From: Elusimicrobiota bacterium
Lineage (GTDB): Bacteria > Elusimicrobiota > Elusimicrobia > 2-02-FULL-39-32
DNA length: 64,000 nt
Direction: 5' to 3'
NCBI GenBank assembly: GCA_016180425.1
Contig: JACPBF010000008.1
Span: forward strand, 1 to 64,000
Position numbers and translations under genes: made by a program. Below the pieces are notes generated by a model. The model was given only the letters and a program-made list of their open reading frames with translations. It had not been told where the DNA came from and did no database searches. The first letter of the stretch is position 1. Each line of letters begins with the position of its first letter. Positions 1 through 64,000 of this stretch are shown in pieces.

Positions 1-3000
1 GTTATCCTTATACTTATACTGCGTCACCATCTCCTGCTTGTTCCAGCTCCCATCACTATTCTTCTCTCCATCGCTGGGCGGCGTGGTTAAGGAATTCCAT
101 TGCGTATCGAGCCATGCTGCTGTTCTATCTGTATTCCATCCGCTTACGCTGCTTGATGTGCCAGTCCATGTGCGGCTTACGCTTTGCGACACCTTAAACT
201 GTTTTCCAATTTTTCCATTGTTCGTTAAATTTTTTGGAACATATTCTTGTTTAACTGTTCCAACCGTGTAATTATTGAATCCATCGTTCGAGAGAGTCAC
301 CCCGTATCCAGATTGTCCTATCTGCTTCCAGTTGCTTGCGTCGTATTCATACATTGTGATAAGCTCTTGTTTGCTCCAGCTTGAATCGCTCCCTCCTTTG
401 GGATCGTCATAGCTCCCTGTGCCGGCATAAGAGGTGAACAGTCCGTCATCGCTCCAATCTCCTCCGCCGTTTGAGGCGCTGGACCAACTGCGGTTGATTG
501 ATTTCATCAACTTGAACTGCTGGGAATTGTTGCTTGCCGTTTTCAATTCATAAATTTGCTCTATGCTTCCCGCCGTATAATTATTAAATCCATCGTTGCT
601 TCTAGAAAATCCGCGCCCCACTTGGCCGATTTGCTGGCCTTTATGCACGCCGCTTCTCCTATATTCATAAATCGTTTTAATTTCTTGATGGCTTGTGGAA
701 CCGTCTGAATTTTCTAAAACCACTGCGAGTTCACTGTTTGCGTCCAATGTCGTGCCGTCTAAAACTCTCGCTGCATCTGTGGCGCTTTTAGATTCCTTTA
801 GCTTTGCCTGGCCGTTCACAAGCTCAAATGTCTGCTCGATTCTTCCTGAGGTAAGATTTCCAAACCCATCGTCGCTTCTAGTGTACCCTGAGCCAAAGGT
901 TCTATAATCGGCGCCATCGCCGCCCTTTGTTCCTCCGCTGATCACTAAAGCGCCGTCATCGTTGTAAGCGTAGAATGTGTCAACATTTTGCTTGCTCCAA
1001 GAATCGTCGCTGTATTTCGATGGACTTGCAAAATTTCCACCGTTTGCCGTGCCGGTATAGACCCAATCGTAACTCTCGCTTAAACTCCATTCTCCCGGGC
1101 CGTCGTCGTTGCTGCTCCACGATTTCGAATTGCTTTGGAAAATCTTTGCCTGTCCGTGAATCAGTCCATAGGTCTGCTCAATTTTGCCGGAGGTTACATT
1201 GCCTAGCCCATCGTCGCTCTTTGAGACTCCTTTTCCTTCCACGCTTGCGGTCTGCCCAATTTTGCTATCGCCCGAAGGAACCAATGCCGGGATCGGGTTT
1301 TCATCCTTGTCTTTTTCTCCATAGTATCTGTAAACCATCGTCATGACTTGGCGGGAATAAGAGCCATCCGTATTCTTACCGTCTGCCGTGGTGGCGCTGT
1401 CGCTTGTGGTTCTAGAGACTTTCAATTTCGCCTGGCCGTTTAGCAAAATGTAATCTTGATGGGTAACGCTTTTGGTCCAGTTGCCAAAACCATCGTCTGC
1501 GGCGGAAACCGCATCCACGGCAGTTGCGCCATTGCCGTTTAATTTTCCGGTCGTCAAATCGTAAGTATAGGTAATCTCGCTCGCTATGGTTTGAATGCCG
1601 TTATGCGTCGTGCCGTCTTGCCAACTTAAACTTCCATCCACATTTTCGGTGCGGCTCATGGTCTTTGAAGTTTCAATTTTCGCCTGGCCGTTGATAATAA
1701 AATAGGTCTGCTCTATCGCTGAATAAGTTGCGTTTCCAGCCCCGTCATTTGAATAACTCTTTCCACTCCCAAAAGCATATCCCACAGACCCAAAGTAACG
1801 TTTTTGGCCCGCATCCACAGCAAGCGGCTGATTATCTTTATCCACCGCCAAATTCCCGCCCGCATCTCTCTCGCCATAATAGCGATAGGTTACCGTCATA
1901 GCGCTGTTTTTAGATGCATCGGCAGGGACGCTGCCTAAAATATCTTCATTGGCAATTCCCAGCGCCTCCACATCGCGCCTGCTCATCCCAATTACGCTCC
2001 ACGATCCATCCGTATTTTTTGTGAAAGAGCGGCTGATAGACTCTTTCAGTTTCGCCTGGTTCCCCATGATGATGTAATTTTGATCTATGTTGGAAATGGT
2101 AAGATTGTCGAAACCGTCGTTCGAATACGATTGGCCGGAACCATGCGCACCGACGAGCCGTCCTACCTCATCGTAAAGACTGGTGATGACGATGCTTGAG
2201 TCCTCGGTCACTTCCTGAATAGATTCAATCAATTGATCATTTTCACGATCTAAAGTGATAGAAATGCCAACTCCATCGTCTCTTAAAAGGGTTAGAGTTG
2301 CATTCCCCTGCTCACCCGATAAATCCACAAGCGCAGTGTGCAAGACGCCGTCCGCAAGATATGTTGCAGTTAAGCCTCCCTCTCCTTGTAAAATCGTGTA
2401 CTCCACACCCTCGATTGGAATGGCTCTGGAAACGAATTCACCGCCTGCCAGAGTCTCTTCCAACGCGCGAGTCTCTTCGCTAAGGCCGATCCTTCTTGTT
2501 TCGACAACAGTTGGCTCTACTTTCCCGCGGGCGATCTCCGCCCGTTTACCTGCCACGTTATATTGGTATGCCACCACCATTGCTTTGCCGCCGATTCTTT
2601 CCGAATTAATTCCAACCGTGCGAGAACGATCCAGCGCGGTCGCCTGGGCATCGGCAAGGGTCCAGCCCAAGGAATTCCACGAACCGTCCGCATTTTCTGT
2701 AAGCGAGCGGGTTTCTGATCTAGAAAGTTTAGCCTGACCGTTGATAAAAATATAATCTTGGGTCAGCCTGCCCACGGTTTTATTTTCGAAGCCGTCGTTC
2801 GAGAATGTGTTCCCGGAACCATTTTGACCAATCAATTTTCCTAATGCCGTGTATTGGTATGTGGTTGTAACATCTTGCCTATTCCAAGAGTCGTCGAGAT
2901 TGCCTTCGGAAGTCTGAGATTCTATATTCCAAACGATGTTGTTAAAATTCTTTGACGCTTCATTCCATACCACTGCCGGCACATCCGCTGATTCTCCATT

Positions 3001-3595
3001 AGAATCCGTGCTCCAAGAAAAATTTCTAGCCTCAGCGACCTTAAATTGCGTCCCTTTTTGTTCGTATCTTTGGATATTTTTTCCTGCTGTAAAATTCCCA
3101 AAACCATCGGAGCTAAATGAATCTCCTTCCCCATACTGAGCTTCCAGTTTGCCTCCCGCTGCGTATTGATAATGGTTGGTCATGATCTGCCTGCTGGTGG
3201 AACCATCTGAATTTTGTATTGGATCGTCGTAAGTCCCACCGCCAGACGCTGCATTGAAAGTCCAATCCCCATTCACAAATGCCCAACTTCCAGCTCCAGC
3301 AACTTTAGAGCTCCAAGTTTTGCTTTCGGAACTCATCAACTTAAACTGAATCGCCCCGCTGCTCAATGTTGTCTTTACATATGTCTGTTCAATTTTCCCT
3401 GCAGTATAGTTATCAAATCCATCGAAACTTAATACGGTACCTCGTCCGCTCTGAAATTCCTGTTTGCCTTTTTCATTCCCGGAAGCAGAATATTTGTATG
3501 TAGTCTCCATCCTTTGCTTGTTCCAAGAGCCATCGCTTCCAGCAATCCCATTGCCGGCATACGTCCCTCCTCCCAACGCATTGCTCGTCCAACTC
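1..3595 (-). CDS. Giant repeat protein locus, 3' part (partial, third reading frame)
   Basis: This frame (minus-strand codons ending at positions 1, 4, 7...) is open from about 3627 to the left edge, so the protein continues outside the window. Homology to the upstream giant protein begins just inside 3600 with a Trp-Thr-Ser-Asn segment. It carries about ten further copies of the repeat found in the preceding gene: a Ser/Asn-Asp-Asp-Gly-Phe turn, an Asn-x-Thr step, an Ile-x-Gln-x-Tyr strand, then Asn-Gly-Gln-Ala-Lys-Leu, a Ser/Thr strand, Asp-Gly-Ser-x-Ser and a Tyr-x-Tyr strand. One spacer (around 2170-2600) is less repetitive. I spot-checked many codons and saw no stop. It has no start of its own and must be part of the same gene as 4266-19409, separated by two frame breaks. 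Function unknown; a secreted or surface beta-rich protein is the likely class. Confidence 0.7.
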
Positions 3596-4287
3596 TCAGA
3601 ACGTGTTCCCATCCCCATCCTGCCCATTCACATCCAACTGCTTCCCGTTCCCATCATAATGGTAGTTCGTCGTCATCTCCTGCCGGCTCCAGCTCCCATC
3701 CCCGCTCCTCGCACCCACCACAGGATCGCCTGTTAAACTCCAATTCGTGGTCAACTCATTCGATGATCTCTGCCTTGTTGCCGTCACGCTCCCTGCTCCG
3801 CCTGCTACACTTAAACTGCTCGTCCAACTATAACTCTGCGATCTCGCCACCTTGAAATTCGTCCCCTGCAACTCGTACTTCTGCGCCACTTTCCCCTTCG
3901 TATAGTTGTGGAACCCATCGTCGCTAAACGTATCCCCAACCCCATACTGTCCATCCTGCTTCCCGTTATCTCCGTACTCATACGTCGTCACCATTGACTG
4001 CTTGTTCCAACTCTCATCGCTCCCAGGATTTAAAGGCGCCCCAGTTAAACTCCACAACGCAGCTGTCATTACACCCGCAAATGTATAGCTCCCCAACCCC
4101 TCATTCTTCGTCCCATCCCACACCGCATCAGGAATCGCCATCTCCACTTCCGTCCCACTCGACGTCCAGCTTAAACTCCGCGAATTCAATACCTTAAACT
4201 GTTTCCCTCCTCCTGCTCTCCCCTTTAACCCATACTCCTGCAATACCGCCCCTCGCGTGTAATTCTCAAATCCATCGTTCGATATAG
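3596..4287 (-). pseudogene. Giant repeat protein locus, middle fragment in a second frame
   Basis: Between about 4287 and the stop at 3596 the repeat protein continues in another frame (Ser-Asn-Asp-Gly-Phe-Glu-Asn-Tyr-Thr at its start, ending after Asp-Gly-Asn-Thr-Phe). At the upstream junction the repeat jumps directly from Met-Val-Thr-Thr-Tyr to Ser-Asn-Asp-Gly-Phe, so roughly twenty codons of linker are missing; at the downstream junction it jumps from Gly-Asn-Thr-Phe to a Trp-Thr-Ser-Asn segment, so again part of a unit is missing. The coding strand of this fragment uses many more G-ending codons than most of the surrounding repeats. The fragment has no independent start at its 5' end. 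It is either a real double deletion that killed the gene or a mis-joined assembly of near-identical repeats. Confidence 0.6.
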
Positions 4288-7200
4288 GTAGTAACCATCT
4301 CTTGTTTTGACCACGTGGCATCGCTCGCGGTAACGCCGTTCCCATCGTAACTGCCGCCATTGGCGCTTGCAGTAAACACCCAATTGTTATCTCCATCAAT
4401 GTTCCAGGAACCTGCGCCGCTAGAGCTGCTCGACCAGCTTTTGCTGGTTGAATTAAACACCTTCCAACTTTGACCTTTGTTCGCTTCCCCAACCAACGCA
4501 TAAACCTGTTCTATGATTCCGGCAGTGTAATTGCCGAATCCATCATCAGATACAGTGTTTCCTCTTCCGCTTTGACCAGTCTGTTTTCCATCCGCATCAT
4601 AATCATATTTTGTCCACATCTCTTGACTGTTGGTGGAGCCGTCGCTGCTGCCAGCCTGAAGAACCTCTGCGCCGTCCACAGTTTCATAATGTTTAGCAAC
4701 CGAGACACTTTTTGAACTTGCCAGCTTCGCCTGGCCTTTGATCATGCGGTAAACTTGGTCAACCGTTCCATCGCTTATGTTGCCAAAGCCGTCGTCGTTT
4801 AAAGATGTCCCTCTGCCATACGTTCTTCCATCCCTCTTTACTTTTCCATTGACCATAATTGGCTTTCCATCTTCTCCAATCACAGGCGCTCCTCCAAAAA
4901 CTCCGCCTGTTAAAACCGCAGACCCATTGGAATCGTAGGCATAGTAGGTCGTCATATCCTGGCGGCTCCAAGAATCGTCGTCATTTCTTGAAGGACGTTC
5001 ATAGTTTCCGCCGCTTGCCGGCTCGAACGCCCACGAGTTATTTTTAAGATTATATTTGTAGGATCCCGCTCCGCTTGAATTTGAGCTCCACGACTTAGAA
5101 TTGCTGCTCATAATTTTCGCTTGACCTTTTATAATTTCATAAGTTTGTTCTATGATGCCGGCAGTCCAGTTCCCAAACCCGTCTTCGCTTAATGTGGTTC
5201 CTTTTCCATCCGCGCTTGCAAGTTGGCCCAACACTTTTTGATCTGCCAGCGCTTTAAGCGCCACTTGATCTGTGATCCCTTCTCCTTTATATGTGTAGGA
5301 AACCGTCATCACTTGATGCGATGAAGATCCGTCCGCATTCCATCCTTTTTCTTTTTTAGAATCATAGCTCGTAAAACTGTCTGTATTGCTGATAGACCTC
5401 TTCAATTTCGCCTGGCCGTTAATGAGAACATAGGTTTGATCCACTTCGCTTTTGGTCCAATTGCCGAAGCCATCGTCCGACATCATCACAGATTTGTCCG
5501 CACGCGCTCCTTCGTTTATAAGAACGCCGTTTTTGTTATAGAGGTAGTGGATCACGCTCGCTTGAGTTTGAATGCCGTTATAGACCGCATTGCTCTCTGC
5601 TGTCTCCTTCCACCCCTGCCAACTGCGGGAGCCATCTATATTTTCCGTGCGAGTTCTCGTTTCATTCCTGATCATTTTCGCTTGACCGTTGAAAACCTCG
5701 TAGCTCTGTGTAATGAATGCGTATGTTTTGTTGTCGAAACCGTCGTTCGAATAGCTTAAGCCATTCCCTTCAGCAGCCGCAACGGTTCCAAGGTAACGCT
5801 TCAATGCGCGGTCCACTTGGGTCTTATAATTATTTCCCTTGGAATTTGAGCGGTCTTCGCCAAAGTAATAATAAGTCACCCTCATTTCTTCGCCGCCATG
5901 CATCCCTTTGCTTCTATCCGCAGACTTATTATCTAAATCTTTCCAACCCATTACGCTCCAAGAGCCATCTGCATTTCTAGTCAAAGAGCGCGTTACAGTA
6001 TCTTTCAATTTCGCTTGCCCGTTGATCAATGTATAAATTTGGTTGACTCGGCTTACGGTATAGTTTCCAAACCCATCGTCGTTCACAGTAATTCCTTCCG
6101 ACGCGGTTGCGCCTTCGCCATTCAAGTGACCCTTTTCATCATAACGATATGTGATCACGCTCGCCTCGGTGGTCACGCCATTATGCTCCGACCCATCCTG
6201 CCAAGATTCGCTTCCATCTACGTTAGTCGTATGCGATTTAGATGTGGACGTTAAAAGTTTCGCCTGACCGCCGCTTTCCCAAGGGTTTGTAAATTCTTGA
6301 TCGAGTGTCCCCTCACTAATGTTTCCAAATCCGTCGTTCGAATTGAAAGTTCCGCGCCCCTCTGCATGCGCCATTTGTCCAAGCCTATGTTTGCCGCGAA
6401 CAACAGGATAGGCGATGATTCCTTTTTCATCTTCTTCTCCAAAATATTTATAATCCACGGTTAAATCTTGATAAGAAGTTGAGAGGTCTAGGTTGGTTGT
6501 ATTCGACACCGTGCGGCTGGAGGAAAGTTTTGCTTGTCCGTTGATAAGCTTATAGGTCTGCTGAATTTCCGTCTTTGTCCAGTTGTCAAAACCGTCGTTG
6601 GTTATGGATACACCAAGGGAAGCGTTCGCCCCGTTTCCTCTTAACAAACCTGTCTGCGGATCTAACTCGTAAGCAAGGATGGCGCTTTGAGTTTTTATCC
6701 CGTTATGAACCGATCCATCCTGCCAGCTCATGCTTCCATCCATGTTCACGGTATAGCTGGGTGTAATTGCCTTCCAAAGCCTTGCCTGGCCTCGAATAAT
6801 CTTGAATTCGTTTGTGATGTCTTTGTTATACGTGACATTCCCAAACCCATCATTTGTTACAGACCACCCTTTTGCCTTCGCCCCAATTAAATAGCCCTGC
6901 TTATCGTATTCATAAATTGTGGTCATCTCTTGATGAGTGCTGGTTCCAAAACCTGCAACAGGGGTTTCTGAGCGGTCAATGTTTAGTCTCCATGCGGTCG
7001 TGCTTGTGCCATCTGTGTTTTTCTCTTTTGCAGGCGGCAAGATTGTTCCTCTGACTTCTGTTGCCCCTTCCTTATATATAATCTTAACGCTCCCATTCGT
7101 TTGAGAGACTAAAGAGACTTTGCTTAAATCAATCCCCTCTAAACCCGGGAAATTTGCGATTTGAGCGAGAAGCTCTTGTGAGGTGGAGGGGACGGCAGTT

Positions 7201-10200
7201 TTGGGAGCGGTTTCAGGAATGATTTTTACATCGCTTTCAGGCATGATCTCAAATTTAGTTTCAAGCCCTGAAAACAATTTGGATACCTTGCTCATTGCCA
7301 ACCCTGCGGCGGAGAAAAGTTTTTCCGCGTACAACTTCGCTTGAGCGCCGAATCCGATACCAGCGACTTTAAGCAAAGCGCCCATATCGAAAAATCCTTT
7401 AAGGGACGAAACAAACATGCCTCCGGAAAAACCTGACTTTCCTTCGTTATAGGCGTTTGAATCATCTTTTGAGGTGCCGCCCGCCTTGATCTCTCCGCCA
7501 ATGTTTGCGATATGGGCGAAGAAACTGTTTGAATCGCCCGTGTTAATCGTAAAAGTGCCATCGCCATTTTTCACAAACTGGAATTTGCCGACCTCTCTCC
7601 CTTTATCCCAAACCGCGTAATTAATGGCGCTGCCGCTTCCGGTCAAAATATCATCACGGGAATCTTCGTCGCTGAGGATTCTTGTAAAAATATCCCCGCT
7701 ATCATTGACTCTCACCGTTGCTTTCACTGGATTTTCAGACGACCCTTTCACCACTGTAATCACAGGCTCCATAACGCCTTGGTCGTTTTTCTTATACCCG
7801 CTAAAGACCTTAACCAATGAATTAGGATCCGCTATATCTTTGGTAAAAAACGCAAAGCTCGTTTTCCAATTATTTGTCCCTGGAGCTTCAAGGTATTTAT
7901 TCGTGTCGTAACGGCTAATGCGCCCTTCGTTTGAGCCAAGTCCGATCCTTTCCATTTTGCTTGCGCTCACCACTTCTGTGGTGTCTTTCATGCCGGCGTA
8001 AGCCGAAACATCGTTTGATTTGTTCTCTTCGTTTTTAATATTTTCTACGTGCTTATGCGCTTCCAAGCTGGTATTTAATTCCCATTTTTTTCCGTTGGAA
8101 TCGCTGAATGTGCCATCAGCATTTTTCGTCCATTGGTTATTGTCTTTGTCGCGGTAAGTAGTGCCCGACACCAAAGTAAAATCGCTTAAATCCGCGTAAT
8201 CATAGACCGTTTTTTCGCTTGGAGTTCCGGCATTTTCTACCTTTGCTAAACGGTAGAGCTTATCGGTATAGAAAAACTTATTGCTCGCGTCTCTGTGATA
8301 GTATTTATTGTCGGTCTGCTTAAATCGGTCCCGGTCATTGGAGGCGGTAGAATCCACGATATCCAGAGGGTTATGATATTCCGCGCTCCACTCCTGGTCG
8401 CCGTTCTCTTTGCTCCGCCACTGGTAAATCGAAAAACCATCGTCCGCGGTTTTCAATGGATTGAAGTAGGAGACCCCGTCGTTTGCAACAAACTTCTTTC
8501 CCAAATCCTGAGGGCTGATAGGATCAGTTCCCGTATAGTCGTCGCCCGCCTTTTTGCCGTCTGCATCAACGAGATAACGGAATTGGTATACGGTAATCGC
8601 TTTTTTCTTTGAGTTGTAAAATTTTGCGACGTCGGTATTTGCCCTATCAAGAACCGATTGGGGTATGCTCCCCAAATTCTGCTCCCTATAAATAATTTTC
8701 AAACTCTTTTCGTCAGCAAACCTAAATTGGAACAGCGTGGTCTGGCCGTTTCCTTTGACCGTGTTGACGTACTGTCTAATCCCGGCCGTGACTGCACTGT
8801 TTTCATGATTCGCAATATTGTTCAGCTCGTCCGGATCCTGAATTCCATTCTCGTTTCTATCCGTGTACATGGAAGAGGTGTCTGTTCCTGCTTTCGAGTT
8901 CTTAAAGTCTCTCTCCAGCTTGTAGGGCGAGTCTGTAAATTCATGGGTAGCAGTATTGTAGTAGCGTTTTGTGACAGTAAATTCAGCAAGGTTAAGAATG
9001 GTGTCCTGTGGCGGGGTATCGGAGCTTTGACCAAATCTAACTTCTATATTTGCTGCGTTGTTAACTGGTAGAGACTCGTTCGCATCGTTGGCGAGATTGG
9101 TGAGCGCTGTGCTTTCTATATTAGCGACCCCATTGCTGGAAGCCTCGTTTGTTGGCTCGCCCGACGCAGTGTGATATCTCATGAAAGTAGTCACTTCATC
9201 TATACTGCTACCGCTGACTATAGTAAATCTATATGCCTTAGCAGTTGTCGCCTCATTCGTCTCAGTTCCATCGAACCTGCGGTATTGATAGGTGGTTGCT
9301 TTTCCTGTTTGAACGTTAAAATACATCGCCGACGTAGAATCGTTTGTTCCGGTTCCATCCGCTGATCTATATTGGAAAGGAACAAACTTTTGAGAGGCAG
9401 GGTCATAGAATATTTTTGTCACGAGCATGTTCGGTTTTGTCTGCTGCCCCACGGTTCTTGTCGCGCTTGCGCTAAAAACTTTTTTATCCGGATCCCAATA
9501 TTGACCGATTAAACTTTTTAAACCAGTAATGTCGGCAGAAGAAAAATTCGGAGTGTAGGTTTTCCATTGAATTGCTTCCCTGCTTGGATCGCGGAAACCG
9601 TACGAAGTCTTTTCTGTAGCAATCACGTCCTTGCCGTTCAAAGCGCCAATCTTTTTAATCTTTACCTCATGGTTATACCCCAACCCTTGAGAGTAGGCGG
9701 TATCGCCTGCCTTAAAGATGGGGCGGTTCTTAAAATACCAAAAATTTGAATCCGGCGTGTATTTAAGGTAATGTGGATCTTTCAAATATTTAGTTCCAAA
9801 AACCGCAGCGTAATCAAATGATGTTAATATGGAATGGTTCTTGATAAAAGCTGCAATATCTGTGGAAGGAGCACTGCCAAAATTAGCAGGAAGGTTATCC
9901 GCGCTGGGGTTATCAATTTTATAAATATTATAAGCCTGAATAAAAGCAGCTATTTCCTCTGAGGTAAAAGAAGTCTTAGATTGCGCTGAAAGCGCCGGGG
10001 TATAACCTATGGGTGCAGTGCTGCCGACTTCATAATCTTTGTCGTATTTGTCGAAGTTGGAGGCAATGTTGAAGCGGGCAAAATCGAACTTGCTCGGTTT
10101 TGTAAAGAGCCTATGCTCTACATTGTTTGTGTCCTTATAATAGACTCCGCTGTTTTTTTCTATGAGGGCGTCTTTAACCGCTTGGGAATCTGCCTTTAAA

Positions 10201-13200
10201 ACAATTTGGGTTGCTGGATCTTCATTCGGATTATTTGGATCTCTGTCGTATAAATAGGAAGAGCCCAGGCTGATTTCACTTTTGCTCCTAACGTCTGTGC
10301 GCCCGCCCTGATCTGCTCCCTTCAAATCCAAGCCAATGCTCGATCGGCTCTTGGTCAAACGGTCTTTTAAGTTGCCTCCCGGCCGAAACTCAAGGATCAT
10401 AAATGTGGCGTCTTTGCCGCTGCCGTAGCGGATATATCTTACGACACTGCCATCGGGTAAAGTTTTCTCATCTTTTTTAAAATCGTTCTCGTTTTTATTT
10501 TCTCCTCTCGCCTTTGCCGCATCGGTCATGCCCCACCCTTCCGGCAGTTCCCTTTTGAATTCCCCCTTCGCCGCGTCCCACAAAGGATCGTTAAACTCTA
10601 TTGGTTCTCCCACTTGCTCCTTAACCATTTCTTTCTTTTTTCCACCATTGCCGTCATCCACTTCTCTTTCTACATAGCGGTATTTAATGAATCTTGTCCC
10701 CACAAGCTGGTAACCGCCGTTTAAGTCATCAGAAAAATCTCCGACTCGCGCAATCGCTTGAGATAAATCAATTCCAATCCGCGCTCCGTTGGCAGATTCA
10801 CCTTGATCAGTGACATTTTCAATCGTAAAGTTTGAGCTGATGTTCAAATTGCTTAAAGGCTTAAGGATGGGCGCCCAATCTGCCAAACCTTTCAAAGATG
10901 AAACTGCAGCCACAACGCCGGTAAGGTCATAATTGGATTCAACGCCTTCAACGTAATAACCCAACCCCCCTTCCTCTTTGCTCTCCGCTTTGCGGCTCCA
11001 CGTTTCAAGATCCGCCGTAGTTACAACTTCTCCCTTGCTCATCTTCTCTTTGGAATGGGCATATTCATAGTTTTCATGCAGGAATGTTTTCTCAATGGCA
11101 TTCCTGACTTTAAATTTGTCTTCTTCCTTAATATTCGGATCATTCTTTTCTTTCTCTTCCCGTTCCTTCCATGATTTGAGCACATCATAATTGATATGGC
11201 CGATTCCGTTTGAGTCCCAATAGATCACGCTGTCGGTTTTAAACCCTTCAGGAAGCTTGGCCCCTTCTACGGTCTTATCCACAACAAAGCCGGTTAAAAC
11301 AATTCCGCCGGTTTCATCATTAGGATTCATATATTTGTCAGGATTTTGCGCCATATCCTGAAATATGCTGCCCGCCAGCTGAATGAGCTCGTCTTGGCCG
11401 GACAAGTCTCCGGTTAACGAGATAAAGTTAAAAAGCAGGTTGCCCGTCAATTGATCCGCAATGCTTCCCAAAGCCTCGCCCACCAAATTGAAAAGCATGG
11501 AAAACATTTCTGTGGTAAAAACGTTTAACGTCGCGCGAGCTTGGTTGATTCCATAGACGATGGCGGACAAAAATTCCTTTGGCGTGAGTTTAGCTTTTTC
11601 CATGAGCTCAGGGATTTTTATCTCCCGTTTAATAATCGAATTCATCAGCTTTATAAAGTTCGTCTTATCTTTGATTTCAAGTTTTGTAAGTCCATAAGCT
11701 TCGGCGATTTTTACAAGCACCGCTTCCGCCATGGCGTTTCTTGCGGAAATCATGCCCTCGCCGCTGTCAGATTTTTCGACGCTTGCAAGAAGCTCTGCGC
11801 GCTTGCCTCTTGCCGTAACGCCGTTTTCTTCAAACATATACTCTCCCACAAAATAAATGTCGTCATTAACCTTATTAACCGGATCTTCAAAAAAAGAATA
11901 GGTAAGCGATCTGGTTTGTCCCTGAACATCCCTGATATTGCCCGCTTCGTCGTAGCTGTTCAGGACAACGGTTTCTACTTCACTGTCGGAAACGCTGTCG
12001 CTTTCAATGGTCCCTTTCTCTAAATTCTCGTTAAAAAGTTTTCCAGAAACATCGTTTAGGATCATCCCTTCTAATTCAAGGGAAGTGATGCTTCTAAAAA
12101 AATGTTTAGAGGTTGAGCGGGTGGTTATTTTTGTGGATTTTGCTTGGCCGTTTATGAGTTCGTAAGGTTGGATGGAGTTTTGTTCTGTGACGTCGTTGGA
12201 GGAGGTTTGCCAGTTGCCGGAGAGAGTGCGTTCCTCTCCGTACGCTCCCCCCATACGCCCCGATTTATCATAGATATATTTAATGGTCGCAACTTTTTGA
12301 GACCATGGACCAGTCTCATCAAAGCTGTTCGTCAAGGTCACGGACTCAACCATTTTGGCTTGACCTAGCACAATCGCGTAGGCTTGGTGGATCATGCCGA
12401 ATGTTTTCACTTTCAAATCTTTCTTAATCTCCTTTGTCTCTTCGTCCCTAAATATATTCACCTGCACGAACGTCCCTTCTCCAAACGTTTCTTTATAAAT
12501 CTTGATTTCTCCCTTCTCATCCCTTTCGTAGTCAAAAACAATGTTTCCTTCTTCATCCTTTTCATAAACTACATTCCCAAATTTATCCTTGAGAACGTTT
12601 CCGTCCTTATCTTTCTTGGCAACAGGGATAAGTTTAGGGCCGCCGCCAGCTGCGCCGCCGTTTCTGACCAAGCGGTTTCTTCTGTCATAGCTGTAATAAA
12701 CGTGCAAGACTTGAATCTGCTCAGATTTGCTCGACTTTGTTTTCGACGTTGTTTTTGTATGGTGCAGTTTCGCCTGGCTGTCCAATATGATGAAGTATTG
12801 CTCAATATCGCTGGTGGTAATGCTGGCATCGGAATTAGCGGCAATGGATTGCCCAGAACCAAAAGCGCTTACCAGCTCTCCTTCCTTATTATATTGGTAT
12901 TCAACAGTCATTGCTTTTCCAACTGGCTTGCCGCTGTTTTGTCCTTGAACCACCCAGCCCATAGCGCTCCAAGAACCATCATAATTCTGCGTAAAAGATT
13001 TTGTCTCTGAAACTTTCATCTTCGCCTGACCCCGATAGAGCTCATATTTCTGATCAATAAGGCTGTTGGTCACGTTCTTAAATCCGTCGTCCGCTTGAGA
13101 AACGCCCGAACCATGCGCATATTCCAAAAGCCCAAAAACGGAATATTTGTAGGTTACGACAACTTCTTGATGCTGCTGCCCGCGCCCGGTTTTTACATCC

Positions 13201-16200
13201 GAAATAGTCCACTCTTCTGTTTTCTCCGAAGCCGTCAAAAGCATTCCTCTCGCTTTATCGTAGGTGGCAAGAAGTTCTTTCTTCTCGCTCGTTCCCTCGC
13301 CCACAACAAGATACATGGGGATTTCATCCCGGCTCTCATCCCCAATTTCAGCCCTTCCCACCTCTAGCCACTCTCCTTTCGCTCCACGCTCATAAACTTT
13401 CAACACATTAGATGCCGGATCCAAGCCAATCAGATAAGATTTTCCGTTAACATTTAAGGATGCCCCAACTACTTTATTTCCTTCATCCACCCGCAGAGAT
13501 TGTTTTGGAACATCTTTTTCCAAAGATTGCGGCTCAGGAATTACAGCGGCTTCCTCGGGCTTAGGGCTTTCAACCATTGAATCAGGAACAGCTTCCTGTG
13601 TTTGAGTCTCGAGATCTAAAAGTTCTTTTAATCCTGATATAATTTTTTTCGGGTCTTTCTCTCCTTTAACCGCCTCTATCAACTCATTAATTTTAGCGTC
13701 CAGAGGCTCTTGAATTTTCCCAACTACTTCCTGATCCCTCGCGCTTTCACGATTGCCGCCTTCAATTGTCGGAAGCTCATCCATCCCGCCAATCCTAATT
13801 CCTTTAGAAGAAAGCAGACCGATTAATTTTTCTAAGCCGTCTATTACTTTTTCTCTAGGAGTTTTTTCAGCCATTACTTCTAGAGTCCTGATCCTTTTGG
13901 ATTGATAAAGACTGATCAGGGATAAAATGGGTCCCCATACGGATTTCGAGATTTGGCCGGACGTTTCAGAATCGGACCCGTCCAAAAAATTTTCAACGCC
14001 CAGCTGGGTCAAGAAATTTAGCAGTGTTTTCACGCCGGCTATAATATCCATGCTTCCGTCCTGAATTCCTTTAGTAATTTTTTCAAGTTCATGGTTGAAT
14101 TGCTCTCTCTTTGCCGCCGCAATCTCTTCCTGAGTCAGCGTTAGCTGTTTTTCCTGAGCCGTCCCTTTAGGTTGAACTGACTTTTTAAAAGTAATCTCTC
14201 TGGTCAACTGATCGCTTTGGTCTGTAATAGTATAATTATAAAGCATTTGCGCTTGGCCCATAATAACCGCCATGCCTTGAATAATCTTGCCCAATGTTTT
14301 TGCTCCGGCTTCATCGCGAAAAACTGAAAATCCTGTAATCAGTTTAAAAATTTTGCTCTTTGCCGTTTCCTCCGGGTAAAGAGCCTGCAAAATCGCCTTG
14401 TTCAGAATCCGCACCGCCTTTTGATCCTCAAACCCAAACCGGTTCCCTTTTTCTAGTTCGCCTTTTTCCACCAGCTCTTTGATTTTTTCATACCTCTCAG
14501 CCATTTCAGGTGAAAGGTTCAACGATTGAATGTTGACCTGTCTGTAAAAATCAGGAACTGTAAGAAGGAAATTAAACGCGGCGCGAAGCACCTCAACTGC
14601 TTCATCATTTCCCAACGCCAAAAATTGTTCTATACTGACACCAAATTTATCCTGCAGAACTTTCCGGATCATCAGTTCCGCTTCGCGGTTGCTTGAAAGA
14701 ATTTTTTTGAAAGCCTGGATGTCCAAATCTTCCGGACCAAAAAAATTAAGCTCTGGATGGTCGTCTAACCCCATGTCACCCACCACCCCCAAAAGCCTCC
14801 CTTCATCATCGTTCAAATATCTCTGCCTTGTAATCTGGGAGCTAAACGTGCCGTCTTTATTTCCTTCCACCCATTCATTGCTCTCTTCATCGTAATGCAT
14901 TGACTTCGACTCATTCTCCTGCGCTTCCAGAGCCGCCTGATCCCTGATAATTTGATACCGTTGAATAAATGATCCAAACGTGGGATCGTTTGGAACGAGA
15001 TTTCCTTGGCTGTCTTTAATGTAGTTCCCTTGCGCGTCCTTAACATATCCGTTAAAACTAATCGAACTTCCCGAACCGGTTGCGCTAATCAATCTGCCAT
15101 CATTATTATAAAGGTATGCCGTTGAAGAAATTGTTTTGGTCAATGGGCCGTCCGGCGCAGGGGTCAAAGAATTGGTCAAGGTCAATGCGAGTTTCGATTG
15201 GTTGCCGTAAGGGGCATAAATTTGGCGCGTTATGCTGGAGGAGACAACAGAAGAATTTTTACCTTTAACTACAGAAGTTGTTCCATCAGGATTAATGAGC
15301 GTATATGCGCTGCGCGAAGAGGTAAAAGTAATACCGCTGGCGGATAGGAGTTTGCCGGTTTGATCATCATTTTCATAAAAAAGATTTTGCGTGGATTCGG
15401 TATTGTTGCCGTTGAGGTAGGTTGTATTAGAATAATTCCCTTGAGCAAAAATCTTAGGCAGTCCATTAATCACACCATAAATCATCCCTACCGTACTAAA
15501 AGATTCACTGATAGAGCTGACTGGATTCGCTTTTTCCACATCGTCAATCACTCCATCCATATTGGAATCATTGTAAACCGAATCGGTGGAGGTGTTGGGT
15601 TTTCCTTCCGGTGTTACCGCAGTCGCTCCTACCATCTTTCCTCCCGGAACTTCATACTCATTGGTCGTAACCAAAGAACTTTTCTCCACACTGCCATTAG
15701 TACGAATGGTTTCAGATTCAACCGCGCTGGTTTGAATCTGCTCAAAATCATTGTAGCTATTCTGCACCTTGGATGTGGTGAGTTTAATTCCGGTCGCCTT
15801 TCCCATTGATTCATCCCACGACACCTCTGTATAGCCGGCAACGTTGTTGGTTTGGGGAGTGTAGGAGACTCCTAATCTGCGGGTAAAAGATTTTTCAAGG
15901 GAGTGGACATCTACCTCTTTTGCTTGGATAATCTTCAAGTCTCCGCTGAATAAATCGTAAAAATTTTTCCCGCCTTCAGAGACTAAAGCCTTTGCAATTC
16001 TTCCATCCAAGACTACGATATCCTTTCTCCCTTCAAGCGCCAGATCAAGCGCTGCCAGAAGATCAATTTCGCTCTGGGTCCATTTCTTTGAATCATTCTG
16101 ATCAATTTTTTCCAACTCATCCCTTAACTTTTCCAAAGCCTGCACCAATTTTTCATTTCCCGTGGAGTAAAGGGATTTTGCGTTCAACACATGCACGATC

Positions 16201-19200
16201 ATCTTTCCTATAAAAGACTCCTGCGTGTTCAAGAAACCGGAAACCCTTCCTAGAGGATCATACTCCATACCACTCATTCTATTTGTGTTGATAGAGCCGT
16301 CTGCTGATGTCACCTGATCCATGTACTCTATGGCTTGATTCAAATCATTGTAGAGCATCCCGTATCTTAAGGAAGAAACCTTTTCATTAACTTCTTTATC
16401 CTCCCATTTTTTCTGAATTACTCCCTCTTCCACGAGCCGTTTTAAAAGCACATCCGCCCTTTTTTCACCGACAGGAATCAGCAAACCTTGAACTTTCTCA
16501 CCCTTTTCTTCCGCGATCTTTGCCGCTTCTTTTTCTAGATCTTCGGCTCTTTTCTCCAAAAGCAGGCTTAACTCAACCGGTGACAATCTTTTTTCTTTTC
16601 CATCTACCATTTGAGTATAACTAAACCGTTTTTCCCTGCCAGTTTTTATCGTCTCCGTTTCTTGTCCCAGGGACCTGCCAATAAGATCATATTTCATGCC
16701 GCTCACATTCATTTCAACATTTAACCCATTCTCCAGATATTTCTGTTGGTAACCATCAAGCTGACCCATGAGATTATACCCTCGCGCTTCCCAATCAGTC
16801 TCTTCTGCTTTTTTCGATCCGGGTTTGGTGGTGCGGTCATGATAGTTGGTCATATCGCTCAAAAAATTGTAATAGATTTTGGACCGATCCAGAACAGTTT
16901 GAAAAGATTCATCCTTATATTCTTGAGTTGTCTCACGAGAAAATGAAGTCGCCTGACCCAAGGAATTATAGAGGCTGTTTCTCAAAATCGTGGTGGTCTT
17001 AGCCCCCTTCTTGTCAGTACTGACTTCAATAGATCCGACCAGTTGGTTCTGCAGGTCGTAAGAGATAGTTGACAGTTCCCGATGCACTTCCAGTTCAGGA
17101 TTGAGCCAGACTCTTTTGCTTACCGGATCATAGGTAGAGGAAGTTATATTTTCCTTATAAGAAGCTAAACGACCAAACCCATCTAGAACCATATCTTTTC
17201 TTTCAGTAGTACTAATGGAGTCTAATTTAGCAACCCCATCTTGGGAAGTGGTATGCACAGTTTCGTTATAGCTAGTTAAAGTAATGCTGTCCTTAATTTT
17301 TTCTACTGATAGATCTCGTTTTAAATTTCCTTCTCCATCCCAGCCTTTTGTATCCACACGCTCTTTATAACCTACAATCTTCCCATCAGAATCATCCTGG
17401 GTAGATAATCTTGTGGTCGTTACAAGCAAACGTCCATCAATATTTTTCCCGTCCTCGTTTTTTCCAAGAGTAGAAGTGTCCTCTATAGATCCGGATTGTT
17501 TGCCTGATTTATCATAAGTAATATCAGAAACATATTTTTTAATTTCAATATCTCTTTCTCCTTCCTTAATACCCTTCCTATAAATACCGCTAATTTCTCT
17601 ATACCCTATGAGTTGACCACGCTCATTATAACCTTCATTTTTTCCATAAGCAGACCAGTCCTTAATAATTTGTGTCTGAATAGGAGCTGGAACAGGCAAG
17701 GCTTCTTGTTTAAAATATCCGACTTTACCCTTGACTTCTTTATATCCTTTTATTTTATCCCCTTCTTTTTCAGCAACAGACCATGTTTTACCGATTTGAG
17801 TCATATCTGGTAAAGTTTCTAACTCAAAATAACCAATTTGCAAACGTTTATCGTTATAGACAATATTAGTTCTGGTTCTTTCTAATTTCCTGCCTTGATT
17901 ATCAATAATAATTTCATTGTAAGAAAGAGTATCTCCTATTTTTGTATATCTAACATCCCTCCTTTGCATGAGTTGTATGTTCTTTTTCTTCTTATCAGCT
18001 CTGTCCTCATCTTCAATAGTTTGATCAAAGCTGATCATCTGTCCATACTGATTATATTTTGAATCTGAAACTTTAGTCTCAGTTACAAATCCTAAAAAAT
18101 CAGTGCGCGTAGTGGTATGAGAGACCAACTCGTTATATTCATTATATTGAACGTCATGCCAACGTTCTTTGCTCACTGCGCCGCTAGGATCTGTAACAGT
18201 TTGAGTGTACTCTTCTAAAAGATATTTATTATGAACTCGATCGCTAACCCCATTCCACTGAGAATTAATAATATACTTGGCATCTCCCCAATGCTTCGAA
18301 CTCTTGTTGCCAAAAGAATCTATTGTATTTTCATCATAACTCATCAGATTGTCATTAGTATCATATTTTGCATTGGTCCAAATTTTATTAGAGTGGTTGC
18401 CAAAAGTATCTATCTGTTCTTCATCAAAATGAGTAATTCTACTTTCATCGTCATACTTCATATTTTTACGAAAGATGGTGCTGGCATTGCCTAAAGGATC
18501 CACACGGTTTTCTTCAAAGCTGGTAATTTGTTGTTTCGCCACAGTATCTTTGCCAGCGTAATACACAGAGTCATCAGTGTAGGTAATATCTTTACGCCGG
18601 GTGGTCGTAATATTCCCTTGAGGGTCTGTTTCATCCGCAATGTAAGAAGTCATCAAGCGCTTATTATTATATTGCATCTGGTAAGTATTCCTTAAAGTGA
18701 GATTCCCGCGCGCGTCTAATACTCTTTCATTAAGAATTCTTGTGGTAAGACCATCTTTAAAAAATACTTGCTTGCCATCATTGTAAAGAATATAGTTCGC
18801 TTCTGTGCCCGCAGCCACATCTTGTTTAGATTGTTGTCTAACTTTAGCAATGTCTCCTTGAATGCCTTTCATGGTTTCTAAATTTTGCCAGAACTGTTCA
18901 GCTGTCATCTTCTCTTTGCCATTATACTGCTCCTGGCCCTTAGGCATTTGTAAGCCCCTGTCTTTTAAAAGCTGCTGAGGGGTTTCAATCCTCTCAAGCT
19001 GTTGTTTTTCTCTTTCCATCAATCTTTCCGGGCTCATGTAGCCTGAGCGGTCTCTATCTTCTCTTAACTTGTCATATCCTGGAAGAGCATGAAACACAAT
19101 TCTTCCAGCCGTCCAATAAAGATTAATTTTTATTTTTAAATCATGGAAAAAGTTTGGCAGCGCATTTTTAGGCATGGCCATCATCACATTCTGCGCAAAC

Positions 19201-19409
19201 GCAATCTGCGTGGTAAAATAAATAAAGACAGTTGTGAGAGCAACTGTCTTTTTAAAAAATTGAGTGGATGGAAATAATTTAGTTATTAAAAATGTAAAGG
19301 GTGAGGTGCGCGGGATTGGACAAAAAAATGCCCTCCAGAAGTTTCTTTTGGTTTTTCTGTAGAGTCGTCTAATTTTTATTTTGATCATTATGCCAATTGG
19401 ATCAAACAA
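4266..19409 (-). CDS. Giant secreted repeat protein (5,047 codons)
   Basis: Not recognised as a named protein. The frame starts at a TTG (19409); the in-frame ATG at 19388 is an alternative, and neither has a clear ribosome site. A basic N-terminus is followed by a hydrophobic segment near residues 55-75 ending Ala-Phe-Ala, a plausible late signal peptide. Residues about 215-1340 are degenerate YD/RHS-like units (Tyr-Asn/Asp-x-x-x-x-Leu with Thr-Asp-x-x-Gly-Asn). About 1490-1970 and 2440-2940 are charged, helical and non-repetitive. About 3340-3800 contains beta units with Asp-Gly-Thr-x-Thr-Asn-Glu. From about 4150 onward a long array of units carries Asp-Gly-Phe-Gly-Asn and Asn-Gly-Gln-Ala-Lys-Leu. 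The frame ends with Tyr-Ile-Glu-Arg-Trp-Ile at an out-of-frame junction; repeats continue in two other frames down to position 1. A His-Glu-x-x-Glu-x-x-His stretch near residue 2770 is not a canonical metalloprotease motif. Surface adhesion or envelope role is only inferred. Confidence 0.85.
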   Translation of the reverse strand: MFDPIGIMIKIKIRRLYRKTKRNFWRAFFCPIPRTSPFTFLITKLFPSTQFFKKTVALTTVFIYFTTQIAFAQNVMMAMPKNALPNFFHDLKIKINLYWTAGRIVFHALPGYDKLREDRDRSGYMSPERLMEREKQQLERIETPQQLLKDRGLQMPKGQEQYNGKEKMTAEQFWQNLETMKGIQGDIAKVRQQSKQDVAAGTEANYILYNDGKQVFFKDGLTTRILNERVLDARGNLTLRNTYQMQYNNKRLMTSYIADETDPQGNITTTRRKDITYTDDSVYYAGKDTVAKQQITSFEENRVDPLGNASTIFRKNMKYDDESRITHFDEEQIDTFGNHSNKIWTNAKYDTNDNLMSYDENTIDSFGNKSSKHWGDAKYIINSQWNGVSDRVHNKYLLEEYTQTVTDPSGAVSKERWHDVQYNEYNELVSHTTTRTDFLGFVTETKVSDSKYNQYGQMISFDQTIEDEDRADKKKKNIQLMQRRDVRYTKIGDTLSYNEIIIDNQGRKLERTRTNIVYNDKRLQIGYFELETLPDMTQIGKTWSVAEKEGDKIKGYKEVKGKVGYFKQEALPVPAPIQTQIIKDWSAYGKNEGYNERGQLIGYREISGIYRKGIKEGERDIEIKKYVSDITYDKSGKQSGSIEDTSTLGKNEDGKNIDGRLLVTTTRLSTQDDSDGKIVGYKERVDTKGWDGEGNLKRDLSVEKIKDSITLTSYNETVHTTSQDGVAKLDSISTTERKDMVLDGFGRLASYKENITSSTYDPVSKRVWLNPELEVHRELSTISYDLQNQLVGSIEVSTDKKGAKTTTILRNSLYNSLGQATSFSRETTQEYKDESFQTVLDRSKIYYNFLSDMTNYHDRTTKPGSKKAEETDWEARGYNLMGQLDGYQQKYLENGLNVEMNVSGMKYDLIGRSLGQETETIKTGREKRFSYTQMVDGKEKRLSPVELSLLLEKRAEDLEKEAAKIAEEKGEKVQGLLIPVGEKRADVLLKRLVEEGVIQKKWEDKEVNEKVSSLRYGMLYNDLNQAIEYMDQVTSADGSINTNRMSGMEYDPLGRVSGFLNTQESFIGKMIVHVLNAKSLYSTGNEKLVQALEKLRDELEKIDQNDSKKWTQSEIDLLAALDLALEGRKDIVVLDGRIAKALVSEGGKNFYDLFSGDLKIIQAKEVDVHSLEKSFTRRLGVSYTPQTNNVAGYTEVSWDESMGKATGIKLTTSKVQNSYNDFEQIQTSAVESETIRTNGSVEKSSLVTTNEYEVPGGKMVGATAVTPEGKPNTSTDSVYNDSNMDGVIDDVEKANPVSSISESFSTVGMIYGVINGLPKIFAQGNYSNTTYLNGNNTESTQNLFYENDDQTGKLLSASGITFTSSRSAYTLINPDGTTSVVKGKNSSVVSSSITRQIYAPYGNQSKLALTLTNSLTPAPDGPLTKTISSTAYLYNNDGRLISATGSGSSISFNGYVKDAQGNYIKDSQGNLVPNDPTFGSFIQRYQIIRDQAALEAQENESKSMHYDEESNEWVEGNKDGTFSSQITRQRYLNDDEGRLLGVVGDMGLDDHPELNFFGPEDLDIQAFKKILSSNREAELMIRKVLQDKFGVSIEQFLALGNDEAVEVLRAAFNFLLTVPDFYRQVNIQSLNLSPEMAERYEKIKELVEKGELEKGNRFGFEDQKAVRILNKAILQALYPEETAKSKIFKLITGFSVFRDEAGAKTLGKIIQGMAVIMGQAQMLYNYTITDQSDQLTREITFKKSVQPKGTAQEKQLTLTQEEIAAAKREQFNHELEKITKGIQDGSMDIIAGVKTLLNFLTQLGVENFLDGSDSETSGQISKSVWGPILSLISLYQSKRIRTLEVMAEKTPREKVIDGLEKLIGLLSSKGIRIGGMDELPTIEGGNRESARDQEVVGKIQEPLDAKINELIEAVKGEKDPKKIISGLKELLDLETQTQEAVPDSMVESPKPEEAAVIPEPQSLEKDVPKQSLRVDEGNKVVGASLNVNGKSYLIGLDPASNVLKVYERGAKGEWLEVGRAEIGDESRDEIPMYLVVGEGTSEKKELLATYDKARGMLLTASEKTEEWTISDVKTGRGQQHQEVVVTYKYSVFGLLEYAHGSGVSQADDGFKNVTNSLIDQKYELYRGQAKMKVSETKSFTQNYDGSWSAMGWVVQGQNSGKPVGKAMTVEYQYNKEGELVSAFGSGQSIAANSDASITTSDIEQYFIILDSQAKLHHTKTTSKTKSSKSEQIQVLHVYYSYDRRNRLVRNGGAAGGGPKLIPVAKKDKDGNVLKDKFGNVVYEKDEEGNIVFDYERDEKGEIKIYKETFGEGTFVQVNIFRDEETKEIKKDLKVKTFGMIHQAYAIVLGQAKMVESVTLTNSFDETGPWSQKVATIKYIYDKSGRMGGAYGEERTLSGNWQTSSNDVTEQNSIQPYELINGQAKSTKITTRSTSKHFFRSITSLELEGMILNDVSGKLFNENLEKGTIESDSVSDSEVETVVLNSYDEAGNIRDVQGQTRSLTYSFFEDPVNKVNDDIYFVGEYMFEENGVTARGKRAELLASVEKSDSGEGMISARNAMAEAVLVKIAEAYGLTKLEIKDKTNFIKLMNSIIKREIKIPELMEKAKLTPKEFLSAIVYGINQARATLNVFTTEMFSMLFNLVGEALGSIADQLTGNLLFNFISLTGDLSGQDELIQLAGSIFQDMAQNPDKYMNPNDETGGIVLTGFVVDKTVEGAKLPEGFKTDSVIYWDSNGIGHINYDVLKSWKEREEKEKNDPNIKEEDKFKVRNAIEKTFLHENYEYAHSKEKMSKGEVVTTADLETWSRKAESKEEGGLGYYVEGVESNYDLTGVVAAVSSLKGLADWAPILKPLSNLNISSNFTIENVTDQGESANGARIGIDLSQAIARVGDFSDDLNGGYQLVGTRFIKYRYVEREVDDGNGGKKKEMVKEQVGEPIEFNDPLWDAAKGEFKRELPEGWGMTDAAKARGENKNENDFKKDEKTLPDGSVVRYIRYGSGKDATFMILEFRPGGNLKDRLTKSRSSIGLDLKGADQGGRTDVRSKSEISLGSSYLYDRDPNNPNEDPATQIVLKADSQAVKDALIEKNSGVYYKDTNNVEHRLFTKPSKFDFARFNIASNFDKYDKDYEVGSTAPIGYTPALSAQSKTSFTSEEIAAFIQAYNIYKIDNPSADNLPANFGSAPSTDIAAFIKNHSILTSFDYAAVFGTKYLKDPHYLKYTPDSNFWYFKNRPIFKAGDTAYSQGLGYNHEVKIKKIGALNGKDVIATEKTSYGFRDPSREAIQWKTYTPNFSSADITGLKSLIGQYWDPDKKVFSASATRTVGQQTKPNMLVTKIFYDPASQKFVPFQYRSADGTGTNDSTSAMYFNVQTGKATTYQYRRFDGTETNEATTAKAYRFTIVSGSSIDEVTTFMRYHTASGEPTNEASSNGVANIESTALTNLANDANESLPVNNAANIEVRFGQSSDTPPQDTILNLAEFTVTKRYYNTATHEFTDSPYKLERDFKNSKAGTDTSSMYTDRNENGIQDPDELNNIANHENSAVTAGIRQYVNTVKGNGQTTLFQFRFADEKSLKIIYREQNLGSIPQSVLDRANTDVAKFYNSKKKAITVYQFRYLVDADGKKAGDDYTGTDPISPQDLGKKFVANDGVSYFNPLKTADDGFSIYQWRSKENGDQEWSAEYHNPLDIVDSTASNDRDRFKQTDNKYYHRDASNKFFYTDKLYRLAKVENAGTPSEKTVYDYADLSDFTLVSGTTYRDKDNNQWTKNADGTFSDSNGKKWELNTSLEAHKHVENIKNEENKSNDVSAYAGMKDTTEVVSASKMERIGLGSNEGRISRYDTNKYLEAPGTNNWKTSFAFFTKDIADPNSLVKVFSGYKKNDQGVMEPVITVVKGSSENPVKATVRVNDSGDIFTRILSDEDSRDDILTGSGSAINYAVWDKGREVGKFQFVKNGDGTFTINTGDSNSFFAHIANIGGEIKAGGTSKDDSNAYNEGKSGFSGGMFVSSLKGFFDMGALLKVAGIGFGAQAKLYAEKLFSAAGLAMSKVSKLFSGLETKFEIMPESDVKIIPETAPKTAVPSTSQELLAQIANFPGLEGIDLSKVSLVSQTNGSVKIIYKEGATEVRGTILPPAKEKNTDGTSTTAWRLNIDRSETPVAGFGTSTHQEMTTIYEYDKQGYLIGAKAKGWSVTNDGFGNVTYNKDITNEFKIIRGQARLWKAITPSYTVNMDGSMSWQDGSVHNGIKTQSAILAYELDPQTGLLRGNGANASLGVSITNDGFDNWTKTEIQQTYKLINGQAKLSSSRTVSNTTNLDLSTSYQDLTVDYKYFGEEDEKGIIAYPVVRGKHRLGQMAHAEGRGTFNSNDGFGNISEGTLDQEFTNPWESGGQAKLLTSTSKSHTTNVDGSESWQDGSEHNGVTTEASVITYRYDEKGHLNGEGATASEGITVNDDGFGNYTVSRVNQIYTLINGQAKLKDTVTRSLTRNADGSWSVMGWKDLDNKSADRSKGMHGGEEMRVTYYYFGEDRSNSKGNNYKTQVDRALKRYLGTVAAAEGNGLSYSNDGFDNKTYAFITQSYEVFNGQAKMIRNETRTRTENIDGSRSWQGWKETAESNAVYNGIQTQASVIHYLYNKNGVLINEGARADKSVMMSDDGFGNWTKSEVDQTYVLINGQAKLKRSISNTDSFTSYDSKKEKGWNADGSSSHQVMTVSYTYKGEGITDQVALKALADQKVLGQLASADGKGTTLSEDGFGNWTAGIIEQTYEIIKGQAKIMSSNSKSWSSNSSGAGSYKYNLKNNSWAFEPASGGNYERPSRNDDDSWSRQDMTTYYAYDSNGSAVLTGGVFGGAPVIGEDGKPIMVNGKVKRDGRTYGRGTSLNDDGFGNISDGTVDQVYRMIKGQAKLASSKSVSVAKHYETVDGAEVLQAGSSDGSTNSQEMWTKYDYDADGKQTGQSGRGNTVSDDGFGNYTAGIIEQVYALVGEANKGQSWKVFNSTSKSWSSSSSGAGSWNIDGDNNWVFTASANGGSYDGNGVTASDATWSKQEMVTTYIERWI

Positions 19410-19449
19410 CCAACATGAACAATAATCTTTTCTTTAGAACTTTCTCCAT
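19402..19449 (-). other. Mini-ORF 2 (15 codons) overlapping the giant gene start
   Basis: ATG at 19449 reads MEKVLKKRLLFMLVV and stops at TGA (19402-19404), overlapping the TTG start of the giant gene in another frame. It is a diverged tandem copy of the mini-ORF 80 bp upstream. A leader-peptide role by translational coupling is possible; there is no strong ribosome site, so it may be fortuitous. Confidence 0.3.
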
Positions 19450-19481
19450 TGATTCTTGTTTGGAACATTGAATAAATTATA

Positions 19482-19529
19482 TTAAATGGCCAATAGTAAC
19501 AATGTTTTTCTCTCTAGAATTTTCTCCAT
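19482..19529 (-). other. Mini-ORF 1 (15 codons), tandem copy
   Basis: ATG at 19529 reads MEKILERKTLLLLAI and stops at TAA. The same plan (Met-Glu-Lys-Ile/Val-Leu, basic residues, a Leu-rich tail, 15 codons) recurs in 19402-19449. The surrounding DNA is duplicated too (ATGGAGAAA, then TTCTA, then AGA repeats), so a local duplication of about 80 bp produced the pair. Confidence 0.3.
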
Positions 19530-19600
19530 GAATAAAAATAAATTGATAATGATTAGATTGAACCGTAGGTGTAGATAAAATATAGCAGATACTGCCGAAA

Positions 19601-19640
19601 CTTTTCTTAAACTTTTTGTAACATTTTTGTAACATTTTTC
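19601..19640 (-). promoter_or_regulatory. Pho-box-like triple repeat upstream of the giant gene
   Basis: Read on the minus strand it is GTTACA, N5, GTTACA, N5, GTTTAAGAAAAG: direct half-sites with an 11-bp period. Sixteen bases further downstream is TATATT, a possible -10 box. Three close relatives lie at 38908, 39307 and 49031, all in the same orientation in front of minus-strand genes. The plan matches OmpR/PhoB-family sites, especially the TTaACA-N5 repeats bound by PhoP in Bacillus. Regulator identity is inferred. Confidence 0.55.
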
Positions 19641-20216
19641 ACCCTCTCCCCTACCCCCATTTTTAGGAAATTTCCAACCTCCTTTGAAACTATTTCCTAA
19701 AATTAATTTTTTTTAAAGCTAATGTTTAATTTTGATCCTAAAATTTCAGATTAAATCCCACATCCAGTCAATTTTTTTTGTAAATACATTTAAAAAGTCT
19801 CCGAATCTGTTCAGAACATCAGGGGAATATCATGCTCCTCTCATTCAACACGCAAGATTGCAAAATACGGGCTAAAGTTCCTATTTAATTAGTAGCAAAA
19901 AGAATGCCACATCAAACAGTTTATTTATTCTCTTTATTATAAAAAAGTAGTGTGTTTAACTCCACAAAGGTATGGAAAAAATTCCACATTTCCATATATT
20001 ATTATATTTTATCTTTTAGTTTCTTCCTTAACCTTTTGCTATATTATATCACATAAGTCTAATATCTCTTACCTTTGGTCTTACTGTTTTCCCATCCATT
20101 TCCCTTTTTCCTAACCTGAAAGATTTTTCACTACTTGTTTATTAAATCAGTTTACTTGCAAGCCTAAGGCTCATTAAATTATAATGAATACCATCAATGC
20201 CAATAAATAAAATAAA
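19641..20216. other. AT-rich intergenic region, no gene seen
   Basis: No credible coding frame was found on either strand. It contains a C-rich patch just after the Pho-box-like element, a copy of the dispersed repeat at 19852-19876, and several T- or A-runs. It separates the divergent giant gene and the nucleotidyltransferase gene. Confidence 0.6.
19852..19876. repeat. Dispersed short repeat, copy A
   Basis: GCAAGATTGCAAAATACGGG followed by CTAAA. A copy with one difference in 25 bp (T for C) lies at 57233-57257, 37 kb away. Its reverse complement starts TTTAGCCCGTATTTTGC, close to the core TTTAACCCGAATATTG seen in the inverted repeats at 48295 and 55481. Confidence 0.6.
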
Positions 20217-20759
20217 ATGAAATACACGACTGTTTTCCATTTAATTGGTAAGCTAACAAAAAATGAACATATCTCTTGTGTTCTCATAGGTGGTTTTGCA
20301 ATTAATTACTATAAGGTAACTCGCCAAACACTGGATGTAGATTTTTTAATTACGAAAACTGATTTTGAAAGAATAGAAAATCTCTTGAACCAAGAGGGGT
20401 ACAAAAAAGATTTTATCGAAAAAGTTTTTATTAGGCTTAAAAATAGTGGGAAACAGCTAAACCTTATGGATATTAATTTCATGTTTGTGGAAAAGGAAAC
20501 TTTAGATAAAATTATCCAAGAAGGAAAGGAAATAGTGATTGGGGGTCAAAAATTTTTTATTCCATCCCTGTCTCACTTAATAGCGCTAAAATTACATTCA
20601 ATTAAATATAACCCGCATCTTAGAGAACTGAAAGATCTGCCAGACATTGTCAATCTTATTCGAATGAATAATATCAATACAAAAGACAAAAAATTTAAAG
20701 AGCTCTGTTTAAAATATGGGACAGAGGATCTATACCAAAAAATTTTAAATTACTTTTAA
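20217..20759 (+). CDS. Nucleotidyltransferase-fold protein (AbiEii/MNT-like)
   Basis: A 180-residue protein with the DNA polymerase beta-type nucleotidyltransferase signature: Gly25-Gly26 in a hydrophobic strand-turn (VLIGGFAINYY), the Asp40-x-Asp42 metal pair (TLDVDFLI) and a candidate third acid at Asp85 (LMDINFM). The C-terminal half is helical (HLIALKLHSIKYN and a Leu-Pro-Asp-Ile-Val-Asn-Leu-Ile segment), as in standalone nucleotidyltransferases of toxin-antitoxin and abortive-infection loci. It would transfer a nucleotide to a protein or RNA target, but the target is unknown. ATG follows an A-rich run without a clear Shine-Dalgarno. A 53-codon gene starts eight bases after its stop, so the two look co-transcribed. 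Confidence 0.7.
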   Translation: MKYTTVFHLIGKLTKNEHISCVLIGGFAINYYKVTRQTLDVDFLITKTDFERIENLLNQEGYKKDFIEKVFIRLKNSGKQLNLMDINFMFVEKETLDKIIQEGKEIVIGGQKFFIPSLSHLIALKLHSIKYNPHLRELKDLPDIVNLIRMNNINTKDKKFKELCLKYGTEDLYQKILNYF

Positions 20760-20766
20760 AAAATAA

Positions 20767-20928
20767 ATGAAAAAATTAGAGCTTCCAATTATTAAAAGAA
20801 AAACTCTCATCGAGAGACATCTCAATATGGAGGACTACTTAGAATTTGTTACTTTAAACTTAAAATTATTTCCATTCGCAGCCAAGCAAAAAAAATTCTA
20901 TGTAAACAAAACTTTCTTTATAAAATAA
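20767..20928 (+). CDS. Small protein paired with the nucleotidyltransferase
   Basis: A 53-codon frame starting eight bases after the preceding stop. It opens with Met-Lys-Lys-Leu-Glu-Leu-Pro-Ile-Ile-Lys and contains a Met-Glu-Asp-Tyr-Leu-Glu-Phe-Val segment and a basic C-terminus ending Phe-Ile-Lys. The tight spacing, absence of any other good frame and sensible composition support translation. No domain is recognised. By position it could be the partner or antidote of the nucleotidyltransferase, but that is inference from gene order only. Confidence 0.5.
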   Translation: MKKLELPIIKRKTLIERHLNMEDYLEFVTLNLKLFPFAAKQKKFYVNKTFFIK

Positions 20929-20933
20929 GTTGA

Positions 20934-20948
20934 TGGGGGCTTCCCCCA
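20934..20948 (+). terminator. Short GC hairpin after the two-gene unit
   Basis: TGGGGG, loop CTT, CCCCCA. It sits six bases after the 53-codon gene. There is no following T-run, so rho-independent termination is only possible, not shown. Confidence 0.35.
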
Positions 20949-21094
20949 AAGAGCTATAAAATATTGTAACCCATGCCAGTTTCTCCAATTTTAATGTTCT
21001 ACCATTTGTTTCCTGCCTAAATTGACAAAATTTACTTATTGGGCTTTATCTTGAATTTTTTATACTTTAATCAGACCATGTAATGGCAAAATGA

Positions 21095-21250
21095 TAATGT
21101 CCCCTAAAAGAGGTGCTATACTTCCTGGATTTAAGGGAGGAAGCAATGGCAAAGGGGGACATATTGATGATGAGCCGAGAGGAAATAAAGCGACTAAGTG
21201 TGATACAACACTTCTACTTTGCTAGAAAGGTGACATTTCTATTTTAGCTT
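21095..21250 (+). mobile_element. Internally deleted insertion-sequence remnant
   Basis: The left end contains AATGTCCCC (21096-21104) and the right end GGTGACATT (21229-21237), an 8/9 inverted pair. Between them only about 125 bp remain, including the first codons of a transposase. The start of that frame (Met-Ala-Lys-Gly-Asp-Ile, then Met-Ser-Arg-Glu-Glu-Ile-Lys-Arg-Leu) resembles ISNCY-type transposases from memory. It cannot move by itself but could be mobilised in trans, like a MITE. Confidence 0.6.
21146..21247 (+). pseudogene. Transposase N-terminal stub (33 codons)
   Basis: The frame begins MAKGDILMMSREEIKRLS and after about 22 residues runs straight into sequence belonging to the right end of the element, stopping at TAG. 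A preceding GGGAGG gives a ribosome site. Intact family members have an HTH-type module followed by an integrase catalytic core of several hundred residues, all of which is missing here. Confidence 0.6.
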
Positions 21251-21270
21251 GAAAAAAATTTTATTAAACC

Positions 21271-21299
21271 TTGACAAAGTAATGGTAAACCATTATAAT
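21271..21299 (+). promoter_or_regulatory. Consensus sigma70-type promoter
   Basis: TTGACA (21271-21276), a 17-bp spacer and TATAAT (21294-21299): a full match to both boxes. It lies about 60 bp before the next gene and just after the IS remnant. Confidence 0.8.
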
Positions 21300-21361
21300 T
21301 CTTTTAATGTCTGTAAAAATGTATTAAAAATGAGTACATCTATAAGGAGGATCTAAAGATA

Positions 21362-21625
21362 ATGAACGACACAAACAAAATTGCAAATAAGCTGCGTTTC
21401 GTATTTCAAATCTTCGCCTGGATCTCCGCTGTATTGGGATTGGTTTTTTTCGTTATTATTTTAATTGGCGGCGGCACCCCAGAAGCTCCAAGAGCTACAT
21501 CCATCTTGGCTTTAGTGTTAGGATTTTTCTATCTCGTATTCTTCTTCCTAGTGTCTGAAGTCTTAAGACTCTTAATCGCGATTGAATCCAACACCAGAAA
21601 AAAAGTTGGATCTCTTCCAGAATAA
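21362..21625 (+). CDS. Small two-helix membrane protein
   Basis: An 87-residue protein with two membrane helices (about residues 16-36 and 45-70) joined by a short Gly/Pro-containing loop, and a basic C-terminus. It has no recognised family. AAGGAGG at 21344-21350 sits eleven bases before the ATG, and a consensus promoter lies upstream, so it should be strongly expressed. It heads a unit of three small membrane-anchored proteins. Confidence 0.75.
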   Translation: MNDTNKIANKLRFVFQIFAWISAVLGLVFFVIILIGGGTPEAPRATSILALVLGFFYLVFFFLVSEVLRLLIAIESNTRKKVGSLPE

Positions 21626-21674
21626 GTAATTCTTTAATATAAAACTTTTTTATTATTAAATCTCATGGGAGTAT

Positions 21675-21947
21675 ATGATGAGTGAAGAATGCGCTTGTAC
21701 CCGTAAACAGATAGGAATTGCTGCTTCAATTATATTAATTGTATCCGGCTTAATTGCATGGAGCTTAATTTCCTTATATAGCACAACTCCTGCATTAGAG
21801 GAAACAGTGGCTGAGGAAGAATTGGAAGAGGAGCTTCCTGAAGAAGAAGTGACTCCTCCTCAAGCAACTAAAGAAGAAAAAGTAAAACCAGCTCCTGCTC
21901 CGGCAAAGCCTAAAGCAGAATCAAAAGAAGAAACAAAAGAAGAGTAA
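21675..21947 (+). CDS. Small anchored protein with acidic/Pro-rich tail
   Basis: A 90-residue protein. A short Cys-containing N-terminus (Glu-Cys-Ala-Cys) is followed by one membrane helix (about residues 13-34), then a low-complexity tail of Glu, Pro, Ala and Lys. The N-in, C-out topology suggested by the flanking Arg/Lys would place the tail outside the membrane. A TGGGAG ribosome site precedes the ATG. Unknown function; the tail resembles the periplasmic spacers of TonB-like or cell-wall-spanning proteins only in composition. Confidence 0.65.
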   Translation: MMSEECACTRKQIGIAASIILIVSGLIAWSLISLYSTTPALEETVAEEELEEELPEEEVTPPQATKEEKVKPAPAPAKPKAESKEETKEE

Positions 21948-21955
21948 AAGCCTTT

Positions 21956-22348
21956 ATGTCGTTTAAAAAACCTATTACAATAACTGTCGTAAGTTTAGGC
22001 AGTATTCTTGTAATAGGTTTTTTTTATCTCTGGTTTTTTCAAAAAGATGCTTTAAAGATTCTTGTTGCCAAAATTCCTTTTTTAAAAAATAAAACTTCTT
22101 TCTCCAGAAGCAAGGGAGCTGTAGAAAAGGACGAAAAGAGCCGATTAAAGAATGCGCAAGAAAGGCAAGAGAAAACAGCTAACCAAATGGCTCAAATGCA
22201 GGAATTGCAAAACCAAATTCAAAAAGGCACCCAGCAATCTATCATGCAAACCCAGCAAACCATACAAACCATTAATGAAATCAATCGCATCAACCGCATG
22301 AACCAGCAGCTCCAACAAGAAATCCAAAGACAACAAAGACAAAAATAA
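21956..22348 (+). CDS. Small anchored protein with Gln-rich coiled coil
   Basis: A 130-residue protein that starts eight bases after the previous stop. It has one N-terminal membrane helix (about residues 7-28), a basic linker, and from about residue 60 a Gln/Met/Asn-rich helical tail with heptad character (Gln-Asn-Gln-Ile-Gln, Gln-Gln-Thr-Ile-Gln-Thr-Ile). Probably an oligomerising coiled coil outside or along the membrane. No family recognised. It ends at a bidirectional terminator facing the histidine-kinase operon. Confidence 0.65.
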   Translation: MSFKKPITITVVSLGSILVIGFFYLWFFQKDALKILVAKIPFLKNKTSFSRSKGAVEKDEKSRLKNAQERQEKTANQMAQMQELQNQIQKGTQQSIMQTQQTIQTINEINRINRMNQQLQQEIQRQQRQK

Positions 22349-22430
22349 ATTTCTTCTGAATTTTTTTATTCAGCCAAATCTTATTAACCTTAAAAAATTT
22401 CTTCTGAATTGTCTTACTTTTTTGTAAATA

Positions 22431-22457
22431 AAAATCCCTCTGATTAAGAGGGATTTT
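22431..22457. terminator. Bidirectional rho-independent terminator
   Basis: Eleven-base arms AAAATCCCTCT and AGAGGGATTTT with a GATTA loop, with T-runs on both strands. It lies between the convergent ends of the small-membrane-protein unit (22348) and the kinase gene (22482). A nearby direct repeat AAATTTCTTCTGAATT occurs at about 22347 and 22397. Confidence 0.85.
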
Positions 22458-22481
22458 TTACAATATAAGCGCTAAAAAATT

Positions 22482-23948
22482 TTAAGCTAGTTTTTTGGAT
22501 TCAACCACAGTCCTACCCATTTCCCCTTTAACAGGCATGGTAAAAAAGAAAGTGGTGCCTTTACCTTCTTCGCTTTCAAAGCCAATTTTTCCGCCATGGG
22601 CTTCTACTATGCCTTTGGCAATGACCAATCCTAAACCAGTTCCCTTAGGTCCTTGAATCTTATCCTTAGAACCCGGCACCTGCTGGAACCTTCCAAAAAC
22701 AAGATGTTGATGCTGCTTTGGTATGCCTATGCCATTATCTTTTATGGAAACTTTTATAAATTCATTTTTATCAAACTCTTCCGCAATTAAAATAATGGTG
22801 CCGCCTTCAGATGTAAATTTGTAAGCATTAGAAAGAAAATTGGTTATGACCTGCCGCACCTTTTCCCCATCCCCAGGAACTATTGGAATATTTTCCGCAA
22901 TTTGTATTTTGCCTGTAAGTTTCTTTTTATCAAACAAGGGTTGGAATAAACCCATAACGCTTTCTCCAGTGGCTCGAATATCAAAAGGAGATTTATGAAT
23001 TTCCATCTTGCCAGCTTTAATTTTTGCCGCGTCTAAAACATCGTTTACAAACTGAGTTAAACGAGTGGTGCTCTCCTGAATAATATTAAGAGCTTTCTTT
23101 ACTTTATCTGGATTCAGTTCATTTACAGGCTTCATGGTCAAGAGCTCTACATAACCGGAAATAGCTGTTAAAGGGCTGCGCAGCTCATGGGACACGCTGG
23201 AAACAAACGCGTCTTTCAGTTGATCCAACTCCTTTAACTTAACCGCCATGATATTAAACTCATCCGCTAAAACCCCAATTTCATCTTTTCTTTTAATATC
23301 AATCTGTGTTTCTAAATTTCCTTCGCCAATAGCTTGGGCTCCTTTAGCCAGTCTGATAATAGGACGGCTTAACTGGATGGCGAAAATAAGCGAGATGATG
23401 AATCCAACGATAAAAGCTCCTGAGGCCACATAGACAATGATTTTTTTAATTCTGGAAACAGATTCCTCTATATTTTCTTCAATTTTATTTTCATAAAAGC
23501 CAAGATAAACAGATCCTACTCTGCCTTGAGGCGAATCCACGCCGGCAGAAAAATTTAAGATTTTTCTGTTGTCTTTAAGAGATAAGTTTTCAAATGCGGC
23601 TGGATTTTGAGCTTTTTTTAAAATTTCTGGATCACTGCCCATCAGCTCAGCGAAAGGATTATTCTTGCCTAAAATCAGCTGCCGCTTATTATGCACAAAA
23701 ACAACGTATGCGATTCCTTTTACGGTTTTCTCTAAAGAAGCCACGTAATTAAAAGCAAAAATATCATCCCGGCTAATTTGGGACTCTTCGCAAACTTTTT
23801 TTAAATTTTGTAAAACACTCTTTTGGTTGGATTCAATTTCCTGCAGAACTAATTTTTTTAAAAAATATAAAGTTGTGTAGCTGGTGCCTGCCACAACAAT
23901 GCCGGTTAAAAATAGGGAGAATAGTATGAAGCGTGTGCGTAATTTCAC
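22482..23948 (-). CDS. Membrane sensor histidine kinase
   Basis: A 488-residue kinase that autophosphorylates on His and should phosphorylate a receiver, here probably the one in the gene just upstream. Order: membrane helix 1 (about 7-30), an external sensor region (about 31-168), helix 2 (about 169-193), HAMP (194-245), HisKA with phospho-acceptor His254 (SVSHELRSPLTAI), and HATPase_c with the N box (NFLSNAYKF, Asn374), DNGIGI near 404 and a GTGLGL box near 436. It starts with GTG 13 bases after the stop of the receiver-fusion gene, so the two form an operon in the order receiver then kinase. It ends at a bidirectional terminator. Confidence 0.92.
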   Translation of the reverse strand: MKLRTRFILFSLFLTGIVVAGTSYTTLYFLKKLVLQEIESNQKSVLQNLKKVCEESQISRDDIFAFNYVASLEKTVKGIAYVVFVHNKRQLILGKNNPFAELMGSDPEILKKAQNPAAFENLSLKDNRKILNFSAGVDSPQGRVGSVYLGFYENKIEENIEESVSRIKKIIVYVASGAFIVGFIISLIFAIQLSRPIIRLAKGAQAIGEGNLETQIDIKRKDEIGVLADEFNIMAVKLKELDQLKDAFVSSVSHELRSPLTAISGYVELLTMKPVNELNPDKVKKALNIIQESTTRLTQFVNDVLDAAKIKAGKMEIHKSPFDIRATGESVMGLFQPLFDKKKLTGKIQIAENIPIVPGDGEKVRQVITNFLSNAYKFTSEGGTIILIAEEFDKNEFIKVSIKDNGIGIPKQHQHLVFGRFQQVPGSKDKIQGPKGTGLGLVIAKGIVEAHGGKIGFESEEGKGTTFFFTMPVKGEMGRTVVESKKLA

Positions 23949-23961
23949 TTATAGATATTAG

Positions 23962-25761
23962 TTAATGTATGGGTTGTTCCTGAGTTTCTTCATGGCCTTG
24001 AGCGCCGTCTTCTTGACCCCCTTCAACTTTAGATACTGACTTTTCTACCTCAACAATCTTTAATGGTGAGCCCTCTTTTAATTCTTGCGGCCTTTGTATT
24101 ATAACTTGTTCTCCAGCTTGAAGTCCAGAGGCGACCACGCTATGGGTCAGTGAAACATAACTAACCTCAACTGACCTAACCTCGGCTTTATTCTCCTTGC
24201 CTACAATAAAGATGCGGTAACCCTCTGCTGTTTTTTCTAACGCATCGTTGGGTAGAGCAATCACATTATCTTTTTCATAAATAATAATGCGCGTGCGCGC
24301 GAACATCCCAGGCAAAAGAAGCTTGCCTGTATTTGGCATGCGCGCTTCCACCATCAATGTTTTAGACTGCCCCTGCACTAGAGGTGAAATATTTTCTACC
24401 TTTCCTTTAAATTCCACGTTGGGATATGTTTCTACAGTGGCTAAAACCATCTGTCCGGGGAAAATTTTATCAATCTCTTTTTCTATGACTCCAATCCGCA
24501 CAAGCACGGTATGCAGGCTAACCAATGTTCCAACCTTTTTTTGAGGCGTAACAAATTCGCCTACTTCCACACCCTTATCTCCAAAAATGCCGTCTTGGGT
24601 AGCTCTTAAAATAGTTTTAGATAATTCGCTCTGGGCAAAATCCAATTGCACTTTAGCTTCATCCAAGCGGTCTTTGGAAACACCGCCTAAAGCGTACAAT
24701 TTTTCATAACGATAGTATTCAGATTTTGCTCTTTCTAATTTAATTGAAACTTGCGTCTGATCTAATTGCGCAATCACCTGGCCAGAATGAACGCTATCCC
24801 CTTCTTTAAAGTTAAGTGAGCGCAAATTTCCTTCTGTTTGAAACCGAAGCTCAATCTCTGACCCCCCCGCCACAGTGCCCACAGCGCTTAAAATATCTTG
24901 AAATGGAGCAGGGGCAGCCTGCATCACATTCACAGAAACTTCTGTAAGCTCTCCGGATTCAGCTGTTTTGGATTTATCTTTTTTAGAACCTAAAAATTTT
25001 TTATAAAGCATGAAACTTCCATAAGTTGACCCAACCAGCAAACTAAATGAAACTCCAATAGAAATAATTTTATTTTTCTTGCTCTTAAAAGCCCATGTTT
25101 TAAAAGCTAAAATTTTAGAGGGTTTCTCTTCTTTTTTACCAGCAAAGGATTCAAATGTCTTTAATTCTTTGACTGGCCCCTGCGCAGTTTCATCTTTTTT
25201 TAGCTCTGAAATAGGCGCGCTAGGAGCCTCGCTCTGTGCTTGTGGTTTACTAGGAGCGCTAGGGGGCAGGGAAGAAGCACTTTGGGTTGTAGGAGGAGCT
25301 AGAGGTTTTGAAACTTCTTTTGCAGCAGAGTCTCCAGCAGAATCCTTTAATTGTGAAGGGAGACGGGGCATGACCCAATCTTCTTTTTGAGCTGCCAGTA
25401 AATTTTCAACTTCTTTTAAGAGTACGCTTCTGCGAAAAGGTTTAGTAATATATTGATTCGCTCCTAAACTCATGGCTGTTTTTTTGTCAAAATCTGAATC
25501 CCGGACCGTCAAAAAAACCACTGGAATATCTTTAGTTTTTGGATGCGCCCTAAGATTTTGGCAGAGTACAAACCCGCCCATTTTAGGGACCTCAAGATCT
25601 AGGATAAAAAGATCTGGAGTATTGGAAAGCCCTTTTTCTAACCCTTCTTCCGCTGTTTGCACAAAATTAACGTCATAACCGCGCTCTTTTAGTATATCCA
25701 CAATCACCTGGCACAATTCCAGGTCATCATCCACTACCAAAATTCTGTATAAATTTGCCAT
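23962..25761 (-). CDS. Receiver domain fused to a HlyD/RND-type membrane fusion protein
   Basis: A 599-residue protein with an unusual order. Residues 1-122 are a response-regulator receiver: acid pocket Asp11-Asp13, phospho-acceptor Asp55 (LFILDLEVPK) and Lys107 (YITKPF). A Pro/Ser/Ala-rich linker (about 135-200) leads to a basic stretch and one membrane helix (about 231-253). Residues about 272-585 are a periplasmic adaptor: barrel-sandwich halves (LRFQTEGNLRSLNFKEGD and Gly-Ile-Phe-Gly-Asp-Lys-Gly-Val), a helical hairpin between them, a beta-barrel and a membrane-proximal domain with a Leu-Pro-Gly-Met-Phe-Ala-Arg segment typical of RND adaptors. The Lys cluster before the helix predicts receiver inside and adaptor outside. 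No RND pump or TolC gene is adjacent. The sensor kinase follows directly. Confidence 0.9.
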   Translation of the reverse strand: MANLYRILVVDDDLELCQVIVDILKERGYDVNFVQTAEEGLEKGLSNTPDLFILDLEVPKMGGFVLCQNLRAHPKTKDIPVVFLTVRDSDFDKKTAMSLGANQYITKPFRRSVLLKEVENLLAAQKEDWVMPRLPSQLKDSAGDSAAKEVSKPLAPPTTQSASSLPPSAPSKPQAQSEAPSAPISELKKDETAQGPVKELKTFESFAGKKEEKPSKILAFKTWAFKSKKNKIISIGVSFSLLVGSTYGSFMLYKKFLGSKKDKSKTAESGELTEVSVNVMQAAPAPFQDILSAVGTVAGGSEIELRFQTEGNLRSLNFKEGDSVHSGQVIAQLDQTQVSIKLERAKSEYYRYEKLYALGGVSKDRLDEAKVQLDFAQSELSKTILRATQDGIFGDKGVEVGEFVTPQKKVGTLVSLHTVLVRIGVIEKEIDKIFPGQMVLATVETYPNVEFKGKVENISPLVQGQSKTLMVEARMPNTGKLLLPGMFARTRIIIYEKDNVIALPNDALEKTAEGYRIFIVGKENKAEVRSVEVSYVSLTHSVVASGLQAGEQVIIQRPQELKEGSPLKIVEVEKSVSKVEGGQEDGAQGHEETQEQPIH

Positions 25762-25880
25762 AAAGAGTTAGAATACTAAAAAATTACATCTTATTTCAAA
25801 TATATTACACAGTTTCTCTCCCATAGAGTAAAAGGGAACGTCCCGGGAGAGGGTTACAGAGCGCTAAACGGTTACATCCC

Positions 25881-25909
25881 GTCTAGTATAATTGAAACAA
25901 TAAAGGATT
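25881..25909. repeat. 29-bp repeat flanking the fic gene, copy 1
   Basis: Contains TAGTATAATT and AAACAATAAAGGATT; 27 of 29 bases match the copy at 26991-27019. On the plus strand TATAAT plus AAGGA resembles a promoter and ribosome site, and a 15-codon frame starts at 25915, but it has no similarity I recognise. Confidence 0.6.
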
Positions 25910-25979
25910 TGGGCATGGATTCTCGGCGTTTGCGATATCAGGGCGGGGTAATGATGGAGTAATGATTGGAGCATTGAAC

Positions 25980-26870
25980 TTATTTTTCTATGATTACGTC
26001 TTGGCCAATTTTCCATATATTCTTTTCTAAAAAAGCTTCAATGGTTTGCCGACTGGCTTTATTGATAAGATTTGAATGAGAAAGTTTATTATGTTTTGCA
26101 TATTCAACAAGAGTAATAATTTTTTTACCCTCTAAATATGCCAACCGTTTATGGTAGCTATTTGTAAGCGCCCTGCCTACTATACCCTCCATAATAGCAG
26201 CTATTCCTTTTTCATCAAACTCTTTGAATGCTTCATAATATTTTTTTCTATCAATAAATTTTATATTTATTGGAACAAACCCTTCTCTTATCAATAAATA
26301 ATTATTTATAACTCTGCCTATACGGCCATTGCCATCTATAAATGGATGCGTATATTCAAAAGTAAGATGTAATCTTGCAATACGCTTGATGATATTTTCA
26401 TAACTACTAGCATGATATTCTATAAGCATTTTTTCCAATCTTTCTATGATTTCTTTTGGAGCTGGAGCAATATGGCTTCCAACTCGAACATATTCATTAT
26501 CTTTTCTAAATCTTCCAGCGATATCATCTTGTATGTTAGAGATAAGCATTTTGTGGAGCGATAAAATAACATCCAGACCAAGTTCTTGTTCTTTGGCTCT
26601 TTTATCTATGTACGATACTACTCGCGCAAGATTTTTTGTCTCAAAAATTTCCCGCTCAGTAACAAAACGATCCAAATTAATTTGCAGGAGTATCTTTTCA
26701 GTTTCTTCAAGCGTAAGAGTGCTATTTTCAATGGCGTTTGAGTTATAGACTTGCTCAGCAATTTCTGCTTCACTGATAAGATTAATAAGCGCATCCTTGC
26801 TCATAGACGCTTTATAATATCTCTCGCGGAGCGAATTTATTTTATTGAAGAAATTAGATATTTTTGCCAT
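25980..26870 (-). CDS. Fic-family protein, class II (AMPylator type)
   Basis: A 296-residue Fic enzyme, expected to transfer AMP or a related group from a nucleotide onto a hydroxyl side chain of a target protein. The catalytic loop HPFIDGNGRIGR is intact at residues 175-186 (His175). The N-terminal inhibitory helix motif S-x-x-x-E-N is present as Ser44...Glu48-Asn49, so this is a self-inhibited class II member. A C-terminal winged-helix-like segment (about 240-290) is common in this family and may bind DNA or the target. Promoter TTGACA/TATACT lies so close to the ATG that the transcript is probably leaderless. The gene is alone, with 29-bp repeats on both sides; single-gene acquisition is likely. 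Confidence 0.9.
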   Translation of the reverse strand: MAKISNFFNKINSLRERYYKASMSKDALINLISEAEIAEQVYNSNAIENSTLTLEETEKILLQINLDRFVTEREIFETKNLARVVSYIDKRAKEQELGLDVILSLHKMLISNIQDDIAGRFRKDNEYVRVGSHIAPAPKEIIERLEKMLIEYHASSYENIIKRIARLHLTFEYTHPFIDGNGRIGRVINNYLLIREGFVPINIKFIDRKKYYEAFKEFDEKGIAAIMEGIVGRALTNSYHKRLAYLEGKKIITLVEYAKHNKLSHSNLINKASRQTIEAFLEKNIWKIGQDVIIEK

Positions 26871-26876
26871 AGAGTA

Positions 26877-26904
26877 AGTATAGCTATTTTAACGTTTTTG
26901 TCAA
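26877..26904 (-). promoter_or_regulatory. Promoter of the fic gene, probably leaderless
   Basis: On the minus strand TTGACA (26899-26904), 16-bp spacer, TATACT (26877-26882). The ATG begins seven bases after the -10 box, leaving essentially no leader. An inverted repeat CGTGAAAAA...TTTTTCACG (26911-26944) lies directly upstream and could be an operator. Confidence 0.6.
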
Positions 26905-26990
26905 CATAACCGTGAAAAACTGCTAAAAAAAGTTATTTTTCACGCTTTTAGCTGCAATTTCACTCTAAAGGTCTTCTTCAAAATATAGCC

Positions 26991-27019
26991 GTTTAGTATA
27001 ATTTAAACAATAAAGGATT
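26991..27019. repeat. 29-bp repeat flanking the fic gene, copy 2
   Basis: Same orientation as the copy at 25881, about 1.1 kb apart, bracketing the fic gene and its promoter. Two differences in 29 bases. Confidence 0.6.
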
Positions 27020-27063
27020 AAGAGATTTGTTGACACTTAAAGCCCCTTTAGGAAAAGAGAAGA

Positions 27064-27087
27064 TAATGTCAAAGATTTTTGACATTA
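27064..27087. repeat. Perfect palindromic hairpin, copy 1
   Basis: Arms TAATGTCAAA and TTTGACATTA separated by GATT. It lies 41 bp beyond the stop of the second giant gene. A near-identical copy is at 57597-57620. It could be a transcription stop or a REP-like element. Confidence 0.6.
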
Positions 27088-27127
27088 CGGAATAGAAAAT
27101 AGAGGATATTAAGATGAGTGTTTTAAA

Positions 27128-30100
27128 TTATTGATTAATCACTAAGACTTGATGTTCTAAGGCTCTTTCTGAAACATCATTCACAAGACCTTGAACAAGT
27201 TTCATTCCGCTGGCAGTCATTAATACAGTTTGGATCATGTTGGCATAGGCGAAACTCTCATTCAGGCGATTTAGGTCATTGGTTAAGAAGTCCACGCTAA
27301 CCCCTTTCCAGCCCCAACGCATTGTCTCTCTATAAATTGAGTCTAAAGCAATGCCATTCTTCACATTTTCATAGGCAAGCAAACGGACTTTGCCATTTTT
27401 GACAGCTTGATTTAGAATCAGCCGATGTTTTTCATCTAAGACTTTTAAAAGTTCTGCTTGAGATTTGCCAAGCAACAAAAGTCCGCGTAACTCTTCTTTT
27501 TCAATTTGTTCTAAAGAATCTTGAACATCATTTTTAACAAATGAAAGCTGGATGTCTTGAACATCTATCCATCTTACCCCATGTCCTAAATTTGGAGCCT
27601 GTTTTCCAGGTTTAATTCTGGTATCTCTGGCCACTTGTACTACTGCGCCTTTACCATAGCCATAACTATAATTTTTAATAAATCTCTGATAGGTTAATTC
27701 TTTCTTTTTTTCCAGCCCAAGTTTATCTTTAATATTTTTTAAGAATTCTGTTTGATCCATAGTCACTTCCATCCTCTTAAACTCAATCCAATCTTGAAGA
27801 TAGGTGGAGCGAACCTCAGGGAATAAACGATCTAAAGGTAAGGATGAGACTTCCACATTTTTTGCCTTAAAATATCTATTAATATCCTCACTTATCTCTA
27901 CTCCCATGGAGCCTGCTATTCCATAAGCCTCGGCAATAATATCTTTATTGCCAAATTCTTTCTTTATGCCCTGATCTTGATAAATTGTTTTTAAATCATT
28001 TTCTAAGGGTTTAAGAGCTTCATCCCTTTCTGTTTGAGTCATATAAGGAAGGGTTCGGCTTAAAATCGCTAGCTGATCATTTACTTTTGCTAAAGTCTTA
28101 GTCATTTTAACTGAAGGGGTAGTAAGCCATGTGTAAGCTATGACAGCTAAAGCCAAAGGAACTACAATCGCCAACACTGGCAGTAGAATAGAGCCAAAAC
28201 CAGCAGGAGCTGTTGGTAAAGATTGAATAGCTATAGACGCAGAAGCATCTGTAGGTAAAGCATGGGATACAAGGTTCTTTAAAGTATCTATCACAACTGC
28301 GCCCACACCAGCCAAAATTGCTAAAGTTTTATGTAAGCTCTGTCTATCTTTTAAAGAAGATTGTGAAATTCTCGAAGATTCTGAGCTTTGCAAACTTTGA
28401 TCCTGGACCGTATGATTCAATAATAGCTCTTCAGTTTCTTGATCCCCGGGTTTAGTGTCTGTATATAGAGCAGGAACAGATGGTTTATAATCTACCGACA
28501 CTGAATTTGAGTTGAATCTAACATGGTCAATTGAGAAAATTTTTCTTTCTTTGCTATCCAGATTAAACCGTCTTAATTCATTTCCATTAGGTTCAAGTAA
28601 AACTAACATCTGATCATTGCCTGCATGCGCTCTTACCCAAAGAGTTTTTCCATCAGGGCTAAAAGCCACATGGTCAGCTTGTGCCCCTGCTAAAGAAGAG
28701 AATAGATTAATTTCTATTGCAGTAGTATCATTAGGACTCCCAATCTTTTCATATTGAATCTTTAAATGGTCCTGATCTAATAGAGTAGCTCTGATGAGTT
28801 TGGCTCCACCATCATAATAATAATCAGTCTTTAGAGTTCCTGCAGTGATGCCTAACCATTTTAAATTTCCATCTGTTTCCAACTCATGACCAATTTCTAA
28901 AAGACTATCATTATATTGTCCATTGGCAAAAATAAAATCTTTTCCGGCTTTTGTTTCTAAAGCAACTGTTTCAACGCCTGTAAATAGATTCATATAACCC
29001 ACATTAATACTGATATTTTTAATTTGAGTTCTATCTTCAAGACGAACTACTCTTAAGTCACTGGCAGTATAAACCATTGCGTATTTGCCATTTGAACTCA
29101 AGACAAATCCTTTAAGATCCGTAAATGGAGAGTATTTTTGTTGAATATCAATCACTTTCTCTGCATTGCCTTCTATAGGATCAATCACCCACAAGAAATT
29201 TCTCACAACAAAACTACTGGGCGTTGCCCCATCCTTACTGATAATGACTAACCTGTTTCCAGTTTTATTAAATTCTGAATATTTTAAAGCTCCATCAATA
29301 GGAACAATTGTCTCTTTTCCAATTTGATTGTCTCTTAATGTGACAATAGTCTGATAATAAGGTACTCCTATATTAGCCTGCTTTACTTCAAACTTAACAG
29401 TAAATTTATCGCTGATCATATCCCAACCTGTAGGAGCTGTTGGGGACACTGCGGGTTGAGGCGTAGGCTGAATAGCAGTTTGTGTTTGCGGATCCGGGGT
29501 TTGAACAATTGCTACAGGAACATTTGTCTCTGTCTTTGTTTCAATAACTGGGATAACCTTGCCCTCGCTATCTAATGGTGCATTAGTTGGAGAGACTATT
29601 GCAGGAACATTGATTGGAGCTGATATTGCAACCTGAGGCGTTGTTACCGGATTCCCTGAAATATTGCATGCTGCTAAGATCGCTAGCGCCATGGTTCCAA
29701 AAACTAATTTAAATTTCTGAAGAGCTTTTAGTATCTTTTTTTGAAAATAAGTTCCAGCCACAATCGCAGCCATTAATACTGGAGCCATACCTAATAAATT
29801 TGGAATATTTGGTAAAGCAAATGCCATGCTTCCAGATAATAGTATGATTGCGCTAAAAATTGCTGAAACCCCGGCTAAACGAGTTAGGGCTTGATCCATC
29901 TCTTTTTTTTGCGCATCATCCTTTGTTGCGTATAAAATCATTCCAACCACAAAAACAACAGCTGCTACTGCCGCAGCTAAAACAAGCGTATTAGCAACAA
30001 AATAATTTAAAGGAGCCGCCGCATTGGTCCCGCTGAACAATTGCGCTTTGCTTACTGACGCACTGCCTGAAAGAAGAACAGCCGCATGAGCAACAGGAGC

Positions 30101-33100
30101 GCACATCCATAAAAGGGCTGTAGTTATGATTGCAAGGATGGCAAGAATTAAGCTAGACTCAATTCTCGCCTGACCATCCTCATTTTTAATTAAACTCATA
30201 ATCATAAGTGATAGACCAGATTTCTCATTAGAAGATGTATCCTGATTCTTTGTAGAAAGAGAGGTTTGTTGAGAAATTTCATCTTTTGAAAAAATAGGGA
30301 ATTGTAATTTGGTTCTCTCATTTGTCCTGAAATTTTGAGAAGCAGTTGCTTCAGTTAAAGGTATTTCTACACTAGCTGGATCACCTGCTTTATAGGTGTC
30401 CGCAGGAGGATAGTTTGTTCCCCATTTTTCTTTAGTTGCAATAGCAGGCTTAAAGGCGATAATGACAGAATTTTTTGTTACTCTTGTTCGGTCAATGGAG
30501 AAGATTGGGCTGCTATTTGTATCACTGTCAAATCGAGCTGCTCTATTCCCTTTATAATCAAATACATCCAATGTCCAGAGCTGTTTTCTAATGATAGTTC
30601 CATGTGTCCAGTATCTCTTCACCCACACATATTTTCCATCAGGGCTAAACGCGATATGATCCACATCCTCATATCCTAACCAATCCATTAAAAACACTTT
30701 TGTCTCTGTGTTCTTATACATATTTTTTAAAACTAAACTAATTTTATTAGTATCTCGATTATGTTCCTTATAAGCTGAAACCACTCCATCAGGGGTAAGC
30801 CATACAGCTACCTGTTGAGATCCGCCAGTCACGCCCAAAGCCTCTAGTTTGCCATCTGATTTTAATTCAAAACCTGCTTCAATGGCTCGATCACTCAACT
30901 TGCCTTGCACAAAAATTAGATCCTTGCCAGATTTAGATTCTAAAACAACATTTTCAATATTTTCTAAATTAGATGCATAACCAACTGTAGCATTGGAAGC
31001 GCTGATTTTAACTCCATCCAATAACCTAATACTCAAGAATTCACCTTTAGAAGTATAAGCAACCGCATGCCTTCCATCTGAACTAAGCACAAAGCCGTTG
31101 ATAGTGGTAAAGGGAGAATATTTCTCTGAATAGGAGATCGCTTTCATTGCTGTTCCATCCAAAGGATTAACTACCCATAAAAAATTTCTCACGACAAAAC
31201 TGCTGGAAGATGCGCCGTCACCAGTAATTACAACTAAACGATTTCCATTTTTATTAAAATCTGAATATTTAATAGCGCCATCAATCTTCACAGTTTTTAC
31301 TTCCCCGGTTTGGCTGTCAGTGATGGTTATGATAGTTTGGGCAAATGGCCCGCCAACGTACGTTGTTTCAAACTTAGCAGTGAACCTTCCACTCATCATC
31401 TCCCAACTTGGTTCCGCAGAAGCTGTAGGAACAGGGCTAGGAGAAACTGCTGGCGAAGGAGATGCTGAAACTGTAGGAACAGGACTAGGAGTAACATTCC
31501 CAAACGTATCGTTACTGATAGAAGGAGTTCTTGTAGGTTCCGGTGTAGGAGAAACTGTTAGAGAAGGAGAGTCTGAAACTAAGGGCTCTGGAGTAGAACC
31601 TAATACAGATTCTATGACTTGAGACTGACCCGTTCCCATGGATGTTGGAATCACTTTTGATGGTAATCCTATTGCTGTACATGACAAAATCGCTGCTAAA
31701 GTTACGAGCCCTATGAACCCTACAATAAAACTATATAAGGTAGAGCCACCGTTCCTAAGTATGCTTAAAATGTTTATTTGTTGAGGAGGAGCTTTGCGTT
31801 GTAAAACAAAAATCAACATTTCCAGAGCTTTTCTATATTGAGAATTCTGTTCTATAGCAACTTGACTTAAACCCGAAGTTTCATATCCAGGGAAAAATTT
31901 CTTAAGCACCCTTTTATATATCTGGACAATCTTTTCACGAACTTCTGGATGTTCTGAAATAATTAAATCAAGAATGGATTGAAATCCAAAACGTAATTGC
32001 TCGTTCTCTCTTTTTCCACTCAAAAACTTCGTTAATCTAGTTATAAATTGATGCACAACACTATATTCATCCTGCGTAAACTGCTCATTAAAGATCATTA
32101 ATTCACGTTTCAGGAAATTAACAAAATCTTCATCTCTTTCTTGCTGATTCACAAATGCTAAAGCCTCTGCCAACTGATCCAAATCTTTAAAATCATGAAT
32201 AGCCTCATTTCTAAAGAAAAACAGAGGGTTAGATCTTGGATCTTGAGAAATATCCCCGGTAATAATATCTACAGTGAAATGACCATCTTTATACCGTACA
32301 TTTGCCCTTAAAGCTGGGGGTGAAAAAGAATCTCCTTCCAGAATCGGCCAAATCTCTTTCATGCTCATGCCAAGGGTAAACTTATTGTAAGGAGCTCCAG
32401 ATTCACTCAACTCAGTAACCAATTTATTTAATTCTTTTGATCCATTGGAATTCACAGTCTCTATCAGCATGGGTTTTCCTGTGTTTGTGTTAAAAATAGC
32501 ATTGCCGCCCTTTTGTTTGTCAGAGTTTGTGACCAATTCTCCTACAAAATGATGCCCATGCTCCAATTGGTAGAGGACAAAAGCCAGCCAGTGTAAATCT
32601 ATGGCTCCTCCATTTATCATGGTTAAATCATTCAAACGATGATAAACCGCCATATCTACTCCCTGATTTCCAAGAATAGTAGATACACTCTCATCCACTA
32701 ACTTTTCTTCTCCACTCCAGTTTAATTGAAATGCCCAGCCCTTTTGATAGTAAAGAGACAAAGTTGCAGACCCATGTCCAAATGGCAGTTCCTCTTCTCC
32801 CGGGTATTGTTCTAATTTTCCAGTTTTATATTGATAGAGCGGGTAATAAGGCTGTCTGATAAAATAAATTTTTTCTGGGTTTAACCCATAAAAATTGTTT
32901 TGTATAAAATCATTTTTAACCTCTTCCCAATGATTTTCATCAATATAAAGAACCATGGGCAAATTAAATATGATCGTTTGAATTTGATCCTGAGAGTAAC
33001 CTTTTAATTTACCTATCTTTTCCAAAAGATACCTATATTGCCACAACTGTCTTTGAGCTAAGGTCAGTTTCTGCGTCTCTTCAGGAAGAGAATTTTTAGC

Positions 33101-36100
33101 ATGTTGAACAGCCATGCGTAACTCTGTAAGTTTTTCTGCCACTTTTTCTTGTGTCTTTTCTGTCTCACTTTTTTTCTTTCTCAAAACCATTTCTCTGATA
33201 GCTTTTAAAATTAGAGTGAGATTGCGGTCATTCGTATTTCCAGTCCCAGAAGAATCGCTAGTCTTTAAAACCCCATCTGCAACATCAATAAGGTCTAAAC
33301 CAAACATGGATCCAACCCCAAGCCGCGTAGCTGCGCCGCCAAACATTAAATGAAAAGAGATTTCTCCTCTTAATAAAAGATCCTCTACTTTTTGCACATA
33401 AATAGCATGATCTTCAGAATCTATAAACTTTTGATATAATGCTTCCGGATTAAGCTCATCTGGCAAAGCAGTATAATCCCCTTCTTTAACATCAACAAAT
33501 TCAGAAGCATTAATTTTATCCACAATTTTTTGTATTCTCTTGTCAATCTCTTGCTTAGTTAATGTACTCTCAGGATTTTGGCGTTGATCAAGTAATCCTT
33601 TAATCTGATCATGATAAGGCTCTAGTTTCTGATAAAGAAGCTCCAGACATCTGTTGACAAAACCATTCTGAATAGAATTATTGCGCGATGCGCGATTTTC
33701 ATCAGTCTGCTCATCCTTACTCGAACCACGATGAGAAACTTCTGGTCCAGCCAATGGACCTGGGGTCTGAGGAGACAAAGGTTCATTTGGTTTTGGATTT
33801 GAATTTGGGTTTATTGGCGGCTCAAGTGGAGCAGCCTCAGTAGGAATACCCACAAAACCAAGAAGAAATTCTCCTAAACTATTCTTAAGCCAAGGATTAG
33901 ATGTTTGTAGCCCAATGCCAAAAATTTTGCTTAAATTCTTAAAACTAAAAAAAGAAGATGAGGAAGCTGATTTCTTATTTTTTACATTTGCTTGAACTTT
34001 GTTTCTAGATTCAGAAGAGGTTAAAGTGACGTTAATACCCAGACTAGTATCTGGACTGCCAGAAGTTTGTGGAACCCCAGCCACTGCTATACCAGCGGTG
34101 TAACCTAAACTTCCAACAATATAACTTCCCTGATTATTAATCGCATTCATATCCTTGGTGAAAATTCCAATAGTGTCGAACTCATCTCGATTTGCAGTTT
34201 CCGGCAGATTGTTCAAATTAATCTCCACCCCATAAACCTTTCCATCTTGAGATACCACTAGACGGTCTGGAATTGGAAATAAGCGAGAGCCAAATTTTCC
34301 AATCTCTATGTCAATATTCTGAATTCCATCTGCTTTAATAGGAAACACAACTAATGGATTTGTGCGATCCGCTCTAGAAAATTCACCTGCTGCAAAAGTC
34401 CATAGGGTTCCGCCAAACCCGCCGCTATCCCTGGCTGCTCCTCTTAATACCTGCACTTTTAAAGCGTCAATTTCAGATCCGGACTCAAGTGTGAATTTAG
34501 TTGCTGTTGTTTTTATAAAATCTTGTCCGCCTTGCGAAATCCTTCTAATAATGGGATTACTAAAGAATGCGCCCGCCACTGAAATACTATTACTCGGTAT
34601 AACGCGCGCAATCACTGGCACATTAGGCGTGGGCTGTGGAGTTGGGGTTGGGCTGGGTGTGGCTGTGGGAGAGGGTGAAGGCTGCGGTGTAGGACGAATA
34701 ACATTTGCATCCAGCTCAAAAAGCACTGGTTTATTAGAAACATAAGTAATTTCGTCAATAGGACCATACTGGGGTAAATTTTCAATCAGTTCAGTAAAAT
34801 AATCGCTCTCATCTAACCGTCCCAATATATTCTCAGTATAGACTACTCTGCCAAATCTTTTTAATTCCAGGTTTATAAAATCGTCCTTTGCCCTTACAGA
34901 GCCAGCAGGAAAAACTGGTTTAACAGCAACCCCATAACTATTGCTTGCGTTAGTAATGGGATTTACGAATAATAAAGAAAACCCGCCTCCCAAAACATCT
35001 TTAACATCAAGCACTGTGGTTGTTCTTCCATTGCGTACAGGTCCATTAAAATTACGGATCGTTTGACGGCCAATCACTACAACTTCACTTGCCACAGGTT
35101 CTAAAGAAGGGGTTCCACCTTTAGTCACCTGAATAAGAGGAGCAATAGAAGCGCTTGCGTCTGGTGTGGCTGAAGGGCTGGCGGATGCTGTAGTTGAAGA
35201 GCTGGGACGCTTAATGTTCGCATCCACTTCAAACAGCATTGGTTTATTGGAAACATAAGTAATTTCGTCAATAGGGCCATACTGGGGTAAATTTTCAATG
35301 AATGTGGTGAAAAAATCAGCTTCATTTAATCTTTCTAACAAATTCTCATCATACACAACTCTGCCAAATCTTTTTAATTCCACTCTTACATAATCATTCT
35401 TTTCTTTTACGAAACCAGCAGGGAAAACTGGCTTTACAACTACTCCATAACTATTGCTTGCATTTGTAATGGCATCTGCGAACACTAAAGAAAAACCGCC
35501 TCCCAAAACATCTTTAACATCCACTACAGTGGTTGTTCTTCCATTGCGCAGAGTGCCATTAAAATTAATAATGGTTTGACGGCCAATACGCGCCATTTCT
35601 TTTGCCACAGGTTCTGCGGTAGGATCTCCCCCCTTAGTGACTTTAATTAAAGGTGAAATAGAAGCGCTTGCGTCTGGCGTGGTTGAAGGGCTAAAAGGCT
35701 TATTGATCAACACTTTTTTATCTTTTGGATTTATTCTAACTCTAAATGATCCTTCATTTTCCCAAGCGGCTGTATATCGTTTATTGAAAAATATCCCTAT
35801 TCCATCCACACGATCCGTAAGAATCGCATATTGAGCTATATCTTTATGCCCAAAATTAATTTTAGGATCCTTCATTTTCCCTTTTTCAAAACCTTGCACA
35901 GACTTTTCAAAATATTTATTGCCTGAACCTCCATTCGCCGGGGTGGCATCTTCAATTTCCATTGAAGGCTGGCTAGGGCCATTAATTATTTCCAGAGAAA
36001 ATGGCGTTATGTTTTGATTCTGTAAATCAAGCCCTTGGTTCGGTTTACCTAATTTAAGGAAAACTCCAGCTACTTCATCTTGAGATTCTGGCTCGCTATA

Positions 36101-38833
36101 TTTCCAGTCAACTACAAAAGTAGTTTCACTTTCTGGTTTTATTTTTACAAATGAACCAACCCGCACCACATCCGTAATATCTAGTTCAGATAAATCGCCT
36201 TCATTAAAATCTGAAACATCCAAAACAGACTGAATGCCAACAGCTTTTAATAGTTGAGGCGGTAAAGGACACCCGCCTAAAGGAAAGGATAAGAGCGCTG
36301 CGGCTAAAATAGAGACAAACCTAGTTGTTGGTTTACTAAAAAAACGAGAGGTTCTATCACCCCCTGGAAAAATAGCCGGTTTTTCTACTTGCTCTATAAT
36401 GGTTGATTTCCTGCCTTCTAAAAGAGCTAGACCGATAAAAGCTAACGCAATAATAACAGCAACTAAAATAACTCCGGGAACTGTTAAAGCTAAACCGTTA
36501 GGGGAATAGAAAGCATTTGTCATTATAAGAACGGGTATGCCAACTATGAGAGCAGCTGCGCCTTGCATATATTGAGTTGGAATCTTTCGAACAAACTGCG
36601 CGGCTCTAGCTAAAATGTGGGCTGGCTTTACTCCGCTTACCAGAACCCGTCCTTGTTCAGAGCCAATTTCCGCTGCAACGCCCGCGTCTAGTTCATCCAC
36701 TCCATCCAAAAGATTTAATTCAGTTAATGTCTCTTTTGGATTTTCTAACAATTTTTTGTTTAGAGCTTTGTCCTCACTTTTAATTGGAGTCCATACTTTA
36801 ATTACCTTACCATTGCGATTAATTTCCGCTTTATAAATTGATCCTGTTTGTTGAGCATGAATAACTTTTTCCATGCTGCCGGAAATCTTTTTGCCTTTTA
36901 ATTTGCTTAAAATAGGAGTAAATGTATCCAATGCGCCTTGCGCGCCAATGCCTTTTGCAGTATCTGGATACTCGCTTGCAAGCAAAGATGCTAAAGAAAC
37001 TTTTTCCGGCAAAAACATTTTTTCTAAGGGAATCAGCCCTCTTTTAAAACCATTTAAAGGATGATATTCTTTGTCAACTTTTGCCACATCCATTCTAGGT
37101 CTTACAGTAATAAAAGAAACTCCCTTTGCCTTTAAAGACTCCTCAATTCCTGAACTATGATAACCCCCGGCAATTAAAACACTGATCTTTTGCTCTTTTT
37201 GTTTCATCCTTTCTGCTAATTGGCTGGTAAAGATTCCATTTCTTTCTTCAGAAAGACGGCTGAATTTCTCTACGTTTTTAAGCACCTCTTTTACCTGTTG
37301 AAATTCTGCTTGATCTTCTGATTGACTATTTTTTCCTTCTAATTTGGCGATTTTTTCTGGAATCTTTGTTAGTTCTTTTTCTCTCTTTAAATAATCCTGC
37401 CATTCCTCAACATTCAAACTAAAATTTAAACCCTTATTCATCAAACTAAAATCTTTATCCAGTTCATAAACTTCGGCCATTAAAGGATTGGCGCTGATCT
37501 TCTCTTTAAAAACTTTGTCGCTAAAATTTTTAAGCTCTTCAAACAATTTTTCCCGATCAATCCCTTCTACTTTTACAAGATACTGAATGTATTTTTTAAT
37601 TTCAGGAGTCAGCTTAAGATCCACAAGACTTGCGCGCTCAATTAAATGATTATAAAACTCCGCATATCCTATGCTGCCTAAACGGTAAAGCAAACTCTCT
37701 TGCAGCAACTCCACCAACTTACCTTGAGATAATTTCTGTGTAAGTTTTTCCAGTAATTCTCTTTGTTTTTTCTCAACTATTTTAAAATCTATCTCTTTTT
37801 CAATATGGTAGGCATTTAAATATTGTGCCAGATTAGAAAAATTTCTATCTTCTTCCCCAAAAGTTTTAGAAGTTGCTTCCTGCAAAGCTCCTGCCCAATC
37901 TCCTAACTTTATTTCACCATTCTCATATTTTTGTTTAGTTTGATCTAATCTTTTTAAATCCTCGCTATAAATTCTTGCTTTAAGGCTGGCAATCTTTAAA
38001 TGAGTGGAGTCTTGCCAATGCTTTATTTCATTATTCTTTCCTAAAGTCTCTTTAAAACTTTTAACTTGATCTAAATATTTTTCTTTCTTTTCCACGCCAT
38101 AAAATTCTACCTGACCTTTTCCTTTGCTTAAACCAGCCACCTCCACTCCAGTTAAAATTCCTTTCCTTAATAAATAGCCTGCCACTTCCCTTAAGCTCTC
38201 TTGATCTGGATTATTTCTCCATTTTTCTATCCCTTGCATAACTCCTTCTGCGCCTTCCACTCCCACTACATTCACTCCCAACCCCATAAATTCCTTTATT
38301 AGGAAAGCGATATTTTTCTGCACGCTATAGATTTCATGGGCATCTTGGACATGGATTACAAGAGGCATTTTTGCATCTAAATTAAACTCCTTGATTCTGT
38401 TTGTATCAGACTCAATATTTACTTTCTGACCCTCTGCTAAATAAACTCTTTCTATTTCGCCAAACTGCTCGATTCTATTTACTAAATAGGAAGGCAATTT
38501 AAGCTTTTGAGATTTTGCATTGGATTTATGTTGTAAAGAGGGACTTATGGTTTTAGACAAGCTTTCTAATAACTCTGGACTCACTCCTTTAGGCATTAAC
38601 ATCCCATTGCCAATCACGGTTTGAAAATTAGCAGCAGAGGCGATCTGAGTATAATTATTTTCTTGATCCTCAGAGCTTTTTTTCAGCTGTTCTACCGCAG
38701 TCTTCCTTTCTTGCCAAATAGAGGCCTGGGCAAAAGGCGCGGCCACTATGGTAAAAAGAAAACTAACTGCCACTGCTGCGCCAGTTGTTTGCAGCCAATT
38801 TTTATTGTTCTTTTCCGTCCAGAACTTAATCAT
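27128..38833 (-). CDS. Giant mosaic envelope protein (3,901 codons)
   Basis: Signal peptide at residues 12-38 (ends Ala-Gln-Ala). About 150-590 is a domain I recognise from Omnitrophota giant proteins (IHVQDAHEIYSVQKN, later AGGYHSSGIEESLK), possibly related to the TraB/TIKI fold. Membrane helices near 760-815 precede a lipoprotein-like segment ending Pro-Leu-Gly-Gly-Cys at about 855. Tandem units of about 170 residues start near 1068 and 1240, with a third diverged one after a Pro/Thr/Ser linker near 1385. About 1710-2345 resembles UDP-sugar pyrophosphorylases (GGAATRLG near 1829, LPMVLYIDEN, a His-Gly box near 2020). A second lipobox-like Cys is near 2385. Propeller-like domains lie at about 2480-2810 and 3135-3460, separated by several helices and a third lipobox-like Cys near 3055. 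A final helix near 3560 precedes a 325-residue C-terminal domain. Ribosome site GGTGGTG precedes the ATG. Whole-protein function unknown. Confidence 0.88.
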   Translation of the reverse strand: MIKFWTEKNNKNWLQTTGAAVAVSFLFTIVAAPFAQASIWQERKTAVEQLKKSSEDQENNYTQIASAANFQTVIGNGMLMPKGVSPELLESLSKTISPSLQHKSNAKSQKLKLPSYLVNRIEQFGEIERVYLAEGQKVNIESDTNRIKEFNLDAKMPLVIHVQDAHEIYSVQKNIAFLIKEFMGLGVNVVGVEGAEGVMQGIEKWRNNPDQESLREVAGYLLRKGILTGVEVAGLSKGKGQVEFYGVEKKEKYLDQVKSFKETLGKNNEIKHWQDSTHLKIASLKARIYSEDLKRLDQTKQKYENGEIKLGDWAGALQEATSKTFGEEDRNFSNLAQYLNAYHIEKEIDFKIVEKKQRELLEKLTQKLSQGKLVELLQESLLYRLGSIGYAEFYNHLIERASLVDLKLTPEIKKYIQYLVKVEGIDREKLFEELKNFSDKVFKEKISANPLMAEVYELDKDFSLMNKGLNFSLNVEEWQDYLKREKELTKIPEKIAKLEGKNSQSEDQAEFQQVKEVLKNVEKFSRLSEERNGIFTSQLAERMKQKEQKISVLIAGGYHSSGIEESLKAKGVSFITVRPRMDVAKVDKEYHPLNGFKRGLIPLEKMFLPEKVSLASLLASEYPDTAKGIGAQGALDTFTPILSKLKGKKISGSMEKVIHAQQTGSIYKAEINRNGKVIKVWTPIKSEDKALNKKLLENPKETLTELNLLDGVDELDAGVAAEIGSEQGRVLVSGVKPAHILARAAQFVRKIPTQYMQGAAALIVGIPVLIMTNAFYSPNGLALTVPGVILVAVIIALAFIGLALLEGRKSTIIEQVEKPAIFPGGDRTSRFFSKPTTRFVSILAAALLSFPLGGCPLPPQLLKAVGIQSVLDVSDFNEGDLSELDITDVVRVGSFVKIKPESETTFVVDWKYSEPESQDEVAGVFLKLGKPNQGLDLQNQNITPFSLEIINGPSQPSMEIEDATPANGGSGNKYFEKSVQGFEKGKMKDPKINFGHKDIAQYAILTDRVDGIGIFFNKRYTAAWENEGSFRVRINPKDKKVLINKPFSPSTTPDASASISPLIKVTKGGDPTAEPVAKEMARIGRQTIINFNGTLRNGRTTTVVDVKDVLGGGFSLVFADAITNASNSYGVVVKPVFPAGFVKEKNDYVRVELKRFGRVVYDENLLERLNEADFFTTFIENLPQYGPIDEITYVSNKPMLFEVDANIKRPSSSTTASASPSATPDASASIAPLIQVTKGGTPSLEPVASEVVVIGRQTIRNFNGPVRNGRTTTVLDVKDVLGGGFSLLFVNPITNASNSYGVAVKPVFPAGSVRAKDDFINLELKRFGRVVYTENILGRLDESDYFTELIENLPQYGPIDEITYVSNKPVLFELDANVIRPTPQPSPSPTATPSPTPTPQPTPNVPVIARVIPSNSISVAGAFFSNPIIRRISQGGQDFIKTTATKFTLESGSEIDALKVQVLRGAARDSGGFGGTLWTFAAGEFSRADRTNPLVVFPIKADGIQNIDIEIGKFGSRLFPIPDRLVVSQDGKVYGVEINLNNLPETANRDEFDTIGIFTKDMNAINNQGSYIVGSLGYTAGIAVAGVPQTSGSPDTSLGINVTLTSSESRNKVQANVKNKKSASSSSFFSFKNLSKIFGIGLQTSNPWLKNSLGEFLLGFVGIPTEAAPLEPPINPNSNPKPNEPLSPQTPGPLAGPEVSHRGSSKDEQTDENRASRNNSIQNGFVNRCLELLYQKLEPYHDQIKGLLDQRQNPESTLTKQEIDKRIQKIVDKINASEFVDVKEGDYTALPDELNPEALYQKFIDSEDHAIYVQKVEDLLLRGEISFHLMFGGAATRLGVGSMFGLDLIDVADGVLKTSDSSGTGNTNDRNLTLILKAIREMVLRKKKSETEKTQEKVAEKLTELRMAVQHAKNSLPEETQKLTLAQRQLWQYRYLLEKIGKLKGYSQDQIQTIIFNLPMVLYIDENHWEEVKNDFIQNNFYGLNPEKIYFIRQPYYPLYQYKTGKLEQYPGEEELPFGHGSATLSLYYQKGWAFQLNWSGEEKLVDESVSTILGNQGVDMAVYHRLNDLTMINGGAIDLHWLAFVLYQLEHGHHFVGELVTNSDKQKGGNAIFNTNTGKPMLIETVNSNGSKELNKLVTELSESGAPYNKFTLGMSMKEIWPILEGDSFSPPALRANVRYKDGHFTVDIITGDISQDPRSNPLFFFRNEAIHDFKDLDQLAEALAFVNQQERDEDFVNFLKRELMIFNEQFTQDEYSVVHQFITRLTKFLSGKRENEQLRFGFQSILDLIISEHPEVREKIVQIYKRVLKKFFPGYETSGLSQVAIEQNSQYRKALEMLIFVLQRKAPPQQINILSILRNGGSTLYSFIVGFIGLVTLAAILSCTAIGLPSKVIPTSMGTGQSQVIESVLGSTPEPLVSDSPSLTVSPTPEPTRTPSISNDTFGNVTPSPVPTVSASPSPAVSPSPVPTASAEPSWEMMSGRFTAKFETTYVGGPFAQTIITITDSQTGEVKTVKIDGAIKYSDFNKNGNRLVVITGDGASSSSFVVRNFLWVVNPLDGTAMKAISYSEKYSPFTTINGFVLSSDGRHAVAYTSKGEFLSIRLLDGVKISASNATVGYASNLENIENVVLESKSGKDLIFVQGKLSDRAIEAGFELKSDGKLEALGVTGGSQQVAVWLTPDGVVSAYKEHNRDTNKISLVLKNMYKNTETKVFLMDWLGYEDVDHIAFSPDGKYVWVKRYWTHGTIIRKQLWTLDVFDYKGNRAARFDSDTNSSPIFSIDRTRVTKNSVIIAFKPAIATKEKWGTNYPPADTYKAGDPASVEIPLTEATASQNFRTNERTKLQFPIFSKDEISQQTSLSTKNQDTSSNEKSGLSLMIMSLIKNEDGQARIESSLILAILAIITTALLWMCAPVAHAAVLLSGSASVSKAQLFSGTNAAAPLNYFVANTLVLAAAVAAVVFVVGMILYATKDDAQKKEMDQALTRLAGVSAIFSAIILLSGSMAFALPNIPNLLGMAPVLMAAIVAGTYFQKKILKALQKFKLVFGTMALAILAACNISGNPVTTPQVAISAPINVPAIVSPTNAPLDSEGKVIPVIETKTETNVPVAIVQTPDPQTQTAIQPTPQPAVSPTAPTGWDMISDKFTVKFEVKQANIGVPYYQTIVTLRDNQIGKETIVPIDGALKYSEFNKTGNRLVIISKDGATPSSFVVRNFLWVIDPIEGNAEKVIDIQQKYSPFTDLKGFVLSSNGKYAMVYTASDLRVVRLEDRTQIKNISINVGYMNLFTGVETVALETKAGKDFIFANGQYNDSLLEIGHELETDGNLKWLGITAGTLKTDYYYDGGAKLIRATLLDQDHLKIQYEKIGSPNDTTAIEINLFSSLAGAQADHVAFSPDGKTLWVRAHAGNDQMLVLLEPNGNELRRFNLDSKERKIFSIDHVRFNSNSVSVDYKPSVPALYTDTKPGDQETEELLLNHTVQDQSLQSSESSRISQSSLKDRQSLHKTLAILAGVGAVVIDTLKNLVSHALPTDASASIAIQSLPTAPAGFGSILLPVLAIVVPLALAVIAYTWLTTPSVKMTKTLAKVNDQLAILSRTLPYMTQTERDEALKPLENDLKTIYQDQGIKKEFGNKDIIAEAYGIAGSMGVEISEDINRYFKAKNVEVSSLPLDRLFPEVRSTYLQDWIEFKRMEVTMDQTEFLKNIKDKLGLEKKKELTYQRFIKNYSYGYGKGAVVQVARDTRIKPGKQAPNLGHGVRWIDVQDIQLSFVKNDVQDSLEQIEKEELRGLLLLGKSQAELLKVLDEKHRLILNQAVKNGKVRLLAYENVKNGIALDSIYRETMRWGWKGVSVDFLTNDLNRLNESFAYANMIQTVLMTASGMKLVQGLVNDVSERALEHQVLVINQ

Positions 38834-38907
38834 TTTAAATCACCACCTTTTTTATACCTTTGATTGTTTGTTTCATCTTAAGATACATATACAACTAAAT
38901 CTGATAA

Positions 38908-38949
38908 CTTTTCTTAAACTTTTTGTAACATTTTTGTAACATTTTTGTA
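38908..38949 (-). promoter_or_regulatory. Pho-box-like repeat upstream of the second giant gene
   Basis: On the minus strand four half-sites with 11-bp period: ATACAAAAAT, GTTACAAAAAT, GTTACAAAAA, GTTTAAGAAAAG. After 16 bases comes TATATG as a possible -10 box. Thirty-nine bases are identical to the element before the first giant gene at 19601. It ends about 75 bp before the ATG. Confidence 0.6.
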
Positions 38950-39034
38950 TGTTTTCATAGATTTTTTTACTTGATTTAAATGCGCTATTTTTGCCATTTT
39001 CATATTTTCCTTAAATAACCCTATTAAAATTCGT

Positions 39035-39238
39035 TTATTTTTCAACTTTTACCTTTAATTCAGCTTCTATGATGCCGCAAAGCTCATCTGATGTGACCTT
39101 AAGGGGTGATTTAATCTTAAAATAGTTCCTCATGGTTTCTCCGCACTCTTGGATAACCCTAAGGGCAAGTTTTCTATCCCCCTGGCAGAACTTTTTAATC
39201 GCCTCATATTCCACTTGAATTATTTCTGATTCACTCAT
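39035..39238 (-). CDS. Small hypothetical protein
   Basis: A 67-residue acidic/basic helical protein without membrane segment or signal. It contains two Cys residues and alternating Glu/Lys, and ends Val-Lys-Val-Glu-Lys. The ATG follows AAAAGGTG, a reasonable ribosome site. It has its own upstream Pho-box-like element (39307-39345), which supports real expression. No family recognised. Confidence 0.6.
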   Translation of the reverse strand: MSESEIIQVEYEAIKKFCQGDRKLALRVIQECGETMRNYFKIKSPLKVTSDELCGIIEAELKVKVEK

Positions 39239-39306
39239 TTGATTTCACCTTTTTTGATTTTAAACATTTCCATCTTACAATCCAAGTGTAACAGACCCTT
39301 TATAAA

Positions 39307-39345
39307 TTTTCTTAAACAAATTGCAACATTTTTGTAACATTTTTT
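39307..39345 (-). promoter_or_regulatory. Pho-box-like repeat, third copy
   Basis: Minus strand: ATGTTACAAAA, ATGTTGCAATTT, GTTTAAGAAAA, keeping the 11-bp period with two or three changes. TACACT about 15 bases downstream may be a -10 box. It precedes the 67-residue gene by about 70 bp. Confidence 0.5.
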
Positions 39346-39399
39346 CCCACCATTTTACCTTCAAAAATCTCTATTTAAAAAAACCTTTACCTAATTAAA

Positions 39400-39927
39400 T
39401 TATGGTTTAAACCCAATTCTAATTGGAGATTTTTTTGAAGAAATCATTAGTCTTTTTATAGCCTCAATAATTTTTTGAAATTTCCCGTCCTGCTCTTTTA
39501 ATTTCAATCTAACTTCTGTTTCCAAATCCTCAATTTTCTTTGCAAGTTCCTTATTAATAATTGCGCTTTGCCTTAGCTTAATAAAAGCGCGCATGATAAG
39601 AATGTTAACCTGAATAGCTCTCCTACTATTCAATACCGAAGACAACATCGCCACGCCATGTTCAGAAAATACAAGAGGCAGATATTTTGAGTGTTTTCCA
39701 CGACCATCCTCTTTTAAGATCACAAAATGTGATCTTAAAAATTTCAATTCTTTTAGTGAACATTTAAACATAAAGTCCTCTGGAAATCTTTCCTTATTTC
39801 TTCTTACAGCTTGATTCAGCACCCTTGTAGTAACTCCATAAAGTTCTGCAAGATCTCTATCCAACATTACCCTCTGCCCGCGAATTAAAAAAATCTTGTT
39901 TTCCACTGATTCAATAGAGAATGACAT
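39400..39927 (-). CDS. ORF6N domain protein
   Basis: A 175-residue DNA-binding-type protein of the ORF6N family (Bro/KilA-N group) common in phages and mobile islands. The domain spans about residues 5-115: Leu-Ile-Arg-Gly-Gln-Arg-Val-Met-Leu-Asp-Arg-Asp-Leu-Ala-Glu-Leu-Tyr, then Asn-Gln-Ala-Val-Arg-Arg-Asn, Arg-Phe-Pro-Glu-Asp-Phe-Met-Phe and Phe-Ser-Glu-His-Gly-Val-Ala-Met-Leu-Ser. A coiled-coil tail (about 120-160) ends with a short basic/Pro segment. Monocistronic; a GGAGAA ribosome site lies before the ATG. Its cellular role is unclear in this family; gene regulation is a guess. Confidence 0.88.
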   Translation of the reverse strand: MSFSIESVENKIFLIRGQRVMLDRDLAELYGVTTRVLNQAVRRNKERFPEDFMFKCSLKELKFLRSHFVILKEDGRGKHSKYLPLVFSEHGVAMLSSVLNSRRAIQVNILIMRAFIKLRQSAIINKELAKKIEDLETEVRLKLKEQDGKFQKIIEAIKRLMISSKKSPIRIGFKP

Positions 39928-40047
39928 TTTTGATTGTTCTCCTTTTATATTTGAAGCAATTGGTTTATAGAAAGTATAAATTTCATCTTTTAAAACTACA
40001 ATATTAAATTATTTCCATCTAGGCAGGAAAACTTTTTAAAAGAATCT

Positions 40048-41898
40048 TTAAGATAAAAATAGTTCTGGCATCTGCTGATCTAACTTTTGATTCCAAACCA
40101 CTACTTGATTACGTCCTTTGGCTTTAGCCAAATATAAAGCCTTATCCGCTTTATTTATCAGATCCTCTACACTGGAAACATCTTGAGGAACTCCTGCAAC
40201 TCCAATTGAAATTGTAAAAGTAAGAGGTTCAGGAATGCCGATATGGATTAAAGATGCGCTGACTTGAGAACTGATTTTATCCGCTACAGCCACAGCAGCA
40301 TCTAAATCTGTATTAGGTAAAACAACCAAAAATTCTTCCCCGCCAAACCTGCCAGTATGTTCTCCTACTCTTCTAGAACCGCTTAAAATTCTGGAAAATT
40401 CTTTAATCACCTTATCTCCAACTAAATGTCCAAAAGTGTCATTGATCTTCTTAAAATGATCAATGTCTGCCAAAAGAATATAAAGAGAACTATTTCTCCT
40501 TTGAGCCATTAAAAATTCTTTATGGATCGCTTCCATAATGTTTTGACGGTTCAATAAGCCGGTCATGGAATCATGTCTAGAAAGTCTTTCTTTTTCAGAA
40601 AAAAGCAATACGTTTTCAAAGAAGACCCCCACAGTTTTCATTCCCCCTTTAAGACGAAGGAGTTCATCTTCATCAAATTGCGATTCTCCTGTCATGGCCA
40701 AAAAAAGAACGCCTAAACTTTCCCTGTTAGGACTAAGTATGGGCATAAGCACAGAAGAACGTATCAAAGGATCAAACTTCTCTCTATAAATTAAAGAAGT
40801 GGCGTCTGGAATCATTTCCATTTCTCCTTTACGCAAGACCGCCTGAATCAAATTAAGGGAAACGTTCGGTTCTTTTTTAACTCCAGCGGCGCTAGGTATT
40901 TGTCTGATGTGTTCTTGATTCTCTTTATCCTTTAAAAAAATAAAAGCCTCATTGCAATAAACAAGCTGTTTAGCTGTTTCAATTAACTCTCTTGCCAGCC
41001 CGTCTAAATCTAAAACCCGGCTTAAACGGTTGGATAGGTCTAACACCGCTTTCATTTCACCCTTAGTTTTTTCCAAACTTTTTGTTTTTTCTTTAATTGT
41101 CTCTTTCATGGAAAGTTCATAGTGCCTAGTTTTTGAAATGTAGTTTTGCAAGCTTAAAGAGAGTATTTCTACTTCTCTTGTGCCGCTAACCAGGAGCTGA
41201 TCCCAATGGTCTGTCTCCTTAAAGCTAGAGATTCTCTTAGCTAGTTCAAGCACAGGAGCTGTAGCAATACGGCTTAATGTCCAGGAAAGAGCAACAGAAA
41301 TTCCTAATAAAATGAAAAGCAGGGTCATGGTTGTAATCATGCTTTTTCTGAACGCGGTTTGAATTGGTTTTTTGCTAACTCCTAAAACGCAATAGCCAAG
41401 GATTCTATTTTTCTCTACGATTCCAAAAAGACCTTCAATCACGGACCCTACATCTGGATAGTGAGCTTCTTGAATCAAAATATTTTGACCCAGAGCCAAA
41501 CTTCCCCAAGGGCCATTTTTAATGGTATTACTGCGAGTAGAAATGGTATTTAAACCTAATGGATCATATGGCACAATCACTTTTCCTTTTGGTTCCACAA
41601 TCTCCACAAAAGCAAAATTTCCTTGAGACACATTCTGGTGAACAATTTGAGTGGCATTTAATAAAGAGGATTCTTGCGGCTGCTTTAAAAGGATATAAGC
41701 CTGCTGCACCAAAAAACTTGAAGTTTTAATAATTTCCGATTTAAGCCCTTCAATCCGGATATTTCTTTCCTTATATAGGAAATAAGTTCCTGTGCTAAAA
41801 CCAAAGACAAAAATAGAAAAAATAGAGGCTAAGCTAACTTTAAACCTCAAACTTCTCTGGGAAACATCGCTGTTTTTCATATGATTAACCAAAAACAT
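40048..41898 (-). CDS. Membrane diguanylate cyclase with GAF domain
   Basis: A 616-residue protein that should make cyclic di-GMP. Two membrane helices (about 19-43 and 188-212) frame an external sensor region; a HAMP-like segment and a coiled coil follow (about 213-285), then a GAF-like domain (about 290-435) and a GGDEF domain (about 445-605). The active-site loop is GGEEF with the usual Arg-Phe before it and an intact Asp-Ile-Asp-His-Phe-Lys-Lys-Ile-Asn-Asp metal/guanine region. The inhibitory site is Arg-x-x-Glu instead of Arg-x-x-Asp, so feedback inhibition may be weak. The ATG directly follows the TAA of the PorV-like gene (TAAATG), so it is the third gene of that operon. Confidence 0.92.
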   Translation of the reverse strand: MFLVNHMKNSDVSQRSLRFKVSLASIFSIFVFGFSTGTYFLYKERNIRIEGLKSEIIKTSSFLVQQAYILLKQPQESSLLNATQIVHQNVSQGNFAFVEIVEPKGKVIVPYDPLGLNTISTRSNTIKNGPWGSLALGQNILIQEAHYPDVGSVIEGLFGIVEKNRILGYCVLGVSKKPIQTAFRKSMITTMTLLFILLGISVALSWTLSRIATAPVLELAKRISSFKETDHWDQLLVSGTREVEILSLSLQNYISKTRHYELSMKETIKEKTKSLEKTKGEMKAVLDLSNRLSRVLDLDGLARELIETAKQLVYCNEAFIFLKDKENQEHIRQIPSAAGVKKEPNVSLNLIQAVLRKGEMEMIPDATSLIYREKFDPLIRSSVLMPILSPNRESLGVLFLAMTGESQFDEDELLRLKGGMKTVGVFFENVLLFSEKERLSRHDSMTGLLNRQNIMEAIHKEFLMAQRRNSSLYILLADIDHFKKINDTFGHLVGDKVIKEFSRILSGSRRVGEHTGRFGGEEFLVVLPNTDLDAAVAVADKISSQVSASLIHIGIPEPLTFTISIGVAGVPQDVSSVEDLINKADKALYLAKAKGRNQVVVWNQKLDQQMPELFLS

Positions 41899-43491
41899 TT
41901 ATTTAGAATCCATCTCTTTGGGAGAAAACTCTGCGGTCTTTAACATCTCCTCTGTATTTCTGTAAAATGTTTTTAATCGTTCATTAAAAGGGTCAATCTT
42001 TAATCCTTCTAATATATCTTTCATCGCCTCATCATATTGCCGATTTGCATAATACTGAACCACTCGCGCTTCTAGACAGGAAACCAATTTTTTAGAAACC
42101 TTTTCAAATGTTTTCTCCTGAACGTAGATATTCCTTAATAGTTTTATAGCCTCATTCAGATTGCGCTGATTCATGCACTTTAAAGCTCTATCATATTCTG
42201 TTCTTAAATCTGCAAGACCCTTAGAATGCGAGGGAGATTTAATTCTAGTTTTATCATCTCTGATGATCTTCTTAGGTTGTTGCAATAATGAATCTGTGGG
42301 TTTTAGTTTATTAGTCCCCCTCCCTTGAAGAATCGCTAACTCATTGGGAAAGGGTAAATTCGCTTGGGGATCAAACCCATTGCGAATATCAAAGTTTTCC
42401 TGAGATAGATCAGGTGTGTTGCTTTTGAACGCATGAAAAGTTGAATCAGGTAAATTTCTTTTTTGAGTTAGAATGGTTGAATTTTGCTCATCCCCATCTG
42501 CTTTTTGCATAATGTTTTTTTCAATCTTTCTCGAAAATAATGTTTTTAAATTCCCAAGTTTGCCGCTAAAACGCAGTTTTAATGAAATCAGATGTTTTGT
42601 TCCAAGACCGCCTAAAGGGGAGGCGGCATAATTTAACTGAAGGTCTTGGCTGCCTATGCCAAAACCATAGCGAAAACGATTTTGAAAACCTTCTTCACCC
42701 GCATAACCTATCTGAAAATTTATTAATTTAAGTAAAGTCAGCTCAGTCCCCAGCAAACTATAAGCGCTTCCATCCCTTTCCAAAACCTCATCTACAAAAC
42801 ACTTGAGCTTTGCGGAGAATGTAGATAATTCCCAGCCAGAAAAGCCTAAACCAAAACGAAGAGTTCTAGGAAGCGCTAGCTCTTCCCTATCATATTTTAA
42901 AGATGACCCAAAATGATTCATGGCGAATCCTAAATTTAAACCCTCAAAAACGGTTTTATAAATTGCTCCTAAACTTAAACTAAAAGCGTTTGCTTTCTTT
43001 ATTCCTAAATCGGAATGAATTGTTTTTAGAGAAAATCCTAAATCTAATTCTTCTAAATAAAAATTTTTTCCATTCGCTGACCAGCCAAAACCAATGGAAA
43101 AATCTTTAGGAGATTGTGTCCCTATTTTTTCTCTATCCTCATTAGTTGAATCAAATTCTCCGTATTTCAAAAAGAAAGTATCCATATTCGCGTTTCCCCA
43201 TTTTGTGGGATGGCAATAGGAAAGAAAAGAGAATTTAACATTCTCAAATAAAAACCCTTGACTAAAAAAAAGTTCTTTGGATTTTAATTGAGAACTTGTT
43301 GCTGGATTTATGGACAGATTGGATAGCTCTTGGCTTTCGGCTGCGCCTGCTCCCGCCAAAGATTCTAACCTTGCGCTGGTTTTTAACTTTAAAAATTGAG
43401 CTCCTTCTACAGCCAAACCAACTCTCGCCTGAGCGCCAATGCCAGAACAAAGCGCTCCAAAAATGAGAATGACTTTTTTGTAAGGTGTCAT
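41899..43491 (-). CDS. PorV-like outer-membrane barrel with TPR-like tail
   Basis: A 530-residue protein. A short signal peptide (about 1-22, Gly-Ala-Gln-Ala) is followed by a conserved opening (Thr-Ser-Ala-Arg-Leu-Glu-Ser-Leu-Ala-Gly-Ala-Gly-Ala-Ala, then Leu-Ser-Ile-Asn-Pro-Ala) typical of the PorV/UPF0164 outer-membrane barrels. Alternating strands continue to about residue 320. After a low-complexity linker, residues about 430-525 form TPR-like helices (Ala-Leu-Lys-Cys-Met-Asn-Gln, Tyr-Tyr-Ala-Asn-Arg-Gln-Tyr-Asp-Glu-Ala-Met). PorV-type barrels shuttle cargo of type IX-like secretion in Bacteroidota; whether this one does is inference, supported by the sorting-type C-terminus of the upstream protein. 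Its ATG overlaps the upstream TGA by four bases (ATGA). Confidence 0.75.
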   Translation of the reverse strand: MTPYKKVILIFGALCSGIGAQARVGLAVEGAQFLKLKTSARLESLAGAGAAESQELSNLSINPATSSQLKSKELFFSQGFLFENVKFSFLSYCHPTKWGNANMDTFFLKYGEFDSTNEDREKIGTQSPKDFSIGFGWSANGKNFYLEELDLGFSLKTIHSDLGIKKANAFSLSLGAIYKTVFEGLNLGFAMNHFGSSLKYDREELALPRTLRFGLGFSGWELSTFSAKLKCFVDEVLERDGSAYSLLGTELTLLKLINFQIGYAGEEGFQNRFRYGFGIGSQDLQLNYAASPLGGLGTKHLISLKLRFSGKLGNLKTLFSRKIEKNIMQKADGDEQNSTILTQKRNLPDSTFHAFKSNTPDLSQENFDIRNGFDPQANLPFPNELAILQGRGTNKLKPTDSLLQQPKKIIRDDKTRIKSPSHSKGLADLRTEYDRALKCMNQRNLNEAIKLLRNIYVQEKTFEKVSKKLVSCLEARVVQYYANRQYDEAMKDILEGLKIDPFNERLKTFYRNTEEMLKTAEFSPKEMDSK

Positions 43492-46400
43492 CGAATTAAA
43501 GTAAGAGGAATCCTCTTTTTTGATCCTTCATGCCTCACTTCCAAAAAATAGACCCCGCTGCCTAAAGGCTCACCATCTTCATTTGTCCCATTCCACTTAA
43601 AGATTCCACTACTCTCATTCGCTTTTAGAGAAGCTGCTTTTTGACCTGTAACCCTATAGACATCAATCTCGCTTCCAAAAGGAAGATAATCTAACGTAAG
43701 CTGAGAATGTTTAGAAACTTCCCAAGGGTTTGGACCTATACGGACTTGACTAATTTCAGCTTGAATTGAACTCATCACAGCAAAGATTGAGAAATGATTT
43801 ACAGCGATACTCACTGTTTTTTGTATAGGATCTATCCTGGTTCCCGCCAACCTTACAAATTCGCCTCTTGTCTCATCCAAACGGTAAAACTCTAAACTAT
43901 TAGCTTTAATTTGCGGGTTTGATCCATCAATCACCCCATCATTGTCCTGATCCAAATACACAATTGAAAAAATAACGCTGTTTCCTAATTCCCCTTTTAA
44001 TATTTGCCCAAGGCTGTTTTCCGCAAAGATTTCAAACATCATGGAACTTAAAGGGTAGTGGTGTTCCGCTCCTAACCCAGACCCTTTTCTTTTTTCCAGA
44101 TCAATCGCTTTTAATAAAATAGTTTTTTCCGCTTGTTCTCCATTTTGAACAGGATCTAAATTTACAGTAACCCCCATATCTTCAGAAAATGTTCCAGGAT
44201 TTATAATTACTTTTAGACGATCCTCTGGAAAAAGTATATTCTGCTTAAAGCGATCCAGAGCTATTTTAAATTCCCAAAAAATTTCTTTATCCGCGCTAAA
44301 TCCATAAAAATCTAATACAGATGTAGAAACTGTAACACGATAGGCAGCTCCTCTCTCAAGCGGCTCATCTGGAACCAATTTAGATTCTTTAATTCCAGGT
44401 GAAAAAGAAACGCGACCAGCAACAGTCTGATTTTTAAGTTTTCCTGTGCTGTCTTTAATCATCCTTAAACTTAAACCAGAGGATAAGGTATTTGGATCCA
44501 TCTCTCTATCAAAATAAACAGTAACCGGCGCACTTGGATTAACTGCTCTGCCATAAGGTTTACGTCCTCCATTAGCAGCGCTAGAATCTAAAGAAAAAGC
44601 GCCTAACATGGAAGGAGCTGTAACAAAAGTAGCGGAACTCTTATTTCCTTTTAAATCTTGCAGATTCAGACCTTGAACCAAAATAGAATTGGATTTAGGC
44701 AAAGAGATGGGAAGGATTAATTTTACCTCTGTTGAGTTTTTCTCGTAATGGATGGCGCTGGGCTTAATATTTAAAACTTTATCAACTGGGGATTCTATCC
44801 TCCAATAACTTACGTTTGTGGCTTGGTTTTCTGGTATCGCTTCAGATAAAGTTACCTGAACCACTGTTTGATTAGAATTTTCAAGTGTGGCAGCTTTAAC
44901 TTTGTTTAATCTGGGAGCTAAGCGATCTAGAGCAGTATAAATCCTTTTTTCAAGAGCAATGTATTTCCCATCATGTCTAGGCAAGCTGTTCCCAATAAAC
45001 TGAACTTTAGGCTCTATGGAGGAACTAAAACTGCTTTGAGTCAGAATATAAAAAATTCTGGCATCTCCAGAATTTTGAGGGCTATTTATGAGTTTAACCG
45101 CTGGTTGAGACGGACTAGCTGTAACTATAAATTCTAAAGGGTTAATTAAAGAAGAATCTAAAGGAAGATTGCAGATAATCTTGATCGCATCCCCCCATCC
45201 ATCATTATCAGAATCATAAGTTTCAACGCCTAAAATAAGTAGCGTTTCTTCATTGGGGTTTAGATTTTCATGAGGCTGTCCTTCAGAGTCAGTATAAAAA
45301 AAATAAATTGCAGGCTTCCCCACAAGATTTTCATTTGACCTTGCCACAATGGAATATTGGTAAGTCGTGTTAGGAGAAAGATTCATATCTGTAAAGGATT
45401 GCGCTGCGGTAGAACTTAAAAAAAGATTGTTTCTAAAAATACCATACTCCCTGATTACAGGAGTTACCTGAGAGGCTCCAAGAGCAATCATGCTTTTTTC
45501 TCCAGAACGGTTAAAATTGTCAACTGCAGTCACTCGATAATACCGGGGTTCACTTGCAGAGATTAAAGGAGCAGCCCAAGATAAAAACAGTTGCGCGGTA
45601 GAAACTTTAACCAAGTTTATTGTAGGCGGGTCAGGAGCGCTTCCATCTAGGTCATCATTAAAAGTTGTAGCTGAAGGGGTAATAGTGCCAATATGGAGAT
45701 ATTGAGAAGAAGAGGCTCTAGCCCAGGTTGCAGAATAGACCCAATACTTATCAGCTCCAGTCACAGGATCAATGGAGATTTCTAATGAGCTGTCAGCAAT
45801 TTCCATTACCTTAAGGTTCAAAGGAGATTCAGGCGGGGTCAAGACACTAACAGGAGGAGAAGGACTGCTATTCAGGGTTTGGTCAAAATTTTTTGCATAA
45901 ACCTGATAACGATAAAGAGCTAAACCACTTAACACTCCTTCCGCGTTAGAAATCAAACTAGATTCCCAATCTTTTTTTGTTTTCCAAACTGGAAAAATAT
46001 CTGTAGTTCCATTGCCTTGAAGATATTGGCCTGTTTCCAAATTTTGAATAGCTAACTCTGTTTGCGGATGATTATTGCCAAAAGATGGAAACACCCTTAC
46101 AAAATAACCTAATGAACTTAATTCATCGTAGCCAGCGTCTAGTTGAGGCGCTGGCGGTGATTCAGTCAAAGTTACGGTAGGTTTTAAAATTAAAAAATCT
46201 GTTTCTAAACCCATTTGATTTCTAGCTTTAATTCTAAACCAATAGGTCGTGTTTGGCTGCAAAGAAACGCTCTTAAGATTTGCTTCTTTTGTCCAAAGGC
46301 TAGATTGCGCAAGAAAATCAAAATTATTTTTAGTTGAAAGTTCCACTAAATATTCTGTTTCTTCAGGATTATTAGTTGTATTCCATTGTAGATTTAAAAC

Positions 46401-48239
46401 ATTCATGCCAACTAAATTTAAAACTGGCAGAGCTGGAAGGTTAGGCAATGTGACAAAAAAAGTTGTTGTGGAAAAATTTTCTACTCCGTTCCAATTCCTT
46501 CCCGCCACTCTTAGATAGTATCTATTATTAGGAAAAAGGCGATCATAGAATACAGAAAATTCATTGGTAGTTGAGCTCAAAGCATTGCTAAAGTCGCTGA
46601 AACTAGAAATTTGCGCAACATAGGAAGTCCCTTGCGGGTTATCTCTATTTTGCCATGATACCCTTACAGAACTAGAAGTCAGTAAAGATAAAGTAATACT
46701 GTTGGGCGGTAAAGCCAGAGTAACCGTATCCTTAATCAATGAGCATAATTCAGACCCATCGGAAAGAAGCGCGCAGGCTTTGCCAAAATAGGTTGTATTT
46801 GGAAGAAGATTGCTCACCACAACATTCCCAAAATTTTTTGGAACTTCTTTACTAAAAAACGCATTATCAAAATTCAGTTTTGATGAAACCAATATTTTAT
46901 AGGGTGTTTCCGCAGCATTCTTATCTAAATTATTAAGGCCAAAACTTAAAGTAAAACTAGAACTAGATACTCTATCCAGGGAAATGCCAGTAGGCGTGGA
47001 AACAGACACAAACATCCTTGAATCTGACCAGTCTGAAAATGACTGTTGGTCAAAAGATCGAACCCGCCAATAATAATTTATTCCTTCTTCAAAAAATGTT
47101 TCTGAATCCAAAATAGAATCAGAAGGTCTAGCGCCAGTTAGGACAGAATTAAATATTGGGTCCGTTGAAACTTCCATTTCATAAGAAATGGGATTTGCTT
47201 TGTTATCCAAATCTGAACTAATCATCCATTGAAAAGAGGGAGACTTTTTTACAAATGATTTGGTAAATGGTTTTTGAAGGATTGGAATCGTTGGCTTTCT
47301 ATTTGTGTAAAAAGAGCCAGAAGATCCTGCTTGACCGCTTCTGCAATTGGAACAATAGGTATTTTGTATTCCTCCATTTCCTCCACTAACATCGGAATGA
47401 CTGATTTCTAATAAATTGTAAAAAATCTTAATCCTTCCACCGCTACCTCCGCCTGCATTAGCATATTCGCTCCTTGCGGCATAACCCCCATTCCCGCCTT
47501 TAACAGAAATATTTTTTATCTGGATAAAATGCGCGTCAATCAGAATCGCGCCTCCTGAGCCGCCGCCTCCCGGGTAACCATAATCATTGTAATTTAGGTT
47601 ACCGCCGTCTCCAGCATTGGATTCTATTGTATTGATCGTAATTGAAGATGCGGATAAAAAAATAGCTCCTCCCCCTCTTCCTGGGGCTGAGGCTCCAGAC
47701 CCTCCCTCTGATCCGCCTTCAAGGGTTTGAGAAAAATTAAAGTAAGATTCATCCTCTTTGCCATAAGAACTGCCACCCATATCCTTCCCATAAGAATTAG
47801 AACCCCCAAAACCCGCATGGCCAGCCCCATTGCTAGCGAATTTTCCTCCGCCTTCTCCACCTCCCCTTGGATAACCGCCCACACCGGGTCCGCTAGAATT
47901 AGCAGAAAGTTTTCCATCAATCTTAATGGAGCTTGCATGAAGTTCAAGTTTGCCAAATCTTGCCCCATGCCAAGGGCTGCTAGTCACTGTGCTTGGCCAA
48001 ACCATAACTTTAACACCTGATTGGATAATGAAATTTTTTAAATTTCTATGTTTTCCCGCAATCACTGTATCTATCTCAATCACCCAGTCTGTTCCAAAAT
48101 GATCTGTATCTTCTAAATTAGAGAGAGGCTGTAAAGAAAAAGCTAAAGTCGCTTGAAAGATAAAAAAAAGTAAAAGAACCCCTAATGACTGAAACAGCTT
48201 GAGAAAGCAACTAATCTTATTTATGTTATCCTGAATCAT
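43488..48239 (-). CDS. Large surface protein with FN3 domains and sorting-type C-terminus
   Basis: The frame opens at 48377, but the ATG at 48239 is the better start: it begins a proper signal peptide (Leu-Leu-Leu-Phe-Phe-Ile-Phe-Gln-Ala-Thr-Leu-Ala), and the upstream part is intergenic repeat. This gives 1,583 residues. After the signal comes a Gly-rich beta-helix-like region (about 60-290 of the mature form), then a series of fibronectin type III and Ig-like domains with Leu-x-Pro-Asn-Thr-x-Tyr motifs, then domains with Tyr-Asp-Arg/Phe-Asp-Arg-Glu-Met-Asp-Pro typical of bacterial Ig-like modules. The last 85 residues (PNPW..., Tyr-Arg-Val-Thr-Gly-Gln, Trp-Asn-Gly-Thr-Asn-Glu-Asp-Gly, Ser-Gly-Val-Tyr-Phe-Leu) match the FlgD-Ig/type IX sorting-type domain. 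Asp-Gln-Asp-Asn-Asp-Gly-Val sites suggest calcium binding. Confidence 0.85.
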   Translation of the reverse strand: MIQDNINKISCFLKLFQSLGVLLLFFIFQATLAFSLQPLSNLEDTDHFGTDWVIEIDTVIAGKHRNLKNFIIQSGVKVMVWPSTVTSSPWHGARFGKLELHASSIKIDGKLSANSSGPGVGGYPRGGGEGGGKFASNGAGHAGFGGSNSYGKDMGGSSYGKEDESYFNFSQTLEGGSEGGSGASAPGRGGGAIFLSASSITINTIESNAGDGGNLNYNDYGYPGGGGSGGAILIDAHFIQIKNISVKGGNGGYAARSEYANAGGGSGGRIKIFYNLLEISHSDVSGGNGGIQNTYCSNCRSGQAGSSGSFYTNRKPTIPILQKPFTKSFVKKSPSFQWMISSDLDNKANPISYEMEVSTDPIFNSVLTGARPSDSILDSETFFEEGINYYWRVRSFDQQSFSDWSDSRMFVSVSTPTGISLDRVSSSSFTLSFGLNNLDKNAAETPYKILVSSKLNFDNAFFSKEVPKNFGNVVVSNLLPNTTYFGKACALLSDGSELCSLIKDTVTLALPPNSITLSLLTSSSVRVSWQNRDNPQGTSYVAQISSFSDFSNALSSTTNEFSVFYDRLFPNNRYYLRVAGRNWNGVENFSTTTFFVTLPNLPALPVLNLVGMNVLNLQWNTTNNPEETEYLVELSTKNNFDFLAQSSLWTKEANLKSVSLQPNTTYWFRIKARNQMGLETDFLILKPTVTLTESPPAPQLDAGYDELSSLGYFVRVFPSFGNNHPQTELAIQNLETGQYLQGNGTTDIFPVWKTKKDWESSLISNAEGVLSGLALYRYQVYAKNFDQTLNSSPSPPVSVLTPPESPLNLKVMEIADSSLEISIDPVTGADKYWVYSATWARASSSQYLHIGTITPSATTFNDDLDGSAPDPPTINLVKVSTAQLFLSWAAPLISASEPRYYRVTAVDNFNRSGEKSMIALGASQVTPVIREYGIFRNNLFLSSTAAQSFTDMNLSPNTTYQYSIVARSNENLVGKPAIYFFYTDSEGQPHENLNPNEETLLILGVETYDSDNDGWGDAIKIICNLPLDSSLINPLEFIVTASPSQPAVKLINSPQNSGDARIFYILTQSSFSSSIEPKVQFIGNSLPRHDGKYIALEKRIYTALDRLAPRLNKVKAATLENSNQTVVQVTLSEAIPENQATNVSYWRIESPVDKVLNIKPSAIHYEKNSTEVKLILPISLPKSNSILVQGLNLQDLKGNKSSATFVTAPSMLGAFSLDSSAANGGRKPYGRAVNPSAPVTVYFDREMDPNTLSSGLSLRMIKDSTGKLKNQTVAGRVSFSPGIKESKLVPDEPLERGAAYRVTVSTSVLDFYGFSADKEIFWEFKIALDRFKQNILFPEDRLKVIINPGTFSEDMGVTVNLDPVQNGEQAEKTILLKAIDLEKRKGSGLGAEHHYPLSSMMFEIFAENSLGQILKGELGNSVIFSIVYLDQDNDGVIDGSNPQIKANSLEFYRLDETRGEFVRLAGTRIDPIQKTVSIAVNHFSIFAVMSSIQAEISQVRIGPNPWEVSKHSQLTLDYLPFGSEIDVYRVTGQKAASLKANESSGIFKWNGTNEDGEPLGSGVYFLEVRHEGSKKRIPLTLIR

Positions 48240-48294
48240 AACTTTAGAGAATTTTCCTTTCCTAAGAGAAAAAAATATTTTGATCTTTAACTTC

Positions 48295-48367
48295 AACCCG
48301 AATATTGAACTTAGAAAATGAGAACCAAAATGGAAAAGTGTCCATTTTTTAATGCAATATTCGGGTT
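48295..48367. repeat. Inverted repeat AACCCGAATATTG, 13-bp arms
   Basis: Perfect arms at 48295-48307 and 48355-48367 with a 47-base centre. The same arm occurs as a 14-bp inverted repeat at 55481-55524. It lies upstream of the surface-protein start and inside its spurious 5' extension. Confidence 0.7.
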
Positions 48368-48492
48368 CAATAAGCAAAAAGTTGGTATGCCAAAATTTAG
48401 TTTTAAGGTTTTATTCCAATATCATTGGCAAACAAAGACTGACTCTTAATTTGATTATTATGCTTTTTAGAGATAGGTTAAACTATATGTTT

Positions 48493-48945
48493 TTATTTTG
48501 CGGGGAACTCTTTTTGAGAAAGGACGTTAAATAAACTTTCTAATCGTCTGTAAATCAGGTTCTGTTTTGCGGAAAATTCCTGTAGAACTTGCAGGGTCGT
48601 GCCTTCTGGCTGCTCGAAAATTTTTATTGTCTCATTTTGTTTTGCGGTAATTTTCAAATTTTGGTAACTTTGTTGCCTCCTTAAATTGTCCCGTTCCACG
48701 TATTCCGGATGTCTCTTTCTCCAAAATTTCCAGTAATCAGGATAGTCCTTTGCCCAATTTTTAATTTTTATTTTTCTGGATTCATGGTAGTCTGGATGGC
48801 GTAAAAACCACTTTAGTTGAGCCTTGGCTTTTCTTTTTTTCCTGCAGCTCTCCTTAAAACAGGTTCTCTGCTGTCGCCAAGCCCGCGCATCTGGAAGAAA
48901 GGTACAGTGACAAAAATCGCACTGTTTTTTGCTGATTCTTTTCAT
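48493..48945 (-). CDS. Zinc-ribbon-like basic protein
   Basis: A 150-residue, strongly basic protein. The N-terminus has a Cys-x2-Cys knuckle (CDFCHCTFLP) and a second Cys-x4-Cys pair about 20 residues later (CFKESCRKKRK), suggesting one bound zinc. Repeated His-Pro-Asp-Tyr/His-Pro-Glu-Tyr segments with Trp follow (about 48-88), then a helical tail. Similar proteins, as I remember them, occur near insertion sequences and recombinases; nucleic-acid binding is inferred. A Pho-box-like element lies about 85 bp upstream at 49031. Confidence 0.65.
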   Translation of the reverse strand: MKRISKKQCDFCHCTFLPDARAWRQQRTCFKESCRKKRKAKAQLKWFLRHPDYHESRKIKIKNWAKDYPDYWKFWRKRHPEYVERDNLRRQQSYQNLKITAKQNETIKIFEQPEGTTLQVLQEFSAKQNLIYRRLESLFNVLSQKEFPAK

Positions 48946-49030
48946 AAGGCCCTCATTGTCGGCGATAGAACATTAAGCCAAGCAGTCCAACTGCTCTATC
49001 CTTCTAAAACCTTATCTCCAAAACTTAAAA

Positions 49031-49070
49031 CTTTTCTTAAACTTTTTGTAACAAAGATGCAACACTTTTT
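49031..49070 (-). promoter_or_regulatory. Pho-box-like repeat, fourth copy (diverged)
   Basis: Minus strand: GTGTTGCATCTTT, GTTACAAAAA, GTTTAAGAAAAG, with the same 11-bp period; the distal half-site is degenerate. No good -10 box follows (TAAGGT at the expected place). Confidence 0.45.
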
Positions 49071-49701
49071 TTGCCCTTTACTAACTCAGCCCCCGATCCT
49101 CTTCCTAGTAAAAGGACAATTCCTTCCATCAATATTTAAAATTAATTCAAAAACTGTAGAAAAAATATTAATAGAACTGTCTTAATATTTCTTTACTAAG
49201 CGCCTCTATTTGAAAAAGGAAAATTTATTAAGAACTTTGATAAAATATGTTATGTATTGCAAATACATAGGATTCATCTATAAAATCCCTAGGATTCCCC
49301 TACGTAAAAAATTTTAAAAGAATAAAAATTGCATCGAATTGTCGTTGGAACGGGCGGGTGGCGGAAGCGGTTACGCACAGGACTTAAAAAGCTTTTTTAG
49401 CAGTTTCAAGATTTGGTAAAATTGCCGATGACGGGCAACTTTTCAGACGGGAAAAAGGGTCTTTGAGACATTCTACCAAGTTGTACCAATTACGATGACT
49501 TGCGGCCATTTTTGGCACAAATTTTGCACAATTCAAACTCTCAAATTACAATTTTTTAGATCACTTCACAACGTCGTAAAAAAATTATATAACTATTAAA
49601 ATATTTTGGTAAACTCATGCTAATGACTTGAAAAAATGCTAATATTTGAAACCAACTACATAAGAATACTACTACAAACTTAATCTTCATATATTAATAA
49701 T
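49071..49701. other. Island junction region, no intact gene
   Basis: No coding frame is convincing here. It holds a perfect dyad TATGTATT-GCA-AATACATA (49251-49269), a short direct repeat TAGGATTC (about 49268 and 49291), the 5' half of a tRNA-Leu (49352-49389) and about 150 bp after it that could be a worn integrase or attachment-site relic but that I cannot assign. Confidence 0.5.
49352..49389 (+). pseudogene. 5' half of tRNA-Leu(UAA)
   Basis: Acceptor 5' strand GGGCGGG, T8-G9, a D arm with GCG/CGC stem and GG in the loop, then anticodon stem CAGGA and loop CTTAAAA (anticodon TAA). The matching TCCTG strand, variable arm, T arm and acceptor 3' strand are absent; the next bases are AGCTT. 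Integrases often recombine in a tRNA anticodon loop, so this looks like one end of an inserted element or a site left after a rearrangement. Confidence 0.65.
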
Positions 49702-50412
49702 ATGATAAACCAAATGAAATATGAGATATATGAGAAATCTCCTTTAATCGAAGTTGTTTTTGAGATGAGGTTTCCCTGTGAACCTGCAGTCGAATGTAAT
49801 AGGGATAAATTTTATCAGGAAATAAGAGAGAACTACCCGGAAGTCTTTGTGCCAAGATCATTTCCATCCGGTGCAGTTGCACTCGAACCTTATAATTTTC
49901 GCAAAGCAGATGGTTCTTTTTCCGTTATGATTTCTCTTAATAAACTGGGAATTTCCTGTCTTAAATATTATAGTTTTGAGTCGTTTAAAAAGGAAACGAT
50001 CTCAATTTGTAGGATTTTTGAAAAATTATTTAAAATCGAAAAACTCAATCGTGTTGGCTTACGTTACCTTAATATGATTCCTTTTACACGAGAGAAAGGA
50101 ATCATACCAATTGGAAGATATTTAAATGTAGGATTAAATTTGCCTGATATCATTCCTGCGGAATATCAAAATCTTTCTATTGTTTTTGTCTCTCAAATAG
50201 AGAAAGGATCAATAACTACAAGAATTGAACCTTTCCTTTCGCAAAGTAGAGCAGAGTTTATAGTCCTTGATTTTGATTATGTTATTACTGAAAATATTAT
50301 ACTTAGAAATTGTGAAAATTATATTAACGATAGTCATCAACACACGAAACAGCTTTTTGAGAAATTAATAACGAACGATTACAGAAACCTTATGCGAGGG
50401 GAAGTCGTTTAA
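49702..50412 (+). CDS. TIGR04255-type protein
   Basis: A 236-residue soluble protein matching the sporadically distributed TIGR04255 family: opening Ser-Pro-Leu-Ile-Glu-Val-Val-Phe-Glu-Met-Arg-Phe, middle Arg-Val-Gly-Leu-Arg-Tyr-Leu-Asn, and a C-terminal Asp-Phe-Asp segment. Biochemical role is unknown in the literature I know. Its stop overlaps the ATG of the next gene by one base (TAATG), and a third gene abuts that one, so the three form one transcript. The location directly after a broken tRNA and the AT-rich composition point to acquired DNA. Confidence 0.8.
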   Translation: MINQMKYEIYEKSPLIEVVFEMRFPCEPAVECNRDKFYQEIRENYPEVFVPRSFPSGAVALEPYNFRKADGSFSVMISLNKLGISCLKYYSFESFKKETISICRIFEKLFKIEKLNRVGLRYLNMIPFTREKGIIPIGRYLNVGLNLPDIIPAEYQNLSIVFVSQIEKGSITTRIEPFLSQSRAEFIVLDFDYVITENIILRNCENYINDSHQHTKQLFEKLITNDYRNLMRGEVV

Positions 50413-50843
50413 TGAATCTTGTTTGTCCTGTCAACGAAACTTATGAAGAGATCCGCGAACGACAGAGAAGCATTCCTTCTGGATATCAACGAGAGAACAT
50501 TGAATCAAGCACTTCCACTATTGATTTCAGCTCTAGTTATGCTATCGAATCAAATTTCAATTTACCTCCCCTCCCAGTGTGGAGAGTATATACAGCTTCA
50601 AAAATTTATGAAACTCAGAAACCTATTTCTATAAAATTAAGACGTGATGGTGAGTTTTTCTTTGCCGAAAATGAACAATTGTGTGTTATAGGAACTGGAG
50701 AATCTCCCGACGAAGCAGTAAATGATTTATGTATTCATATTGTTCATTTTTATAATCACTATAACAAACTATCCGACAAAGATTTGACGGTTGAAGCCAA
50801 ACAGCTTAAAAATATTTATAAAAATATATTTATTAAAAAATAA
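50412..50843 (+). CDS. HicB-like protein (putative antitoxin)
   Basis: A 143-residue protein. The N-terminal 55 residues are polar and Ser-rich without recognisable fold. From about residue 73 the pattern Ile-Lys-Leu-Arg-Arg-Asp-Gly-Glu-Phe-Phe-Phe-Ala, then Ile-Gly-Thr-Gly-Glu-Ser-Pro-Asp-Glu-Ala-Val-Asn-Asp-Leu resembles the small beta-alpha fold of HicB (strand, Gly-x-Gly/Ser-x-x-Glu-Ala turn, helix). It overlaps the gene before by one base and is followed immediately by a HicA-like gene, the usual partner. Assignment as antitoxin is inference. Confidence 0.55.
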   Translation: MNLVCPVNETYEEIRERQRSIPSGYQRENIESSTSTIDFSSSYAIESNFNLPPLPVWRVYTASKIYETQKPISIKLRRDGEFFFAENEQLCVIGTGESPDEAVNDLCIHIVHFYNHYNKLSDKDLTVEAKQLKNIYKNIFIKK

Positions 50844-51140
50844 ATGGCTCAAATTAATAGAAGTGAAATTGAATCTAGTCTAAAACGGAAAGGATTTGAG
50901 GAAGAAAATACTCATCATAGATATTTTTATTATTATTCAAATGGAAAACGTACACAAATCTCTACTTATACATCACATGGTTCTAAGTATAAAGTGTATG
51001 GAGATCCACTTCTAGACATGGTTAAAAAACAATTAAAACTCACCAAATCTCAACTTATTAATTTAATTGAATGTCCGTTAACACAAGCAGAATATGATAA
51101 GTTTCTTCGAGAACAAGGGTATATTAAAGCGTCTGAATAA
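50844..51140 (+). CDS. HicA-like toxin
   Basis: A 98-residue protein starting right after the preceding stop. It resembles HicA/YcfA double-stranded-RNA-binding-fold toxins: helix 1 (Glu-Ile-Glu-Ser-Ser-Leu-Lys-Arg-Lys-Gly-Phe), a strand with His-His-Arg-Tyr-Phe-Tyr-Tyr-Tyr, then Thr-Tyr-Thr-Ser-His-Gly-Ser-Lys-Tyr-Lys, where the Ser-His-Gly contains the expected catalytic His. HicA toxins cut mRNA and are restrained by HicB. The extra C-terminal segment (about 60-98, Cys-Pro-Leu-Thr-x-x-Glu-Tyr) is longer than minimal HicA. Confidence 0.6.
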   Translation: MAQINRSEIESSLKRKGFEEENTHHRYFYYYSNGKRTQISTYTSHGSKYKVYGDPLLDMVKKQLKLTKSQLINLIECPLTQAEYDKFLREQGYIKASE

Positions 51141-51243
51141 CTTGTTTTTTTAAGTAGTACTGCATACGTAGTCTCGTATCCTATCCTAAAAAATTATGGA
51201 AAGAAAAATCATAAAATCGAATACATATGAAGATATTAAACAT

Positions 51244-51271
51244 TTGACAAAAAATAAATCTACCGTATAAT
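51244..51271 (+). promoter_or_regulatory. Promoter of the mazE-like gene
   Basis: TTGACA (51244-51249), 16-bp spacer, TATAAT (51266-51271), about 28 bp before the chosen start. Confidence 0.7.
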
Positions 51272-51299
51272 CTTTGTAGATACGTATGAAGGCATGCTT

Positions 51300-51542
51300 A
51301 TGACCACAGTGATTCAAAAATGGGGAAATAGTTTAGCGGTGCGAATTCCGAGCCCCTTGGCGAAGGATAGTCACATTCATCAAGGAACAGAAGTAGATAT
51401 TTTGCTGATCAATGGTAAGATAATGTTAAGCCCTAAAACCCGCACGAGGTTTTCCTTGGTTCAACTGCTTAAAAAAATCAATAAAAAGAACCTTCATTCG
51501 GAATATGACTGGGAAGGTTCTAAAGGCAGAGGGGTCTGGTAA
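51300..51542 (+). CDS. MazE/AbrB-type antitoxin, no toxin partner seen
   Basis: An 80-residue swapped-hairpin DNA-binding protein of the MazE type: Val-Ile-Gln-Lys-Trp-Gly-Asn-Ser-Leu-Ala-Val-Arg-Ile-Pro, then Gly-Thr-Glu-Val-Asp-Ile. The C-terminal tail (Ser-Glu-Tyr-Asp-Trp-Glu-Gly) is the usual toxin-binding part. The ATG at 51294 is only two bases from the GAAGG ribosome site, so 51300 with eight bases is preferred. A mazF gene would normally follow, but the next gene, moaA, is convergent and begins eight bases later, so the toxin is absent. Confidence 0.8.
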   Translation: MTTVIQKWGNSLAVRIPSPLAKDSHIHQGTEVDILLINGKIMLSPKTRTRFSLVQLLKKINKKNLHSEYDWEGSKGRGVW

Positions 51543-51549
51543 TGGTGGC

Positions 51550-52584
51550 TCAACCGCCCACTTGAGACATATGCAGAGATTGGCTTTGAAAATGGTTTGG
51601 ACGGATAAAATGTTCCTCGGGTTTAAACAAGAGAGCCTGTTGAATGAGGCTGGATATTTCTTGATCAGAAGCGCCTGCTTTTAAAGGAGTTCTTAAATCT
51701 ATTAAATCTGATCCATGTAAGCAGCTCTTTAATTCCCCCCTTGCAGTCAAGCGAATGCGATTACAAGATTCACAAAAATGATTGGATACTGGACTAATAA
51801 ATCCAATTTTGCCTTTTCCATTTAAAAGAGGAAAAACTTTTGCAACCCCTAAAGTTCCTTCTTCTTTGCTAAGAATAACAACCTTTTCTACGCAATTTTT
51901 TATCTCGGCTATTGGAACAAAAGAATCTAAACTAACTCCTGCAGTGCCTTCAAAATTATTGGCTGTAGGCATCAACTCTAAAAAACGAACTTCCAGAGGA
52001 AATTCTAGAGCTAACCTCACAAAATCTGGAATTTCATCCAAATTCCATTCTCTCATGACTACCATGTTAATCTTTACTGGATTTAACCCAAACTCTAAAG
52101 ATTTATAAATCCCCTCTAATACAAAATCTAAACCTTGAGCTCCTGTAATTTTTAAAAAACGATCTTGTTTTAGAGTATCTAGACTGATATTAATTCTCTT
52201 TAAGCCCGCAGAAACTAATTTTTCCAGTTGAGAACAAAGCAACAGACCATTGGTAGTCAGAGATAGTTCTTCCACTCCTAACAAAACCGCTTCTCTAATA
52301 ATTTCAGGTAAATCCGTGCGTAAAAGAGGTTCTCCCCCAGTGAACCGTATTTTAGTAACGCCTAGACTTCTAAATATTTTTAGCAGCCTTTTTAATTCGT
52401 TCAAAGAAAGAATTTCTTCCTTTTTAAAAAATTCAATTCCATTTAAAGGCATGCAGTAACGGCAGCGCAGATTACACCGATCCGTTAAAGAAACGCGCAA
52501 ATAAGAAACGCGCCTTTTAAAACCATCTAGGGTTGTTGGGGCAGGAGGTGAAAAACTCAGTGAGTTCATATTTTTATGCATCAT
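51550..52584 (-). CDS. moaA: GTP 3',8-cyclase MoaA
   Basis: A 344-residue radical-SAM enzyme that, with MoaC, turns GTP into cyclic pyranopterin for molybdenum cofactor. The N-terminal Cys-x3-Cys-x2-Cys cluster reads RCNLRCRYCMP, followed by Gly-Gly-Glu-Pro (SAM binding). The C-terminal second cluster is FCESCNRIRL plus a later Cys in KSCLHG. The chain ends in Gly-Gly, required for MoaA activity. No moaC, moaE or moeA is in the window, so other cofactor steps lie elsewhere. It is the last gene of the nitrate operon, 42 bases after mobA. Confidence 0.95.
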   Translation of the reverse strand: MMHKNMNSLSFSPPAPTTLDGFKRRVSYLRVSLTDRCNLRCRYCMPLNGIEFFKKEEILSLNELKRLLKIFRSLGVTKIRFTGGEPLLRTDLPEIIREAVLLGVEELSLTTNGLLLCSQLEKLVSAGLKRINISLDTLKQDRFLKITGAQGLDFVLEGIYKSLEFGLNPVKINMVVMREWNLDEIPDFVRLALEFPLEVRFLELMPTANNFEGTAGVSLDSFVPIAEIKNCVEKVVILSKEEGTLGVAKVFPLLNGKGKIGFISPVSNHFCESCNRIRLTARGELKSCLHGSDLIDLRTPLKAGASDQEISSLIQQALLFKPEEHFIRPNHFQSQSLHMSQVGG

Positions 52585-52625
52585 TTAGATTTAACCTGAA
52601 ATTTACATGAACCTAAATAATTTTA

Positions 52626-53258
52626 TTATGCAAGTTTCGGTTTCAAAGAAACTTTTTGGATTCGTTCGTAATCAGAAGGGGTATCTATGTCCTCAAAAGA
52701 AAGCCCTTTAGGATCATAAGGAAAAATTTCTTTTTCTTTTATAAAACGAGTGGGAATTTTTTCAAACAAGAGATTTAGTTTATAGGATTTTTTTTCAATC
52801 ATCATTTTTAAAATTTTTAAGCAATCTTTAGAATAAAATGCGCAGAGCGGCTGAAAAAAACCTTTCCACATAGGAACAACTGCCTTATAACCTTTTCTGG
52901 ACTCCCAAAGAAACCGGATTAAATCTGGCTGAATCAAAGGCATATCGCAAGCTGAGACAAACGCATAGGAAGTTTTAACCTGCATTAAGCCAGAATAAAT
53001 TCCTCCCATGGCAAAAAAAGATGAGGTTTGATCTTTCACTAAACTAACTTCCTTATCTTCTAAAAATTTATAGAGTTCTGGGGTCTTAGTCACTAAGAAT
53101 ATCTTTGGAAATAAAAATTTTAATTTTTTTACTTGAACAGTAATCAGTCTTTCTCCCTGCCAGTCTGCAAAAGCCTTATTTGCCTGAAAACGTTCGCTCT
53201 TCCCGCCAGACAGGATGATCCCTGTGGATTCAAATTTTATCTGAGGGTTTTGTTTCAC
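52626..53258 (-). CDS. mobA: Molybdenum cofactor guanylyltransferase MobA
   Basis: Attaches GMP to molybdopterin to make the bis-MGD cofactor needed by nitrate reductase. The nucleotide loop is [16 protein letters not shown] (Gly-Gly-x-Ser-x-Arg-Phe...Lys), followed by Ala-Cys-Asp-Met-Pro (metal Asp). A TTG further out would give 217 residues; the GTG at 53258 is better because GTGA overlaps the nasA stop and an AAGGAGG-like run sits upstream inside nasA. This gives 210 residues, typical for MobA. Position between the reductase and moaA fits its job. Confidence 0.92.
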
Positions 53259-55471
53259 TCCTCCTCCCCTCCTTCCCAATGTTCAATCCTACGCACATTC
53301 ACAGCGCAGGCCTTATAAGAAGGTTGGCGAGAATATGGATCAAAAGAGGGGTTGGTCAGGCGATTGGTGGTGTGATAGTGCATGGGGATAAAGATCTGGC
53401 CAGGTTGTATGGTAGGGGTCAAATAAGCCTTAGCTTTAATTTTGCCCCTGCGCGACTCTACATAAACCCAAGAATTAGGTTTAATCCCTTGGCTTTGGCC
53501 ATCTTCTGGATTCATCTCCATGTAAATTTGTTGCGGGTAGAGTTTTTTTAACACTTCTGATTTCTTGGTTCTGGTTTGTGTATGCCATTGGGATGAGCTG
53601 CCCCGTCCTGTTAAAAGTAAAAATGGATATTCTTGGGAAGGAGTCTCGCTCATGGGCTGTGGATCTGAAAAAATAAATTTAGCTCTATAGTCATTTGTAT
53701 AGTAACGCCCGTCCTCAAATAAACGCCTCTCTTTTTCTCTTGTTTCAAACCCTTCAGGATAAGGCCACTGAATCCCGCCAGCCTCATCTATCCTAGCGTA
53801 ATCTTTAATTCCAGAAATATCAGCTGGGGTTCCTTTAGAAATTCTTTTTAATATTTGAAAAACATGCTCTGGAGAAATCCATTCCTTAAAAAGCTCTCCA
53901 CATCCCCAATGCTCTGCAATTAATCTAAAGATATTAAAATCAGACAAAGCCTGTCCCGGAGCTTTAGCCACTTTTTTTACCCTGCCAATTCTCCTCTCAG
54001 AATTAATAAAACATCCCTCTTTTTCTCCCCAGCCAGCCGCAGGCAATAAGAGATCCGCAGCTTGCGCTGTCTCGGTCGTGTAATACATATCCTGAACCAC
54101 TAAAAAATCCAATTCTTTTAAACATTCATTGACAAAAGATTGATGAATCCAGGAATGAGATGTATTGGTAGCGATCACCCACAACCCTTTAATTTTACCT
54201 GCTCCAATCCCTTCAATAATCTGGTCATAAGCCCAACTATTCACTTGAGGTATCCTAGAAACATCTAATCCCAAAATTTGAGCTACTTTTTCACGATCCA
54301 AAGCATTCAAAAAATCATGGCATCCTAAAAGATTCGTGGTGTTACTATAAAGCCTAGATCCCATTGCATTGCATTGCCCTGTAATAGAATTAGCTCCTGT
54401 GCCTGGCCTTCCCATATTCCCTGTCATTAAAGCTAGATTAATTAAAGATTGAGCCAAGCGCACTCCTTCATGGCTCTGATTTACTCCCATGGTCCACCAG
54501 AAAGAGACCTTTTGACCTTTATGAATGGTTTCAGCCATTTGATAAAGTTTGTCTTTAGAAATTCCAGTTTCTTTGCTAACTCGTTCAGGTAAGAAAGATT
54601 CAAGATGTTTTGAAAATTCATTAAATCCATTGGTATGGTTTTCAATATAGGAGTGATCCACCCATCCTTTTTCAATTAAAATGCGCGCGATTCCATAAAA
54701 AAAAGTAAGATCTGATTTTGGAAGTAAGGAATAGTGTTGTGTGGCTGCCATTGCAGTTTCAGTCATGCGGGGATCCACCACAATAATTTCCGGATGATTA
54801 GGATTTTTGCATATCCGTTCCCAGAGAATAGGATGAGCAATGCAAAGATTAGATCCCACTAAAATAATCACATCTGAATCTTCAAAATCTTTATAAGTGT
54901 AAGGAGGCGCGTCAAAACCAAAAGATTGTTTATAGGCCACAACCGCTGTTGCCATGCATTGACGAGTATTCCCATCTCCATGAACCATCCCTAAGCCAAA
55001 CTTAGCTAAAGCTCCTAAAAATGCCATCTCCTCCATTACAATCTGGCCTGTGCTTAAAAAAGCAACTGATTCTGTTCCATATTTTTCCTGAATCGCTTTA
55101 AAACGTTGGGTGAAAATATTAAGAGCAGTGTTCCAATCAATAGGTTTTAATTGTTTGTCAGGGGCGCGCAAATAAGGTGTTGTGGCGCGGTCCGCTGCTT
55201 TTAAAGGGGTAAGAGCCTCCCACCCTTTTGGACAAGCAAACCCGAGATTCACTGGATAATCTGTATCCGGTGAAAGATTCACAGCCTCATTGTTTTTAAG
55301 ATGTATGCGCAAACCGCAGCCCACAGAACAATAGCCGCAGACCATGGTTGTGGTCCCATCAGGAGAAGACTTAGCTGGAACCATGCCTAAACCAAATTTT
55401 CCAGGATCTAAAAGCAGTTCCCTTGTTAAAGGACCAGACTCCTGATGAAAAAACTTCTTTAAAATTCCCAT
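53255..55471 (-). CDS. nasA: Assimilatory nitrate reductase, catalytic subunit
   Basis: A 738-residue molybdopterin oxidoreductase reducing nitrate to nitrite in the cytoplasm (no Tat signal). The N-terminal 4Fe-4S site is [10 protein letters not shown] plus Cys in ACPKG. The Mo ligand is probably the Cys in Asn-Thr-Arg-Gln-Cys-Met-Ala. The region [11 protein letters not shown] is typical of NasA/NarB. The C-terminal dinucleotide-binding domain (Leu-Thr-Gly-Arg-Gly-Ser, His-Thr-Gln-Thr-Arg) is complete. It lacks the extra C-terminal flavin or BFD parts of other NasA forms, so electrons must come from another protein, probably the upstream iron-sulfur/DmsC fusion or a ferredoxin. Hairpin at 55481 separates it from that gene. 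Confidence 0.93.
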
Positions 55472-55480
55472 ATTTATTTT

Positions 55481-55524
55481 AACCCGAATATTGGCTTGAC
55501 ATTCACATATCCAATATTCGGGTT
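55481..55524. repeat. Inverted repeat, 14-bp arms, inside the nitrate operon
   Basis: AACCCGAATATTGG (55481-55494) and CCAATATTCGGGTT (55511-55524), 16-base loop. It fills the gap between the DmsBC-like gene and nasA and shares its arm with the inverted repeat at 48295. It could protect or process the mRNA. Confidence 0.75.
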
Positions 55525-57200
55525 TAAGAAAACCCTCCAGGCATTTTGTCCGAACCTTCAGAAGTAAAGAATAAATAACGCTCTAAAAGTTCGCCTGCAA
55601 GGATAAGAACAAAAGATACTGATCCAAGCAAAAGAATAAAAATTCGAATAGAATCCTCCATTAAAAAAAGAATTCCAGGAATCCCAATGCCACCAACTAA
55701 ACCGCAGCAAATCCTTGCTTTAAAAACGTTTTTCAATTCACCAATAAGTAAAAGCGCGCTTCTTTTTAAAGGATTTAAGTGACGATTCTTAAGATGACTT
55801 AAAATTGAAGATTCTATGCTTAATTTTAACAAGATTCCGCTTAATATTGCGAGCAATAAAAATTTTCTAGTTTGCATAAGATTAAAAAATATTTCGCTAT
55901 TATAAAAACTAAAAAAATCTAAAAGCAAAAGAAAAAAAGAGCTGCCAGTAACAAAGGCTGAGAGATAAAATTTCCAGATGGTAAGGCTTGTGTTCCAAGA
56001 GTCTCGTTTGGTAGCCCGATAGACCATAACTGAAGTTCCAAGCGCGGCTAATCCGCAAATAACCGTCAATGTTTCTAAATGATTAAAGACTGATTTAGGA
56101 ATGAAAAAACTTGTCCATTGATTTAAACAAAAACAAAAAGCATAAGAAAAAGTTAGAAAACTAAAAATCGCCATGGCCACAATTTCCCTGCTTAGCCAAG
56201 AAGTTCTTAATCCAATCACAGCTCTAAAAGCGTAGTAAGGTCGGCCAAGGTGAAATAAGCTCGCAGCCATAGCCAGCTGCCCTAAAAAAAAAGTAAGAGC
56301 TGTAAATAAAAGAGAATATTTTTCTGATAAAGAGTTTTGTAAAAGAAAATTAGAAATCCATTTTATGGTAAAAACGCCGATAGAGAGTTGAGTTAATACT
56401 AACATGAAAACTAAAGGCAAATGAGAATGAGATTTTTTAATGGAATAATAATCTTGAGGCAGCAAATTCTTTGGGAACGGAGATTTGGTTTTATAATTCG
56501 TGGTGGGATAAGTTTTTTGCGGGTCTGGAGCTAAAGGCAAAAAGGATTTACTTTCAGCGTTTTCCATAACCTCTTTTTGTTTAACGATCTTAATCTCTAT
56601 GGCCTGATTTGGGCAGGCTTGCACGCAAGATGGAGCTTCCCCTAAATTTAAACGATCTTGGCACATATCGCATTTTCGCACAATGCCTAAGCTAGGATTG
56701 TATTGCGGAACTTCATAAGGGCAGGTTAAAGTGCAATATTTGCAGCCAAAGCATTGATCGTCCAAATGTTTAACAATGCCTGTTTTTGGATCCTTAAAAT
56801 AAGCTTGGGTTGGACAACCGCTTAAACAAGCTGGATCCAAACAATGATGGCAGGCGGTTGTAACTGTAAAAATTTTAGGGTTTTTTTCGCTTCCCCCGGT
56901 TAAATGACCAACACTTCTCCAAGTTTCTTTTTCATCTAATCCATTGAGGTTATGACAGGCTGACACGCAAGCCTTGCATCCTGTGCAAGCATCTAAGTCA
57001 ACTTCAAATCCATATTGTTCTCCTTTATCTGGAGTTGAGAGAGGAATAAGATCTTGATAATATTTTGCCTGGTCAGGTAGAGCTCCTGCTTCTTTGCTTT
57101 TAGAAAAACGCTCAACCGCAGTTAAATCATTTTGTTGTTTAAGCAAATCCTGCAATAAAGAGGATGTTTCTAAACTCTGTTTTTGTTTCTGTGGGGTCAT
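55524..57200 (-). CDS. DmsB/DmsC-type iron-sulfur and membrane-anchor fusion
   Basis: A 558-residue electron-transfer protein. Residues about 60-215 hold four cysteine clusters of the DmsB/NarH type ([46 protein letters not shown] with a later Cys-Val-Gln-Ala-Cys-Pro), enough for four 4Fe-4S centres. From about 275 it becomes a membrane protein with about eight helices carrying the DmsC signature Phe-His-Leu-Gly-Arg-Pro, then Ser-Trp-Leu-Ser-Arg-Glu-Ile. So B and C subunits, usually separate, are one chain. The likely role is to pass electrons from membrane quinol to NasA on the cytoplasmic side. It sits directly upstream of nasA in the operon. Confidence 0.85.
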
Positions 57201-57232
57201 GATTCTCTATCTGCCTCAACCGATTCCACAGG

Positions 57233-57257
57233 CAAGATTGCAAAATACGGGTTAAAT
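57233..57257. repeat. Dispersed short repeat, copy B
   Basis: GCAAGATTGCAAAATACGGG followed by TTAAA; one difference from the copy at 19852-19876. It overlaps the last codons of the PII gene at 57252. Confidence 0.6.
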
Positions 57258-57569
57258 CCCAACTTTCCCTGTGCGAATAGTGACCACAGAGTCAACCGGT
57301 GAAACAAAAATCTTGCCGTCGCCAAAATTCCCTGTTTTACATGTTTCTCTAATGCTCGCGCTCGCTTTTTCTACCATGGAATCCTCTACCACAACCATGA
57401 TCATTGTTTTAGCAAGTTCATCATAAACAGCATTTCCCACCTGAATTCCTTTTTGTTTACCTCGTCCAAACACATCCATTTTTGTTAAGGATGGGCAGCC
57501 TGCTAGCTCTAAACCTTTGATCACATCCTCCTCTTTTTCTGGCCGAATAATGGCTCGTATCATTTTCAT
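57252..57569 (-). CDS. PII-family regulator, NifI1-like
   Basis: A 105-residue PII protein. Such trimers bind ATP/ADP and 2-oxoglutarate and control enzymes or transporters by their T-loop. The start (Met-Lys-Met-Ile-Arg-Ala-Ile-Ile-Arg-Pro), VFGRGKQKG, the T-loop with Tyr-Asp-Glu-Leu-Ala-Lys, and Gly-Asp-Gly-Lys-Ile-Phe-Val with the terminal Thr-Ile-Arg-Thr-Gly fit NifI1 of nitrogenase operons better than GlnB/GlnK, and the uridylylated Tyr-Arg-Gly-Ala-Glu-Tyr loop is missing. Strong ribosome site AAGGAGGT. It lies between nirA and the DmsBC-like gene. Confidence 0.85.
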   Translation of the reverse strand: MKMIRAIIRPEKEEDVIKGLELAGCPSLTKMDVFGRGKQKGIQVGNAVYDELAKTMIMVVVEDSMVEKASASIRETCKTGNFGDGKIFVSPVDSVVTIRTGKVGI

Positions 57570-57596
57570 AACTTAAACCTCCTTTTTAACCTGACG

Positions 57597-57620
57597 TAAT
57601 GTCAAAAATTTTTGATATTA
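57597..57620. repeat. Palindromic hairpin, copy 2
   Basis: Arms TAATGTCAAA and TTTGATATTA (one G-U-type mismatch), centre AATT. Same element as 27064-27087. It sits in the gap between nirA and the nifI1-like gene. AACCCCAAATATTG, a relative of the dispersed repeat core, follows at about 57626. Confidence 0.6.
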
Positions 57621-57688
57621 TCTTAACCCCAAATATTGAACCAAAAACATTTAGTCCAAATAATTCACTTTTAGTATCTGCCACTACA

Positions 57689-59272
57689 TTAAAACTCACC
57701 ACTGGCAGGAACCATCACCACTCTTGCTTCAGCCGCGATATCCCGCCTCACATTCTTTAGCAAACTCAAATTTTTAATGATCAGCTCTAAAACATCCGGC
57801 AAAAGATCACAAGGAACCAGTTCCATAATTTTTTCCGCTGCTCTAGCATCCTTTCCTGTTTTTCCTCCCACAAAAATATGGACCGCATCCACAATTTTGC
57901 CGTTAATATTAGCTTTAATGCCTTGAAATCCAATGTCCGCAGTATGATGGTTGCCGCAGCCAGCAGCGCAGCCAGACCATCTCATCTTGATCTGGTTCAA
58001 AGCATCTTTTCCCATCCGTTTTTCAAGCTCTTTTGTTACTTTAAGAGAGATTCCTTTACTCTCAATCAAAGCTAAATTGCAATAGTCAATTCCTACACAA
58101 GACACTAAACCTTTTATGCCAGGGGTTGGATGAGGTGAAAGTTGAGATAGCAATGGCTCTTCCAATAAAGCATTTAATTTAATTTTAGGCACATTCACCA
58201 AAATCATATTTTGCTGAGGCGTTATTCTAATTTCAGAGCTTCCATAAACCTCAGAAATTCTAGCTAATTCTTTTAACTGCTTTGAGAAAATCCTGCCAAC
58301 AGGCACGCACAACCCTACAGAATAAAGTTCCATTCCCTTTTGTTCAGTAATTCCTAAATGGTCTGTTTCTATCTCTGTCCTTAAGTCTTTTCCTTTTGTT
58401 AAAAATTTTTTTCTGTACTTTTCAAAAAAACTATTTTCTAATTCAGCTCTAAATTTTTCAATCCCCCAAAGCTCCAAAAGAAACGCTAACCTGCATTTTG
58501 TTCTTTCTCCTCTTAAACCATGATCTCTAAAAACTAAAGCGATTTGGGCGCATAAATGTGCCGCATCTTCGGGCAAAACAAAGAGATCCAGATCTTGAGC
58601 ATTGTAAAAACCCCCGGAACCCATCTTCCCCCCGACAAACAGATTAAATCCCTTATGATAAAATCCATCTACATTTTTTAAAGCTGGAACTAAGCCAATA
58701 TCTTGGGATTCTGGGTGAGTGCAGTTTTCTAAACAGCCAGTGATCGTTACATTCATTTTTCTGGGAAGATTGGTAAATTCTTTATTTCTTAAAAAAAGAT
58801 TTGTGAATTCAACTGTATAAGGATAGGCGTCTAAATGCTCATTGGGAATTAACCCGGAAAGAGGGCAGGTATTTACATTGCGAATATTGTCCATGCCTGT
58901 TTGCAAACTATTTAAATCTAACCTCTCTAAAGCTTTCAAGATTTGCGGGACAGATTCAATTTTAATAGATCTTAACTCAATCTGCTGGCGCGTGGTCACA
59001 TCTAGCACTCCATTGCCCAATCTTTCTGCAATTTCCGCTAGAGCGATCAATTGTTTAGCAGACGACCTTCCACCAGTGATACGTATCCGCATCATAAAAT
59101 AACCCGGGGTTCTTTTTCTTAAAAAAGTGCCTACCCACTTTAATCGTTCCGCATCTCCAGGAGAAATTTTTTCATAACCTTTTGAAGCGATACTTTCAAT
59201 CTCATTTAAAATATCAAACCCATCTTTTTCCGCTTTAACTTTTTCTATAGGATTTGTGCCAATAGTGAACAT
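57689..59272 (-). CDS. nirA: Ferredoxin-dependent nitrite reductase
   Basis: A 527-residue siroheme and 4Fe-4S enzyme reducing nitrite to ammonium with six electrons. It shows the two pseudo-symmetric halves of the family: Arg-Thr-Pro-Gly-Tyr-Phe-Met-Met-Arg-Ile-Arg and Thr-Thr-Arg-Gln-Gln-Ile-Glu in the first, a repeat of this pattern in the second. The cluster ligands are Cys-x5-Cys (SCVGIDYCN) and Cys-x3-Cys (SGCAAGCGNH). The sulfite-reductase relatives share these motifs, but the position between narK and the nitrate-reductase genes supports nitrite. Ribosome site GGAGA lies before the ATG, which overlaps the narK stop (TAATG). Confidence 0.92.
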   Translation of the reverse strand: MFTIGTNPIEKVKAEKDGFDILNEIESIASKGYEKISPGDAERLKWVGTFLRKRTPGYFMMRIRITGGRSSAKQLIALAEIAERLGNGVLDVTTRQQIELRSIKIESVPQILKALERLDLNSLQTGMDNIRNVNTCPLSGLIPNEHLDAYPYTVEFTNLFLRNKEFTNLPRKMNVTITGCLENCTHPESQDIGLVPALKNVDGFYHKGFNLFVGGKMGSGGFYNAQDLDLFVLPEDAAHLCAQIALVFRDHGLRGERTKCRLAFLLELWGIEKFRAELENSFFEKYRKKFLTKGKDLRTEIETDHLGITEQKGMELYSVGLCVPVGRIFSKQLKELARISEVYGSSEIRITPQQNMILVNVPKIKLNALLEEPLLSQLSPHPTPGIKGLVSCVGIDYCNLALIESKGISLKVTKELEKRMGKDALNQIKMRWSGCAAGCGNHHTADIGFQGIKANINGKIVDAVHIFVGGKTGKDARAAEKIMELVPCDLLPDVLELIIKNLSLLKNVRRDIAAEARVVMVPASGEF

Positions 59273-60528
59273 TAATAGATCTCCATTGCCGGCGCCATTT
59301 GCACGCGCGCAGCGGTTTGGCTCTGAAATGATAAGAATTTTCCTGTGCTATCTATCCATTCCCCAACCCATTCTTTTTCCATTTTTCTTAAAAAGATATG
59401 CGCAATCACAATCACAACCGCAAAGGTGATAAATCCAAATGCGAAGTTGCCTGTAAATTGTTTAGAAAGTCCCATGGCATTGGGAATAATCGCGCCTCCC
59501 AAAGCTCCAATTTCACCCACCATGCTAGAGGCCACTGCTGTCACTGTCGGAAAACGAAACGGCACCAATTGAAAGACTGAACCATTCCCTATTCCTAAGG
59601 CTGCAAAAATTAAAAGTAAAAGTGCTGTGGCAAGATAAAGGGTGGGTAAAAGGCTGCTCAAAAGCACCCCTATAAAAAGAACTAAAAAAATAACTTTAAG
59701 AACTCTGATCCCTCCCCAAAGGTCAGAGAGGTATCCGCCCACTACTCTTGCAACACTTCCAATAATGACCACCAGCGCGGTAAACTGTCCAGATTTAATC
59801 TTTGTAATTGCGAACTGTTCATGAAAAAAAGTAGGCAGAAAATTAGCCAGCCCAATAAAACCGCCAAAAGTCACCACATAAATCATATTTAAAACCCAGG
59901 AATCTTTTTCAGTTAATACTTTTAAATAGTCTTTTAATTTTTTCTGCTCTCTATCCGGCGGCTCTTTCGCAAAAATTAAAAGAATCAGAATAGCTAATGC
60001 CATAGGAATAAGAGAAAAACCATAAACCGCTTTTAAGCCAAACTTCCCAGCCAAAGGCGGAGCAAATAAAGTAGCTAAAATAGTGCCGCTATTGCCTAAG
60101 CCAACAATGCCCATGACTAATCCCTTATATTCCGCTGGATACCAGCCAGAGCCTAAAGATAAAGCCACTCCAAAACTCGCCCCAGCTATTCCTAAAAGAA
60201 CGCCCATAAAAAGAACTTCGCTGTAGCTATTTACAAAAAACCAGCCATAAAAAAGCGCGGCTGTGATCATCCCCATTTCTATCATGGCCGCGGACTTTCT
60301 GCCAATCTGTTGAGCCAGTATCCCTAAAGGAAAGCGCAAGAGCGCTCCTGAAATAATTGGCACTGAAATCATCCAGCCTTTTTGTGAAGGAGACAGTCCA
60401 AATTGTTCGCTGATAAAAGGAGCCATTGCGCCATTTAATGCCCAGACCGCAAAACAAAAATCAAAATATAAAAATGAACTAAATAAAGTCGGGCTATGAC
60501 CAGATTTAAGAAAGGCTTTCATGTTCAT
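59272..60528 (-). CDS. narK: Nitrate/nitrite transporter, NarK/NNP family
   Basis: A 418-residue major-facilitator protein with about twelve helices. It carries an NNP-type signature Gly-Ile-Gly-Asn-Gly-Ser-Val-Phe-Gln-Leu-Val-Pro in helix 8 and, in helix 5, Gly-Leu-Gly-Asn-Ser-Gly. Arg in helix 2 (Leu-Leu-Arg-Phe-Pro-Leu-Gly) is the usual substrate-binding residue. It should import nitrate for the downstream reductases. AGGAGA ribosome site; starts 12 bases after the nifI2-like gene and overlaps nirA by one base, so expression is coupled. Confidence 0.93.
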   Translation of the reverse strand: MNMKAFLKSGHSPTLFSSFLYFDFCFAVWALNGAMAPFISEQFGLSPSQKGWMISVPIISGALLRFPLGILAQQIGRKSAAMIEMGMITAALFYGWFFVNSYSEVLFMGVLLGIAGASFGVALSLGSGWYPAEYKGLVMGIVGLGNSGTILATLFAPPLAGKFGLKAVYGFSLIPMALAILILLIFAKEPPDREQKKLKDYLKVLTEKDSWVLNMIYVVTFGGFIGLANFLPTFFHEQFAITKIKSGQFTALVVIIGSVARVVGGYLSDLWGGIRVLKVIFLVLFIGVLLSSLLPTLYLATALLLLIFAALGIGNGSVFQLVPFRFPTVTAVASSMVGEIGALGGAIIPNAMGLSKQFTGNFAFGFITFAVVIVIAHIFLRKMEKEWVGEWIDSTGKFLSFQSQTAARVQMAPAMEIY

Positions 60529-60540
60529 TGGATCTCCTAT

Positions 60541-60885
60541 TTATAGGGCAGAATCGCCATTTTCGCCAGTGCGCACTCTCACCGCTTCTTCTAATGGCAA
60601 TACGAAAATTTTTCCGTCCCCAATTGAACCTGTTTTATTAATCCGTTCAATAATTTTTAAAACAGGCTCCACTTCCAGATCATTGACGAAAATAGTAACC
60701 ATTCTCTTTGGCAGAAATACAATTCCTTCTTCAAGGCTGCCGGATTTAGATAAATAGCGAAGCCCTTTTTGCTTGCCCCGCCCATAGACGCGATGGACCG
60801 TAATAGAGTTAAACCCGCCTAAAAAAAGCTCGGATTTAGTTTTTTGCCATTGATTGGGACGGATGACAGCGATAATTTCTTTCAT
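60541..60885 (-). CDS. PII-family regulator, NifI2-like
   Basis: A 114-residue PII protein counted from the ATG at 60885, which has GAGGAC just ahead; the longer form from 60915 lacks a ribosome site. It has the NifI2 pattern: Tyr-Gly-Arg-Gly-Lys-Gln-Lys-Gly-Leu-Arg-Tyr, the extended segment with Phe-Leu-Pro-Lys-Arg-Met-Val-Thr-Ile-Phe-Val, Gly-Asp-Gly-Lys-Ile-Phe-Val, and terminal Val-Arg-Val-Arg-Thr-Gly-Glu-x-Gly-x-x-Ala-Leu. First gene of the operon. NifI1 and NifI2 work as a heteromer on nitrogenase in methanogens; here no nif gene is present. Confidence 0.85.
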   Translation of the reverse strand: MKEIIAVIRPNQWQKTKSELFLGGFNSITVHRVYGRGKQKGLRYLSKSGSLEEGIVFLPKRMVTIFVNDLEVEPVLKIIERINKTGSIGDGKIFVLPLEEAVRVRTGENGDSAL

Positions 60886-60927
60886 TTTTGTCCTCTCATA
60901 GAAAAAATTTTCCAAAACTACTTTTGC

Positions 60928-60933
60928 ATTATA
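60928..60933 (-). promoter_or_regulatory. -10 box of the nitrate operon
   Basis: TATAAT on the minus strand, about 45 bp before the first start codon. No good -35 box lies upstream, as expected for an activator-dependent promoter; the dyad at 60966 is centred about 55 bp before the predicted transcript start. Confidence 0.6.
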
Positions 60934-60965
60934 ACAGGAAATTTAATATAAGTATAATGAAATCT

Positions 60966-60986
60966 TCTAATGGTAACTATTAGAAA
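60966..60986. promoter_or_regulatory. Candidate LysR-type operator
   Basis: TTCTAAT, GGTAACT, ATTAGAA: a 7-7-7 dyad with the T-N11-A form of LysR-family sites, placed between the divergent regulator and operon at the distance used for activation. Confidence 0.6.
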
Positions 60987-60995
60987 ATCTAATAT

Positions 60996-61055
60996 AGTTT
61001 CTGCACTGAAAGTGCTTTCGTTACGCGAGTCAAATGACTTTCAGTGCAGAAACTA
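60996..61055 (+). promoter_or_regulatory. Long hairpin in the lysR leader
   Basis: Perfect 19-bp arms TAGTTTCTGCACTGAAAGT and its complement, about 22-base loop (positions to within one base), ending some five bases before the lysR ATG. In the mRNA it would be a very stable stem next to the start, where no Shine-Dalgarno is visible; in DNA it could be a second operator. Confidence 0.65.
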
Positions 61056-61059
61056 ATAT

Positions 61060-61944
61060 ATGCATATTGAATCCATAAAAATATTCTGTGATATTTTTGA
61101 TTTAAAAAGCTTCTCTAAAGCCGCTGAATCCAATTTTATCACCCAGTCTGCCGTCAGCCAGCAAATAAGGCAATTAGAGAGGCTTTGGAAAACCAAATTG
61201 CTCATAAGAAACAAAAATGATCTGGCCTTAACTCAAGAAGGTGAAATCCTATATAAGGAAGGAAAAATGATCCTAGAGCGTTTTGAAGCCTTGTGTCAAA
61301 ATCTCAATAAAACAAAACAACTGATTCAAGGCAATGTGCGGGTGGCTTCCATCCATGGAGTTGGGCTGCATGAGCTGCCCCCATATATTAAAAAATTTAT
61401 AAAACAGGTTCCTAAAGTGAACGTAAAATTAGAATACATGCGGGATAGCCAAGTCTATAATGAGGTGATTCAAAGACGGGCAGATTTAGGGATCGTGGCT
61501 TTCCCTAGGATTTTGCCTCAAATTGAGGTGATTGCGTTCCGCAGGGATAAGCTAGTTATTATCTGTCACCCGAAGCACCGATTAGCTAAATTTAAAAGAA
61601 TAAATATTAAAAAAATAAATGGAACACATTTTGTCTCTTTTGAAAAAGGGATCCCAACAAGAAGAATTGTGGATCAGTTTCTGCATGAGCATAGGGTTGG
61701 AATTAAGCTCACCATGGAATTTGACAATATTGAAACATTAAAAAAAGCTGTGGAAGTGGATGCGGGAATTTCCATACTGCCATTGGTCACAATAAAAAAT
61801 GAATTGATCCATAAAACTTTGCATGCCATTGAAATTTCTGGAAAACCCTTAACCAGACCCTTAGGAATTATCACTTCTAAAGGCAGAGCCCTGCCCCCTC
61901 AAGTCAACAAATTTATCAATGTTCTATTAGAAAGCGGGGAGTAA
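61060..61944 (+). CDS. LysR-family regulator, divergent from the nitrate operon
   Basis: A 294-residue regulator. The winged helix-turn-helix spans residues 1-65 (Phe-Cys-Asp-Ile-Phe-Asp-Leu-Lys-Ser-Phe-Ser-Lys-Ala-Ala, then Gln-Ser-Ala-Val-Ser-Gln-Gln-Ile), and a periplasmic-binding-type effector domain covers about 92-290. It is of the CysB/NtcB-like kind by general look. Divergent position 175 bp from the nifI2 start strongly suggests that it controls the nitrate operon, sensing nitrite, nitrate or a nitrogen metabolite. A dyad with LysR-site geometry sits between them. Confidence 0.9.
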   Translation: MHIESIKIFCDIFDLKSFSKAAESNFITQSAVSQQIRQLERLWKTKLLIRNKNDLALTQEGEILYKEGKMILERFEALCQNLNKTKQLIQGNVRVASIHGVGLHELPPYIKKFIKQVPKVNVKLEYMRDSQVYNEVIQRRADLGIVAFPRILPQIEVIAFRRDKLVIICHPKHRLAKFKRINIKKINGTHFVSFEKGIPTRRIVDQFLHEHRVGIKLTMEFDNIETLKKAVEVDAGISILPLVTIKNELIHKTLHAIEISGKPLTRPLGIITSKGRALPPQVNKFINVLLESGE

Positions 61945-62068
61945 TTTAACCCGAACAGAGAACTTTTAGGTCAAACTCCAATTTTAGCGGCGTTCCACCA
62001 AAAGGAGAGGAGAAGTAGAGTGTTTTGCTTTTTGCTAGATAAAATGAATGAGCCAGCCACTCACGTGA

Positions 62069-62482
62069 TTATTTGATATCGTGGGTTTGTAAATGTTCTT
62101 TTTTTAAAACTTGAGAGATTTTTTTATCAAGAGTTAAAAGAGGTAGATCCAGCGCTTTGGCGCAAGCCAGATAGGTTGAATCATAAAATGTAAGATCATA
62201 ATTTTGCGCAATTTCTACAGATTTTTCCCACCACACGTCTTTTTGAATCGTCCGTATTGGAAATTCAAAAATAAAATTTAAAAGTTCTTCTAAAGGCACG
62301 CTCTTAAAAGCTGTTCGTTCACCTCTTTTTGCAAATAAAATTCCATTGGCTGCCTCATAATAAATTAATTCCGGCGCCAATAAAGAGTGTTCTCCCAACA
62401 AATACTCTATTTGGTTAGATTCTTCTTCTTTTAGTAGAACTGCCAACCATGCGCTCGCATCTAAAATAATAGGATTAGCCAC
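62069..62482 (-). CDS. vapC: VapC-type PIN-domain toxin
   Basis: A 137-residue PIN ribonuclease. The acidic set is visible: Asp8 (ILDASAW), Glu43 (Tyr-Tyr-Glu-Ala-Ala-Asn), Asp100 (Phe-Tyr-Asp-Ser-Thr-Tyr) and Asp118 (Leu-Leu-Thr-Leu-Asp). VapC toxins cut tRNA or rRNA and are neutralised by VapB. Its start overlaps the upstream antitoxin gene by eight bases. Confidence 0.88.
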   Translation of the reverse strand: MANPIILDASAWLAVLLKEEESNQIEYLLGEHSLLAPELIYYEAANGILFAKRGERTAFKSVPLEELLNFIFEFPIRTIQKDVWWEKSVEIAQNYDLTFYDSTYLACAKALDLPLLTLDKKISQVLKKEHLQTHDIK

Positions 62483-62696
62483 GATCTCTAATCTGACGAA
62501 TAATTCTAGCCGCAGTCCCTTTTTTAGAGTTGGGACTATTTTGAGCTAAATTGTGAAGTTTCTTAAACAAGTTTCGCTTCTTTTGTGATTCTAGCGCTTC
62601 ACTAATAGAACTTCTCAAATAATCTGACCAATTAAGAGGAATCTTAGACATTTCTTTTTTCATAGGTTCTGGGATTCTTAGCGCAAACATGCTCAT
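62475..62696 (-). CDS. vapB: VapB-type antitoxin
   Basis: Counting from the ATG at 62696, 73 residues; AAGGAGG lies eight bases before it, whereas the longer form from 62750 would include the promoter. The N-terminus (Phe-Ala-Leu-Arg-Ile-Pro-Glu-Pro-Met-Lys-Lys-Glu-Met) fits a ribbon-helix-helix DNA-binding protein, with a basic tail for toxin contact. It is transcribed with the PIN toxin. Confidence 0.8.
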   Translation of the reverse strand: MSMFALRIPEPMKKEMSKIPLNWSDYLRSSISEALESQKKRNLFKKLHNLAQNSPNSKKGTAARIIRQIRDRG

Positions 62697-62721
62697 AGTA
62701 TAGACCTCCTTATAATGTGAT

Positions 62722-62750
62722 AGAATAGCAGACGTATTACATATTGTCAA
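62722..62750 (-). promoter_or_regulatory. Promoter of vapBC
   Basis: Minus strand TTGACA (62745-62750), 17-bp spacer, TATTCT (62722-62727). GTATT...AATAC around the -35 box is a short dyad that VapB could bind. Confidence 0.7.
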
Positions 62751-62839
62751 TACGGATAAAGATTCGGTAAAATCTCCGTTGATACATCGCCGATAAAATT
62801 ATCCATAATAAAAAAATTGTAAATGCTTAATAAACACAT

Positions 62840-63625
62840 TTATTCTCTGTTTTTGAACTTATCGAAATATTGATCTATTTCAGTTCTCAGTTCTATACCA
62901 ACCCTTTCAAAACAGCCCAATAAATCTTGATAAGCACCTTTACCGCCAAGGAAATCCCAGAATTCATCAGCGACCTTCAGTTCATGCTTCAAATCGAGCA
63001 TCCCTCTCATAGTCCAACGATTATAAAGTTGGGGCTCATATGGATTATAGGGGATAGCTATCATTGCATTAACTTTTGCATCTGGATTAGTTGCTAATAC
63101 CACTGCTGTCCATTCCAATAAAGTTCTTTTGAATTCCTTAAAACCGCCTGCATTAGGCTTGGCCGTTTTAATATCGAATAAATAAAGTTCACCATTTTTG
63201 TCTTCTAGCATTACATCTACCATTGTGGTTTTAACTTTTCTCAAAATTCCTTTCTAGCAAACTTTTCTAATTTTTTCTGTTGCTTCAGGTTTATTTGGAG
63301 TTGATACTGCGGTGGAAAGATCATCCATAATTTTTTGAATCTGAAACTGTGCCCCTTCACTTATTGAATCACCAGCTTTTGCGTGAGATAGGGCAACTTT
63401 AAAATTACCCTTTGCCAATTCCAATGCCACCGGTTCAAATATGTTACTGCCAAAATTTGTATTCAACGAATGGATAAATGAAAACAATGCTAATCTGTCC
63501 TTCCCTAAAAGCCTCGTATGAAATGGCATCGAAGCTGGTTCAGGTTTATAACTTTTGAATTTATTTCTTAACCTTTCCTTTAAAACTTCCTCTACTGATT
63601 TGATTTTATCTTTTGGTAGCCCCAT
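62840..63625 (-). pseudogene. TdeIII-type restriction endonuclease interrupted by an amber codon
   Basis: Two blocks in the same frame (63625-63257 and 63253-62840) are separated only by TAG at 63254-63256. Together they give about 260 residues, near the size of TdeIII-family enzymes, which cut GGNCC. The C-terminal block has the recognisable catalytic part (Val-Asp-Val-Met-Leu-Glu-Asp, Leu-Phe-Asp-Ile-Lys-Thr-Ala-Lys-Pro-Asn, Ile-Ala-Ile-Pro-Tyr-Asn-Pro-Tyr). AGAAAAGTT occurs on both sides of the stop, 27 bases apart. The start overlaps the upstream methyltransferase by 20 bases. Either a real nonsense mutation, a sequence error or a readthrough codon. Confidence 0.8.
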
Positions 63626-64000
63626 TGTTCCCTTGTTTTTCCTTTAGGTGAAATATGCTTTCACAATAGGCCGATTTATCTTTTTCTGTCCTATTTAACA
63701 CCGGTCTTTTGTACTGGTTGACTATTTTCATGCCAGACGCTTCTGCTATTTTGGGATAAATATTATATTTATCGTTTGCAACTAAAAAAACATTGTAGTC
63801 AGCTGCTAAAAATCTTCTGCAATTTTTTAACACTTCAGATATTCCCGTAATATAAGAAGCCCTTGCCTCGCTTCCCTGACCTTTGGAAAGAGGACCAATC
63901 TCAAATTCATCCTGTCTTTTAAAACCAAACAACTCATAGGCGTAGGCATGTTGTTCATGATAGTCGATCAGACCCACATAGGGAGGACTTGAAAATATAC
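63606..64000 (-). CDS. DNA methyltransferase of the TdeIII-type system (partial)
   Basis: The frame stays open to the right edge, so only the C-terminal part is seen (about 131 residues). The catalytic motif Ser-Pro-Pro-Tyr lies at the edge (about 63978-63992), followed by Val-Gly-Leu-Ile-Asp-Tyr-His-Glu-Gln-His-Ala-Tyr. Ser-Pro-Pro-Tyr is the motif IV of N4-cytosine (and some N6-adenine) methyltransferases. The rest covers the last strands (Asn-Val-Phe-Leu-Val-Ala-Asn-Asp-Lys). It overlaps the endonuclease gene, as expected for a modification gene that must be made first. Confidence 0.85.
   Translation of the reverse strand, partial: IFSSPPYVGLIDYHEQHAYAYELFGFKRQDEFEIGPLSKGQGSEARASYITGISEVLKNCRRFLAADYNVFLVANDKYNIYPKIAEASGMKIVNQYKRPVLNRTEKDKSAYCESIFHLKEKQGNNGATKR

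Follow-up and report, generated by a model that had tools for sequence, protein, structure and literature searches.

The 64,000-nucleotide stretch of DNA analysed here (the window), from a groundwater bacterium of the phylum Elusimicrobiota, encodes a giant protein of 3,901 residues. We favor, with reasonable though far from full confidence, the view that it is an exported, membrane-held protein which joins a Tiki-type front module to a captured sugar-nucleotide enzyme and belongs to a large family of elusimicrobiotal giants. The original prediction was made without this family context: giants occur across the phylum, share a common, probably Tiki-type N-terminal module and appear to carry many further captured enzymes.

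A Single Long Reading Frame Under Selection

The giant protein of the original prediction was verified as one uninterrupted open reading frame on the minus strand (27128-38833), with no stop in 3901 codons. Searches of Pfam, NCBIfam and the PDB with the whole single sequence gave no reliable match; the matches reported below were obtained solely from profiles of homologues. The viral collections searched yielded no relatives of the giant. Its modules are listed in Table 1.

An orthologue of 3770 residues with the same architecture (88.5% identity) is encoded on an independent contig of the closely related Elusimicrobia bacterium RIFCSPLOWO2_02_FULL_39_32 (MGUU01000003.1). Two 55-residue stretches are present in one of the two proteins and missing from the other. 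Between them, dN/dS is 0.23 overall, 0.27 in the enzyme domain and 0.06-0.10 in the beta region (residues 871-1640). Therefore, we conclude that this is a genuine gene, maintained by selection as a single long frame. Contigs C10 and C33 end within near-identical giant sequence, so assembly near such genes is difficult; nevertheless, given the orthologue, the dN/dS and the lack of stops, we rejected mis-assembly of the window giant, and an artefact of any such kind, including a run of separate genes that were fused, has a negligible probability.

Downstream of the giant lie a fusion of a response regulator with an HlyD-type membrane-fusion domain (23962-25761, minus strand) and a histidine kinase (22482-23948, minus strand). 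A response-regulator ORF likewise comes after the giant at locus L002 and in genome G010. In the window, a Fic-domain gene (25980-26870, minus strand) stands between giant and response regulator; the corresponding spot of L002 has no space for it (giant ends at 11532, next ORF from 11646). The window also holds a second giant ORF of 5047 aa with one Cys (4266-19409, minus strand), in which BLAST finds no Tiki front module, and an AbiEii-type nucleotidyltransferase ORF (20217-20759, plus strand).

Table 1. Modules of the window giant, from N to C terminus
Feature	Position in window	Strand	Residues	Remarks
Signal peptide	38717..38833	-	1-39	AxA-type site PFAQAS; same pattern in paralogues; by eye
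N-terminal module, probably Tiki/TraB/ChaN superfamily	36914..38716	-	40-640	D164-x-H166, E193, R531, H559; long helical insertion
Linker, strong membrane segment and basic loop	36320..36913	-		Linker about 659-755, in several giants; membrane segment 776-809
Hydrophobic-Cys segment 1	36260..36319	-	839-858	C855
Related beta-type units with Pro/Ser/Thr linkers	33914..36223	-	871-1640	Two stretches 76% identical over 105 aa
UAP1/UGPase-like domain	32114..33637	-	1733-2240	
Helical extension	31748..32101	-	2245-2362	Also in G010
Hydrophobic-Cys segment 2	31649..31747	-	2363-2395	C2385; C[AT]A[IV]GLP common to orthologue, paralogue C18a and G010
Pro/Ser/Thr linker and beta-rich block 1	30254..31648	-	2396-2860	
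Cluster of hydrophobic segments	29657..30181	-	2885-3059	Last is hydrophobic-Cys segment 3, C3056
Pro/Ser/Thr linker and beta-rich block 2	28349..29656	-	3060-3495	Copy of block 1
Membrane segments	28115..28324	-	3504-3573	
C-terminal domain	27131..28066	-	3590-3901	Also in giant C10b, its G007 counterpart and a 257-aa ORF on C13

A Probable Tiki-Type Hydrolase Heads the Giants

The signal peptide that had been predicted for the window protein was recognized by eye from its AxA-type site and the shared pattern of the paralogues. Together with the module that follows, it forms a front end that is found in 21 ORFs of the same genome, two of them truncated within the module by contig ends. These 21 giants comprise about 95,000 aa, or 10.9% of the genome, and the front module is present in 66 of 341 Elusimicrobiota genomes.

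Four motifs (IxxQDxHxxxxxQxN, G-x-E-G, R(N/D) and GGxHxxG) are nearly fixed among 32 front modules. PF04187 (ChaN, Tiki superfamily) matches four of the 32 (best 5.6e-7), with paralogue C43 above the curated cut-off (31.2 vs. 27.7 bits); the N-terminal module of the window protein itself reaches no Pfam cut-off, which relatives alone do. Tiki enzymes use two His, two Glu and one Arg (PMC6254334). The conserved residues of the front module come in Tiki order, and the catalytic set is spaced as in RRSP (H to E, 27 vs. 28; R to H, 28 vs. 29), with an Asp in place of the first Glu. As the residue set matches in order and spacing, we read the module as a Tiki-type hydrolase with a helical insertion that is probably active. 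It thus resembles the Tiki/TraB/ChaN/EreA superfamily in its acidic-x-H, E, R, H set, but differs in the Asp, in the long insertion between E and R, and in mostly heading a larger chain. AlphaFold modeling of the module from a shallow alignment gave a mean pLDDT of 33.

Contigs break in near-identical DNA where the Tiki module ends (ends of C10 and C33; C34 and the start of C33), as if recombination or conversion had taken place between giants.

A UAP-Like Domain Within the Chain

A domain resembling UDP-GlcNAc/UDP-glucose pyrophosphorylases had been predicted inside the protein, and its motifs are in place (GGAATRLG at residue 1832, LPMVLYIDEN at 1958 and a Gly-His-Gly box at 2019). A profile of nine homologues matched UDP-GlcNAc pyrophosphorylases in the PDB at 2e-5 (8yp3), 3e-4 (4bqh), 9e-4 (3oc9) and 6e-3, and eight of its nine PDB matches belong to the UAP1 family. 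On the level of profiles, the resemblance to UAP1/UGPase is therefore statistically supported. The likeness to UAP1/AGX and UGPase (PF01704) covers the GGxxTRLG loop, the mid-domain and the P-x-G-H-G box. The alignment of the nine homologues has 33 invariant columns and keeps the GGAATRLG-type loop, N-D-x-T, E-L-V-x-N and Q-K-G-G, with P-x-G-H-G in most rows; the invariant QKGG is a possible counterpart of EKVG, the Lys-containing element of UAP1. However, the PK that follows the first GGxxTRLG loop is absent in all nine homologues, which do have GGAATRLGxG. Therefore, we refer to the domain as UAP-like and not as a member of the UAP1/UGPase (UDPGP) family, from which it also differs in lying below Pfam detection and inside a probably exported giant. 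AlphaFold modeling of the domain, from an alignment of only two sequences, reached a mean pLDDT of 41.

Only nine of the 341 genomes carry the UAP-like domain. It is embedded in giants of the genus itself (two genomes), of G009, where a phosphoglucomutase-type domain follows, of G323 (two copies in an 11,814-aa frame) and of G242 (3871 aa). G176 has it in a 1288-aa frame, and in three genomes (G324, G325 and G186) it is encoded by free-standing genes (501-544 aa) with no signal peptide apparent. In a tree of the domains, five embedded copies cluster at 100/99, while the G242 copy has no resolved position; the cluster fits one capture and subsequent spread. In the C-terminal half of the equivalent G010 giant, the helical extension is retained together with hydrophobic-Cys segment 2 and the beta block. 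Upstream of the extension no UAP-like core was found in this ORF, which is cut by the contig end, and the UAP-like enzyme may therefore be an insertable unit.

The same genome encodes a second UDPGP-superfamily domain, which is UGPase-like (PDB 2oef, 1.5e-5), in giant C10b (L001/L027, contig C10, 2309 aa). This giant also has the C-terminal domain of the window protein. When the two enzyme domains were compared by hhalign, only the GGAxxR loop was aligned.

Metabolic Enzymes as Recurring Cargo

Judged from sequence, the giants consist of a constant front end followed by variable cargo, often an enzyme of central metabolism. A Pfam scan of 85 kaa of sister giants detected isocitrate lyase (ICL), malate synthase (MS), AceK, FBPase, glutamate dehydrogenase (GluDH), TIM, iPGM, a GAPDH C-domain, 2-hydroxyacid dehydrogenase, SecA, DnaJ, ABC1 kinase, ARMT1 and the UGPase-like domain. 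Giants of the same family and of other classes of the phylum add PGK, PEPCK, PGM/PMM, carbohydrate phosphorylase, GH77 and amylase, and ICL, MS and GluDH were found there again. By eye, many of the strong matches appear to fall on a path that starts at acetate and leads to sugar phosphates, nucleotide sugars and glycogen. Some embedded enzymes keep their active-site motifs (ICL, KKCGH; FBPase, DPLDGS; TIM, GHSE and YEP).

SecA and TIM are also present as free proteins elsewhere in the genome. At the sensitivity of the search, the genome has no free relatives of the embedded GluDH, FBPase, MS, ICL and iPGM, and GluDH- and MS-like copies occur in another giant. One polypeptide of 6930 aa (L023, contig C33) combines GluDH, FBPase, MS and ICL, and the adjoining 9975-aa giant has GluDH- and MS-like copies. 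A giant of G007 (C5) was rejected as the orthologue for dN/dS of the embedded ICL, MS and FBPase, being only about 32% identical. The SecA-like motor core lies in a 5253-aa giant (L041:6211-10710, contig C42) and comprises DEAD, P-loop and preprotein-binding parts; TGEGKS is kept.

Cysteine Depletion and Location

The 21 ORFs with a front module and two further bodies, which lie at contig starts and have no such module, together contain 134 Cys in 94,887 residues (0.14%). Embedded SecA has no Cys in 570 residues compared with seven in 903 for the free protein, and embedded TIM none in 310 compared with five in 268. UAP-like domains have 0-2 Cys when embedded and 3-4 when free-standing. Near absence of Cys and the signal peptides together point to a location outside the cytoplasm, and we consider the giants to be probably extracytoplasmic. 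A low Cys content is also seen in some ordinary genes of the window, which limits its value as a marker of location.

Hydrophobic Segments Ending in Cysteine

Only five cysteines are present in the window giant (855, 1729, 2385, 2911 and 3056). Lipoprotein-like segments had been predicted at about 855, 2385 and 3055, and hydrophobic stretches do close with C855, C2385 and C3056. All three cysteines are conserved in the orthologue, whereas C2911, the fourth in a hydrophobic segment, is not. Among the giants, a hydrophobic 14-mer precedes about 4% of positions compared with 9% of cysteines (11/119); in the window protein it precedes four of the five. Giants C18a, C18b and C34a contain similar hydrophobic-Cys segments.

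The blocks that start with segments 2 and 3 (segment, linker and following domain) share 37% identity over 442 aa (E 1e-86), by which they are an internal duplication. Searches of the PDB gave no convincing match for the beta-rich blocks, so they can be called propeller-like by eye only. Ahead of segments 1 and 3 lies in each case a strong membrane segment with a basic loop, an arrangement in which the Cys of these two segments could point outward, as it does in lipoproteins. No second membrane segment is present between C855 and residue 2363 in the window giant (G010 has a partner segment). For this reason, if segment 1 takes the membrane orientation of a normal lipobox, segment 2 would have the opposite orientation to the one that lipidation requires. 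The proposal that several lipoproteins had been strung together holds in part, since one unit of segment, linker and domain is present twice, at segments 2 and 3.

The segments share with bacterial lipoproteins (lipobox, signal peptidase II) the hydrophobic stretch, the small residues, the Cys and the Pro/Ser/Thr linker. In contrast to lipoprotein signals, they are internal, and an AxA signal peptide occupies the N terminus instead. Lipidation or cleavage at these segments is possible.

Discussion

We propose that the modules of the giant were acquired through fusion and duplication, and that the chain would be exported by Sec. Internal hydrophobic segments may then hold it at the membrane for periplasmic or surface display. 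For the enzyme domain, we envisage capture of a free-standing cytoplasmic gene and subsequent retention under selection. More speculatively, the Tiki module could hydrolyse peptide or ester bonds, possibly trimming giants or target molecules, and captured enzymes might be kept because they still bind sugar-nucleotide or metabolite ligands. Catalysis by the enzyme domain outside the cytoplasm is hard to explain, since UTP and other cytoplasmic substrates would not be expected there.

Three readings remain: working extracytoplasmic enzymes, binding-only relics on a surface giant, and a precursor that is cut into pieces. The last would be a polyprotein whose internal lipoboxes are processed, either in an Lgt/LspA-like manner or by the Tiki module, to yield several lipidated proteins. 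It draws on the conservation of the three hydrophobic-Cys segments, behind each of which a linker leads into a new domain, on the duplicated block, on the lipobox-compatible topology of segments 1 and 3, on the Cys kept in C18a and G010, and on the similar segments of C18b and C34a. However, substrates of signal peptidase II are usually N-terminal, a membrane segment to partner segment 2 is missing, most sister giants are devoid of hydrophobic-Cys segments, and the separate genes that had been envisaged for the pieces were found for the enzyme domain alone (in three other genomes). We regard it as rather unlikely.

A surface or adhesion giant in which the captured enzymes are dead structural or ligand-binding units is a stronger candidate, although still doubtful. 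The missing PK element, the numerous hydrophobic segments and the beta repeats agree with it, as do studies in which the giants of Omnitrophota and related phyla are interpreted as serving at the surface or in predation (PMC10066038, PMC12057145). Against dead units speak the active-site motifs of the sister-giant enzymes, the purifying selection on the enzyme domain and the apparent concentration of the cargo on one part of metabolism. That same concentration (glyoxylate shunt, gluconeogenesis, sugar-nucleotide or glycogen steps) would suit a fused metabolic complex in the cytoplasm, with the signal-like start as a mere membrane anchor, and so would the lack of detectable free relatives of GluDH, FBPase, MS, ICL and iPGM. 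The AxA sites that follow the signal sequence in paralogues, the near absence of cysteine with its paired loss in SecA and TIM, and the existence of these two as free proteins make such a complex improbable. It is also unlikely, if slightly less so, that this stretch of central carbon metabolism has moved outside as Cys-stripped, working enzymes in Tiki-led giants that act at the surface or, once transferred, in another cell.

One study notes that Elusimicrobiota encode many huge proteins to which no function has been assigned (PMC11573180). Giant ORFs of Omnitrophota and other PVC-related phyla are likewise very long, poorly annotated, rich in hydrophobic segments and present several per genome; the shared Tiki front module and the central-metabolism cargo were not found in the available text of PMC10066038, PMC11573180 and PMC12057145. 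Within the partial literature covered, which leaves preprints outside, we found no description of either in giants.

About a tenth of this genome is given over to giants with a common front end and copies of household enzymes that are normally confined to the cytoplasm. Metabolic enzymes inside giants are an unexpected arrangement. The shared hydrolase module and the recurring metabolic cargo make the purpose of bacterial giants testable, in terms of their location, cutting by the front module and the function of the enzymes.
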